Positions 1 through 40,415 of a stretch of 40,415 nucleotides of DNA are shown here, one piece after another. This DNA is from a virus: the IMG/VR virus record IMGVR_UViG_3300031857_000467, positions 1 through 40,415 of that record; one strand, 5' to 3'. Within the stretch, counting starts at the first letter, position 1; the number at the start of each line of letters is the position of its first letter. Under the pieces are notes generated by a model. That model did not search any database, was not told the origin of the DNA, and was given only the letters and a program-made list of their open reading frames with translations. A program made the position numbers and the translations under genes.

Positions 1-342
1 ATGATCCGCAAAGAAATGCCATTAAAACCGGAGGACAACCGTGTCTGGACAAAAGAAGAAATCTATAAGATATTCGACAATGACATCGCTATTTTTGAAC
101 GTGGTGTTCTTAGACTTGCTCCCGCTGTATCTGGTCGTCAAGGCGCTTTCGATGCGTGCGTCAGCTTTTCCTTCAATGCCGGACTGGGTGGGTTTCAGCG
201 CTCGTCTATTCGGATGAAAATAAACCGTGGAGATTGGGAAGGCGCAGCCGATGCGCTCTTGCTGTATTGCATGGGTGGTGGCAAAATACTGGCAGGGCTA
301 AAAAAGCGCAGGGACGCTGAAAAAGCACTGTTTCTATCCTAG
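1..342 (+). CDS. GH24-type phage lysozyme (endolysin), C-terminal part
   Basis: The peptide matches the C-terminal two thirds of T4/P22-type glycoside hydrolase 24 lysozymes, which cut the glycan strands of peptidoglycan at the end of infection. Visible family features are the VWTKEEIYKIFDNDIAIFE helix region, the QGAFDACVSFSFNAGLGGF core near residues 46-64, and the closing GGGKILAGLKKRRDAEKALF segment near residues 92-110. The N-terminal lobe, with the catalytic Glu and the Asp/Cys-Thr pair, is absent. The window starts in frame, so the gene almost certainly begins upstream and the ATG at base 1 is probably internal. The stop lies 8 bases before the next gene. A true N-terminal truncation is possible but cannot be judged here. 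Confidence 0.85.
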   Translation: MIRKEMPLKPEDNRVWTKEEIYKIFDNDIAIFERGVLRLAPAVSGRQGAFDACVSFSFNAGLGGFQRSSIRMKINRGDWEGAADALLLYCMGGGKILAGLKKRRDAEKALFLS

Positions 343-350
343 GACTGCCA

Positions 351-2411
351 ATGCCACTACAAAAAGTACTGTTTAAGCCGGGCGTCAACCGGGAGAATAC
401 ACGCTACACCACTGAAGGCGGTTGGTACGAGTGCGACAAGATTCGTTTCCGTCAAGGCAACCCTGAAGTTATCGGCGGCTGGCAGCGCATTTCTGCAGTT
501 ACTTTCCTAGGTGTATGCCGTTCACTGTGGAATTGGGTAACGCTTGCAGGTTTAAATCTAATAGGAGTTGGCACTAACTTAAAGTTCTACATTGAACGAG
601 GCGGTGCGTACTTTGATATTACTCCGATCCGGGAAACAGCAACGCTTGGAACCGACCCTTTTACAGCAAACGGCACGACTACTGTAACGGTTACGGATGC
701 TGCACATGGCTGCGTCACAGGAGATTATGTAACGTTTAGCGGCGCTACGGGTACGTACGCCAGCACACTTAATGCCCAGTACTCTGTCACAGTTACATCT
801 AGCAGTACGTACACAATCACAACACCTACAGCACTGACTGCGGGATCGTATGGCGGCTCTGCGGTTGTAGCCGCTTACCAATTAAATGTCGGCCCTGCTT
901 CCGCTGTTCCTATTGTTGGTTGGGGGGCGGGCACTTGGGGCGCAGGGCCTTGGGGTACAGGCGGCTCATCTTTGTCAACCATTCGGTTGTGGAACCAAAT
1001 CAACTATGGCGAGGACTTGGTTTTCGGCCCTCGCGGTGGCGGCTTGTATTATTGGGATGCTACCGCTGGTGTATCTACCCGAGGCGTGCTGCTTAATACG
1101 CTTGGCGGTACAGTGTCGTTTACAAACGCTTCACCCACAATAGTCACTTCCACCATACTTTACACCGAGGGCGCAGCGCTTAAGTTCTCTGGCGGCTCCC
1201 TGCCCACAGGCGTAACTGCTGGTACTACATACTATGTGTTTGAAGTAAACGGCTTAACTTTTAAACTTTTAGATGGCGCCGGTAACCCAGTTAACACAAC
1301 GTCTTCGGGTACGGGTAGTGTGTCTTTGATTGTTGACTGCCCTGTAGTACAGAACAGTTTGACTGTTTCAGACTCGTCACGGTTCATTATTGTGTTTGGC
1401 ACAAATGACTATGGCTCCAGCACAATGGATCCTATGTTGATTCGCTGGTCAGCGCAGGATGACCCCTACAACTGGACACCTGACCCCACAAACCAAGCAG
1501 GTTTTGTACGGGTATCCCACGGCTCAGAGATTGTGGCCACCGTTCAGACTCGTCAAGAGGTGCTGGTGTTTACCGACTCATCTGTGTATTCGCTGCAATA
1601 CCTTGGCCCCCCTTATGTCTGGGTACCTCAACTGCTGGGCGATAACATTTCTATCGAAAGCCCCAACGCCGCTGTAATTGCTTCGGGTATTGTGTACTGG
1701 ATGGGCATAGATAAGTTTTACTCCTACGATGGCCGTGTGCAAACGCTTAACTGTGATTTGCGTCGCTACATATTTGGGGACTTTAATCAAGCCCAAGCAG
1801 CGCAGGTGTTTGCTGGTACGAACGAAGGCTTCAACGAGGTCTGGTGGTTCTACTGCTCATCCAGTAGCAACGAGATTGATCGTTACGTCATCTACAACTA
1901 CCTAGAAAAAATCTGGTACTACGGCACAATGGCACGAACAGCGTGGCTTGACTCAGGGCTGCGTGATTACCCACTGGCAGCTACATACAGTAACAATTTG
2001 GTTAACCACGAGCAGGGACTAAATAATAATGAAACCGACACCACAGCCGCCATCAGTGCCTACATATCTTCGTCTGAATTTGATATTGGTGATGGTCATA
2101 ATTTTGGTTTTGTGTGGCGTGTTCTTCCTGACTTGACGTTTGAGAACGCAGAAAATACCCCCGCAGGGGTCGTGCCGTCTGTGAACATGACGTTGTACGG
2201 TTTGGCAAATTCAGGCTCTGGGGTGACAAGCTCGGCCAGCCAACCCGTAGCTAAGAGCAATACATACGTAATTACCGAACAGTTTACAGGGCAGATATTT
2301 ACGCGTATGCGTGGGCGTCAGATGATCTTTAAGATTGACTCTAATCAAATCAACACGGTCTGGCAGTTGGGTGCTCCGCGTATAGATATTCGTCCTGACG
2401 GCAGGCGCTGA
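351..2411 (+). CDS. Tail/nozzle-like virion protein (P22 gp10-like, tentative)
   Basis: This 686-residue protein is rich in Gly, Thr, Ser, Tyr and Trp, and beta-strand-like throughout. Its opening, with FKPGVNRENTRYTTEGGWYE and a RFRQGNPEVIGGW segment, recalls phage head-completion or packaged-DNA stabilisation proteins related to P22 gp10, which form the tail nozzle. Blocks such as EVWWFYCSSSSNEIDRYVIY and NYLEKIWYYG (about residues 495-525) look like repeated beta-propeller or beta-sandwich blades. Residues 110-170 and 255-325 contain Thr/Ser-rich Ig-like or tail-spike-like stretches (TTTVTVTDAAHG, SGGSLPTGVTAGTTYYVFEV). The stop shares one base (TGATG) with the next start. A structural role is fairly sure from composition and context; the gp10 assignment is an inference that needs a structure search. 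Confidence 0.6.
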   Translation: MPLQKVLFKPGVNRENTRYTTEGGWYECDKIRFRQGNPEVIGGWQRISAVTFLGVCRSLWNWVTLAGLNLIGVGTNLKFYIERGGAYFDITPIRETATLGTDPFTANGTTTVTVTDAAHGCVTGDYVTFSGATGTYASTLNAQYSVTVTSSSTYTITTPTALTAGSYGGSAVVAAYQLNVGPASAVPIVGWGAGTWGAGPWGTGGSSLSTIRLWNQINYGEDLVFGPRGGGLYYWDATAGVSTRGVLLNTLGGTVSFTNASPTIVTSTILYTEGAALKFSGGSLPTGVTAGTTYYVFEVNGLTFKLLDGAGNPVNTTSSGTGSVSLIVDCPVVQNSLTVSDSSRFIIVFGTNDYGSSTMDPMLIRWSAQDDPYNWTPDPTNQAGFVRVSHGSEIVATVQTRQEVLVFTDSSVYSLQYLGPPYVWVPQLLGDNISIESPNAAVIASGIVYWMGIDKFYSYDGRVQTLNCDLRRYIFGDFNQAQAAQVFAGTNEGFNEVWWFYCSSSSNEIDRYVIYNYLEKIWYYGTMARTAWLDSGLRDYPLAATYSNNLVNHEQGLNNNETDTTAAISAYISSSEFDIGDGHNFGFVWRVLPDLTFENAENTPAGVVPSVNMTLYGLANSGSGVTSSASQPVAKSNTYVITEQFTGQIFTRMRGRQMIFKIDSNQINTVWQLGAPRIDIRPDGRR

Positions 2412-3052
2412 TGACATCCAAGAACAGGATCATTACCCCTGCCCCACCCAACTTGCCGTTGGGTACGGATCAGTACGAGCGCCGGTATCAGGATCAGTTT
2501 ACGAACGTCCTGCGTTTGTACTTTAACCAACTGCAAAATGCGTTTGGTGAGTTGTTTGGCCCTACGGGTGGCAAGTATGTAGCGAACCCATACGGGGCGT
2601 TTTCCAGCGATCAAGACCAAACGGCTGTAGCAAACACTGCTACGTTGATGACATTCAATACCACTGACTTTGCTGATAGCGTAAGGATAGTCAACTCTGA
2701 AATTACTGTGGAGTACGCTGGTATATACAACTTGCAGTTTAGCGCTCAGTTTAGAAACACAGACACAGCCTTCCAAGATGTCTACATCTGGCTACGTCAA
2801 AACGGCGAAGACATTACAGGCTCAACAGGTTTTGTGTCTATTCCAAACAGACACGCTGGCACGGACGGACACGCAATTGTTGGCTGGAACTATTTTTTAA
2901 ATATGGCAGCAGGTGACCACGTTGAGATTTACTGGTCTGTGCCTAACGTTGCTGTAACTATCCAGCACCTTGCCGCTTCCGGCACGCCTACTAAGCCTTC
3001 TACGCAATCCGTCGTAGCTACACTTTCATTTGTGTCTGCGCTCCCAGCATGA
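2411..3052 (+). CDS. C1q/TNF-like jelly-roll fibre or decoration protein
   Basis: The 213-residue protein has an N-terminal helical part (about residues 1-60, DQYERRYQDQFTNVLRLYFN) followed by a jelly-roll domain of the C1q/TNF type. The signature is the run VEYAGIYNLQFSAQFRNTD, then DVYIWLRQNGEDI, then AGDHVEIYWSV, ending in SVVATLSFVSAL. In C1q-like domains these are successive strands of a trimer-forming sandwich. Such domains occur at the tips of phage fibres or on capsid fibres and bind receptors or stabilise trimers. The gene starts in the stop of the upstream gene (TGATG), so the two are probably translated together. Assignment to fibre versus head decoration is not decidable from sequence alone. 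Confidence 0.7.
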   Translation: MTSKNRIITPAPPNLPLGTDQYERRYQDQFTNVLRLYFNQLQNAFGELFGPTGGKYVANPYGAFSSDQDQTAVANTATLMTFNTTDFADSVRIVNSEITVEYAGIYNLQFSAQFRNTDTAFQDVYIWLRQNGEDITGSTGFVSIPNRHAGTDGHAIVGWNYFLNMAAGDHVEIYWSVPNVAVTIQHLAASGTPTKPSTQSVVATLSFVSALPA

Positions 3053-3086
3053 TATTATCAAACAACCCCCATTTTGAGAGGCAAAA

Positions 3087-5762
3087 ATGAGCCTGCATAA
3101 GTTTGCCGAACAGGTAGCCGCCAACGGTCGCGGTGATGACTCGTTACTTGTACACATGACGCCGGACGAAGTCCGGAATCTACAAAAGTTTGCCGAGGCT
3201 AACGGCACAACGCTGACCATCAATCCTGTTACGGGTTTACCCGAAGCTGGGCTTTTGTCTGATCTGTTTAAGGCTGTTGCCCCTATCGCCCTTGGCGCGT
3301 TCTTAGGCCCTGCTGGTGCGGCTATTGGTGGGGGCTTTATGTCTGCGGGTATGGCAGGTTTGGCTACGGGCGGCATTACAGCTTTAGCTACCGGCAGTTT
3401 GTCTCGCGGCCTCATGGCCGGATTGGGTGCGTATGGTGGAGCGGGTCTTGGCGAGAGCTTGATGAAGGCTGGTACCGGGGCACTATCGCAATCCGCTGGT
3501 GCGGGATTAGTAGGCGATGAAGCCATACAACAGGCCGTTGGTGCTAAGTTAGCCGCAGCAACCCCTATGGAGACGCTGACTGCTGGATTTAATTCAGCTA
3601 CAGCAAACCCAGCAGCTATGGGGGCTTTTGCTAAGAACAACCTTACCAATATCGGTATGGCCGCAGCGCCAATCATGGCAGGCGCTATGGTTCCAACAAC
3701 CACAAAACTAGGCGATCCCAAGGACACTGGTTATATACGGCAGTTTGATTTCAACATCAACCCAGACACAGGCAAGCCCGACCCGCTGTACGGCGTACGC
3801 GCTATGACGCCCGTCAAAGCCAGTGAGTTTGGAAACAAAACATTCCAAGGCCAGCGCGATCTGTTCAGACAACAGAACCCAAACCCCTACGAACTTGGGG
3901 TGGGGTCTTTAAACCAGCCCCCGCAACAACAGCAACAGCCAACCCCTATGGCAACGGGCGGTATTGTGGCTCTGGCCGCAGGCGGTGATTACAGATCTTT
4001 GACGAAGGACAGTTCAGCCGAAGATATTGCATCAGCCTATAAACAGTTCACCACTGCTGGCGGTGGCGATACCGCAGCCAATCAACAAGCCGCTATCAGT
4101 TACCTTACAAACCTTGGTATTGGACAAGACACAATTGGGCAAGCCTACGGCACGTATCAGGCTTCTCCTACATACACTGCTTATACAGACGCACAGATGG
4201 GCAGTTTTTTATCAAACCCCGCCAACAAAGATATAAACCTTGATCAAGCCATCATAGATACAAACGCTAACCCCGCCGATGTCAACCGTTACATTGCTAG
4301 TCTGGCGAGTCCATTTGTAGGTTCAACAGACACCACTGGCGGTTCTGGCACGCTTGGTATTTACAACCGCATGGTAGCCGAAGGTATTGACCCTACTGAA
4401 TACTACAACGCCGTTATCAGACATGACCCCAAATACGCGGGTTGGTCAAAAGAAGACATCACTCGCGGGTACAACCTCGACAAAGGTGCGTACGCGTTGT
4501 CAAAAGAACTGGGTGGAAACGTCTCTGACAAAGGCTGGGTCAAGTTTATGGATGACAACAAGTACTCCATCAATGATGCCGCCCAAGCTTTTGGATTGTC
4601 TCGCAATGAAGTTCAGCGCCGGTATGACGCAGTCAAGGCAGCGGAAAAAACAACCCCACAGACCTATGCGCCTCCCGGCACGACTAACCCTTATAGAAAT
4701 GTCAACAACCCCGGCGACATCATTACAAATCCGGATGGCACACGCACAGTTGTACCTAACATCCCCGGTCGGCCAGATGGCGGATTCATTGGCATCCAAC
4801 AGCTTAAAGATGCGTACACCGCTGGTGGCGGAAGCTTGGGCTACACATCCAGAGCGCCAAGAACTATTGACGAGTTCAACCAACTGTACAACAAGCAGAC
4901 GGGTGACTCGCTGGCCGCTTACGACTACCTCATGGGTAAAGGCGGCGGTAAGTACCCTGCTAAATCTATGGCTTCTCAAATCGCTGTGCCTTATGCTGAG
5001 TACGCGTTGGGCAAAAAGACGGTTGGTCTAAAACCTATAACGAAGACAACAGGCACCAGCACAACCACTTTTAAAGAGCCGCAAACTTATTTTGACGAGA
5101 AAGCATACCTTGCGGCTAACCCCGACGTTGAAGCTGAGATGAAAGCTGGCAAGTCTAACTTTGCGTCTGCCTACGAGCACTACTTGAGGTACGGCAAAGC
5201 CGAAGGCCGTAAGTTTACTGGCGACTACGACAGTTACCTAGCGGCTGTTGAAGCAGAAAAAGCAAGAATAGCTAACGCGGCTAATTCTGCTAATGCAGGC
5301 GGTGATGATGGTGGAGCTGCCGCTGCCGCTGCTGCCGCTTCCGCTGCTGACTCTGCTGCCGCTTCTGCAGCTAGCGCTTCCGGCACTGCTCCCGGAAGTG
5401 ATGGCTCCCCCGGTTCAGGCGCTAAACGTGGCGGCTTAATGCCTCGTGGCTACGCCGTAGGCGGCGGTCTAGGCTCTTTGGGTTCTTACTCAGACGGCGG
5501 TCGTTTGCTTAAAGGCCCCGGAGACGGTGTGTCTGACAGCATCCCTGCAACCATTGGCGCTAAACAGCAACCCGCACGCCTTGCCGATGGTGAGTTCGTG
5601 ATCCCTGCGCGTATCGTGTCTGAGTTAGGTAACGGCTCTACAGATGCAGGGGCTAAAAAGCTCTACGCCATGATGGATCGTGTACAACGTGCACGGGGCA
5701 AAACCACAGGCAAAAACAAAGTAGCGGCCAATAGTCGCGCTGACAAATATCTTCCCGCTTAA
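3087..5762 (+). CDS. Large Gly/Ala-rich virion structural protein
   Basis: The 891-residue protein starts at an ATG with GAGAGG upstream. Residues about 55-130 are a long Gly/Ala hydrophobic stretch (APIALGAFLGPAGAAIGGGF) that could insert in membranes. A GGIVALAAGG cluster lies near 291-300. A segment at about 673-711 (AYLAANPDVEAEMKAGKSNF, then HYLRYGKAEGR) matches a short helical repeat known from many secreted and phage proteins. Residues about 741-775 are an Ala/Ser tract. The C-terminus (LADGEFVIPARIVSELGNGS near 832-851, then KLYAMMDRVQ) is a block shared by many phage virion proteins. Position among virion genes suggests an internal core or DNA-ejection component. The exact role is unknown. 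Confidence 0.65.
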   Translation: MSLHKFAEQVAANGRGDDSLLVHMTPDEVRNLQKFAEANGTTLTINPVTGLPEAGLLSDLFKAVAPIALGAFLGPAGAAIGGGFMSAGMAGLATGGITALATGSLSRGLMAGLGAYGGAGLGESLMKAGTGALSQSAGAGLVGDEAIQQAVGAKLAAATPMETLTAGFNSATANPAAMGAFAKNNLTNIGMAAAPIMAGAMVPTTTKLGDPKDTGYIRQFDFNINPDTGKPDPLYGVRAMTPVKASEFGNKTFQGQRDLFRQQNPNPYELGVGSLNQPPQQQQQPTPMATGGIVALAAGGDYRSLTKDSSAEDIASAYKQFTTAGGGDTAANQQAAISYLTNLGIGQDTIGQAYGTYQASPTYTAYTDAQMGSFLSNPANKDINLDQAIIDTNANPADVNRYIASLASPFVGSTDTTGGSGTLGIYNRMVAEGIDPTEYYNAVIRHDPKYAGWSKEDITRGYNLDKGAYALSKELGGNVSDKGWVKFMDDNKYSINDAAQAFGLSRNEVQRRYDAVKAAEKTTPQTYAPPGTTNPYRNVNNPGDIITNPDGTRTVVPNIPGRPDGGFIGIQQLKDAYTAGGGSLGYTSRAPRTIDEFNQLYNKQTGDSLAAYDYLMGKGGGKYPAKSMASQIAVPYAEYALGKKTVGLKPITKTTGTSTTTFKEPQTYFDEKAYLAANPDVEAEMKAGKSNFASAYEHYLRYGKAEGRKFTGDYDSYLAAVEAEKARIANAANSANAGGDDGGAAAAAAAASAADSAAASAASASGTAPGSDGSPGSGAKRGGLMPRGYAVGGGLGSLGSYSDGGRLLKGPGDGVSDSIPATIGAKQQPARLADGEFVIPARIVSELGNGSTDAGAKKLYAMMDRVQRARGKTTGKNKVAANSRADKYLPA

Positions 5763-5772
5763 GGAATAGATC

Positions 5773-6789
5773 ATGGCCACACCAACACCAACTGCAATAC
5801 AAGAGTACCAAACAGGTTTTGCGGAACCAATCCGCCCTTACGCAGAAGAACTGCTAGGTAAAGCACAGGTTTACACTGACCCTGACCTTAACCCCTACAT
5901 GCAGTACATGGGGGATCGCGTAGCGCAGTTCACACCTTTGCAACAGCAGGCGTACGAAAATGCGGCCTTGATGCAAACTGCCCCCCAGTTGGGTGATGCT
6001 ACGGCTATGGCGGGTATGGCTGGCTTGGGCGCACTCAACACACAGTACACATTTAACCCCGCAAACTTTGATGCTGCTACTGCCAAGAACATGATGAACC
6101 CCTACATGCAAAATGTAGTGGAGCGTCAGCAAGCGGATGCTCAGCGCCAAGCAGACATTGCTCGTCAAGTTCAAGGTGCGCAAGCTGCCCGTGCAGGCGC
6201 GTTTGGTGGCAGTGGCGACTACCTCATGCGTGGGCAAGCCGCAGGTAACTTGGCTCGTCAAAAGGGCGACATCCAAGCGCAGGGCTTGCAAAACGCTTAC
6301 AACCAAGCAATGCAGCAGTTCAATACGCAGAACCAACTAAACGCTCAGCAGCAACAGTTTGGCGCAGGTCTGGGACTTCAAGGCTTGCAAACAGCCGGTT
6401 CAATGGCCAGTAACTTAGCCAATATTGGACAGACACAGTACGGGCAGAACATGGGCCTGCTCAGTATGCAGAATCAGTTTGGTGGTCAGCAACAACAGCA
6501 AGTACAGAATGTTCTGAACAACCAATATCAAGACTACCTGAACTACCAGAACTACCCATACAAGCAGATGGGCTTCATGTCCGACATGATTCGCGGCTTG
6601 CCGCTGGCTCAGCAGTCCTCCACAATGTATCAACAGCCTCCATCAATGATGTCACAGGTAGCGGGCTTAGGATTAGCTGGTGCTGGTGCATATAAAGCAT
6701 TTGGTGCTTCTGGCGGAGCTACCCAAGACCTAGAACGCCGCCCTGCTGGTCTGGCTGATTTAACTCTTTATCAAATGGGTCAGGATTAA
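5773..6789 (+). CDS. Gln-rich internal virion / ejection protein (putative)
   Basis: This 338-residue protein is helical and rich in Gln, Asn and Ala. It contains a QTGFAEPIRPYAEELLGKAQ opening, a NPYMQNVVERQQADAQRQAD helix around residues 108-130, and an AQAARAGAFGGSGDYLMRGQ block around 135-155. That block recurs in virion-associated proteins of podovirus-like aquatic phages. Residues 185-250 are low-complexity Gln/Asn repeats, and a Gly/Ala hydrophobic stretch lies near residues 295-315. The gene begins 10 bases after its neighbour and ends 2 bases before the next, so it belongs to one late transcript. The closest functional analogues would be DNA-ejection core proteins such as T7 gp14 or P22 gp7; this is inferred from size, helicity and position only. 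Confidence 0.6.
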   Translation: MATPTPTAIQEYQTGFAEPIRPYAEELLGKAQVYTDPDLNPYMQYMGDRVAQFTPLQQQAYENAALMQTAPQLGDATAMAGMAGLGALNTQYTFNPANFDAATAKNMMNPYMQNVVERQQADAQRQADIARQVQGAQAARAGAFGGSGDYLMRGQAAGNLARQKGDIQAQGLQNAYNQAMQQFNTQNQLNAQQQQFGAGLGLQGLQTAGSMASNLANIGQTQYGQNMGLLSMQNQFGGQQQQQVQNVLNNQYQDYLNYQNYPYKQMGFMSDMIRGLPLAQQSSTMYQQPPSMMSQVAGLGLAGAGAYKAFGASGGATQDLERRPAGLADLTLYQMGQD

Positions 6790-6791
6790 AC

Positions 6792-8756
6792 ATGGCTTAT
6801 ACACAACAGACCCCTATTGGCACACCTGACGTTAACCTAATTACAAAGACCTTGGCTGGTCTGCAGCCGGACTCAGCGTTGCAGCAGTATGCACAGCTAC
6901 ACAAAAACAACCCTTACATTTTGTCGTTGGCAAAGTCAGAATCAGATCGACGCAAAGCTTTACGTACAGCCGCACAAGGTCAGAATGCTGGCCAACAGCC
7001 CACAGTGGCAGATCAAAGTATTGCTGGCATGGCTACGCCTGTAATGACCGGCTCGGGTGGTACTTTGCAAACCGGTTATGGCGGCCCTGTAACAACAGGC
7101 ATGGCGTCTGGCGGTTTACCAGAAGATCAGGGTATTGCGCAGTTGCCCACACCCAATATGCAGCGTATGGCTGACGGCGGTATTGCGGGTTACGAAGACG
7201 ACGAAGAAGGCATGGCCACAGGCGGTATGGGCGGCATGTTTAACTTTGCCCAGCAAAGCGAGCCCGTGGTGCGCATGTCTGGCGGTGGTGCAGTTCAGAA
7301 GTTTGCTGGTAAAGGCGAGCAGCTTGTTCGCACAACCGACGGCGGTAAGACGTGGACACTAGACATCCCCAAAACGATTCGTGATCCTAGCGTTCCTTAC
7401 TACCGCCTGATTCCAAACCCCGCAGCTAAGTTAGCAGACATGAAGTTCCCGTCAAAAGCGGCGGCTTTGGAAGCGTTTACCACATCAACTACACAATACT
7501 CGCAAGCTCCCGGTGCAAAACCGTATTCATTAGAGTTAGGGTCTGCCCTTCCGACTCTAGACAATCTGTACGTAACACCAGAAGGACAAGGGTTTGTTCG
7601 TAATGCCGAACTGACCGATAAAGAGTTTAATGACCAAAAAAAGCCGGGTATTAGACAAAATCAAAGGCCCACTTTTGCAGGCCCCGATGCCCCAATAACC
7701 CCTCGTTTTCAACCCGGTGTAAGCGATGCACCTGCACCTGCCGCACCTGTATCTGCCGCCCCTGCGGCTACTGCAATTCCGTCATCGCCTCAAGTACCGG
7801 CAGAAAAGCCGGCAGCTTCAGCCCCTCAACGTCCTCAAACTAGCATGGGTGGTGCGCAAGGCATCAAAGCCATGTACGAGCAGTTTGCGGGCAAAGATAA
7901 TGAGCGTGACACTGAGCTAAATGAGATTGCTCAACGCATACGTGAGCAAGGCGAATCAGAAAAGTCTGCCGCCCAAAGACAACTGGATCAACTTAAGACC
8001 GATCTTGCCGCGCAAGGCGCTTACGGCAAAGACCGCGAAACTAAACTTAAAGGCAAAGAAGAGCGCATTGCCAAAGAAGAAAAGCAGAGTGGCGGGTTAG
8101 CGTTGCTTGAAGCAGGTCTGGCAATGATGTCTGGTACGTCGGCTAATGCGTTTGCAAACATTGGTCAAGGTGCAATGGCAGGAACTGCCGCGTATCGCAA
8201 GAGCATGGACAAAATTGCTGATGCTAAAGACAAGCTGGATGACGCGTATGGTCGTTTGGAAGATGTTCGCTTTAACCAAACAAGCATGAACAACTCAGAG
8301 ATTAGAAAAGCCACTGCCGATGTAGACAAGGCAGCAAATGCTGGACTTAAGAGCCTCACAGACTTTGCTGTTACCCGCTACGGCATGAAGCGCGAAGATG
8401 CCAAGACAATGTTTACTGGCGCGATGCAAGAGCGTGTGGCAAATATTGGCGCAGACGCTACGTTGGGCGCTGCAAAAATGCGGTCACAGGACAATAAAGA
8501 CTACATCAACGCTATTAAAGGGTCTGGGGCTATTGAGCAGGCGCGTAAAAACGTGATGGATCAGGTTATGAAAGCCAACAAGTACGGCACGCCTGAAGAA
8601 TTGCAAACTGCGTTTGAAGCAGAATGGAAAAAAACCTTGCAATTAAATCCAGAACTGGCAAAATTAGCAGGTACTTCCGGGGGCGGAAGTACACCTGCAG
8701 GCGGCGCAGATTTTGTTCTAAACGCCAAAACAGGACAACTTGAACCAAGAAAGTGA
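6792..8756 (+). CDS. Internal virion protein with helical C-terminus (putative)
   Basis: The 654-residue product has four parts. An N-terminal helical part is followed by a Gly-rich stretch with repeated ADGG/ASGG motifs (QRMADGGIAGY near residues 125-135), as in the upstream 891-residue protein. A Pro/Ala-rich linker covers about residues 310-350. The C-terminal half is a long charged helix/coiled coil (KSAAQRQLDQLKTDLAAQG near 395-413), interrupted near 434-465 by a hydrophobic helix (GGLALLEAGLAMMSGTSANA). Such an amphipathic segment inside a coiled coil is typical of proteins ejected with phage DNA. It sits between the Gln-rich virion gene and the giant polyvalent gene, which suggests the three form the ejected core. 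No enzymatic motif was recognised. Confidence 0.6.
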   Translation: MAYTQQTPIGTPDVNLITKTLAGLQPDSALQQYAQLHKNNPYILSLAKSESDRRKALRTAAQGQNAGQQPTVADQSIAGMATPVMTGSGGTLQTGYGGPVTTGMASGGLPEDQGIAQLPTPNMQRMADGGIAGYEDDEEGMATGGMGGMFNFAQQSEPVVRMSGGGAVQKFAGKGEQLVRTTDGGKTWTLDIPKTIRDPSVPYYRLIPNPAAKLADMKFPSKAAALEAFTTSTTQYSQAPGAKPYSLELGSALPTLDNLYVTPEGQGFVRNAELTDKEFNDQKKPGIRQNQRPTFAGPDAPITPRFQPGVSDAPAPAAPVSAAPAATAIPSSPQVPAEKPAASAPQRPQTSMGGAQGIKAMYEQFAGKDNERDTELNEIAQRIREQGESEKSAAQRQLDQLKTDLAAQGAYGKDRETKLKGKEERIAKEEKQSGGLALLEAGLAMMSGTSANAFANIGQGAMAGTAAYRKSMDKIADAKDKLDDAYGRLEDVRFNQTSMNNSEIRKATADVDKAANAGLKSLTDFAVTRYGMKREDAKTMFTGAMQERVANIGADATLGAAKMRSQDNKDYINAIKGSGAIEQARKNVMDQVMKANKYGTPEELQTAFEAEWKKTLQLNPELAKLAGTSGGGSTPAGGADFVLNAKTGQLEPRK

Positions 8757-8759
8757 TCT

Positions 8760-11700
8760 ATGAGCTATACCGTTGCTTTGCCTGATGGACGAACCGTTGA
8801 GTTTCCAGACAGCGTATCCAAAGAAAAAGCAGCGGAGATACTCAGAGAGCAGCTTGGTATAGGTGGCTCCCCCGAAGAAGGTTTTGTTCCTGCCGTCAAA
8901 GCCGGTATCTCTGGTTTAAAAAGCGCAGGCGCTGCGCTTGCTGGCCGCACAGGTGTCATGGATACCGAACGCGCCAAGCAGATCATGGCCGAGGAAGAGG
9001 CGTACCAACAGCGTACGTTTAAGCCCACAGAAAAGGGCTGGTCAGGAGCCCCGCTTACTAAATTTAGCGAGTTGCTTGGCGGCTCTTTGCCGTACGTTGC
9101 GGCTCCGTTGATTGCAGGCGGTGCGGCGGCAGTGGGCGGAGCCCCTGCCCTTGTTGCTTCGGGCTTGGGTGCTTTGGCATCAGGCGCTCAATTCACAGGT
9201 CAGTTCTTAAAACGCCAGACTGAGGAAGGCACGCCTCTTGAGCAGACTAACCTTGCCGCCGCCGCTGGCGCAGGTACGGTTGCAGGTGCATTGGACTTAC
9301 TGTCTTTCAAGATGTTCCCTGCTATTCGCGGCATTTTTAGCGCGGCAGGTAAAGAACTGTCCCAAGACGCGGCAGAGCAGATTGCCAAGCAAGGCATGGC
9401 CAAAATGCTTGGGGATTACACCAAAGCTACAGGTAAAGCTATTGGTGCAGAAAGTACTACCGAAGTAGCACAGCAGTTCCTTGAGCGTTTGCAAGCAGGT
9501 TTAAAACTTGATGACGAGCAAGCACGTAACGAATACTGGGAAAGTTTAATTGGCGGCGCTGTATTAGGCGGTGCTTTGGCGCCTGCTGGCCGTTTCATTG
9601 AGCGTGGTCGGATTAAAACCCAGCAAGCAGAAGCAGGCCGTGCAGAGCAGGCCAAGCAAGTACAGGCACAAGAGGCCGAGAAGCAACGCTTGGAGCAAGA
9701 AAAGCAAGCGTATCGCCAGACGCCTGAGTACTTAGACGAGATCCAAACCCGCTATGCAGATGTGCAAAAGCAAGAAGCAGATTTGCTTGCGCGTCTTAAG
9801 GGTAAACCCGCAGAAGGTGACTTAGCGGCTGCGGCTGACAAGAAAGAAGCGCGAGATCAAATAAGAGAGTTGCGCAAATCTGATGAGTACACCGGCACGA
9901 TTGAAGAGTACCGTTCTGCTAGAAAAGCCATTGAAGAACGCGATCAAGAAGCTACACGCAAAACTGCGTTTGCAGAAGCCAACAAAGTCCCCGGAGCCCA
10001 GCAAGATTTGTTTGGTGAGTTGCCGGCGGCCAAAGACTCATCTCCTGTAGGCCAGCTACGCACACTTGACTCACAGATTAAAGGTCTTGACGCACAGCTT
10101 GCCGATGCTAAAAAGACAGGCGATCAAGCACAGATCCAAGCGCTTACCAATCAGCAGTTTGACTTGCAAAAGCAGTTTCAGTCTATGGCGCCAACGCCGA
10201 CAGCGTATGCGGCTATGCAGACTACAGTCAATAAACAAATTGAGAACCTGCGAACCAAACTACAAGCGGCTACCAGCACTGAGGACATGGAACGCCTTGT
10301 CGGTAGTATCAAACAGAATAAAGAAGCACTAGCCGAGCTTGAACAATTAAAACCTTTTGTTGCAGAAGCACCAAAGCAAACTGACGTTGCATCTCGTGAC
10401 GTTGAGATAAAAGACCTGAGAAAGAAAGTCACACGTTACCAAGAACTTGGTGACGATGAAGCGATTGCCAAGTTACTACCGCGCCTGAAAGAGTTGGAAG
10501 CTGTACCCACGCTGATGGAAGGCGATCAGTTCCGCAACGTACCTACTGACGACTTGTTTGCCGCTGAAATTGACGATGGCGCAAAAGAAGCCCGTGAGAC
10601 ACGGGAAAGCGTTGAAGCTGAAATTGAAAAGCTTCGCGAGATGTCTGAAAGAGTTAAAACCACTTCGCCTGTTACGCAAGCGTACCGCGATAGGGAGCTT
10701 GCAAAAGCGCGTTCATTGTTGTCTTTGTTTGAAGAAAGCGAACAGGATTGGAACAAACTTAAGCAAGACCCTGCAAACACCGAATACCGCGACGACCGCG
10801 ATAAGCTTAAAGAGACGCTTGAGAAAGACATCAAGGCTTTAGAAAAGCGCGACATCCCTGAAGGCACAGTGATGCCCACGCGTGAAATGTTTGAGTTGAA
10901 CGTAAAACGCAAGGCTTTGAAGAACTTGAACCGCCGTATGGAGGCGGCTGACCGCTTTAAAGACACCACACCGTTTGCTCAGAACATCATTGATGAGCGC
11001 ACAGACGAGAACGTAGCGTCTCTGCTTGACTACTATTTGCCCAAACTAAAACCTGCACAGGAAGGTTTTGCAAAACAAACTAACCGGGCGGCAATGGCTA
11101 AAGAGGCCAAAGAACTGCGTGCTAAAGTACACGACGGCCTGATTGATTTGTATGACGCGGTCAAGATTAAAGACGGTCTTGCTATTCGCAAGACTAAAGA
11201 TCAGTTCTTTTTTGATGCTGAGCGTCTGGTCAATATCAACCGCATTTTAGGCAATGGCAAAGCGCTTGAACGCGAAGCTAAAATTGGGTTGCGTGAGCAA
11301 CTGCTTGAAGTTACAGACGATATTCAGAGTACGGTAACTAACCTTACACGTTCTAGAGTCCAGTTGCGCACGCTTGACAGAGAAATTGCAGACATTGGTC
11401 GGCCATCATCTGACGAGCAAGCGCAGGCACTAAGCGCTATGGAAAAGCGCAGGGACACGTTGGCGTTAAATGTTAAGAAACTCCAAGCAAAAACAGGCTG
11501 GGAAGACAAATCTGACGCCATCATTGATCGTTATAGCGACGTTATTGCTGATGAGCGTGAACTAGTTAGAGGCCAGCGCCAGCTTCCTATTGAGCGTGTA
11601 GAAGGTGCGGCTAACCGTATTGATGAGGTTACGCGTGAGTTGCGCCTTGTAAATGAGCGTGTCCAGAAAGCTGGCCGTCCAACAGACGAAGCTAAGATGA

Positions 11701-14700
11701 ATGCGTTGGCAGAGCTTAAAGACCGCCGTAAAGACCTTGGCGATGAGTTAAGAAAACTGCGTGCTGCCAAACCATCGGTCAAAGAAGAGAATAGACTGGC
11801 CAAAGAAGTCACGCCAGAGATGGCGGAGATGCAACAACAGTTGGGCAACATTGAGCGCCAACTTAAAGGTCTGTCTGTTGAGTCCGAGAGAGGCAATATC
11901 CGCGCACAGTTGCTAAAAGCTCGTGACGACCTAAAGGCAAAAATTGCCGCTGGCACACCAGAGGAAGAAGCTGCAACAGCAACAGGCCAACGCGAACTGA
12001 CAGGTATTCAGCCCAAGCGTCTGGCTCCTACATTGCGTGAGATAACGCCCGAAGAACTGACCGAGGCACGTACTGCGTTTGTGGCTGCAGAAACTAAAGT
12101 TGAAGAACTGAAGAAAGCTGTGCGCAATACAGAGGCGTTGCAAGAGAACCCACAGTACTTCCGCGAACTGGCAACTAGGCTAAAAAACGAAGTAGACCAG
12201 TACAAGCTAGAGTCTAAAGACTTCCCCAATAGTTTTCTATTAGAGAGAGCTAAAGCAGATTACGCAGCACGCGAACAAAACGCACGCTACTTTAATATGT
12301 TGGCTGACTTGTCCGAACAAGGTCAGGCCGATTTACAAGCAGTTCAAAAAGAACTGGCGCAAGCGCAAAAAGCTTTGCCTAAAGCAGAAGCCGCGTTCCG
12401 TGACTTAGAGCGTCGCCAACGTATGCAACAGCAACAACAAGCGGATGTGGCTGGCACTACTCCCGGACAAGTGGAAGCGGAGCGCATCAAAGCAGGCCAG
12501 TCTCGTGAGTTTAGAACGCCTCAAGGCAAGACGCTTATCAAGCCTAAAGAAGCAAAAAGTTGGGACATTAAACAGCAGTCTGTTGCGCCTGTGGCCAAAG
12601 TGCCAGAAGTTGTTAAAGCACAAAAAGCCCTGTCAAGGGCAGTAGAAATTGCACGGATGTCTGGCAAAGAGCTTGTAACCGCTCGCGGCAAGTTAGCCGA
12701 GTCCGGTGTTACGCAAGAAGTACAGCAACTTCAAAAAACAGTAGCAGATATTGAGCCGTTTGTTAAAGGCACGTTTTCCGAAGAAAATGTTAAAGCTATT
12801 GACGACGAACTAGCAAAGATTGACGCAGTACTGCAAGAGCGCGGGTCTAATAAACAGAAAGCGCCGTCTCCTGTAATAGCCAAACACAAGGGGCCTCTGC
12901 CAAGAGACTATGCGGCTACTATTGATTTTGCGGAAAAAGAAGCTCGTAGCGAATACAACGCGGCTAAGAAAGTTAGCGATGCCGCACAAGTTGCGTATGA
13001 GACTGCTCGTAAAGGAATAGATAACCTGCCTTCTATGGCTTCTGGTCTTGAGTTTGGCCGCTTAGACAGTGCGATGACCCGTGCTGCAAGTGCGACGGAA
13101 AAGCTGTTGCCTAAGACACAAGCCGCAGAGCTTACGTACTTAGCGGCGCGTCGAGATAATTTGACTTTGAACAGGTTGTTGGGGCAAGACTTGCGTGAAG
13201 CATTTGTAGATGCAAGCGCTAGATTGGCCAAGGCTTTGAACAGAGAGTCACCTCTAGTCAAACAAATTGAGGAAGCTAGAGCCACTGCCGCTAAAGCCGA
13301 GAAGGCACGCGCAGAAGCGGAAGCCAAAGCTCGTGAAGAAGAGCGCAAGCTTCAAGCTGAGAGAAATGCTGGCGATGCCGAAAAACAAAAAGCACTGGAC
13401 GCTGCCAAGGCTGAGCAAGAGCGCCTTGAGAAAGCCAAGGCATCTGGCGCTGCGTACGACACACGCCGCTTTACCCGCGATACTTCTGGCCCCCAGATGA
13501 CGGCTGAGCTTAACCGCCTCAAGAAAGACTTGGCGGCGGCGGATACAAACTTGGGCAAAGCCCGAGAGAAAAACAACGTTGAGGACATTAAGAAGTATCA
13601 AGACGAATACAACCGGCTTGAGTCCAATATTGACACCATTTACGCATCGGCACCTATTATTGAGCGTGATCTAGATCAAGAGGCGGGCCCACAGCCAGAC
13701 GCTGCGGAAGGTATGCGTTTGCCTGCTCGTAAAGAAGGCCCTGTTGTTCGTAACTTGGCTGGCGCTAAGCGTATTCGTCAGTCAGGGGTAATTAAACTTA
13801 GAGCCGAGGGCCTGTCACAAGAAGCTGCAAACGCAGTGCATTTGTTTACAGTCAAAGCACGTTTGGATGGCGCTACTGATGCCAGCCGCGCTAAGTTAGA
13901 GACTGCTTACGCAGAAGCTACCGAAGGTTTAACAGACGAGCAAGTGGCTAATCAACTGGCTGAAGGTAAGCGTTTGTTAGGTCAAGGCCCCACTATTGAG
14001 ATCATTGCTGCTCGTGAGCGCTATCGTCAGTCGGTGATTGAGCTTGAGAAAGCCCAGAAAGATTTTGACGAAGCCAAGACTCCTGCAACCAAAGAGTTGG
14101 CGCAAGACGCTCTTGACCTTGCCAATCAGCGTAGCGATGCCGCAGAGGAAGCGTACAAGAATGCGCGTGATATTCGTGCGTCTAAAGCCCTTAAAGGCGG
14201 TGCGCAAGCAGAAGTTGAAGCCGCGTTGGATGCCGCTACTGCCAAGCAAGAAGCCGCTACACTGCCAGAGATTGACGAAGAAGGCCCGATCCAAGGTGCT
14301 GCAACCCAGTACACGGAGATGGATCAGGCTCAGTTGTCTGACACAGCCAAGGAAGCCATTGCAGATGGGCGCTTGCTCGATGCTGTTAATGATGTGGCTG
14401 AGAACGGCCAGACTGACTTCGTTCGTCAGAACGCCAAGAACATTGTCAACATGTTGCTTCGCACCAAGGTAGTCATTGATCCTAACTTGGTCGATGCTTA
14501 CGGCAACCCTGTACCAGCGTTTTACAACAACGTAACCAACACCGTGTCGTTTAGACCCGGAGAGCTGACAGAAGAGAACCTGATTCACGAAGTGACCCAC
14601 GCCGCATCACTACGCGGTTTGGTTATGCCTGCTGCTGATTTGACTAAAGAACAACTTAATGCACGCAATGAGTTGAACGCCATGTTCAACCAACTGAAGA

Positions 14701-17534
14701 AAGATAAGGCGCTGGTAAACGAATACGGCTTGACTAACGTAGCCGAGTTTGCCTCTGAAGTACAGTCCAACAAAGACTTCCGTGACCGCATCAACCAAAA
14801 GCCTTGGTTTGGCGGCAACATGCTGTCCCGTTTCTTCCAAGCTATTTTGCGTTTGGTGGGCTTTAAAACTGGCCAAGTCACCACGGATGTTGCGACCAAG
14901 AACATTGAAGCGCTGTACATGCCTGCGCAGAAGTTTGAAATGGTTGACCAGATTAACGCGCCATCGGTCTTTAGAACTAAAGCGCCAGCAGTTACCTCGG
15001 TCATTGTTGGCCAAGAAGCGGGTAGGGGCACATCGCTTAAAGAAAACTTGTTTGGCCTTGGTGGTCGCGTACAGTTGATTGACCGCTTGGCTGCAACCGA
15101 TGCCGCTATTGTGGCTGGTGAAGGCGCGGGTAAGTTGTCTTCTACTGAAGCTTTCCAAACGCAGTACTTCCTGCGTTTAGCCGATAACACAACGCAGACA
15201 GCCGGTCAGTTCATTACGCACGGCCCCGTGTCAATCGTGGCAGACAAGACTGCTTTGGGTACAGAGTATCGCTACCAGTCATCGACTGGCGCTAACCTTG
15301 TACAAATGACTGAACATTTGGAGGATGCTTCCAAAGCCGGTTTGGGTGCCGATGCTGAGCGCATACTGACCGTGCAGGTGGCTGGAGATCGTGCGAACGC
15401 TACGCCTAATGGCTGGGCACGCTTGTTATCTTCTGATCCTGCGGCAGCTAAAGCCGAGTACCTTAGAGACCAAGCCACATTAGCGGCAAACCCCGAAGCT
15501 AAGAAAAGCATTGACGCTGCCAAGGCGGTGTACAAACAGTACAACAACGGCCTTATAGACTTTATAGTCCAGTGCGGATTTATTTCCAAACAGGAAGGCG
15601 CGCGCCTGAAACAGACGCCGTTCATTCCGTTCTATCGTATCGAGAACAACGAGGTCAAGCTGTTTACCGACAGGGAAAGCAGCATCCGTATTGGCAACAT
15701 CAAAGAGAACCCAGACTTGCAACGCATGTTGGGCGATGAGAAAACCATTCTGCCAATCTTGACCAGCGCTGTTCAGAACACGTTCATGCTGTCCCGTGCC
15801 GGTTTGCGGAACCAAGCTACGCATAAAACGTCTGATGCGCTATACAAGGCTGGGTTTGCATCCAAGATCGGCAAGGGAAGCGGCCCCGCAGGTACTGATG
15901 TAGTTCGTTACAAAGTTGATGGCGATGATTACTTTGCTGTAATTGATTCCGACACGTTTGGCATCCCCGCCCATTTGATTGTCAAGGGCATGGAAGGTAT
16001 CAAGACCACCATCCCAGAGATCGTGCGCATGATGGGCATACCGGCTGATTGGGTGCGTAAGTTTGTGACCCGCAGTCCTGCCTACGCTATTCGTCAGTTG
16101 ATCCGTGACCCTCTCAATGCCGCTATTGTTGGTGGTGTAGATGGCGTGCCGGTACTTAACGCATTGAAGCAGTTGGCTAAAATGCGCGCTGGTCGCAGCC
16201 CTGCTGAAGACGCGTTGATGCGCGGTCTGGCTATCAGTAGCAACATTTACACGGGCGACGAGAAAGACATGCAGAGGTTCTTGCAGGACATCAGCACAGG
16301 TCGTGGTAAGTGGGACAAGATGCTTGGCATGCTAGATACTGTGGCGCTTCAAGCTGACGCGGCTACCCGCGCTACCATCTACGAAGACTCCTTGAAGAAA
16401 GGCTTGACCGAAGCGCAAGCGCAGTTCCGTGCGTTTGAGTCTCAGAACTTTAGCCGCCGTGGGTTGTCGCCAAGTATCCAGATGCTGAGCACAATGGTTC
16501 CGTTCTTTAACGCGCAGATTCAGGGCTTGGATGTTCTGTATCGTTCGTTCAAAGGCGACATGCCTTTCTCTCAGCGTTTGGAAATCCAGCGTAAGATAAA
16601 AATGCGCGGTGTCATGTTGATGGCCGGAACCTTGGCGTATGCCTTGATGATGGAGGACGACGAAGACTACCGCAAGATGCCGCCTGAAGTTAAGTATGGC
16701 AACTGGTTTGTGCGCATTCCGGGCGTCAAAGACCCACTTAAGATTCCAATTCCGTACGAGGTGGGTATCTTGTTCAAGGCGTTGCCCGAAGCTATCCTTG
16801 ATGTGGCGCGGCGTGATACCAAGGCCAAGGAAGCCATTAAAGGGTTGGGCATGCTGCTCTGGCAGTCCACTCCGGGCGTTATACCCGTGGCCGGCAAGCC
16901 GTTCATTGAAGGTGCTATTGGTGCTACACCGTTCGGCCCGATCGAGTCGCCAAGGGAAAAAGAGTTGCCACCCGCCATGCGTTACCGCGAAGAGACAACC
17001 GAAGTGGCCAAAACCTTGGGTTCGTTCACCGGAGCCGTGGGCGTGTCGCCCCTGATGATTGAGCACTTTGTGCGTAGCTACACAAGCTCATTGGGGCTGT
17101 CAGCGTTGCACATGCTAGACCCAGCCCTGCGCTCCTCGACAGAGGGCGCGAAAGCCTCAACGTCGGCCAGCAAGTTGCCGTTCGTGGGCGGCTTGTTCCA
17201 GTCAGCCGATGGCCGCTTTATCGTCGACCGCGCATACAACCGCGTGGAAGAAGTGGTGCAAGCGCAAAAGGGCTATGAGGACTTGGAAAAGCGCGGCAAG
17301 AGAGCCGAGGCCAAGGCATGGGCGCAGGAGTATGCGTCGCTGTTGGCTCAAGCTGATATGGCTGGAAGCTTCAAGAAAACTATGGGGGAGATGTTCACCG
17401 ATGAACGTACGATACGCGCTGACTCTAGGCTCTCAACAGAGCGTAAAGACGAGCTAATCGCACGCATCAAAGCGGCGCAGAATCGAGAGGCCGAGGCTTT
17501 CTATCGGGCAACCGAAAGAAGAAAACCCCAGTAA
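8760..17534 (+). CDS. Giant polyvalent ejection protein with HExxH metallopeptidase and LPD38-like region
   Basis: At 2924 residues this is by far the largest gene. The N-terminus carries a short PDGRTVEFPDSVSKEKAAEI motif at residues 8-27 and Gly/Ala hydrophobic segments near 95-150. Residues about 280-1830 are almost continuous charged coiled coil. An HEVTH zinc-protease motif lies at 1943-1947, followed by VAEFASE with Glu1996 and Glu2000 as candidate third ligands, as in metallopeptidase-like domains of phage polyvalent proteins. The C-terminal region has AIRQLIRDP near 2441 and VPFFNAQIQGLDVLYRSF around 2580-2597, matching my memory of the large polyvalent-protein-associated domain LPD38. 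Proteins of this class are packaged in the virion and enter the host with DNA. A hairpin follows the stop. The protease call rests on motifs only. Confidence 0.8.
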   Translation: MSYTVALPDGRTVEFPDSVSKEKAAEILREQLGIGGSPEEGFVPAVKAGISGLKSAGAALAGRTGVMDTERAKQIMAEEEAYQQRTFKPTEKGWSGAPLTKFSELLGGSLPYVAAPLIAGGAAAVGGAPALVASGLGALASGAQFTGQFLKRQTEEGTPLEQTNLAAAAGAGTVAGALDLLSFKMFPAIRGIFSAAGKELSQDAAEQIAKQGMAKMLGDYTKATGKAIGAESTTEVAQQFLERLQAGLKLDDEQARNEYWESLIGGAVLGGALAPAGRFIERGRIKTQQAEAGRAEQAKQVQAQEAEKQRLEQEKQAYRQTPEYLDEIQTRYADVQKQEADLLARLKGKPAEGDLAAAADKKEARDQIRELRKSDEYTGTIEEYRSARKAIEERDQEATRKTAFAEANKVPGAQQDLFGELPAAKDSSPVGQLRTLDSQIKGLDAQLADAKKTGDQAQIQALTNQQFDLQKQFQSMAPTPTAYAAMQTTVNKQIENLRTKLQAATSTEDMERLVGSIKQNKEALAELEQLKPFVAEAPKQTDVASRDVEIKDLRKKVTRYQELGDDEAIAKLLPRLKELEAVPTLMEGDQFRNVPTDDLFAAEIDDGAKEARETRESVEAEIEKLREMSERVKTTSPVTQAYRDRELAKARSLLSLFEESEQDWNKLKQDPANTEYRDDRDKLKETLEKDIKALEKRDIPEGTVMPTREMFELNVKRKALKNLNRRMEAADRFKDTTPFAQNIIDERTDENVASLLDYYLPKLKPAQEGFAKQTNRAAMAKEAKELRAKVHDGLIDLYDAVKIKDGLAIRKTKDQFFFDAERLVNINRILGNGKALEREAKIGLREQLLEVTDDIQSTVTNLTRSRVQLRTLDREIADIGRPSSDEQAQALSAMEKRRDTLALNVKKLQAKTGWEDKSDAIIDRYSDVIADERELVRGQRQLPIERVEGAANRIDEVTRELRLVNERVQKAGRPTDEAKMNALAELKDRRKDLGDELRKLRAAKPSVKEENRLAKEVTPEMAEMQQQLGNIERQLKGLSVESERGNIRAQLLKARDDLKAKIAAGTPEEEAATATGQRELTGIQPKRLAPTLREITPEELTEARTAFVAAETKVEELKKAVRNTEALQENPQYFRELATRLKNEVDQYKLESKDFPNSFLLERAKADYAAREQNARYFNMLADLSEQGQADLQAVQKELAQAQKALPKAEAAFRDLERRQRMQQQQQADVAGTTPGQVEAERIKAGQSREFRTPQGKTLIKPKEAKSWDIKQQSVAPVAKVPEVVKAQKALSRAVEIARMSGKELVTARGKLAESGVTQEVQQLQKTVADIEPFVKGTFSEENVKAIDDELAKIDAVLQERGSNKQKAPSPVIAKHKGPLPRDYAATIDFAEKEARSEYNAAKKVSDAAQVAYETARKGIDNLPSMASGLEFGRLDSAMTRAASATEKLLPKTQAAELTYLAARRDNLTLNRLLGQDLREAFVDASARLAKALNRESPLVKQIEEARATAAKAEKARAEAEAKAREEERKLQAERNAGDAEKQKALDAAKAEQERLEKAKASGAAYDTRRFTRDTSGPQMTAELNRLKKDLAAADTNLGKAREKNNVEDIKKYQDEYNRLESNIDTIYASAPIIERDLDQEAGPQPDAAEGMRLPARKEGPVVRNLAGAKRIRQSGVIKLRAEGLSQEAANAVHLFTVKARLDGATDASRAKLETAYAEATEGLTDEQVANQLAEGKRLLGQGPTIEIIAARERYRQSVIELEKAQKDFDEAKTPATKELAQDALDLANQRSDAAEEAYKNARDIRASKALKGGAQAEVEAALDAATAKQEAATLPEIDEEGPIQGAATQYTEMDQAQLSDTAKEAIADGRLLDAVNDVAENGQTDFVRQNAKNIVNMLLRTKVVIDPNLVDAYGNPVPAFYNNVTNTVSFRPGELTEENLIHEVTHAASLRGLVMPAADLTKEQLNARNELNAMFNQLKKDKALVNEYGLTNVAEFASEVQSNKDFRDRINQKPWFGGNMLSRFFQAILRLVGFKTGQVTTDVATKNIEALYMPAQKFEMVDQINAPSVFRTKAPAVTSVIVGQEAGRGTSLKENLFGLGGRVQLIDRLAATDAAIVAGEGAGKLSSTEAFQTQYFLRLADNTTQTAGQFITHGPVSIVADKTALGTEYRYQSSTGANLVQMTEHLEDASKAGLGADAERILTVQVAGDRANATPNGWARLLSSDPAAAKAEYLRDQATLAANPEAKKSIDAAKAVYKQYNNGLIDFIVQCGFISKQEGARLKQTPFIPFYRIENNEVKLFTDRESSIRIGNIKENPDLQRMLGDEKTILPILTSAVQNTFMLSRAGLRNQATHKTSDALYKAGFASKIGKGSGPAGTDVVRYKVDGDDYFAVIDSDTFGIPAHLIVKGMEGIKTTIPEIVRMMGIPADWVRKFVTRSPAYAIRQLIRDPLNAAIVGGVDGVPVLNALKQLAKMRAGRSPAEDALMRGLAISSNIYTGDEKDMQRFLQDISTGRGKWDKMLGMLDTVALQADAATRATIYEDSLKKGLTEAQAQFRAFESQNFSRRGLSPSIQMLSTMVPFFNAQIQGLDVLYRSFKGDMPFSQRLEIQRKIKMRGVMLMAGTLAYALMMEDDEDYRKMPPEVKYGNWFVRIPGVKDPLKIPIPYEVGILFKALPEAILDVARRDTKAKEAIKGLGMLLWQSTPGVIPVAGKPFIEGAIGATPFGPIESPREKELPPAMRYREETTEVAKTLGSFTGAVGVSPLMIEHFVRSYTSSLGLSALHMLDPALRSSTEGAKASTSASKLPFVGGLFQSADGRFIVDRAYNRVEEVVQAQKGYEDLEKRGKRAEAKAWAQEYASLLAQADMAGSFKKTMGEMFTDERTIRADSRLSTERKDELIARIKAAQNREAEAFYRATERRKPQ

Positions 17535-17542
17535 AGCCTTCG

Positions 17543-17570
17543 TAGATGCCCGTCTTAGCACGGGCATCTA
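17543..17570. terminator. Perfect hairpin between convergent genes
   Basis: TAGATGCCCG is followed, after a loop of 8, by its exact reverse complement CGGGCATCTA, and one further T-A pair can close the loop. It begins 9 bases after the stop of the giant virion gene. There is no long T tract on either strand, so it is a probable, possibly bidirectional, terminator rather than a textbook one. Confidence 0.7.
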
Positions 17571-17629
17571 GTACGCGGCAAAGGACTGCCTTGCGCAGCC
17601 CTAGTTCACGAACACTATCAGGATCAAGG

Positions 17630-17649
17630 CAGGGGATGAAGAACCCCTG
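17630..17649. terminator. Second hairpin between convergent genes
   Basis: CAGGGG and CCCCTG pair perfectly around a loop of 8 bases, and the stem can be extended by AGG/CCT across a one-base bulge. It lies 8 bases past the end of the primase-helicase gene in that gene's own direction. No T tract follows on the leftward strand. Confidence 0.5.
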
Positions 17650-17656
17650 ACCTCTT

Positions 17657-20551
17657 TCAGTCGTCTCCCAAGGGAACCGGATTAAGGAGAGTTTCATCGA
17701 CTTCGTCCATCTTACGTCTAACACGCATCACAGTAACACGCATTGGGGGCCCCTTGGTTTTGGCGGTCATGTTCTTCTTCAAGTACTCGATTGGGAATTG
17801 ATCCTCAAGCTGGCGCTTGAATGAAGCGTAACCGAAACTTGTTGAAGCGCAATACGATTTGAGCAGTTGTTCCTCAATGAAGTAGTCAACGTAACCGGCA
17901 GTGATGCCGTGCTCCACGCGCCCAAGAATCTTGTTGCGTGTGATCGTCTGGTCAATGACTTGGCCGCTACCGAGTTCTGCCATCAAGCCGCCAGTGCTAG
18001 GACGCACAACGACAAAGCTGCCATAACTCTCACGGGTGTACGCATTCAGTATGTCTTCAGCAGTGCGGACACTGTTCTTCATACTGGCGCGCATAGTCTG
18101 CACTACCTTCTTAAAAGCGTTCAAGACAGGGCGCAAAGGGATCTCCACAATGCCAGCAGCCTTGAATACATTACGTGCCTGCACTGCGGTTCCGATGCCT
18201 GCCATCCAGAAGCGCTCATCGTTGGTAGCGTTGAACTCTGTGTACATGGCGGCAACCGACTCACGCACAGATGTAGGGAACTCATCAGCATGCTCCACCA
18301 TGTACTCAACTTGCTTGTAGCCAGCCACGCCATAGTTGTGTTGCAAAGACTTGATGATCTCAATCTCATGGGGCGCCCATGACAGTTCTTCTTCGAAGGT
18401 AAACTCAAGCAGACGGCGAAGCTCGCCCTCAGATGAGTGGTCGCGTCCACCAGTTAGGTAGTCCACAACGTGCGTGTTGGATGACATCAGGCATGCAGTC
18501 ATCCATGTGGAGAGGTTCAGGCGTTCCTTGTTGGAGCCGGACTCCATACGTTCCTTGCCCCGACCCTCAGTCATATCCAAGAGAAACTCAGGCAACCACT
18601 CAGGGGCGGCTCTGTTCTTGGCGGTGATCTCATCCGTGATAAGCGGATGGCTGTTGAGCAAGCCAAGGCGTTGCTGCATAGCGACAGGCGATGTGCTCTT
18701 GCCTGTGCGGTAGTGCGTTGGGTGTCCCCATACTGAAGCGGCAGCTTCAAGAGCCAACGTCTTGCCTGTACCAGATTCGGTACTAGCGCAGTGGTATGTC
18801 ATCCCGTAGATGCCTGTAAAGCGCATGAATGGTGCGCCAGCACCGGCAAGGATTACGGCTATGTGCCCCCACATCTTCTTGGCGATCAACATATTTATGA
18901 AGTCGCGCCAAGCCTCTATGGTTCCCTTGGGTTCGGTGTTAACTGTGATGTTCTCAAGCCCCGGCATCGGGACTTTGACTGGAGGTTTGCCCTTGCTAAA
19001 GATACGACCCGCATACACGTACGTGTTGTCGGCCTGCCATCCGTAGCTGTCGGGAACCTTGATTGCTGGTTTGTTGGTGCTAGCTTCTTCCACACATGCC
19101 CTTATATATTCAGATAGGTTTTTATCGTTGCCTTGACCAAATGCCGCCACAATGTTTTGACTAGCCAAGGCTTTCACTGTTTCGTCTTTGCTAACCACCG
19201 CTCTTTGAGGCATGGTTATGTTCACTGCACCATCAGGCTTGAGCGCTATCAGGTGTACTGTGTGATCCCCGTTGCTGTTGAGGATGTCAACAACAAACAG
19301 TTCGTATGGCAATAGCATGACCTGCTTCTTGGACTTAGCCCCGTCATCGTCTTCTACTGTGCGCTCCATGAACGTGCCGCCGTTGGCTCCATAGGAGTAC
19401 CCGCGTGGCGGTGTTGGGCGCATTACCTTGATGACTTCTTTTTCCGTGACGGGGCTGTCACTCGAAAGCTTCACCTCTATTTCTTTCTCCTCGACCTCAA
19501 CCGCCAACTCACGACCTAGGATCAATGGGTTGGTGATCTTGCCCCAGTGCGTGCATGTTGGGCACACGCCGGGGTTTTCGCTATCCATCTTGATACATGG
19601 GTAGGGGCCTTTGATACTCTGAAGCTTTTGGTTCATGCGCTCAGGCTCGTACGGGTGCATCTTGCTTAGCCACACCGCCGCCTTGTTGCCGTCCTCACAG
19701 ACCTTAGTCCATGACAACAAGCCCCGCCATATCGGTTCCATGCCTTCTTCGGTCGCGTGTTCAACGTAGTGCGCAAGCTGGCCGCACCCCCTCGAATTTT
19801 GCGTAGCCAACCAAATTGGTTTGAACTTGGTTATGCTGTTCTCAAAGAGTTTGACACTGGTTGCGGATGGGGCAGAAGCCCCAGACGGACGGGTTCCAGC
19901 CAAGTCTAGCTTGGGCACAGCTTGCGTCTCGTAGACTGAGCCTGCTAGTTTTTCCCTGATAAGAGAAGACAACCCCTCGAAGCTAAACACATCGCCCTCA
20001 GTCAGCATGCGCACAGGGCGCGGCGTCGCGTATTTCTTCTTGAAGTTGGTGGTCTCGGGCACACGCAGAACTCGGGCGGCATCAGCCGTCACGGTCATAT
20101 CAATCGCCAAGCCTTCCTGTTTGCACAGGCGCTTGAAGTTCTCGGCCACAGGCTTCCAAGACTCAATAGGCACAGCCTCAGTCAGTGGCCAGTAGCAGTG
20201 CAAGCCGCCACCAGATGCCACCACATAGGGCGTGCCTAGGGTATCTAGCCCTGTCTTGTCCAAGAACGCATGAAGTGCAAGCGCGGCGTCTTTCTTTGAA
20301 ACGTAGCCGTCCATGTCGATGAACAGGGACTTCACGTACCTAGCGTTTACGGCCAGACGATTGTCTTCGTCACCGAAAGTAGCCAAGGCAAAGTAAATGT
20401 CGAACTTGCTGTCATGCCAACGTTTGATTGGCGCTGTGGTCTCTTCCAGAGTATGCACAAAGGCATGCTCCTTCTTTGTAAGTTCTGCTACGCAATACCG
20501 ACCAAATTCTGGCGGTGGCAGAACAACCGCTAAAAACTCAAGCGGAGTCAT
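17657..20551 (-). CDS. AEP-type primase fused to a DUF927-like helicase
   Basis: This 964-residue replication protein has an N-terminal archaeo-eukaryotic primase domain with the three expected motifs: FIDMDGY (Asp79, Asp81), SGGGLHCYW with His118, and IDMTVTADAARVLRVP with Asp151. A Cys-rich stretch follows near residues 310-355 (PYPCIKMD, then CPTC) and may bind zinc. The C-terminal half is a P-loop ATPase with Walker A ESGTGKT (Lys597) and Walker B-like LITDE (Asp640-Glu641), in the arrangement of DUF927 helicases (EAAASVWGHP after the P-loop). Such fusions synthesise primers and unwind DNA at the phage fork. The ATG is preceded by AAGGAA. It is the last gene of the leftward replication block. 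Confidence 0.85.
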   Translation of the reverse strand: MTPLEFLAVVLPPPEFGRYCVAELTKKEHAFVHTLEETTAPIKRWHDSKFDIYFALATFGDEDNRLAVNARYVKSLFIDMDGYVSKKDAALALHAFLDKTGLDTLGTPYVVASGGGLHCYWPLTEAVPIESWKPVAENFKRLCKQEGLAIDMTVTADAARVLRVPETTNFKKKYATPRPVRMLTEGDVFSFEGLSSLIREKLAGSVYETQAVPKLDLAGTRPSGASAPSATSVKLFENSITKFKPIWLATQNSRGCGQLAHYVEHATEEGMEPIWRGLLSWTKVCEDGNKAAVWLSKMHPYEPERMNQKLQSIKGPYPCIKMDSENPGVCPTCTHWGKITNPLILGRELAVEVEEKEIEVKLSSDSPVTEKEVIKVMRPTPPRGYSYGANGGTFMERTVEDDDGAKSKKQVMLLPYELFVVDILNSNGDHTVHLIALKPDGAVNITMPQRAVVSKDETVKALASQNIVAAFGQGNDKNLSEYIRACVEEASTNKPAIKVPDSYGWQADNTYVYAGRIFSKGKPPVKVPMPGLENITVNTEPKGTIEAWRDFINMLIAKKMWGHIAVILAGAGAPFMRFTGIYGMTYHCASTESGTGKTLALEAAASVWGHPTHYRTGKSTSPVAMQQRLGLLNSHPLITDEITAKNRAAPEWLPEFLLDMTEGRGKERMESGSNKERLNLSTWMTACLMSSNTHVVDYLTGGRDHSSEGELRRLLEFTFEEELSWAPHEIEIIKSLQHNYGVAGYKQVEYMVEHADEFPTSVRESVAAMYTEFNATNDERFWMAGIGTAVQARNVFKAAGIVEIPLRPVLNAFKKVVQTMRASMKNSVRTAEDILNAYTRESYGSFVVVRPSTGGLMAELGSGQVIDQTITRNKILGRVEHGITAGYVDYFIEEQLLKSYCASTSFGYASFKRQLEDQFPIEYLKKNMTAKTKGPPMRVTVMRVRRKMDEVDETLLNPVPLGDD

Positions 20552-20566
20552 TGAGTTCCTTGCGGT

Positions 20567-20749
20567 TTAGAAAAGGTCGAGTTGGCGTGGGTCTGTGCTT
20601 ACTGGGCGCTCCATGATTGGGTAACCCGCAATGCGACTGAGCAGTTCCATTTGCCAGTTCTTTGGCAAGCCCTCGGGCTTGTGTACAAAGTCTTCAGCGA
20701 ACCGAATCAGTTCTTGCGTGGTGAGGGATCTAGGTTGTATTCCGTGCAT
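20567..20749 (-). CDS. Small hypothetical protein, 60 residues
   Basis: The product (MHGIQPRSLTTQELIRFAED at its start, ending DPRQLDLF) has no motif I recognise. I chose the ATG at 20749 rather than the in-frame ATG at 20761 because GGAG at 20756-20759 is spaced 6 bases before it. The gene still overlaps the end of the upstream HTH gene by 43 bases in another frame, a longer overlap than elsewhere in the block. It sits directly upstream of the primase-helicase, with 15 bases between. The coding call rests on the ribosome site, the position in the operon and the use of the whole gap. Confidence 0.6.
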   Translation of the reverse strand: MHGIQPRSLTTQELIRFAEDFVHKPEGLPKNWQMELLSRIAGYPIMERPVSTDPRQLDLF

Positions 20750-21000
20750 ATTTTTCTCCATGCCTCATCTGCTGTGCGTGAGGTCTTCATTATGTGAGTT
20801 AAGAATTCGACGCGATTACGATAGGCCACAAACACTTCCGTGCCTGTAAACCAGTTGTAAACAGTCTGTCGAGAGACGCCAAGCGCATAGGCAATCTTCG
20901 TGACCGGAAAGTCAAGATGGATTGCCCAACGCCCAAGCTGGTTGCCCAGAGACTTGGGAGTCTTTGCTACTTCGTCAATGATTTTTTGTGAATAGGCCAT
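20707..21000 (-). CDS. Helix-turn-helix DNA-binding protein
   Basis: The 97-residue protein has a clear helix-turn-helix at residues 33-52 (VTKIAYALGVSRQTVYNWFT), a short helical N-terminus and a helical C-terminus (EAWRKICTEYNLDPSP). The fold suggests a transcriptional regulator or an origin-binding protein. It is the only compact HTH protein in the window, and so the first candidate to bind the TGTC-N8-GACA sites at 22439, 31189 and 38524; that link is inference. The start codon has no Shine-Dalgarno sequence. Instead a very stable hairpin with a UUCG loop ends 8 bases before the ATG, so expression may depend on coupling or be kept low. Confidence 0.75.
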   Translation of the reverse strand: MAYSQKIIDEVAKTPKSLGNQLGRWAIHLDFPVTKIAYALGVSRQTVYNWFTGTEVFVAYRNRVEFLTHIMKTSRTADEAWRKICTEYNLDPSPRKN

Positions 21001-21008
21001 GTTTTTAA

Positions 21009-21026
21009 AGGGGGCCGAAGCCCCCT
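21009..21026 (-). terminator. UUCG-capped GC hairpin, probable terminator
   Basis: Read leftward, AGGGGGC-TTCG-GCCCCCT forms a 7-bp stem closed by a C(UUCG)G tetraloop, then TTT and A residues. It lies 6 bases past the stop of the Cys4 protein gene and 8 bases before the HTH start codon. It probably acts as an attenuating terminator and sets a lower level for the HTH and primase genes. Confidence 0.7.
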
Positions 21027-21032
21027 GTGTGC

Positions 21033-22004
21033 TTACTCATCGTCCCAATCAGCAACGATGTCGGCCAGCTTGCCCTTCTTAGCTGGAACGGATTCAACCT
21101 TGGGTGCGGCTTTACGCACTTCGGGTTCTTCTTCAGCCTCGACCTCAACGGCCTTGGCTTTCTTAGGCTTGGCGGCTTTGACTTCAGCCATAGCTTCTGC
21201 TTCGTCTTCATCAAGCATCGCACCCATGGGGCGCTTACCTTCGATAGCCAAAGGTGCAGGGGTCACAACGCCATCAGCGGCGGCAGGAGTAACGGACACC
21301 GCCTTGTCTGCGTCCTTAGACAGAGCTTGCTCTTGGGCAATCACGTACTCTGCGTCAGTCAACCAACGCACAGGGGCGAAGATCAGCTTGGGAGACTCAG
21401 CCTTGGTGTCGAACTTCATACGAGTCACGATGGCATCCAAGTTAACAGGAGGAGTCTGAGCCGCCATGTAGCGGGCGTAAGCCTGCAATGGGCGCTTCTC
21501 GCCTTCTTCCTTGCCAAAGATAGATGTAGCAGGCAGAGTCACTTGCAACACATCGCCTTCGGGGTTGTTCGCCAAGACCACAGCCAAGCGCTGTTGGTAA
21601 CGGCATGCACGACTTTGACCATTGCCAGACCCAGCGATGTTCTGTGGGCAAGCGGCACAGCTTGATGCTTGCTTGTTACGCACGCCTGCATCGGGCTTCT
21701 CGCCATCAGCAGATGTGCAGTCAGGGGCGGCTGCAGCCGCGTCTTTGTCGTAGGAGCCAGCGTAGAAAATACGGCTGACCTTGGGGGCGGCTTTAACCAC
21801 AATCACATCCAAGTGGCGGTCTTCGATGGATGCCACTTCCTTGCCGCCTGCAAGCAGACGGAACACGCCACCCTTGATGGAGACGCGCTTCATGCCGGCA
21901 CTGGTGTTAACGCCACCGGCCAGAGCCAAAGTAGTTGCAGAAAGCTCAGCGTTCTTAGCAAAGGCTGGCACGTTTGAGGGGTTGAACATTGCAATGTTGC
22001 TCAT
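21033..22004 (-). CDS. Cys4 protein with acidic C-terminus, probable ssDNA-binding protein
   Basis: The 323-residue protein contains a four-cysteine group at residues 96, 116, 119 and 134 (SSCAACPQNIAGSG, then ACRYQQRLAV) that could hold zinc, as in phage ssDNA-binding proteins such as T4 gp32. The N-terminal third is beta-strand-like. From about residue 235 on it is low-complexity and charged (Lys/Glu/Ala-rich), ending in the acidic tip ADIVADWDDE, like the C-terminal tails by which SSBs recruit partners. It lies between a helicase operon and the primase-helicase. It is a replication-associated protein with good likelihood; SSB function is inferred from architecture and neighbours, not from a definite family match. 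Confidence 0.6.
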   Translation of the reverse strand: MSNIAMFNPSNVPAFAKNAELSATTLALAGGVNTSAGMKRVSIKGGVFRLLAGGKEVASIEDRHLDVIVVKAAPKVSRIFYAGSYDKDAAAAAPDCTSADGEKPDAGVRNKQASSCAACPQNIAGSGNGQSRACRYQQRLAVVLANNPEGDVLQVTLPATSIFGKEEGEKRPLQAYARYMAAQTPPVNLDAIVTRMKFDTKAESPKLIFAPVRWLTDAEYVIAQEQALSKDADKAVSVTPAAADGVVTPAPLAIEGKRPMGAMLDEDEAEAMAEVKAAKPKKAKAVEVEAEEEPEVRKAAPKVESVPAKKGKLADIVADWDDE

Positions 22005-22015
22005 TTAATTTCCGA

Positions 22016-22417
22016 TTAAGTTGGTTTGCGTACAGAGATGTCGAACTCAGATGTTGAGTTCAGACCGGGCGGTACGACCCCGGGGTTTTCTTCCAAGAAC
22101 TGAGCCATGTTGGACTGCGCAATGCGCTTCTCAAAAAGCTCTAGAGCGTGGTTGTCAATCACAAACTGTTTGAACGAGTCCCAGTCTTGTGTGTAGTAGC
22201 GAGTTTTGACGGACATGACTGCCGTACCCTCGGTAGTGCGAACTGATGTGACGCCCATCGCCTTCATCTGTTCCTTGATCGCGTTCTTGATCTCGTCCTG
22301 TTGCGCCTTGAGTACTTCAGCTTGTGTGTCGTACGCTTGGGTCAGTTCGGTCATACGTGTACGTAGCTTGCGGTAAATTTTTACCAGCTTGTCTAACGGT
22401 ACTGCTTCTTCTTCCAT
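22016..22417 (-). CDS. Conserved phage protein with N-terminal coiled coil
   Basis: The 133-residue product starts with a helical, probably coiled-coil half (residues 5-55, YRKLRTRMTELTQAYDTQAE) and ends in a compact domain with a TRYYTQDWDSFKQFVIDNHA segment and NPGVVPPGLNSTSEFDISVR. I recall very similar C-terminal segments in many phage replication neighbourhoods, always without a known function. It is the first gene after the promoter/operator at 22439-22481. It has a GGAG ribosome site and is followed after 11 bases by the Cys4 protein gene, so the two probably act together in DNA replication or recombination. Confidence 0.7.
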   Translation of the reverse strand: MEEEAVPLDKLVKIYRKLRTRMTELTQAYDTQAEVLKAQQDEIKNAIKEQMKAMGVTSVRTTEGTAVMSVKTRYYTQDWDSFKQFVIDNHALELFEKRIAQSNMAQFLEENPGVVPPGLNSTSEFDISVRKPT

Positions 22418-22438
22418 TGCTTCTCCTGTGTAGTTATT

Positions 22439-22481
22439 TGTCTAAGGTTGGACAGTTTACATGTAATTTCTAGCGTTGCAA
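22439..22481 (-). promoter_or_regulatory. Leftward promoter with TGTC-N8-GACA operator
   Basis: In the 71-base gap upstream of the gene at 22417, the leftward strand has TTGCAA (22476-22481), a 16-base spacer and TAAACT (22454-22459) as candidate -35 and -10. The palindrome TGTCCAACCTTAGACA (22439-22454) follows at once, where a repressor would block initiation. Similar palindromes occur at 31189 and 38524. The promoter elements alone are weak; the shared operator makes them credible. Confidence 0.55.
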
Positions 22482-22488
22482 GCCCCTT

Positions 22489-24048
22489 TCAAGATTTAAT
22501 TTCAGTTTCGAACATGTCGGTCAGTAGTAAGTTATCACTAACTTTCCCTGCCAACGCATTAAACATCTTCTTCTCAATCGCGCTACCCTGAATATGAATC
22601 ACAGTAACTTTGTCTGAGTCCTGCCCCTTGCGGTCAGCACGGGCACAGCACTGGATGTACTGCTCTACACTCATGAGTGGCCCATAGAACACCACAGTAT
22701 CAGCGGCAGTCAGCGTGATGCCGTGCGCAGAAGCTGCGGGTTGCATGACCAGCACCCTAGGGTTAGCCTCAGTCTGGAAGCGATTGATAGTTTGCCCACG
22801 TTTAGGGGGTGTGATATCTCCGTGAATGCACTCATTGACAATCCCCTTCTTGGTGAGGTAGTTGTTGATGGTGTCGATGGTGCTTCGGAACAGAGCGAAG
22901 ATGATGATCTTGCGCTCGGTCTCCTCCAGTATCTCCTCCAGTACCGCAAGCCTAGGGGCTGAGTCAAACTCAACAACTTCCTTGTCGTCTGTGTAGGCCG
23001 CGCCACAACTGATCTGCAAGAGCTTACTCACACCAGCGGCGGCATTGACTGCCGTGATGGTTTCCCCTGCGGTCTGCACAAGCATGCGCTCTTTGAGAAG
23101 GTTGTAATACTTGGCCTGCTGTGGTGTCAGGGGGACTTCACGCGTCATGGTAACGACAGGCGGCAAGTCTAAGCACTGTGCCTTGGTGTAGCGTATCGCA
23201 GGCTGGAGAGCCTCATGCACCTTGTCCTTGGCATCAATCTTCGGAGCCCACTTAAACATCGTCAACTTGTTCATGACTTGATCGCGCCATGCTGTGAAGA
23301 ACTTAGGCACACCTTCGGGATTGACTAGCTTGGCCAAGCCGTACGCATCCACTGGTGACTGTGATGCCGGCGTTCCTGTCATCATCCACAGGTAGGTGTT
23401 GGGAGTCAGGATAGAGTTAAGCGCCTTCCATCTACGAGTGGTGATCGTCTTGTATGCGTTAGCCTCATCCACAATCACAAGATCAAACCGGCCATCGTTA
23501 CGCACCTCATCAGCGATAAGGTTCAGCCCTTCGTAGTTGGCAATAACAATCTCGTAGTCACGCTGGATCATCTCGATGCGCCGACTAGCCTGAGCATGGT
23601 GCGCGATAACGGCAGAGCGGTGTATGACGCTGTTGTTGATGTCCCCCATCCATGCGCTGTGCATGATCGACAAGGGGCACAGGACAAGAACTCTACGCAC
23701 CTTACCGAGCTTCATCAAGTAGTCAGCCGCCCACAGAGCAGACAAAGTTTTACCCGTGCCCGGCTCTGAGAACACGAAGGCTCTCCTGTACAGCGTGAGG
23801 AACGCTGCCGTCTCGATCTGATGCGCCATGGGCTTGTAACGCCCCGGCCAGTCGTAGCGCCTAGTGATAGGCGATGGCACATTTTTAACACCTAAGTTAC
23901 GCAAGACCCGCGCTTCGTCAAGTCCCCAATACACAGCCACGTCGTAGCCACCATCCATGCGCTCGACGATCTTGTGTTTGGGTATGACTTTGTACTTATT
24001 CGGGTTCCTTGTGCGTAAGACTAATGCTTTGTCTTCGATGATTTCCAT
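22489..24048 (-). CDS. SNF2-family superfamily 2 helicase
   Basis: The 519-residue protein has the full set of SF2/SNF2 motifs. These are a Q-motif-like PMAHQIET (Gln77), Walker A SEPGTGKT (Lys100, Thr101), motif II VIVDEAN (Asp194, Glu195), motif III MTGTP (224-228) and, in the C-terminal RecA lobe, YIQCCARADRKGQDSDKVTV as motif VI. Phage SNF2-type ATPases remodel or unwind duplex DNA in replication and recombination. The box is DEAN rather than DEAH, a known variation. The gene has a GGAG ribosome site 5 bases before its ATG. It heads a set of nuclease genes to its right (HNH, PD-(D/E)XK, zincin), all in the same direction. Confidence 0.9.
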   Translation of the reverse strand: MEIIEDKALVLRTRNPNKYKVIPKHKIVERMDGGYDVAVYWGLDEARVLRNLGVKNVPSPITRRYDWPGRYKPMAHQIETAAFLTLYRRAFVFSEPGTGKTLSALWAADYLMKLGKVRRVLVLCPLSIMHSAWMGDINNSVIHRSAVIAHHAQASRRIEMIQRDYEIVIANYEGLNLIADEVRNDGRFDLVIVDEANAYKTITTRRWKALNSILTPNTYLWMMTGTPASQSPVDAYGLAKLVNPEGVPKFFTAWRDQVMNKLTMFKWAPKIDAKDKVHEALQPAIRYTKAQCLDLPPVVTMTREVPLTPQQAKYYNLLKERMLVQTAGETITAVNAAAGVSKLLQISCGAAYTDDKEVVEFDSAPRLAVLEEILEETERKIIIFALFRSTIDTINNYLTKKGIVNECIHGDITPPKRGQTINRFQTEANPRVLVMQPAASAHGITLTAADTVVFYGPLMSVEQYIQCCARADRKGQDSDKVTVIHIQGSAIEKKMFNALAGKVSDNLLLTDMFETEIKS

Positions 24049-24063
24049 TGCTTCTCCAAGCTA

Positions 24064-24303
24064 TTATTTTCCGTTGTCGCTCTGATTGGCGCTCTTACTA
24101 CGTAGGCGGGTATTGCCTGCTACTGACTTACCTCCGGCACGTAAGGGCTTGATGTGATCGATGTCCTTGCCTGCACGATCAACCCCCTTCTTGTCATAAG
24201 CACGCCGTGCTTTTTGACGCTCGATCTGATCGGCTGTCTCGCCTGTTTTCTTTTGCAGTTTGTATGCGTGTTTGTAGTCACGCTTGCCGTTGGTCTGTGT
24301 CAT
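24064..24303 (-). CDS. HNH-type nuclease domain protein
   Basis: The 79-residue protein is mostly basic helix for residues 1-45, then shows a minimal HNH (beta-beta-alpha metal) motif: KDIDHIKPLRAGGKSVAGN with Asp49-His50 and Asn64, then SANQSDNGK with Asn73. There are no CxxC zinc knuckles, so it is the short phage type. It may nick DNA in replication, recombination or packaging, or be a homing-type remnant. The final metal-binding His of full HNH motifs is not clear, so activity is uncertain. AGAGGT precedes the ATG, and the gene begins 1 base after its upstream neighbour ends. Confidence 0.7.
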   Translation of the reverse strand: MTQTNGKRDYKHAYKLQKKTGETADQIERQKARRAYDKKGVDRAGKDIDHIKPLRAGGKSVAGNTRLRSKSANQSDNGK

Positions 24304-24304
24304 G

Positions 24305-24553
24305 TTATACCTCTGTCAGCTTGACGTTAAAGTAGAAATTGGTAGTACCGCGAATCTGTTGTGCGCGAAACCCAGATTCAACCATTGCTTGGATCAGCGC
24401 CTCGTTACTGATGTATGAGCCAACTTGTCGCTCTGCTAAGTGCTTGAGGCCGTAGCTCGAGATGCGTCTGTTGATTGTCTTGCGAGGGCGAGCGAAGCCT
24501 TCGTTAATCCAGAACTTAGCGTTCTTAACTTCTACTGGTGATGCTTCTAACAT
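24305..24553 (-). CDS. Small hypothetical protein, 82 residues
   Basis: The product is basic and mixed alpha/beta (RRISSYGLKHLAERQVGSYI in the middle, TTNFYFNVKLTEV at the end). It has no catalytic motif I recognise. A good AGGAG site lies 6 bases before the ATG. It sits between the Fe-S nuclease gene (9 bases upstream) and the HNH gene, so it is a true member of the recombination/nuclease cluster and could be a small DNA-binding partner. That role is a guess from position and charge. Confidence 0.65.
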   Translation of the reverse strand: MLEASPVEVKNAKFWINEGFARPRKTINRRISSYGLKHLAERQVGSYISNEALIQAMVESGFRAQQIRGTTNFYFNVKLTEV

Positions 24554-24562
24554 ATCTATCTC

Positions 24563-25228
24563 CTAATGTTTAGGGTTGAACTCGCATCCGGTGACCTGAC
24601 ACCATCCGCATAGTGGGGTTTGATTAGGGTTCCATACATCCGTCTCAAAACATGATTCAAGACGCGCAGTACGCTCACGGTACTTCCACCAAAAGGCTTC
24701 GGCTTGATCGCGTGTCATCTGCATCTTGACCATATCATCTTTGACAATGAACAGCAACGCTGAGTTGACCTTGCGGATGTGGGGGAAGTGCGCAAAGACC
24801 ATAAGCGACATAAGCACAAGTTGATCCCTGTCGGGGTACTTGTTGTTGCCGGTCTTCCAATCTCCCACCCACGCCGTAAGGTTGTCATCGTTAACGATCA
24901 GGATGTCGGCAATGCCTCGAACCCAAACGTCAGCAGACTTCCAGCCCGTAGGCTCTAGGTCTACAGTTAACGCCATCTCATGCTCAGCAAGCACTCGGCC
25001 TGATTTGCTCAGCATGGCGTCCACTACAGGCAGGAACTGCGCATACTCAGGCGGTATTGGCGTCTTGTCCCTGATGTAGTCTTCGATAGCCTTGTGTACC
25101 TGATTGCCGTAACGCGTAGCCTCAGTCTCTTGGAAGGGGTACTTCTTCAAAACCTTGACCTCGTGATACCTGCGTTGACAGCCTTCAAAATCTTTGAGGC
25201 TGCTGTGTGACCATGCTGGTTTTTTCAT
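24563..25228 (-). CDS. PD-(D/E)XK nuclease with Fe-S cysteines (Cas4/AddB-like)
   Basis: The 221-residue protein matches the RecB/Cas4-like exonuclease fold. It opens with WSHSSLKDFEGCQRRYHE (Cys17), has His45 in RYGNQVHKAIEDY, Asp108 in VRGIADILIV, and Asp123-x-Lys125 in VGDWKTG. The C-terminus has Cys207, Cys210 and Cys215 (PLCGWCQVTGCEF). Together with Cys17 this is the four-cysteine pattern that holds a 4Fe-4S cluster in AddB- and Cas4-type nucleases. It most likely resects DNA ends for recombination, working with the SNF2 helicase. Its start overlaps the end of the SprT-like gene by 4 bases (ATGA), so the two are coupled. Confidence 0.88.
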   Translation of the reverse strand: MKKPAWSHSSLKDFEGCQRRYHEVKVLKKYPFQETEATRYGNQVHKAIEDYIRDKTPIPPEYAQFLPVVDAMLSKSGRVLAEHEMALTVDLEPTGWKSADVWVRGIADILIVNDDNLTAWVGDWKTGNNKYPDRDQLVLMSLMVFAHFPHIRKVNSALLFIVKDDMVKMQMTRDQAEAFWWKYRERTARLESCFETDVWNPNQTPLCGWCQVTGCEFNPKH

Positions 25229-25530
25229 TCGAACTTCGCTGTGTTAATGGCTTCTGTTAATCGGTTGGCAAACTTGGTGACAAACGCTTCGTTGGAGTTG
25301 AGCCTGTGTTCGCCCATATCTTTGAGAATTGTGTGCACTACTTCATGCCAAAACGTATCTGCGATCTGCTCTGGCTTGAACTGCTTGCCTGTGATGTTAC
25401 TTGTTCGTCCTAGTCGGATGCGTTGCTCATCGTAATGAACCCGCCCCATGTCACGCTTGTCAAGCATGGCTTCAACTACTTCAACTGAGTACCACCGCCT
25501 ACCTACTCTTATTTTTGTTGGTAACTTCAA
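25225..25530 (-). CDS. Small SprT-like zinc metalloprotease (putative)
   Basis: The 101-residue product has the zincin signature in TFWHEVVHTILKDMG (His62, Glu63, His66), set after a beta-rich N-terminus, with a short helical tail. The compact layout recalls minimal SprT/WSS1-like or phage zincin domains, which cut proteins crosslinked to DNA or act in virion maturation. A third zinc ligand is not certain; Glu79, His80 or Asn83 in the EHRLNSNEAF stretch are candidates. It lies between the DNA polymerase and the Fe-S nuclease, which favours a DNA-repair-type role. Activity is inferred from the motif only. Confidence 0.7.
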   Translation of the reverse strand: MKLPTKIRVGRRWYSVEVVEAMLDKRDMGRVHYDEQRIRLGRTSNITGKQFKPEQIADTFWHEVVHTILKDMGEHRLNSNEAFVTKFANRLTEAINTAKFE

Positions 25531-25545
25531 TACAGCTTCTCCTTG

Positions 25546-27531
25546 TTAACTCTTGGCTAACCCATAACGACGGTGCGCGCCACCGTCAGCGTCCAATGGA
25601 ATGCCCGGCATATAAGGCGGCTCCATAGTCATTTGAGCCAAGACCCAAGTCTTAGCTTCTTGCACCTCTGCATCAGGAACCACGACGATCTGCTCGTCAT
25701 GTACTGTTCCCGCCACAAAGTACCTCTTTGCAGTTCGCACCATACCATCTGTCATTACGCATCTCGCTACGCCCTGCGTGACATTGTTGGTTATCTTGCC
25801 TGCATATATCTTAGTACGATCTTGGCCGTATGTCCACTCCAGTTGCTCTTTATTTGTTTTTTCATCTTTGTAGCGCCTGATGTTAAGGTCAGGGTACAAC
25901 AGCTTCATGCCCGAGGGTAGCTCGATCTCGCCCTTGCGGTAGATCAGGCACTTGTGCTTGTACTCACGCCCCTTGTACAGGCACTCACCGATAAGCTGTG
26001 TGTTCAAATCCCAGAAGTCCACGACAGGCGTAGCCGTAGCGCGGTACTTGTCGATGATGGCCTTGGATGCTAGGCAGTGAATGACTAGCTCCTTGGTTGT
26101 GCATGTGTGTGGTATCTCTTGTAGCTTTTCTACGTTCACATCCCAGTCAAGGAACTTCTGCGCCATGGCTTGGGTAACACCAAGTTTCTTTGCAAAGCCC
26201 AAATCGTACCGTTGCGGTGGCGCCCCCAGAAATCCCGTGAGAAGTTGTGACGCGAACGCTGCCCACCCCAACCCATAACCGCAACCGAGCAACGCGCTCT
26301 TCGCAGACTGCCGCAGGTCAGGGTGACTTTCCTTACTAAGTCCGGGTATGTTAAACATCTGCGCACCGAACGCGGCGTAAGGGTCGCCTCCAGCCTTGAA
26401 GATGTCAAGCATGTCTGTGTAATCTGAAAGCCATGCAAGTACTCGCGGTTCAATCTGCGAGAGATCCCCGACGACGAGTTGATGCCCCTCGGGAGCCATA
26501 ATCGCTTTGCGTAGGAACGAGCCTCGCTTGAGGTTCTGCATGTTGATGGCCGAACCCTTGCTTGCTGTCCACCGGCCAGTTTGCGCACCGTAGTATGAGA
26601 GAGGTACTGGTAAGGCGCCACGTTGGCTAATGTCAAGGAATCTCTGAGCCCTTGTACGCTCGGTTGTCGATTTAACCCGAAGACGCGCTTCACAAAGTAG
26701 GGCAACGTCTTCACGTTCACCATTAAGGAGCGCTTGAAATAGGGCATCGTTTTTAGCAAGTGCGAGAGTTTCTTTGCCGGTCGTCTTACTTGTCTTGGTT
26801 GGCGGAACCACATTGAGTTTCGCAAGTAGTGCAGCAAACTGCGGATTCGATGCCAGCGCAGTCTCTTCCACGCCGAGTTTTTGTAATAGGGCTTCACGTT
26901 TTTCTCTTTCATCTAGTATGGCGTCAGTCAGCATGTTGGGGTCAAGCTGCAAGCACGCACGGGTGTACATCTTCAGAGTCATGTCGATGAGCCTTAACTC
27001 CTTCGATGGATAGGATACAGCCAGCCTTGTGAATATTTCTTCGCACAGAAACACATCATGTTTGCAGTACTCAGCGAGTTCTCTTTCGAGCGTGGCGTCC
27101 AACTCGTGAACTCCATTAGTTGAATAAACGGCGGTGCCTTTTTCTGCAAGTCCAAAATCCTTTGCGAGTCGGGCGAGACTGTTACCAACTTCCACGCCCC
27201 GTAAAGCTCGCGCCATCGATAGCGTGTCGAAGATGAAACATGGTCGGGCGTTGTACTTCCACTCCATAATTGATACATCGAACTGTGCGTTATGGGCAAG
27301 CACTGCGGTTCGTCCCCAGTCGACCCCATCAAGGTACTCACGTAACTCTGCGTCTCCAAACCATCTAATTGGTTCATCGCTTCCGTATACATGGACGCAA
27401 GCTCCGAACGCTCTGAATTTATCATGGCGTATGTACTCCTCTGTTGTCATTTTGCTGAGTGTGTAACCTTCCTTGGTGTCCCAGTAGGTTTCGAAGTCGA
27501 TCGTCAAGATCGTGTCGTATGGTGCGCTCAT
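25546..27531 (-). CDS. Family A DNA polymerase with 3'-5' exonuclease
   Basis: Replicative polymerase of 661 residues. The exonuclease domain has Exo I IDFETYWD (Asp12, Glu14), Exo II AHNAQFD (Asp85) and Exo III YCKHD (Tyr155, Asp159). The polymerase domain has the TGRW motif near 318-321, motif A VVGDLSQIEPR (Asp356, Glu361, Arg363), motif B RQSAKSALLGCGYG (Arg407, Lys411, Tyr419) and motif C TVHDE (Asp612). There is no 5'-3' exonuclease domain, as usual for phage enzymes. I chose the ATG at 27531 over a GTG 24 bases upstream. It begins exactly at the first catalytic strand, and its ATGA overlaps the stop of the small zinc-ribbon gene, implying coupled translation. Confidence 0.92.
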   Translation of the reverse strand: MSAPYDTILTIDFETYWDTKEGYTLSKMTTEEYIRHDKFRAFGACVHVYGSDEPIRWFGDAELREYLDGVDWGRTAVLAHNAQFDVSIMEWKYNARPCFIFDTLSMARALRGVEVGNSLARLAKDFGLAEKGTAVYSTNGVHELDATLERELAEYCKHDVFLCEEIFTRLAVSYPSKELRLIDMTLKMYTRACLQLDPNMLTDAILDEREKREALLQKLGVEETALASNPQFAALLAKLNVVPPTKTSKTTGKETLALAKNDALFQALLNGEREDVALLCEARLRVKSTTERTRAQRFLDISQRGALPVPLSYYGAQTGRWTASKGSAINMQNLKRGSFLRKAIMAPEGHQLVVGDLSQIEPRVLAWLSDYTDMLDIFKAGGDPYAAFGAQMFNIPGLSKESHPDLRQSAKSALLGCGYGLGWAAFASQLLTGFLGAPPQRYDLGFAKKLGVTQAMAQKFLDWDVNVEKLQEIPHTCTTKELVIHCLASKAIIDKYRATATPVVDFWDLNTQLIGECLYKGREYKHKCLIYRKGEIELPSGMKLLYPDLNIRRYKDEKTNKEQLEWTYGQDRTKIYAGKITNNVTQGVARCVMTDGMVRTAKRYFVAGTVHDEQIVVVPDAEVQEAKTWVLAQMTMEPPYMPGIPLDADGGAHRRYGLAKS

Positions 27532-27611
27532 GGTCTTTTCCCGCAGTGGTGGCACTGCATAAAAAAGAATGGCTTGCGTTTACCGCAGTTGTGGCAACAG
27601 TTGTATGTCAT
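27528..27611 (-). CDS. 27-residue zinc-ribbon micropeptide coupled to DNA polymerase
   Basis: This very short gene encodes two CxxC-type knuckles, CCHNCGKRK and QCHHCGKRP, in 27 residues: a minimal zinc ribbon. It has its own strong ribosome site (AAGGAG, 8 bases before the ATG). Its ATG overlaps the stop of the gene at 27608-27943 (ATGA), and its TGA overlaps the polymerase start (ATGA). The exact coupling on both sides and the regular cysteine spacing argue that it is expressed. It could be a detached zinc ribbon serving the polymerase, or just a translational coupler. Function is unknown. Confidence 0.7.
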   Translation of the reverse strand: MTYNCCHNCGKRKPFFFMQCHHCGKRP

Positions 27612-27943
27612 GTGTTCTTCTCCTTGAGTTTGGCTTCTATGGCTTTAGCAAAATCCCAACCGCTTACAGACGCGCCATGCTCTGCAAACTTGTAGTAAAT
27701 GGCATTCCATTCCTCATCTGTCAGCCCAACCCATGTGCGCTGTGGTGTTGTGTAGAGAGGCGCTCCCGCAGACCCATCAGTTACTTCACGCCAAATGCCA
27801 TCCGTAAACTTGGCAAACTTACCCACAGGCTCTTGCTCTGGCTGTGCCAAGGCTTCTTTGATATGGGCTTCAAGGTCTGCGGTTCCGCACTCCGAATTTT
27901 CCACAAATTCAAGCGCCAGCTTCAATGCTTCGTCTTTAGTCAA
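27608..27943 (-). CDS. Conserved small protein, Burkholderiales-phage type
   Basis: The 111-residue product begins MTKDEALKLALEFVENSE and contains KEALAQPEQEPVGKFAKF, APLYTTPQRTWVGLTDEEWN and a C-terminal helix FAKAIEAKLKEKN. This pattern of a helical start, a Gln/Glu/Pro linker, then YTTPxxRTWVGLTDEE is one I recall from many phages and prophages of Burkholderiales; its role is not known. It overlaps both neighbours by 4 bases (ATGA at each end), so it is embedded in a coupled translation chain that leads into the polymerase. Confidence 0.75.
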   Translation of the reverse strand: MTKDEALKLALEFVENSECGTADLEAHIKEALAQPEQEPVGKFAKFTDGIWREVTDGSAGAPLYTTPQRTWVGLTDEEWNAIYYKFAEHGASVSGWDFAKAIEAKLKEKNT

Positions 27944-28236
27944 TTAAAGTTCTCCTTGGGTGGTGCGTCTAGGAAGTTTAGAAAGCCGAAAAAATCGTTT
28001 GCCGCCAACATGAGTTGCGACGCCTCCATTGCATCACAGTTCAACGTAACGACTCCTGCTATGGCATCTTCAGCGCGGCCAAGGATGACCACGCCTTGCG
28101 CTTGCCCCTCTCCATAGCACATCACCAGCTTATGGATCAGTAGCTTGAAGTGGGCTTGCTCTTCGTCAGACATGGCCGTCACCCTGCGGTGCAGTTCAGC
28201 TTCGGTCATTGAGCCGTCAAAGTCCACGTAACTCAT
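27940..28236 (-). CDS. Hypothetical protein, 98 residues
   Basis: The product is acidic and largely helical (MTEAELHRRVTAMSDEEQAH near the start), with a central beta-rich stretch (GVVILGRAEDAIAGVVTLN). I do not recognise the family. It has an AAGGAG ribosome site, begins inside the end of the VRR-NUC gene (20-base overlap) and ends with an ATGA overlap into the next gene. The tight packing supports expression. Confidence 0.65.
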   Translation of the reverse strand: MSYVDFDGSMTEAELHRRVTAMSDEEQAHFKLLIHKLVMCYGEGQAQGVVILGRAEDAIAGVVTLNCDAMEASQLMLAANDFFGFLNFLDAPPKENFN

Positions 28237-28528
28237 TTTGTTTCTCCTTGAGCAGTAGCTCTAAGTCCGGTATGTTGTGCTCACGGGCAATGAACACAGT
28301 GCCGCCTGCATTGAGAACAGCGTTGAGCTCCCTGTCTTGCAGTGCAGTAGTATGTCCCTTGCCGGCCTTGCACTCGATGGCGATGAAGTGTCCGTCCATA
28401 CAACCGATGATGTCAGGTATCCCTGCACGGCCAAAGCCGTTAGCAGGGGGCATGAAGTGGTAGATGCCTAGCTTGTCAAGCAACAACCGTACCGCCTTCT
28501 TTACTTTCCATTCAGGTGTTTCTGCCAT
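28217..28528 (-). CDS. VRR-NUC domain nuclease
   Basis: The 103-residue protein is a stand-alone VRR-NUC domain, a member of the PD-(D/E)XK superfamily found in phages and in the FAN1 repair nuclease. Visible motifs are the GRAGIPDIIGCMDGHFIAIE block with Asp39 and Glu52, the Lys54 of ECKAGKG, and TTALQDRELNAVLNAGG with Gln64. These match the catalytic E/D...ExK and conserved Gln of the family. Such phage proteins cut branched DNA and can act as Holliday-junction resolvases, which would suit debranching of replicating DNA before packaging. GAGGT lies 5 bases before the ATG. Confidence 0.9.
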   Translation of the reverse strand: MAETPEWKVKKAVRLLLDKLGIYHFMPPANGFGRAGIPDIIGCMDGHFIAIECKAGKGHTTALQDRELNAVLNAGGTVFIAREHNIPDLELLLKEKQNELRGL

Positions 28529-28536
28529 GTCGTACC

Positions 28537-28758
28537 TCAGTCATTGATCTCTCTCTTTCTGTTTAAGAATGCCGCATCAGCAGGGTTCTGCATACGCGCC
28601 AACTCGTTGTCGTAGTACTGCTTGGGCATTGGTGCTTTCTTTTCAAGAAATCCACGCAACCACTCAGCCCCGCCGAGTTGGTTGAATATGATCCACTGCC
28701 TGTCAGACATTCGTATGTTTCTAAAAGTTATGGGTTCAGGTGGTTTAGGTCTTGGCAT
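28537..28758 (-). CDS. Small hypothetical protein, 73 residues
   Basis: The product has a Pro-rich N-terminus (MPRPKPPEPITFRNIRMSDR), a helical middle (WIIFNQLGGAEWLRGFLEKK) and a charged tail. The NIRMSDRQW...FNQLGGAEWLR segment has the length and charge of a ribbon-helix-helix or small HTH domain, but I cannot assign it firmly. AAGGAA precedes the ATG, and the start touches the stop of the glycosyltransferase gene (TAAATG). Confidence 0.6.
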   Translation of the reverse strand: MPRPKPPEPITFRNIRMSDRQWIIFNQLGGAEWLRGFLEKKAPMPKQYYDNELARMQNPADAAFLNRKREIND

Positions 28759-29505
28759 TTATAAAGTTCCTTGTGTTTGATCGTTCTTGACAGGTATAAC
28801 TGCACCTTCAAACATGTACGTGCCGAAGTGTCCAAGCTTGACCCAAGGTGCGGCGTATATCTTGATGCCGTTAGCTCTGCACAGCCTGCAGAACGCATAG
28901 TCCTCGGACAGTTGGCGGTTGACCTCTGGATCTTTCTGCAAGTAAAAGTACTCGCCAATCTCACGATCGTCGCAGTCCTCTTCAATGAAGCGCTCAACCT
29001 TATCCTTCAAGGTATCAAACACGCTACGCTTAATCAGCATAAAGCCTGTGCCACCACCATACACTTCAGCAGGTTCACTGGCCGATACAGTGGCCGTCTC
29101 GCCATAGCCCACAAGGTTGACAACCAACTTGCCTGTGTAGTTTGTAAGCTCTTGCGGTGGTACGTTTTGACGTACGGCATCGTTGACCATTTCCCAGTTG
29201 ATCTGCTTCTTGGGATAGATACCGCACAGCACATCCTTGTCAGCCTTGACCATACTCACAATGTCCATTGGATTGAATCTAATATCCGCATCAATGAACA
29301 TCAGGTGAGTGAAGTCGTGTTGCATAAAGATGTCCGCCAATACATTACGTGCGTGTTGAACCAAGCTGTTGTTCATAATGAAAGCAAACGAGGCTTCCAT
29401 GTCGTTCATAGCCATGGCTACAGGCACAGTAATCATTGAGCGTGTGTACTCGCCCCCGCACATACCGCCGTACATCGGCGTGGCAATCATAATTTTTGGT
29501 TTCAT
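28759..29505 (-). CDS. GT-A type glycosyltransferase
   Basis: The 248-residue protein has the layout of a small GT-A fold glycosyltransferase: a first strand KIMIATPMYGG, helices, then the metal/nucleotide-sugar DxD motif in LMFIDADIRF (Asp72, Asp74). An acceptor-side block EVYGGGTGFMLIKRSVFDTL and a late RQLSEDYAFCRLCRANG segment typical of the catalytic Asp/Glu region follow. It has no signal peptide or membrane helix, so it acts in the host cytoplasm. Phage enzymes of this kind glycosylate DNA bases, virion proteins or host surface precursors; the target is not visible here. It stands among replication genes, which makes DNA or a replication protein a possible target, but this is inference. 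Confidence 0.82.
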   Translation of the reverse strand: MKPKIMIATPMYGGMCGGEYTRSMITVPVAMAMNDMEASFAFIMNNSLVQHARNVLADIFMQHDFTHLMFIDADIRFNPMDIVSMVKADKDVLCGIYPKKQINWEMVNDAVRQNVPPQELTNYTGKLVVNLVGYGETATVSASEPAEVYGGGTGFMLIKRSVFDTLKDKVERFIEEDCDDREIGEYFYLQKDPEVNRQLSEDYAFCRLCRANGIKIYAAPWVKLGHFGTYMFEGAVIPVKNDQTQGTL

Positions 29506-29693
29506 GTCTTCATGTCCCTTACGTACCGTGCAAAGCTGTCGGCTGTGTCACCAAAGGCAATGCGCATGGCATCGAACTCTAGCGCCACCTCTTCAAGCAC
29601 GGCGTTGCGTATCATTGGGTCTATCTGTATGTGCACTTTGGGCGTGCCAAAGATGCTCTCAAAGTCTTCTTTGTTAAATAGTGTGTTACTCAT
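29502..29693 (-). CDS. Small hypothetical protein, 63 residues
   Basis: The product is short and acidic (IDPMIRNAVLEEVALEFDAM in the middle, ending SFARYVRDMKT) and probably a helical hairpin. It is unrecognised. GGGGT precedes the ATG, and its ATGA overlaps the glycosyltransferase start, so it may regulate or couple that gene. Confidence 0.65.
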   Translation of the reverse strand: MSNTLFNKEDFESIFGTPKVHIQIDPMIRNAVLEEVALEFDAMRIAFGDTADSFARYVRDMKT

Positions 29694-29898
29694 TTGTTAC
29701 CCCTGTTGTGGACTCCAAAAACTTAATGACTGGGGCTTCGTTGCGTATGCTGTAGTACTCGACCTGTACCTTGGCTGAGTTGATCATCTTACCTGCAAGA
29801 TTAGCCAGTTCAGATGCGTCTTTGTGCGTAATGCCGCCTGTCTTTAAGTCAGTGAATACAGTGGACAAGTGTGCGCGAAGTTCTTCGACGTTTTTCAT
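29686..29898 (-). CDS. Small conserved helical phage protein, 70 residues
   Basis: Residues 1-45 (MKNVEELRAHLSTVFTDLKT, then LAGKMINSAKVQVEYYSIRN) recall a family of small helical proteins encoded near replication genes in many phages and prophages; no activity is known to me. It overlaps the next gene by 8 bases and the preceding one by 4 (ATGA). Confidence 0.7.
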   Translation of the reverse strand: MKNVEELRAHLSTVFTDLKTGGITHKDASELANLAGKMINSAKVQVEYYSIRNEAPVIKFLESTTGVTNE

Positions 29899-30308
29899 TT
29901 TCTAAGTTCCCGTTTAATTTGAATGATGAGTTTTTGCACTTCAATCAAAGGCTTTGATTGCAAGTGTGGGGGTAATCCTGTGTTATTGCGGATTATTCTT
30001 TGTACATAGTAGTCGTCCAAGTCGCGTGTTTTTTCGCGCATTCTTAAACGTTTGCGTTCCCGCGTTTCAGGTTTTGGTACATAATCTTTATACTTTTCTT
30101 TAATTTTCTCCTTGTTGTTTGTGTAGTACGCTTTTGACTTGGCTATACGTTCTTCTCTAGCGTCTTGGTAGTGCTCATGCTTACGCACGATTACTGTGCC
30201 GCGATGCCGAAGTGCGCTCTCTTTTATCATTGCATTGTTTGCCTTGCCCCATTCGCGCACCCATGCACGCTGTTTTTCTTTAGCTGCACAAACTTTGCCC
30301 TCAGACAT
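29895..30308 (-). CDS. Basic Lys/Arg-rich protein, 137 residues
   Basis: The product is highly basic and helical (EERIAKSKAYYTNNKEKIKE, then ETRERKRLRMREKTRDLDDY), which suits nucleic-acid binding. The DDYYVQRIIRNNTGLPPHLQ segment near residues 95-115 looks like a compact domain similar to those in small phage homing- or HNH-associated proteins, but no catalytic residues are visible. I start it at the ATG at 30308, one base after the upstream stop and behind a GGGGG sequence, rather than at the upstream ATG at 30320 that would overlap that gene. The function is unknown. Confidence 0.65.
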   Translation of the reverse strand: MSEGKVCAAKEKQRAWVREWGKANNAMIKESALRHRGTVIVRKHEHYQDAREERIAKSKAYYTNNKEKIKEKYKDYVPKPETRERKRLRMREKTRDLDDYYVQRIIRNNTGLPPHLQSKPLIEVQKLIIQIKRELRK

Positions 30309-30309
30309 T

Positions 30310-30951
30310 TCAGCCCCCAAACATCTGCTTCAAGTGCACATACAACTCATGCGCCTGATACACAGTCATGTCTGACAAAATGTCATGTGGTGTTTTATTA
30401 CGCACAAGCTTTGTGAGAAATTCGCGTTGTGTCGTGTGAAGTAATGGCTCAGACGCAACGGGCGTGGGTGTGTTCTCCAGCTTCTCACGTAGCAACGCAC
30501 CGATGCCTGTCACGGCTTTCTTCTCGTACTTGCGCTTGGGTGGTGCTACTGGGGCTTCCATCTTCCTGAGTGCTTTGAGCGACTTGATTGGGCGGTACTC
30601 GGGGATGTCTGCGTAGTAGGCGCTATTGGTTTCATGGATCATGTTATTACGGCGCATCTGTGCGATGAGGCTCGATGTTGACCCACCCGCAAACCCTTGA
30701 TGCTCTAGCGCATCGATGATCTCCTTGCGAGTCGAGCCGGGGTTGTTCTTGATGTAATTGAAAGTTACACGGGAGATGTTGTTGGTTATGCCGAAGGTTT
30801 TTTTCACGGGAATTCCCTGAGTTGGTTGTGGGGTAGGTGGTACAGACACTGGTTGCACAGAGGGAGAATGGGGAAAGGTTTCCCCATCGTCGTCCCATTC
30901 CTGTAAGGTTGTTCTAAGTGCGGTCTTGAGCGCAGTTTGCATGTCAGGCAT
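30310..30951 (-). CDS. Winged-helix-like DNA-binding protein (putative)
   Basis: The 213-residue protein has a short acidic N-terminus, a Pro-rich linker (residues 28-48), then a likely winged-helix domain at about 52-118 (VTFNYIKNNPGSTRKEIIDA, then GSTSSLIAQMRRNNMIHETN). This is the pattern of a helix-turn-helix followed by a wing. The C-terminal third is basic, then helical. It could be a regulator of phage genes. A copy of the GGGGAAA-NN-TTTCCCC palindrome is embedded in the coding sequence at 30870-30885, encoding part of the linker (GETFPHS). The gene overlaps the preceding membrane-protein gene by 8 bases. Confidence 0.65.
   Translation of the reverse strand: MPDMQTALKTALRTTLQEWDDDGETFPHSPSVQPVSVPPTPQPTQGIPVKKTFGITNNISRVTFNYIKNNPGSTRKEIIDALEHQGFAGGSTSSLIAQMRRNNMIHETNSAYYADIPEYRPIKSLKALRKMEAPVAPPKRKYEKKAVTGIGALLREKLENTPTPVASEPLLHTTQREFLTKLVRNKTPHDILSDMTVYQAHELYVHLKQMFGG
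30870..30885. repeat. GGGGAAA-NN-TTTCCCC palindrome, copy 1 (inside a gene)
   Basis: GGGGAAAGGTTTCCCC falls inside the coding sequence of the winged-helix-like protein, in its Pro-rich linker. It is the only copy of the family inside a gene and the farthest left. Confidence 0.8.
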
Positions 30952-31162
30952 TTGAGGTTCCTCCTGTTATTAGCATGACGATTACGATGAAAGCAATGAG
31001 TCCGAGGGACTGTATTGTGGTGAGCAAGAGGTCATCCATCCCCTGCTTGTCGCCAAGCAATACGCCCTGTATCCAGTCGGACTCAGGCGTACATTCAGGG
31101 GGTGGTGGGGTATAGGTTAGGCCGATCTTGACCTTACCCGTGTCGTAGGGTGGGTTGTTCAT
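30944..31162 (-). CDS. Small single-pass membrane protein
   Basis: The 72-residue product has a Pro-rich hydrophilic N-terminus (TYTPPPPECTPESDWIQ) and one C-terminal transmembrane helix of about 19 residues (SLGLIAFIVIVMLITGG), with a very short tail. There is no signal peptidase motif. It is the first gene after the TGTC-N8-GACA operator and TTGACA promoter at 31183-31212, so it would be made early and under repressor control. Possible roles are host takeover at the inner membrane, superinfection exclusion or lysis timing. The sequence does not decide between them. Confidence 0.7.
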   Translation of the reverse strand: MNNPPYDTGKVKIGLTYTPPPPECTPESDWIQGVLLGDKQGMDDLLLTTIQSLGLIAFIVIVMLITGGTSNA

Positions 31163-31182
31163 TATTTTCTCCTTGAGTGAAT

Positions 31183-31212
31183 ATTATTTGTCCAAGAGTA
31201 GACAGATGTCAA
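31183..31212 (-). promoter_or_regulatory. Consensus leftward promoter overlapped by TGTC-N8-GACA operator
   Basis: On the leftward strand a perfect -35 TTGACA (31207-31212) is followed at 18 bases by AATAAT (31183-31188). The palindrome TGTCTACTCTTGGACA (31189-31204) fills the spacer. It is the strongest promoter-like sequence I see in the window, and the operator position is that of a classic steric repressor site. Confidence 0.7.
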
Positions 31213-31294
31213 TAGGGTCTCCAGTATAAAAGATCCAGTATTAGTACAATCACGGATAACAAAAGTACTACTCTTTCTGTTTTCTCCCATGGCG

Positions 31295-31594
31295 TTAGCA
31301 TTCTTCGTGCTCCTTATCTACATAGGCGGGATTGCCTGTTTGGAATCGATACTCTTTGGCATCTTTCTCAGCGTCATGCTCGTTGTCAAACACACCAAGT
31401 ACTGTGTGGTTGTGGTTTCTAACTACGTACTGCACCTTGTCAATCAACTCGGTGTCGTACACCTCGCCTTCACCGATGCGTGCCTTGGTAATGTCAAACT
31501 CATCGAACGCTTTGTTTCCAGCATCGGCACTGCTATCGGCTTCAACCTCTACTGTTTGCCAGTAGGACATAACTACTTGTACTCTGTACTTCAT
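31295..31594 (-). CDS. Small conserved phage protein, 99 residues
   Basis: The product starts with a beta-alpha-beta pattern, YRVQVVMSYWQTVEVEADSS then AGNKAFDEFD. I recall that pattern from many phage small proteins and from DpnD/PcfM-like domains, where a strand of Val/Glu repeats is followed by a helix with conserved Ala. The C-terminal half is acidic. No catalytic residues are seen. Its ATG overlaps the stop of the 52-residue gene upstream (ATGA). It is the last gene before the 31183-31212 promoter. Confidence 0.65.
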   Translation of the reverse strand: MKYRVQVVMSYWQTVEVEADSSADAGNKAFDEFDITKARIGEGEVYDTELIDKVQYVVRNHNHTVLGVFDNEHDAEKDAKEYRFQTGNPAYVDKEHEEC

Positions 31595-31749
31595 TTGGTA
31601 CTCCCATAAAAATTAACACAGGCAATCCAAGCTGCCCGCCATATTTCAAACATCCGCCCTTGGCATGGGAAATCCTTGACCCTGTAATCAGCGAAGGTAT
31701 CCTTGCACCACTTGCGGTACTCGATCTTGATACGTGTCTCAGGTTTCAT
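31591..31749 (-). CDS. Small hypothetical protein, 52 residues
   Basis: A short gene with a strong GGAGAAAGAAG site before its ATG. The product is basic and aromatic (KIEYRKWCKDTFADYRVKDF, then MFEIWRAAWIACVNFYG). The FEIWRAAWIAC helix resembles a helix found at the end of many tiny phage proteins. It lies directly after the terminator at 31774-31791 and is coupled by ATGA to the next gene. The regular packing and ribosome site support it; function is unknown. Confidence 0.65.
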   Translation of the reverse strand: MKPETRIKIEYRKWCKDTFADYRVKDFPCQGRMFEIWRAAWIACVNFYGSTK

Positions 31750-31773
31750 CTTCTTTCTCCTTTGGTTAAAAAT

Positions 31774-31791
31774 GCGGGGGCGAACCCCCGC
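31774..31791 (-). terminator. Strong intrinsic terminator after the amidotransferase gene
   Basis: Leftward, GCGGGGG-TTCG-CCCCCGC forms a perfect 7-bp stem with a UUCG loop, followed by ATTTTTAA. It lies 6 bases past the stop of the amidotransferase gene. It should end or strongly reduce transcription from the amidoligase operon before the small genes at 31749. Confidence 0.85.
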
Positions 31792-31797
31792 TACGAG

Positions 31798-32904
31798 TCA
31801 AGCCAGCAGTGCAGGCAAGACGGGCTTGAGTACCAAGGGCTGGCGTACATCCCATTGCAGGTAGTAGCAGATCACCTCGGCAACGATGCTGACTGCGCCG
31901 TACGACTTGGTCACTGAACTGATAAGACCAGACGCATCACCCTCGATCAGCATATCGTAGACACCCTGCTCAGTAGTACACAAGTCATCACGATGTGTGT
32001 ATCCCAAAGGCTCAGGCGTGTAGCAGTGCAGTAGCGTAGTGATTGTGTACGCAGGCATCTGGTCAAGCCAGATCTCCATCGTCTCTACGTCAGCCTCGGT
32101 CAACGCAGTAGCAATGTCGTCAGGCGTAGGTTGCACGAAGCCATCTTCGTCATCGGGAAAGTCAAACGCTGTCTCGTCGTAGTTGGCGCTGTGTGCGCTG
32201 ACACTGCGTGGGTGGATGCCGAAGCTTGCGTTGTAGTCGTACATCTCGTCGTACTCGTCATCCATGAAGCTACCATAGCTGCTTGCATACTTGTATGACT
32301 TGAGTGTAGCACTCTTGTAGCTAGGGATCAGGCGTGATGGCGTCCAAGCATAGGTGTTGCTGAACCACATATCGTCATGCTCGATACCCTGATCGAAGTT
32401 GACGTGTTGCATACGACCCTCGCCATTCATGAACACAAAGCGATTGTTGCCGATGAACTCCTCGAGCATAGCAACGAAGCCTGTGTCATACACAAGGTCA
32501 GGTGATGCAGACACAGCGCTGTGCAAGTAGTCCTTGATGAAGTGCCACGTATCTGACTTGGTCTTGTCAGCAGCATTACCTGTGTGCAGGATGCCGTTGT
32601 GCATCATGGCAATGAAGCCAGGAATCACGTCATACGGATGGCAGTTAATCATGTCAGTCTTGCCGTGCGTAGTCCAGCGGAAGTGTATAGCAATCTCACG
32701 ATCATCTTGAGGCAGGCGCTGAATGAATGCAGTAGCATCGCCAAGATTCTTGGGCAAAGTCTTGGTGACCTTGAGACCCTTGGCTGAACCATACATGAAC
32801 CCGATGCCATCAGGATTGGATGTGAAGATGTCGCTCAGTAGCCCGTGTGTGTTAAGCAGGGTTGAACGAACTGTGGAAGACTTGCCAGTAATAATGAGAC
32901 ACAT
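31798..32904 (-). CDS. Class II glutamine amidotransferase-like Ntn hydrolase
   Basis: The first 200 or so of 368 residues form a glutamine amidotransferase class II domain, which releases ammonia from glutamine. The nucleophile Cys2 follows the start Met (MCLIITGKSS). Substrate and oxyanion elements are Arg76 in AIHFRWTTHG, NCHPYDV at 88-94, MHNGIL with Asn103-Gly104, and Asp118 in KSDTWHF. These match the family spacing. Residues about 205-368 form an extra acidic, aromatic-rich region I do not recognise. The gene follows the amidoligase gene, with a GGGGAAACCTTTCCCC palindrome between them. The natural reading is that it feeds ammonia to, or edits a product of, the amidoligase. Confidence 0.85.
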   Translation of the reverse strand: MCLIITGKSSTVRSTLLNTHGLLSDIFTSNPDGIGFMYGSAKGLKVTKTLPKNLGDATAFIQRLPQDDREIAIHFRWTTHGKTDMINCHPYDVIPGFIAMMHNGILHTGNAADKTKSDTWHFIKDYLHSAVSASPDLVYDTGFVAMLEEFIGNNRFVFMNGEGRMQHVNFDQGIEHDDMWFSNTYAWTPSRLIPSYKSATLKSYKYASSYGSFMDDEYDEMYDYNASFGIHPRSVSAHSANYDETAFDFPDDEDGFVQPTPDDIATALTEADVETMEIWLDQMPAYTITTLLHCYTPEPLGYTHRDDLCTTEQGVYDMLIEGDASGLISSVTKSYGAVSIVAEVICYYLQWDVRQPLVLKPVLPALLA

Positions 32905-32930
32905 AATAAAACTCCTTGATGTAAAAGAAT

Positions 32931-32946
32931 GGGGAAAGGTTTCCCC
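32931..32946. repeat. GGGGAAA-NN-TTTCCCC palindrome, copy 2
   Basis: GGGGAAAGGTTTCCCC lies between the amidoligase stop and the amidotransferase start. With its flanks (AAT on one side, GTT on the other) it forms a 22-base unit identical to the copy at 35089. Confidence 0.85.
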
Positions 32947-32963
32947 GTTTGGTTGTTGTTGAA

Positions 32964-35060
32964 TTAAACAGGTTGTGCTTCAGACACTGTGTATGAAGAC
33001 TGCGCAAGTGAAGCAGCAAACCCCTCGTTCATAAGAACCCACAAATCATTGACACGCATATAGACAACATCGCCACTGCTGATGGTGTCTAGGTCACCCC
33101 CGTAGGGGAAGTACGCATACTCAGAGCCTGCGTAGGTAGCGAAGCGGAAGTACAGACCTTGACGAGTGACCCATGACCTGATAGCCTCAGCCTCGTTGTC
33201 GTAGGGTATGTGCACTGGGTAGTCTCTGTCATGCCTGTCCTCTGTATGCTCGGGTGTCCACGGCGCAGGGGGCACAGCGTCAGTGCAAGTGTCCATCGCT
33301 GGCGCTATGACTGTCGGTGTGGATGTGTGTATTTGACGCACGCCATACCACTTGACTAGCGCAGGGTACTGACCCGCCACAGTCTTGAGCCACTTGACAA
33401 ACGATGTGCCGTTGAGATCACGCCACGATGCGACACGGCAGAACATGACAGACGCATGAGTGAACTCGATCTGTGCAAGCAGACGTTCCTTCTTGAGTGA
33501 TGCACGGAAGATGCGTAGCTCGACTGTGTTGTACTTGCCGTTGTAGCTGTTGTCCATGCTAAGACCAAGACGCTGAGCCTCACGACCACCGAGGTTGCAC
33601 ATGTTGACCATGCGATAGCGCTCACCAGACTTACCCTTGACCGCCTTCTTGGGGTTGGTAAGGATCGACTGATGCTCTGCCGCACAGTAGCTACGAGCTT
33701 GGTCATCGACAGATGGATGACGACCTGCAATCTTACGAATGAAGTCGACGTTGGCACTGCTGTTGATGAACATCAAGAACTTACCCAGCGTCAACTGCGT
33801 GAAGGCACGAGAGTCGATGTGTACGTGCATACCGCACTTGCCTGTGTTCCATGCACGATAGGCTGGGTCGATGATCCAGTTCTTGAACTTGTCGATGTGA
33901 AGTGCAAGACCTTGCGGTGAAGTCACAACCTCGAAGCCATTGTGCGGTAGCGAGCCGTCATGCTTGATGATGCAGTATGTGGATCCAAGACGGCTACGCA
34001 CAGACTCAGCAGCTTCGTTGCAGTCATTGTCACCCGAGGTCATCTCAAGCTCGATGCCTAGCGTGAACTCACCGAAGTGCGAAGACGTGATGCCAGAGGG
34101 ATAGTCAAGAACACGAAGCACATTGGTAGAGTACGACATGATCGGCTGATCGCTGTCGTCTTCATCATCGTCATCCTCGTTGTCGTCATCCTCGTCACGA
34201 TCATAAGAGTAGTAGGCATCACGAGACTCTGAGTAGTACGCATCATCACGAGGCCAGTACTCGTTCTCATCCTCAACAAACACAGCGTTGTCGTCGAAGC
34301 ACGAGTCGCACCATGTGTCGTTACGCACCTCGTGTGTGTTGTCGCTGTCCTCGTAATGACCACAGTCGCAGTGCGTAATGCCCATGTCCCCCATACCCTC
34401 GATGGCAGTGAACGCATTCTCGATGTGACTGCCAGCCTCGCTGTAACGACCAGACAACTCAAAGAACGCAGAGCGAAGCTCATCGTTGGTGATGGACTCA
34501 TCGCCTGCCTTGGCACGAGCAACAAGCCGTCCGAAGTCTGCGTAATGCTTGCGAGCAATCTTGAAGTAGTCCTTGCTGTGCTCGTAGTACCAACTGTCCT
34601 TGAACCTAGCGCTAGGTATAGGAGGTGACTGGTCTAAGGTAGGGTCATTCTTCTTGGCATAAGCCTCAACGACTTTGTCGACACGAGTAGACAAAAGACT
34701 GCGAGCAAGCCGTGGCAGATCCGCAACGATTGTGGGTGTCAACAACCTGCGCATCATCTGATGCAGATCGTAGCGATCACGACTCTCGACAACAGCCATC
34801 CTGTACGTGATGTGCGATGGTGCAAAAGCTCCCTCACCCATGACACGATAGCGTGAGGTACGAGTCCACGCACACAGGTTCTCTAATGTAACGAGATCGA
34901 GAGGCGACTGACCTGCATCCATGTGCTTCACAGTATCCATGACAAGACGCCTACGGGATGCGTTGTACACCATGTAGCGTTTGTTGAGGGATACGATGTA
35001 GATCGTCTGCTCGAGTGAGTCAATGTAATCTTCCATCACGAATCTAGTTATCTGAAACAT
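32964..35060 (-). CDS. Amidoligase (COOH-NH2 ligase) with N-terminal zinc-binding and acidic regions
   Basis: The 698-residue protein carries a glutamine-synthetase-fold amidoligase domain at about 325-560. It shows TLGIELEMT (Glu337, Glu339), KHDGSLPHNGFEVVTSP (Asp368, Glu377), CGMHVHID (His412, His414) and NTVELRIFR (Glu514, Arg516). This family joins carboxyl and amino groups in peptides using ATP. Upstream lies a Cys group (HCDCGH with Cys231/Cys233 and WCDSC with Cys251/Cys254), likely a zinc site, then Tyr/Asp repeats (DDAYYSESRDAYYS) and an Asp/Glu tract to about residue 315. The first 200 residues are helical and unassigned. Known amidoligase neighbourhoods often pair it with an amidotransferase, as here. 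The substrate is unknown. Confidence 0.85.
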   Translation of the reverse strand: MFQITRFVMEDYIDSLEQTIYIVSLNKRYMVYNASRRRLVMDTVKHMDAGQSPLDLVTLENLCAWTRTSRYRVMGEGAFAPSHITYRMAVVESRDRYDLHQMMRRLLTPTIVADLPRLARSLLSTRVDKVVEAYAKKNDPTLDQSPPIPSARFKDSWYYEHSKDYFKIARKHYADFGRLVARAKAGDESITNDELRSAFFELSGRYSEAGSHIENAFTAIEGMGDMGITHCDCGHYEDSDNTHEVRNDTWCDSCFDDNAVFVEDENEYWPRDDAYYSESRDAYYSYDRDEDDDNEDDDDEDDSDQPIMSYSTNVLRVLDYPSGITSSHFGEFTLGIELEMTSGDNDCNEAAESVRSRLGSTYCIIKHDGSLPHNGFEVVTSPQGLALHIDKFKNWIIDPAYRAWNTGKCGMHVHIDSRAFTQLTLGKFLMFINSSANVDFIRKIAGRHPSVDDQARSYCAAEHQSILTNPKKAVKGKSGERYRMVNMCNLGGREAQRLGLSMDNSYNGKYNTVELRIFRASLKKERLLAQIEFTHASVMFCRVASWRDLNGTSFVKWLKTVAGQYPALVKWYGVRQIHTSTPTVIAPAMDTCTDAVPPAPWTPEHTEDRHDRDYPVHIPYDNEAEAIRSWVTRQGLYFRFATYAGSEYAYFPYGGDLDTISSGDVVYMRVNDLWVLMNEGFAASLAQSSYTVSEAQPV

Positions 35061-35088
35061 ATACTTCTCCTTGATTTATATAAAGAAT

Positions 35089-35104
35089 GGGGAAAGGTTT
35101 CCCC
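35089..35104. repeat. GGGGAAA-NN-TTTCCCC palindrome, copy 3
   Basis: GGGGAAAGGTTTCCCC lies 28 bases upstream of the amidoligase start on the leftward strand, before its AAGGAG ribosome site. The central pair is GG. Confidence 0.85.
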
Positions 35105-35128
35105 GTTGAACTAACACACACCTGTTGC

Positions 35129-35368
35129 TCAGGCTACAGCTACCTCCATGTGATCTATTACATCGTACGAATCCACCTCGAATGTGCGATGCTCACCTTC
35201 GATTGGGTCACCAGCGTTGAACACGTAGAACGTGTCGTGGTACTTCTTCAGCACCTCGTCACGCATCGAGTCGGACAACTCGGGCGGTACGACTAAGGCG
35301 TTAGCCGTGAATGGGTTATTGAATGGGGCTGTGTATCTCCCGTGTATACGGATACGGATTACTCTCAT
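35129..35368 (-). CDS. Small hypothetical protein, 79 residues
   Basis: I start this at the ATG at 35368, whose ATGA overlaps the stop of the upstream gene and follows an AAGGAG site, rather than at the far upstream in-frame ATG that would run through that gene. The product begins MRVIRIRIHGRYTAPFNNPF and has an alpha/beta pattern ending in DSYDVIDHMEVAVA. It is unrecognised. It is the last gene of its coupled run before a palindrome and the amidoligase gene. Confidence 0.65.
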   Translation of the reverse strand: MRVIRIRIHGRYTAPFNNPFTANALVVPPELSDSMRDEVLKKYHDTFYVFNAGDPIEGEHRTFEVDSYDVIDHMEVAVA

Positions 35369-35553
35369 TTGTTTTCTCCTTCTGGTTGATAATCTTCGCA
35401 ACGATCTGCCACTGTCCGTAGATGGGCGTCCATCGCTTGGTTTTCCTCTGTGCTCATAGACACACGCTGAACTAACTGCCCCTTGAAGCAAGCAAGCCCT
35501 GTGTTGTAGCCCCATGTGTGCGTTGAGCGTTCGCAGTTCCTACATGATTTCAT
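35365..35553 (-). CDS. Small Cys-containing protein, 62 residues
   Basis: The product opens with MKSCRNCERSTHTWGYNTGL (Cys4, Cys7) and has Cys22 and Cys52 (GLACFKGQ and DRCEDYQ). This gives a possible four-cysteine metal site, or a small conserved phage protein ending in an acidic tail. GGAG precedes the ATG, and the gene is coupled at both ends by ATGA overlaps. No function is assigned. Confidence 0.7.
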   Translation of the reverse strand: MKSCRNCERSTHTWGYNTGLACFKGQLVQRVSMSTEENQAMDAHLRTVADRCEDYQPEGENK

Positions 35554-35657
35554 TTTCTTTCTCCTGTTACGTAGTCAACTAAACCCTTCTTACGCATCTT
35601 GTTCAGCCAGCGTTTGTAGTAGCGGATGAACTCTTTCTCTTTGGTGCTTGGTCTCAT
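35550..35657 (-). CDS. 35-residue basic micropeptide
   Basis: Very short, with AGGAG 6 bases before its ATG. It starts within the stop of the upstream gene (TAATG) and ends overlapping the next start (ATGA). The product, beginning MRPSTKEKEFIRYYKRWLNK, is strongly basic and helical, and could bind nucleic acid or a host protein. The double coupling and good ribosome site make it likely to be translated. Confidence 0.6.
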   Translation of the reverse strand: MRPSTKEKEFIRYYKRWLNKMRKKGLVDYVTGERK

Positions 35658-35890
35658 TACTTACTCCTGTTGTTGATTGCATCCAGTGCCTCGTCAGCGC
35701 ACGCACACCATGATTGCCAGCTTATGAACGCCTGTGCTGCCCACTCGGGGTTACTCTTGGATGCCTGCACTTGCTTGGCGTAGTTGGCTATGGCCTCGAT
35801 GAGGAACGCCTGCATGAGCACGCCCTGCTGTGAGTGCGTCATGAGTCCGTTGATAAGTTGCACGTTTGTTTTGTGTTTGACTTTGGTCAT
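35657..35890 (-). CDS. Small conserved phage protein, 77 residues
   Basis: Starts at the ATG at 35890 behind an AAGGAG site (a longer version reaching 35962 would run into the upstream gene). The product has LINGLMTHSQQGVLMQAFLI near residues 11-30 and ends SWQSWCACADEALDAINNRS. I recall this helical pattern, with a hydrophobic helix then a WxxCA helix, from many small phage proteins of unknown function. It is coupled to the next gene by TAATG. Confidence 0.7.
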   Translation of the reverse strand: MTKVKHKTNVQLINGLMTHSQQGVLMQAFLIEAIANYAKQVQASKSNPEWAAQAFISWQSWCACADEALDAINNRSK

Positions 35891-35901
35891 TTGATTCTCC
35901 T

Positions 35902-36297
35902 TCAGTTGTTGCTGTACACATATGCTTTGAGCGCACGGATCGCCTGCTCGGGCGTACCGCACTCACCTAAATCTCGCTCGCTGAAGCACGTCTCACCTGA
36001 TGCCCAGCCTGCCTCGGGCGGTACGCCTGCAAACAGCCAGTCCTCGCCATCCCACAAGGCGGTGGTCTTAGACCAATCCCATTCGTCTTCTAGTTGATCC
36101 TCCCAATACTCCTGCACACTACGTTTCATGTGTGGTAACTCGTTGACGCACTCGGTCAGTAAGTCAATCAGCCCTTGCCGATCTATGTCGCTACCTACCC
36201 ATGTGCTGACCATGATGGGCGTGACTACGTCTTGCTTCTCCAATTCATGGATCTCGTCTTTGAGATTGTCGATACGGGTTCTGATGCTTGTGCTCAT
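35902..36297 (-). CDS. Hypothetical protein, 131 residues
   Basis: The chosen start is the ATG at 36297 after AAGGAG; an upstream in-frame ATG at 36348 lacks a site. The N-terminal 30 residues are a charged helix (RTRIDNLKDEIHELEKQD). The rest is acidic and Trp-rich (VQEYWEDQLEDEWDWSKTTA, then WDGEDWLFAGVPPEAGW), suggesting a small protein-binding domain. It is unrecognised. A GGGGAAA-NN-TTTCCCC palindrome lies in the gap upstream. Confidence 0.65.
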   Translation of the reverse strand: MSTSIRTRIDNLKDEIHELEKQDVVTPIMVSTWVGSDIDRQGLIDLLTECVNELPHMKRSVQEYWEDQLEDEWDWSKTTALWDGEDWLFAGVPPEAGWASGETCFSERDLGECGTPEQAIRALKAYVYSNN

Positions 36298-36367
36298 TTC
36301 ATTTCTCCTTGATCGGGCAGTTTGAGGATGGTCATCGGCGTTGCCCAAGTGCCGAGACCGAGGGAAT

Positions 36368-36383
36368 GGGGAAAGTTTTCCCC
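36368..36383. repeat. GGGGAAA-NN-TTTCCCC palindrome, copy 4
   Basis: GGGGAAAGTTTTCCCC lies in the gap between the genes starting at 36297 and ending at 36410. The AAT and GTT flanks are as in copies 2 and 3; the central pair is GT. Confidence 0.85.
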
Positions 36384-36409
36384 GTTGTGAGAGCAGACAC
36401 TGGTCGTGC

Positions 36410-37105
36410 CTACTCTCCCAAATCTAAGGTGTTCCATGTTGCGGGTACTACGTCATGTGGTTGCATAGCGTCAATAATCTTGAGAGCTTTCTTTATGCGT
36501 CTCATCTTGTCTTCTCGCTCGTCGGTTGGTGCGACTATGTGTTTGCGCTCGAGCGTATCCATCTCTTTGAGCGTAGCCTTCAATAATCTTAGCTTTGCCT
36601 TGGCGTGCTGATCGAGCAGCATTGTGCGTTGGAAGGGTAGTTTGCGCTTAGCCTTCGCCTTGTGCGGTAGGGACATGAAGGCGTTGTGTATGGGTTCTTT
36701 GATTCGGTGCGGTATCCAATCAGTCCAGTGCTCGCCCTCGTTGGGCAGGTTCTTGTCTTTGGCTAGTTGCATGGGCGTTTGCTCAAGCTTGCGTGATGGA
36801 TGTGCAAAGCGGTTCAATAGTTTCTCCATCACGGCTATGTACGCATCGAACACCTCAACACGCTCTTCATCATCGAGATCGTAGGCACGCCCAACCTTGG
36901 CACTGTTGAGTTCATAGCGTAGCGGTTTGAGTACGTTGTCCCATGCAAGCTTGCGCTGATGGCGTGTGATCTTGTCGACACGCATCTTTTCCTTCATCTG
37001 CGTGACTGCGTCCTTGATGTGCGTGATCTCCGCAGGGTGCAGTTTGCGCTTCAATAATCTTTGATGAAGCTCGTTTGGCGTGAGGTTGAGGTATGTTTCG
37101 TACAT
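36410..37105 (-). CDS. Basic hypothetical protein, 231 residues, carrying iterons
   Basis: I start this at the ATG at 37105, since GGA at the end of AAAGGA lies 9 bases upstream and longer versions run into the non-coding region. The product (MYETYLNLTPNELHQRLLKR at the start) is helical and rich in Lys and Arg, with no motif I know. The gene contains three copies of the 9-mer TCAATAATC (36471, 36580, 37051), in two reading frames, so the repeat is not kept for its protein sense. A fourth copy fills the space between the ribosome site and the ATG. The protein could bind these sites, as many iteron-binding replication proteins are encoded beside their sites; this is speculation. Confidence 0.65.
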   Translation of the reverse strand: MYETYLNLTPNELHQRLLKRKLHPAEITHIKDAVTQMKEKMRVDKITRHQRKLAWDNVLKPLRYELNSAKVGRAYDLDDEERVEVFDAYIAVMEKLLNRFAHPSRKLEQTPMQLAKDKNLPNEGEHWTDWIPHRIKEPIHNAFMSLPHKAKAKRKLPFQRTMLLDQHAKAKLRLLKATLKEMDTLERKHIVAPTDEREDKMRRIKKALKIIDAMQPHDVVPATWNTLDLGE

Positions 37106-37503
37106 GATTATTGATCCTTTCAAAGTACAGGTGGACATTTTACCCCGAATCTGTCCTGTGTATATCGTAGCGGACTATTCGGTAGACACCCGCTAGACCG
37201 CATGGATACTCGCTTGCTCGGTAAATGTGTCACGCTATCTACCTTTTTGTGGGAGAGCACTTGGGCTTGTCTTTTAAAAGAAGTCCAAGCAAAAGAAAAA
37301 GAGCTCACCCCCATAAATATACTTCTATATATATATATATATATTAAAAAGATAGATAGATTGCCACTTTTTTGAGCCACGCTAATATCCATGCGGGTTG
37401 CGAGGTGTCTACCTGATCGTCCAGTACGCAATACACATGGATATCGTGAAAAAACAAGATTATTGACGTCAATAATCATAGTGATGGGGAAAGCTTTCCC
37501 CAT
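37106..37503. other. Non-coding AT-rich gap, candidate replication origin
   Basis: About 400 bases without a convincing gene. The gap holds one iteron at 37106, a (TA)9 run at 37326-37344 in an AT-rich stretch, the perfect palindrome GATTATTGACGTCAATAATC at 37458-37477 made of two facing iterons, and a GGGGAAAGCTTTCCCC palindrome at 37486-37501. Read leftward, the 20-base palindrome is followed by TTGTTTTTT, so it could also act as a terminator for the gene at 37504. Iterons next to an easily melted tract are typical of origins, hence the call; it is inference. Confidence 0.5.
37486..37501. repeat. GGGGAAA-NN-TTTCCCC palindrome, copy 5
   Basis: GGGGAAAGCTTTCCCC, a perfect palindrome, ends 2 bases from the stop of the gene at 37504-37725 and lies 8 bases from the 20-base iteron palindrome. 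Confidence 0.85.
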
Positions 37504-37725
37504 TCAAGAGAACAGGGGCAGTTGTGTGGGCTGTTTGCCTATCCATTCGAGTGCTGCTTCATCGGTGCTGAACACACGCCCTCTCTCGGCTAGGTTCTTG
37601 CTGAATACATAGACAACGTAGTTGCTACCGCCATTGGGGTAGTGGTATTGCAAGTGGTACTCACGTGCGCCGATTTGCACGATGCCTACTTCTTTGGTGC
37701 GGTATTGGTTGAATAGTTGGTACAT
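37504..37725 (-). CDS. Small hypothetical protein, 73 residues
   Basis: Starts at the ATG at 37725, 6 bases after AAGGAG; a longer frame upstream covers the repeats and is unlikely to be coding. The product (MYQLFNQYRTKEVGIVQIGA, then YHLQYHYPNGGSNYVVYVFS) is a compact beta-rich fold with Tyr and Val strands. It is unrecognised. An iteron lies directly before its ribosome site, so its expression may respond to whatever binds the iterons. Confidence 0.65.
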   Translation of the reverse strand: MYQLFNQYRTKEVGIVQIGAREYHLQYHYPNGGSNYVVYVFSKNLAERGRVFSTDEAALEWIGKQPTQLPLFS

Positions 37726-37787
37726 GATGGACTCCTTAAGATTATTGAAAGGTTGCGTGTGAACGCATTGGACAAGAAATGAAACAA

Positions 37788-37808
37788 CGCAAGAGCCCCG
37801 CCCTTGCG
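37788..37808 (-). terminator. Possible weak terminator
   Basis: CGCAAG and CTTGCG pair around a 9-base loop in the gap between two leftward genes. Read leftward, TTGTTTCATTTC follows. The stem is short, so this is tentative. Confidence 0.35.
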
Positions 37809-37823
37809 CTGATCTGGAAGAAC

Positions 37824-37839
37824 GGGGAAACTTTTCCCC
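37824..37839. repeat. GGGGAAA-NN-TTTCCCC palindrome, copy 6
   Basis: GGGGAAACTTTTCCCC lies 7 bases past the stop of the gene at 37847-38260, next to an iteron at 37845. The central pair is CT. Confidence 0.85.
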
Positions 37840-37846
37840 ATTATGA

Positions 37847-38260
37847 TTATTGAAACTGAACAGCATCACGCAACTTAGTCAACAAAGCGTTGAACTCATC
37901 ACGTGTTAGCCCTGCGTCAATAATCTCTGAGGTAATGTTGCTCAGTAACTTCCTAGGAACTGCGACTGCCTCCTTGCTACCGCTACTGCTTGCCTTGCCA
38001 CAGATGCCAACGACAAGATCATAGAGATCACGCTTGGCGTTCTCATAGTTCTCTGCACTCGATTCGAACACCTTGCTACCCTTAGCCTTGCCCTCGCCAT
38101 CGACTAGCTTCACACTCCAGAACTTGCCCACAAGTGGCATGAGTGTTGCCCGCACAGTCTCACGAGACTTGCGCTTGAGTTCCTTCGTGAGATCAACGAT
38201 GGCTTGGGCTTTGGATACTTTGGACTTGCAATACAGATTGACATTGGTTTGAACTGACAT
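37847..38260 (-). CDS. Hypothetical protein, 137 residues, first gene of the leftward block
   Basis: The product (MSVQTNVNLYCKSKVSKAQA at the start) is basic and mostly helical, with a beta-rich centre (MPLVGKFWSVKLVDGEGKAK) and a C-terminal helical pair (DEFNALLTKLRDAV). No known motif is seen. AGGAG precedes the ATG. It is the first gene downstream of the divergent control region, so it is likely the first protein made from the leftward promoter; immediate-early regulatory or host-takeover roles would fit. Its stop codon is part of an iteron (CAATAATC). Confidence 0.65.
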   Translation of the reverse strand: MSVQTNVNLYCKSKVSKAQAIVDLTKELKRKSRETVRATLMPLVGKFWSVKLVDGEGKAKGSKVFESSAENYENAKRDLYDLVVGICGKASSSGSKEAVAVPRKLLSNITSEIIDAGLTRDEFNALLTKLRDAVQFQ

Positions 38261-38279
38261 GACTATCTCCTAGTTGGAT

Positions 38280-38295
38280 GGGGAAACCTTTCCCC
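38280..38295. repeat. GGGGAAA-NN-TTTCCCC palindrome, copy 7
   Basis: GGGGAAACCTTTCCCC lies 19 bases upstream of the first leftward gene, just before its ribosome site. The central pair is CC. Confidence 0.85.
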
Positions 38296-38498
38296 GTTGT
38301 TGGGAAGCACTATTGCTAATCAACACTTTCAGTATCCATATGGGGGGTTTGGGATAGGTCATTTTGGGTATAGCGAAACCCCACCCATCCCCCACCCCCC
38401 GTGTAGAAAGCGGAGTCCCGTAGCGCACATGAACACTGTTCCTCACCCGCAAAGCCAATTTTTAAAATTCCTGACCACAAACACCCCACCCCCTAAAA

Positions 38499-38546
38499 AT
38501 TTTAAAAAATTCCCAAGGTACCATGTCAAACGTTGGACATTACAAT
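38499..38546. promoter_or_regulatory. Divergent promoters sharing a TGTC-N8-GACA operator
   Basis: The palindrome TGTCAAACGTTGGACA is at 38524-38539. Leftward, its edge forms a perfect -35 TTGACA (38524-38529), with TTTAAA (38501-38506) 17 bases on, or TAAAAT 19 bases on. Rightward, TACAAT (38541-38546) follows the palindrome as a -10, but I see no good -35. A bound repressor would block both directions. Confidence 0.6.
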
Positions 38547-38555
38547 ATAAAAAAA

Positions 38556-38580
38556 TGCCCCAACCTTGCGAGCCGGGGCA
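38556..38580 (-). terminator. Leftward-facing intrinsic terminator
   Basis: TGCCCC and GGGGCA pair around a 13-base loop. On the leftward strand the hairpin is followed by a run of seven T. It faces away from the terminase genes, so it would stop antisense transcripts coming from that operon before the leftward promoter. On the + strand it forms a hairpin in the terminase leader. Confidence 0.65.
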
Positions 38581-38613
38581 AAAGATGGCAACTGAAACCA
38601 TCAAGGAGAAGCA

Positions 38614-39273
38614 ATGACTTGCGCCATCACCGAAAAGAAGTGTACACTAACACCAACGAGGCAACAAGTACGACGCCAGTACTACCCCTACGCAATGCTA
38701 GAACATTTGATTAACGGCGAGTTTCATCCAGAGGTGGTCGACGCCACTGCGGAAATCCTGTCTTTTGAAAAGGCAGAGCCAGCCACGACCATTGACGCCA
38801 AAGTCAAAACCGCTGAGTGGCTGAAGAATTTAGAGCTTGAGGACGAAGAGATCGAGTCCAAGGCAGAACAAGAATCTGCCCGTAAGTCTTTTGCAAGTCT
38901 CGTGACAGGCCAGCCTGTGGGGAATACGCAACAAGCGCTAGCTAACTTAAAGACTCCTGCTGCAGTGCAGCATTTGGTTGGGATGCTTACTGCCTACGAT
39001 TGGGCGTTTGTCGAGCAAGCCAAGGAGCTACGGGGTTTTGCTGTGGCTAAAATATTAGATGAAGTCGAACATCCAGACGCCAGAATCCGGCTCAAGGCGC
39101 TAGACATGTTGGGCAAGGTCACGGAAGTAGCGCTGTTCACCGAACGGATTGAGGTCAAGAAAACCCAGATGTCGGACATAGAGCTAGAGACGCGTATTAA
39201 AGAGAAGCTCAACAGGTTCATGGGTGTGATCGACGTTGTAGACGTGACCGAAGAAAAGACCGATGAAGCCTGA
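38614..39273 (+). CDS. terS: Probable terminase small subunit
   Basis: The 219-residue protein lies just upstream of the large terminase and overlaps it by 11 bases, the usual place for the DNA-recognition subunit. It is helical. Residues about 125-195 (FVEQAKELRGFAVAKILDEV, then RLKALDMLGKVTEVALFTER) form a helical core that could assemble the ring, and the C-terminus (SDIELETRIKEKLNRF) is acidic and helical, as expected for the part that contacts the motor. A typical N-terminal helix-turn-helix is not clear. AAGGAG lies 5 bases before the ATG. The call rests on position and helical layout more than on a definite family match. Confidence 0.7.
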   Translation: MTCAITEKKCTLTPTRQQVRRQYYPYAMLEHLINGEFHPEVVDATAEILSFEKAEPATTIDAKVKTAEWLKNLELEDEEIESKAEQESARKSFASLVTGQPVGNTQQALANLKTPAAVQHLVGMLTAYDWAFVEQAKELRGFAVAKILDEVEHPDARIRLKALDMLGKVTEVALFTERIEVKKTQMSDIELETRIKEKLNRFMGVIDVVDVTEEKTDEA

Positions 39274-40415
39274 AAACTTCACCACCCTGAGTAAGTTGGA
39301 GCTTGAAGCCATGGCCAAGGTGCTGCCGCACATGAGCGTCAAAGAAAAGATGGAGTTGTTTGAAGACTTAGAGCTTCGGGAGTCCCGCGCCAAACTGCAG
39401 GCGGCCAAAACAAACATGCTGGGGTTTGCCCAAGCGGTGTATCCGGGCTTTAAGATTGGCCCACACCACAAGAAGCTGGCTAAAATTTTCACGGACGTGG
39501 TTGAGGGCAGGAAAAAGCGCGTGATTATCAACATTGCGCCTCGTATGGGCAAGTCTGAGTTCAGCTCTTACCTGTTCCCCGCGTACTTTCTGGGCAAATA
39601 CCCCCACAAGAAGATCATCATGGGCACGCACACTGCGGGTCTGTCTGAAGATTTCGGGCGGCGCATACGTAACTTGATCGATTCTGATGAATACAGAGAA
39701 GTTTTCCCCCAGACAATGGTGGCAGATGACCAAAAAGCTGCCGGTAAGTGGTCTACAAGCGCTGGCGGTCAGTACTACGCTGCTGGTGTCGGGGGCGCTC
39801 TTGCTGGTCGTGGTGCTGATTTGTTCGTTATTGACGATCCTCACTCGGAACAGGACGTAAAGTCCAACAGTAGACTTGCGTTTGATACAGCTTGGTCTTG
39901 GTTCCAGACCGGCCCACTGCAGCGTTTGATGCCGGGCGGTGGGATTATCATTGTGATGACCCGTTGGTCTCTGTTAGACCTGACTGGGCGCCTAATTGAC
40001 TACCAAACCAAGAACCCAGAGGCTATTCCATGGGAGATTGTGGAGTTGCCGGCCATTTTGAACGACGGGGACGAGGACGAGAAGTCCCTGTGGCCAGAGC
40101 AGTGGTCACTTGAGGCGCTGAAATCGACAAAAGCATCTATTGACCCACGGTATTGGAACGCGCAGTACATGCAGCAGCCCACATCCGAGAACTCGGCCAT
40201 CGTCTCACGCAAAATGTGGCGTATTTGGGAGCATGACGACCCGCCCAAGTGCGAGTACATCATCCAGTCATGGGATACGGCGTTTGAGACCAAGAACAAC
40301 TCCGACTATTCCGCGTGTACAACGTGGGGCATCTTCTACAACGAGGAAGAAAATGACTCCCCCCAGCTTATCCTTCTGGATGCGTTTAAAGATCGCATGG
40401 CTTTCCCTGAACTTA
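39263..40415 (+). CDS. terL: Terminase large subunit, N-terminal part
   Basis: The gene runs off the window end; 384 codons are present. The ATPase half shows Walker A in NIAPRMGKSEFSS (Lys97), a KIIMGTHTAGLSEDFGRRIR segment, Walker B LFVIDDPHSEQD (Asp191, Asp192) and a coupling motif region with MTRWSLLDLTGRL. The nuclease half begins with IIQSWDTAFETKNNSDYSAC (Asp338), the first metal-binding Asp of the RNase H-like headful nuclease. This is the motor that pumps DNA into the prohead and cuts the concatemer. The start overlaps the small subunit gene by 11 bases. The last third of the nuclease domain lies outside the window. Confidence 0.95.
   Translation, partial: MKPENFTTLSKLELEAMAKVLPHMSVKEKMELFEDLELRESRAKLQAAKTNMLGFAQAVYPGFKIGPHHKKLAKIFTDVVEGRKKRVIINIAPRMGKSEFSSYLFPAYFLGKYPHKKIIMGTHTAGLSEDFGRRIRNLIDSDEYREVFPQTMVADDQKAAGKWSTSAGGQYYAAGVGGALAGRGADLFVIDDPHSEQDVKSNSRLAFDTAWSWFQTGPLQRLMPGGGIIIVMTRWSLLDLTGRLIDYQTKNPEAIPWEIVELPAILNDGDEDEKSLWPEQWSLEALKSTKASIDPRYWNAQYMQQPTSENSAIVSRKMWRIWEHDDPPKCEYIIQSWDTAFETKNNSDYSACTTWGIFYNEEENDSPQLILLDAFKDRMAFPEL

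Follow-up and report, generated by a model that had tools for sequence, protein, structure and literature searches.

What does a phage gain from an amidoligase gene and a class II glutamine amidotransferase gene that stand side by side? The question is raised by a virus contig of 40,415 bases (IMGVR_UViG_3300031857_000467, record G000), which is referred to below, over its whole length, as the window and breaks at its right end inside the large terminase gene. Its source is a tailed phage from freshwater, with related phages of up to about 60 kb and with HTVC027P, HTVC023P and DSL-LC04 as closest terminase relatives. Terminase and structural genes lie on the + strand, and the replication genes (DNA polymerase A, SNF2-type helicase, DUF927 primase and exonuclease) on the - strand, where the amidoligase and amidotransferase genes sit within the early/replication block (Table 1). 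Two further reading frames of the window were observed in passing: one for a glycosyltransferase-like protein downstream of the pair (28759-29505(-); phrog_1574, E=1.1e-44, a family without assigned function), and one of 2924 aa in the virion region (8760-17534(+)), possibly encoding a giant ejected internal protein.

Table 1. Features of the amidoligase-amidotransferase locus and of the surrounding palindromes (window positions)
Feature	Position	Strand	Basis or remark
Intrinsic terminator	31774..31791	-	7 G-C pairs, TTCG loop, T tail
Class II (Ntn) glutamine amidotransferase, 368 aa	31798..32904	-	Catalytic residues, GlmS profile, Foldseek
Palindrome upstream of amidotransferase gene	32931..32946		Pattern search
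Amidoligase_2 (PF12224) protein, 698 aa	32964..35060	-	Pfam, fold model, relatives
GS-fold ligase domain, about aa 330-560	33381..34073	-	Invariant GxExE, DGS, GFE, CGxHxH, TxExRxF
Acidic Tyr/Asp-rich segment, aa ~260-305	34146..34283	-	Low model confidence
Probable zinc site C233-x-H235 ... C251-x-x-C254	34299..34364	-	Invariance in 33 relatives
Palindrome upstream of amidoligase gene	35089..35104		Pattern search
Seven GGGGAAAnnTTTCCCC palindromes, whole span	30870..38295		Phage-wide early-region set, outside enzyme module

The amidoligase consists, in this order, of an N-terminal domain of unassigned kind, a putative zinc-binding segment, an acidic linker, the GS-fold ligase domain and a C-terminal domain. 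No match to the PDB was found at sequence level; against Pfam it passes the cut-off for PF12224 (29.1 bits versus a gathering score of 22, E=1.2e-6), a family that is matched at E<=0.01 by all 41 aligned relatives. Invariant in these 41, whose alignment spans identities down to 22-29%, are G335-x-E337-x-E339, DGS368-370, G375 and E377, as well as C409-G-x-H-x-H414, N486 and T512-x-E-x-R-x-F518. An AlphaFold2 model (pLDDT 78.5 overall) was built, the alignments for the models of both proteins holding the window and IMG/VR sequences only, with rows from annotated phage records left out. Foldseek placed YbdK at the top for this model (E=3e-4, prob 1.00), followed by glutamine synthetase and gamma-glutamylmethylamide synthetase, and the best solved relatives were found at E=3e-4 to 5e-3 and probability 0.97-1.00, with TM-scores of 0.24-0.34 by target length. 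The low TM-scores obtained for both proteins of the pair (0.2-0.5) are attributed to their extra domains and to divergence. The GS-fold amidoligase announced by the earlier note is thereby borne out, and motifs and model together predict an ATP-dependent carboxylate-amine ligase. The gene is under purifying selection (dN/dS 0.25-0.40). The zinc site that had been claimed for this protein also finds support, since C233, H235, C251 and C254 are invariant across the 33 closest relatives and likely form one site; in the more distant relatives L005, L011, L109 and L110 the same stretch contains several CxxC knuckles.

In the amidotransferase, Cys2, Arg76, Thr79-His80-Gly81, Asn103-Gly104 and Asp118 are invariant in 30 relatives, which agrees with the intact catalytic residues reported before. 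Cys2 would be the catalytic residue, exposed once the initiator Met has been removed, and the glutamine-binding residues Arg76 and Asp118 are retained as in true glutaminases, Asp118 being the presumed equivalent, judged by its motif, of the GlmS Asp. The window protein stays below the Pfam cut-offs for GATase_4 and GATase_6 (12.2 versus 27 and 10.8 versus 23 bits), and 15 of the 30 relatives match GATase_4 at E<=0.01. Such a cut-off is the threshold of one library rather than a defining trait of the fold, and the fold match of the modelled protein is clear: Foldseek returned GlmS (E=2.9e-5) and EgtC (E=8.5e-5), both with prob 1.00, for a model with pLDDT 69, and at the level of sequence the best match of the family profile is the GlmS glutaminase (E=1.5e-4). 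Selection on this gene is purifying as well, with a dN/dS of 0.12-0.25 calculated with the out-of-frame rows of L013 and L015 left out.

Both proteins contain disordered, acidic, Tyr-rich inserts, at aa ~260-305 of the ligase (pLDDT<50 at aa 290-304) and at aa 194-255 of the amidotransferase, a C-terminal insert for which the model is unreliable. The long Tyr/Asp-rich insert of the ligase was thus correctly seen by the earlier note, and its presence could suggest that the ligase or its partner is its own substrate, the acidic segments being amidated or cross-linked. However, the inserts vary in length and sequence, and relatives such as L011 are without one, so that self-modification is considered very improbable. 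As a conserved functional element the ligase insert was rejected: some distant relatives have none, and at its place additional CxxC knuckles are seen in L005, L011 and L110. Because of these knuckles, the segment is probably best read as an eroded knuckle with an acidic linker behind it, and not as a new device.

That the two genes form a real unit that is kept together follows from their distribution. In the window their reading frames are 60 nt apart. A scan of IMG/VR with the ligase gave 346 relatives, of which 80 were fetched. Wherever 1200 nt or more of sequence follow the ligase, as in 65 of them, the amidotransferase lies on the same strand, nearly always as the next gene, an adjacency that holds from 100% to about 42% identity. 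Much of this adjacency comes from one phage lineage with a common gene order and therefore counts as one event. Independent recurrence is provided by contigs of the MEP401 type, where the pair is present in 16 of 17 (the remaining one breaks off right behind the ligase) and the frames overlap by about 10 nt in most, and further by L109, L110, L111/L112, phage ctgrD200, the fecal phage contig MT839723 and, in reversed order with the amidotransferase first, L113. The earlier note had named a structure without the GS fold and a lack of co-occurrence in related phages as observations that would speak against it; the predicted structure has that fold, and the two genes do co-occur. Looser arrangements exist too: in L010 the genes are 1.1 kb apart, and in L008 and L009 the amidotransferase is missing from the roughly 5 kb that follow the ligase. 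In L078, two ORFs (9295-10352) lie between ligase and amidotransferase, which is the sole large gap in the lineage of the window. A search for a fused ligase-amidotransferase ORF found none.

The pair is found in bacterial assemblies as well, in an Oxalobacteraceae MAG contig together with phage-like genes, and in a Burkholderiaceae MAG contig (JAIRRE010000169.1; L114 1-4247) beside a TrbC/VirB2 pilin gene, a neighbour which suggests that the pair also travels on conjugative elements. Origin from a host chromosome was rejected: only one of 401 genomes sampled from the family of the Burkholderiaceae MAG had a close ligase, this one being the MAG itself, and the pair is therefore a feature of mobile elements. 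A plasmid-borne pair was likewise rejected for PLSDB, where the only hits were elements of C. difficile, whose amidoligase is distant and which gave no match to the amidotransferase.

Whether the pair is also a self-contained module, framed by its own signals, is a separate matter, in which the earlier note was half right. A strong terminator (GCGGGGGTTCGCCCCCGC-ATTTTT) does follow just past the 3' end of the amidotransferase gene, as had been stated, and the palindromes are present upstream of both genes; the window contains seven of them, however, not two, and they are common to other early genes. The GGGGAAAnnTTTCCCC sites start at 30870, 32931, 35089, 36368, 37486, 37824 and 38280 and occur nowhere else in the window, with 0.17 pattern matches expected by chance. 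In the relatives (L013-L091), GGGG-nnn...nnn-CCCC palindromes stand upstream of early genes, with four to eight in each phage at equivalent places, always symmetric and with different inner bases (GGGGAACnnGTTCCCC, GGGGAGAnnnTCTCCCC, GGGGACAnnnTGTCCCC, GGGGTCAnnnTGACCCC). The agreement of the inner bases is 0.72 within a phage versus 0.16 between phages, a difference reached in none of 300 shuffles. The palindromes are therefore not markers of the enzyme pair, since all seven belong to the early region as a whole and differ from phage to phage, and the set is unconnected with the enzymology of the pair. Likely, they constitute a set of early-gene operators or stoperators, recognised by a phage-encoded regulator of diversifying specificity.

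Two small early proteins, neither with a Pfam or PHROG match, may be this regulator. At matched ligase identity, a 137-aa protein (37847-38260(-)) and a 242-aa protein (36410-37138(-)) are the only ones whose families clearly track the palindrome class, with 51% versus 26% and 68% versus 51% identity, respectively, none of 2000 label permutations reaching either value; the classes are coarsely defined, by two inner bases, and some phages of the AAC class carry the protein type of the AGA class. Tracking by the neighbouring ORF at 37504-37869 is weak (69 of 2000 permutations), and in the permutation test the class was not tracked by the amidoligase, amidotransferase, terminase, polymerase or other genes. 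A winged-helix-looking protein (30310-30951) was rejected as regulator, as it does not follow the palindrome class. The 137-aa and 242-aa proteins are hence put forward as candidate palindrome-binding regulators, and the palindromes, a more promising new lead than the enzymes, merit a separate study.

Returning to the enzymes, from the observed folds, residues and gene coupling we infer, for activity, complex formation, substrate and purpose alike, a minimal two-enzyme amide-forming module in which the amidotransferase supplies ammonia and the ligase amidates a carboxylate of a cytoplasmic target, in the service of superinfection exclusion or takeover; the chances of this reading are about even. 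Upon removal of Met1, Cys2 of the amidotransferase would split glutamine (Gln -> Glu + NH3), the ammonia would be passed to the ligase, and the ligase would activate the carboxylate with ATP (carboxylate + NH3 + ATP -> amide). Because no signal peptide is obvious, as judged by eye, in either protein, the two probably act in the cytoplasm, on a precursor peptide of peptidoglycan, on some other metabolite or on side chains of a host protein, and a finished cell wall is the less likely target. The benefit is probably exclusion of superinfecting phages or takeover of the host. A glutaminase that feeds the ligase is favoured because the glutamine-site residues are conserved and the coupling is strict; counted against it are the low TM-scores, the missing fused ORF, the partnerless ligases of L008 and L009, and the different partner of the amidoligase in Clostridium.

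This last point leads to the main rival of ammonia donation, a rather unlikely one, in which the ligase would couple an amino acid or peptide, through its amine, to a carboxylate in an isopeptide of the gamma-glutamyl type, and the Ntn protein would act as a hydrolase that removes or trims this product, instead of donating ammonia. EgtC, a remover of gamma-glutamyl groups, is among the best fold matches of the amidotransferase, and in Clostridium elements the amidoligase stands with a gamma-glutamyl cyclotransferase, which likewise cleaves gamma-glutamyl amides (PMC3485107, PMC11318856), so that a partner which undoes the work of the ligase would fit equally well. Moreover, RIO-1-like cassettes carry both enzymes, interpreted there as degradation genes (PMC5498523). 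On the other hand, it is the GlmS glutaminase that best matches the amidotransferase by sequence, and there would be little sense in an eraser that one operon always supplies along with the writer, unless their substrates differ.

The location of the pair among replication genes, both in the window and in MEP401/402, brings up another possibility. Ligases are used by phages for hypermodified bases, and the pair could similarly aid the modification of phage DNA bases, or make a small amidated metabolite. This seems quite improbable, however, as no base-modification enzymes were present among the window proteins scanned and the pair also adjoins T4SS genes in the conjugative-element-like contig. 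A known anti-phage defence system was rejected, because PADLOC gave no match to one. A bolder proposal, possible and on the doubtful side, is that the pair is the smallest form of a system which draws on glutamine to amidate a host macromolecule, or to tag it with a peptide, during infection. As a device against the host or for exclusion, it would be spread across unrelated phages and a conjugative element, and its chemistry would be without characterised counterpart.

Cassettes of this kind in phages were reportedly predicted by Iyer et al. in 2009, and since then no substrate has been assigned to them; the literature on the amidoligase-amidotransferase family yielded no biochemical data. The present distribution indicates that two genes suffice to stay together under purifying selection, in hundreds of environmental phages and several unrelated elements, and therefore a two-protein assay is a realistic route to the substrate.

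Among the individual enzymes, the amidotransferase resembles the domains of GlmS and EgtC in its Ntn fold, Cys nucleophile and RWxTHG and HNG motifs, and differs from them in standing alone, with no synthase domain attached and with a C-terminal half that is unassigned. The amidoligase shares the GS fold and the active-site layout of carboxylate-amine ligases with YbdK, glutamine synthetase and gamma-glutamylmethylamide synthetase, to which it adds the probable zinc site and the acidic linker.

As for the gene pair, amidoligase and amidotransferase genes occur together in the LUZ24-like phage UFV-P2 (ORF19-29; PMC3890496) and in phage tf (PMC3517423), and Pseudoalteromonas phage PSA-HP1 (ORF40-47) and other RIO-1-like phages have a 'peptidoglycan modification cassette' (PMC5498523). 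The two-gene unit is named among the auxiliary metabolic genes of the OM43 phages MEP401 and MEP402, both of which are isolates, in a study which credits the phiEco32 cassette to Iyer et al. 2009 (PMC10580990). The role given in this literature is a change of the cell surface against superinfection, as a hypothesis throughout. Like the phiEco32, LUZ24 and RIO-1-like cassettes, which are podoviral, the window pairs an Amidoligase_2 protein with a close class II amidotransferase in an early/replication region. Those cassettes, however, add a COOH-NH2 ligase (PF14395), an ATP-grasp enzyme and a gamma-glutamyl cyclotransferase, and the ligase of UFV-P2 has 385 aa, whereas that of the window, with extra N- and C-terminal parts, has 698. 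None of PF14395, PF06094 and PF14243 was found in the window record or in the related 40-68 kb records searched: PF14395 turned up in L110 alone among the 17 records searched besides that of the window, the cyclotransferase family PF06094 (GGACT/AIG2) was found in 0 of 18 records by a search that was positive in 9 of 14 controls, and R2K_3 (PF14243), the sole ATP-grasp family searched in the relatives, gave none, nor was an ATP-grasp enzyme seen among the window proteins scanned. MEP401 and MEP402 carry the same two-gene unit as the window, at about 22-29% identity, with overlapping frames and in another phage family.

L110 stands midway between the two-gene pair and the larger cassette: its stretch 3049-8980 has two genes each for Amidoligase_2 and for class II amidotransferase, together with a COOH-NH2 ligase of the phiEco32 type (PF14395, E=1.8e-45). 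With its pair next to this ligase and to a second amidotransferase, L110 ties the two-gene pair to the phiEco32-type cassette. The earlier note had implied that such a phage pair is new, which is not supported: similar pairs and cassettes have already been published, and that of the window is related, in reduced form, to the amidoligase-amidotransferase cassettes of the phiEco32/LUZ24 type.

Follow-up and report, generated by a model that had tools for sequence, protein, structure and literature searches.

The window analysed here, a stretch of 40,415 nucleotides that makes up an entire virus record (IMGVR_UViG_3300031857_000467), belongs to a tailed phage. The terminase genes lie towards its right end: the small terminase is probably encoded at 38614-39273, where PHROG 51 is matched weakly (E=0.0024), and the large terminase gene begins at 39263 and is open at the contig end (384 aa). 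Among the products of a block of leftward genes are a family A DNA polymerase, an SNF2-type helicase, a PD-(D/E)XK nuclease and a primase-helicase of 964 aa (17657-20551, minus strand). This primase-helicase contains a DUF927 domain (E=1e-20) and weakly matches the solved structure 8tch, a 'pathogenicity island protein' (E=0.002). The first gene of this block codes for a 137-aa protein (37847-38260, minus strand). A further minus-strand gene (36410-37105) encodes a 231-aa protein that is predicted to be all-helical (pLDDT 91.1), has no match in Pfam, PHROGs or NCBIfam, and returned nothing at E<=0.001 in a fold search of the PDB (best E 1.1). Next to the primase-helicase gene, a 97-aa protein (20707-21000, minus strand) is predicted to be compact and helical with a helix-turn-helix (pLDDT 93.6); its Pfam matches stay below the cut-off, and a fold search returned no reliable hit for it (best E 0.53). 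The group has relatives of about 60 kb, and one of these, G003, whose final 225 bases repeat its start (224 of 225 identical), is probably a complete genome; the window therefore likely lacks about a third of its own.

Nine exact copies of the 9-mer TCAATAATC lie within 1.45 kb (36471-37925), and the rest of the window contains no further one. Dinucleotide shuffles predict 0.15 copies, and nine were reached in none of 100 shuffles, which bears out the original prediction of nine clustered copies where less than one was expected, and of a word that is not common across the window. Allowing one mismatch added five sites, all outside the cluster. Three plus-strand copies lie within the 231-aa gene: the first (36471-36479) encodes Lys-Ile-Ile-Asp on the minus strand, the second (36580-36588) and the third (37051-37059, close to the N-terminus) Leu-Leu-Lys. 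The fourth (37106-37114, minus) sits between the ribosome-binding site and the ATG of the same gene. The fifth (37458-37466, minus) and sixth (37469-37477, plus) form the inner and outer halves of a 20-bp palindrome, the seventh (37740-37748, minus) lies directly upstream of the ribosome-binding site of a 73-aa ORF (37504-37725), the eighth (37845-37853, minus) overlaps the last codons and the stop codon of the 137-aa gene, and the ninth (37917-37925, plus) encodes Glu-Ile-Ile-Asp within that gene, so that the predicted coding of the copies in different frames is correct as well. Five copies are on the plus strand, against the direction of the leftward genes, and four on the minus strand, in line with it; their starts are irregularly spaced at 11 to 471 nt. 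As in iteron origins, multiple copies of a short sequence share a confined region, and to this extent the earlier label 'iteron' holds; the copies are, however, dispersed and of mixed orientation, and the regular same-orientation spacing of a tandem array is not seen among the nine.

The cluster surrounds an imperfect inverted repeat of 376 bp (37104-37479), whose two outer ends are capped by the 9-mer. Its right arm in gene sense (37104-37248, 145 nt; L009 5858-6002) ends in copy four and its left arm (37346-37479, 134 nt; L009 5627-5760) in copy six, where L009 is a locus identical to the window over 36300-38300. The 97-nt spacer (37249-37345) contains the AT-rich core with a (TA)9 run (37326-37343), a candidate unwinding element and the only run of at least four TA units in the window; in all five records examined such runs are confined to the cluster. 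A putative AT-rich unwinding region lies beside the sites, as in iteron origins. The TA run and the 20-bp palindrome (37458-37477) had both been pointed out by the original prediction, and both exist, but the palindrome, taken there as the centre, is at one outer end of the inverted repeat, which had not been described. Folded as single-stranded DNA, the region is much more stable than its shuffled versions (z-score of -9.2).

A sliding scan for inverted repeats placed the strongest one at this position in 13 of 19 group members (the window, G002, G003, G005, L038, L040, L060-L063 and L066-L068), where it scored 40-92, the medians being 16-18. In L037, L073 and L074 the scan saw only a weak repeat (score 27), and it picked none in G006, L041 or L072, although the L072 sequence stops shortly past the 137-aa gene; gentler scoring reveals imperfect repeats in L037, L033 and L073. 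Among 70 distinct loci, assembled by a profile search for the 231-aa gene (101 relatives, 80 kept, 70 distinct), 61 have a repeat score of at least 30; 66 have the 9-mer at the left end of the repeat, 62 have it at the right end and 58 at both. L040 and L068 have no 9-mer, and their arms are of largely different sequence, with the pairing retained. Outside the group, DSL-LC04 has a 45-nt inverted repeat (score 52) near its terminase genes, in a different context, and no comparable repeat was found in the examined stretches of Rollin, HTVC027P and HTVC023P.

The conserved site is longer than the 9-mer. From 25 chosen loci, 154 copies were aligned and narrowed down to 50 representatives with distinct flanks; these gave the asymmetric 11-mer TCAATAATC-W-Y (TCAATAATCWY), in which W is T in 80% and A in 20% of the representatives and never C or G, and Y is mostly T (60%) or C (34%). 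An exact match to the 9-mer was how the copies were chosen, so its nine bases are constant by construction, and the result consists of the two added positions. The same 50 representatives contain no second half-site, and all nine copies in the window match the 11-mer.

Conservation of the sites in related phages, which the original prediction had proposed as a check, is extensive. A search with the 231-aa protein yielded 33 loci, of which 31 have copies; the two others, L040 and L041, encode a 231-aa protein of only 25-27% identity. When the same 33 contigs were searched whole, copies were present in 12 of 12 and 19 of 21, in a single cluster per contig. Every one of the 70 profile-search loci carries two to nine copies, and their total of 416 in the counted region compares with a mean of 0.66 and a maximum of 12 for 200 shuffled words in the same regions. 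These copies span about -1,700 to +700 relative to the start of the 231-aa gene (about 2.4 kb), with none beyond in the DNA examined, and the AT core is flanked by sites on both sides in 66 of the 67 loci with full flanks. In G003, the cluster lies between leftward terminase genes and rightward early genes and extends into the 231-aa gene. Copies inside the 231-aa gene of the 70 loci are almost invariably antisense (121 of 122), while all 63 copies within 45 nt before its start are in gene sense. The antisense orientation within the gene probably reflects what the protein code permits, Ile-Ile and Leu-Leu being easily placed.

The word is not universal: more distant relatives are without the 9-mer, and some of these keep a long inverted repeat at this place. 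Among 24 loci found via the 137-aa protein, 13 have copies and the 11 more distant ones, L065-L075, with a 137-aa protein of 34-44% identity, have none. Of 22 long contigs found via the 97-aa protein, eight contain a copy, in each case with one outside the cluster, and only three have a match to the 231-aa protein; those three carry the cluster. The outlying copy was read directly at the 3' end of the primase-helicase gene in G048 and G064 and occupies the same place by offset in seven of the eight contigs (five inferred from offsets), the eighth, in G057, being at another place. G040, where the 97-aa protein is 50% identical, is without the word. Individual copies have also been lost in some lineages. 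Of the aligned genes, those of L020, L023-L027, L029-L033 and L037 no longer have the first in-gene site. L024-L027 have lost the copy at the start codon and have another slightly upstream at the same arm end, and L018 has both.

Within the 231-aa gene, the sites leave a clear trace in codon use. Across 24 distinct genes, with site columns defined by L009, Ile is encoded by ATT in 44 of 49 cases within site columns as opposed to 27 of 296 elsewhere, and Leu by TTA in 33 of 86 as opposed to 42 of 453. Conserved columns have a synonymous identity of 0.74 at sites (nine columns) and 0.53 elsewhere (119 columns), a difference with a one-sided p of 0.013 that ignores relatedness; at the first in-gene site the elevation is absent (0.36 and 0.25 in its two scorable columns). 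Because the in-gene copies use codons that are otherwise rare in this gene, and copies recur in all distinct loci, the proposal that selection acts on the nucleic acid is well supported.

The arms of the inverted repeat covary. When 18 sequences were aligned and the structure of one member was applied to all, 73.3% of the cells pair, and two-sided changes occur in 157 cells, against 76.4 in shuffled controls and at most 57 in slid ones, and in 46 of 103 pairs; these controls only partly remove relatedness. Further pair types in the same alignment were not above the shuffled level (80 versus 79.7). Each sequence's own two arms also fit each other better than crossed arms do, with means of 56.1 and 38.9 (25 of 26 sequences, L011 being skipped), but 19 of the 25 sequences have at least one crossed partner that scores better, and we therefore rest our statement on the alignment test. 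The covariation could result from selection on pairing or from copying between the arms by template switching, which the cited part of PMC8604942 treats as an established process.

We lean towards the view that this 1.5-kb region is probably the replication origin of an undescribed phage group. An origin is the best fit because the sites flank an AT core and a covarying dyad, and because the phage encodes an initiator-type helicase. Thus, of the two functions suggested by the original prediction, a phage origin or dispersed operators, the origin is the better supported. This reading rests on the layout of the region, from which we infer binding, melting, loading and the start of replication. 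The constant asymmetric site would be bound by a phage initiator, for which the 964-aa primase-helicase, a loader such as the adjacently encoded 97-aa protein, and the 231-aa product are candidates. Initiators bound on both sides might draw the arms together, upon which the (TA)9 core would melt, and the arms may form hairpins on the exposed single strands. Helicase and primase would then load, and forks would start for the family A polymerase of the phage. Some observations weigh against certainty, namely the small terminase gene 0.7 kb away, the lack of a skew signal and the distant helicase gene. The GC-skew check that had been proposed for origin activity turned out to be uninformative, as the detrended minima do not point to the cluster: they fall at 24 kb in G003 (cluster at 20.9-22.3 kb), at 1.5 kb in G002 (cluster at 13.2-14.8 kb) and at 2.0 kb in G040. 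Conservation does not single out a binder either. In G002, G003 and G006, the identity of the 97-aa protein is 93-100% and that of the 231-aa protein 57-89%, but the primase-helicase follows the same trend (80-98% there, 53% in G040).

Several known origins resemble parts of this arrangement. The lambda origin in gene O and ori1/crr of the satellite phage P4 have initiator sites in or beside early genes and an AT-rich part; neither is known to have a long inverted repeat with covarying arms. Iteron-type origins of mobile elements that encode their own initiator (SaPI Rep, SCCmec Cch2 and PLE RepA, the PLE origin of Vibrio cholerae being described in PMC7145576) have short repeated sites within or next to noncoding DNA. 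The DUF927 protein Cch is related to the Rep helicase of SaPIbov1, and SaPI Rep recognises an iteron origin through its C-terminal domain, according to the cited sections of PMC7581432. The DUF927 helicase of our phage is of the Cch type; as in SaPI-type systems, a helicase of the DUF927 or D5 initiator type is encoded by the element itself. Unlike in these systems, the copies here are dispersed over 1.5 kb and reach into genes instead of standing in tandem, and they are joined to a large inverted repeat. Moreover, SaPI origins lie directly downstream of rep, whereas in the window the cluster is about 16 kb from the primase-helicase gene and not directly downstream of it. A likeness in layout, and in layout only, is offered by OriS of herpes simplex virus, where, in the cited part of PMC12543377, inverted boxes for the origin-binding protein surround an AT-rich spacer and a hairpin occurs in the unwound origin; here the arms are about 134 nt long and the boxes number up to nine.

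The stoperators of mycobacteriophage L5, to which the original prediction had compared the cluster, are also short asymmetric sites in many copies, some of them intergenic. In the cited parts of PMC9283540 and PMC6550527, L5-type stoperators are spread genome-wide, oriented with transcription and specific to lineages. The asymmetric site is present here, but the copies form one cluster (about 2.4 kb), their orientation is not tied to transcription (four with and five against), and the same word occurs in all lineages that bear it; we therefore rejected this comparison on spread and orientation. Operators of another kind are an unlikely alternative, though one to be taken seriously: a phage repressor, most likely the 97-aa Cro/CI-like protein, would bind the sites and the 20-bp palindrome and control the start of the leftward early genes. 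The position of the sites suits this proposal, since they head the leftward block and frequently stand, always in gene sense, just ahead of the start codon of the 231-aa gene, and so does the 97-aa protein itself, which is highly conserved in G002, G003 and G006 and only half identical in the word-less G040. L5-type repressors, moreover, bind asymmetric sites as monomers in the cited part of PMC9283540. Such a control fits poorly with three copies inside a gene and with orientations that, across the cluster, do not follow transcription (in-gene copies are nearly always antisense). A covarying repeat of 376 bp around an AT core would also be superfluous to an operator. Intergenic palindromes nearby vary in sequence between lineages, unlike the word, and the conservation trend of the 97-aa protein is shared by other replication proteins.

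The terminase genes adjoining the cluster raise a quite improbable packaging function, in which the small terminase, encoded 0.7-2 kb away, would bind the repeats to begin DNA packaging. Repeats bound by the small terminase are known from cosB and pac sites; here, however, the sites stand on both sides of an AT core and reach into early genes, and packaging would hardly call for an AT-rich core with covarying arms. The covariation, together with folds much more stable than shuffles (z-scores of -8.1 and -9.0 for the two RNA strands), could also be expected if the 376-nt repeat were a folded part of the early-operon transcript, which we consider very improbable. Mismatches in 26 representative loci (repeat score of at least 45 and less than 80% identity to any locus already kept) speak against it on the gene-sense strand, where 106 G-T and 243 A-C mismatches are the reverse of what an RNA would be expected to show and the A-C number is explained by base composition alone (ratio 1.06). 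An RNA of the opposite strand would have an excess of G-U (243) over A-C (106), but no gene of this stretch is read as running that way. In addition, the 9-mer occurs on both strands, and no Rfam family reaches its cut-off over 36300-38620, where four matches remain below threshold. A partition site or another plasmid-like maintenance site, with clustered asymmetric sites by an origin-like core, would be similar in outline; we give it next to no credence, as 27 distinct window proteins, a subset of the ORFs of a window that probably covers about two thirds of the genome, include no ParA- or integrase-like match in Pfam or PHROGs.

If the region is a replication origin, it may, as a tentative and rather doubtful extension, represent a distinct class of phage origins, in which a giant quasi-palindrome has arms that drift together, so that pairing is kept more than sequence, and a constant 11-mer caps and flanks it. 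Equally tentatively, the 11-mer would be kept even within genes despite the rare codons, and the melted hairpin would be part of what the initiator recognises. On this reading, the word would have been added to a more ancient pairing core, because L040 and L068 keep the long inverted repeat without it.

Our analysis points to the likely replication start of a group of uncultured phages. The group is well represented in IMG/VR, where relatives of the 97-aa protein are encoded in 476 stretches, and no named phage in the collection searched is a close relative. In that collection, the region had no DNA match and the 231-, 137- and 97-aa proteins no protein match, while the primase-helicase and the large terminase matched named phages at 24-29% and up to 51% identity, respectively. 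A pattern search of a genome collection, weak in that it used two short peptide patterns only, gave 98 matches and no relative, and among the matches listed by a full-text literature search for the 9-mer, no title concerned a phage origin. The small set of DNA sites and the three named candidate proteins are directly testable, and the group provides a natural data set on whether DUF927-type initiators recognise the sequence, the shape of the hairpin or both.

We also considered promoter-like pairs in the two arms and dropped them, as six were found in the region where 3.0 were expected (sd 1.9) and the motif, judged by eye, was not retained in other lineages. For L066-L071, we likewise rejected GATTGCGAC as a replacement iteron of their own: its copies are the halves of an intergenic palindrome that is the counterpart of GGGGAAANNTTTCCCC in the window, another repeat, which behaves more like lineage-specific operators.

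The 16-nt near-perfect palindrome GGGGAAANNTTTCCCC is present in seven copies in the window (at 30870, 32931, 35089, 36368, 37486, 37824 and 38280), six of which lie outside genes as read and one within the ORF at 30310-30951. The corresponding region of related phages carries a palindrome of the same kind but of different sequence, namely CGATTCAGWCTGAATCG in contig G003, GGGGACANNTGTCCCC in G006 and GATTGCGACANNTGTCGCAATC in G040. Palindromes of this type are lineage-specific repeats and make better operator candidates.

In some relatives, the primase-helicase gene carries a single copy of the 9-mer TCAATAATC at its 3' end, which lies at the opposite end of the early block. This copy was read directly in G048 (locus L247, about 521) and G064 (L248, about 300), where it encodes EII[DE]ADE, and was placed by offset in G049, G062, G065, G066 and G068; the window has no such lone copy at the 3' end of this gene.

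Phage DSL-LC04 contains a 45-nt inverted repeat with a 131-nt spacer (L077, 5469-5688) upstream of its annotated small terminase gene, possibly an element analogous to the 376-bp imperfect inverted repeat of the window.

The 698-aa protein at 32964-35060 matches Pfam Amidoligase_2 (E=1.2e-06) and so has a putative domain of the amidoligase type. The giant 2,924-aa protein of the rightward structural block (8760-17534) shares 81% identity over its length with its G002 counterpart.
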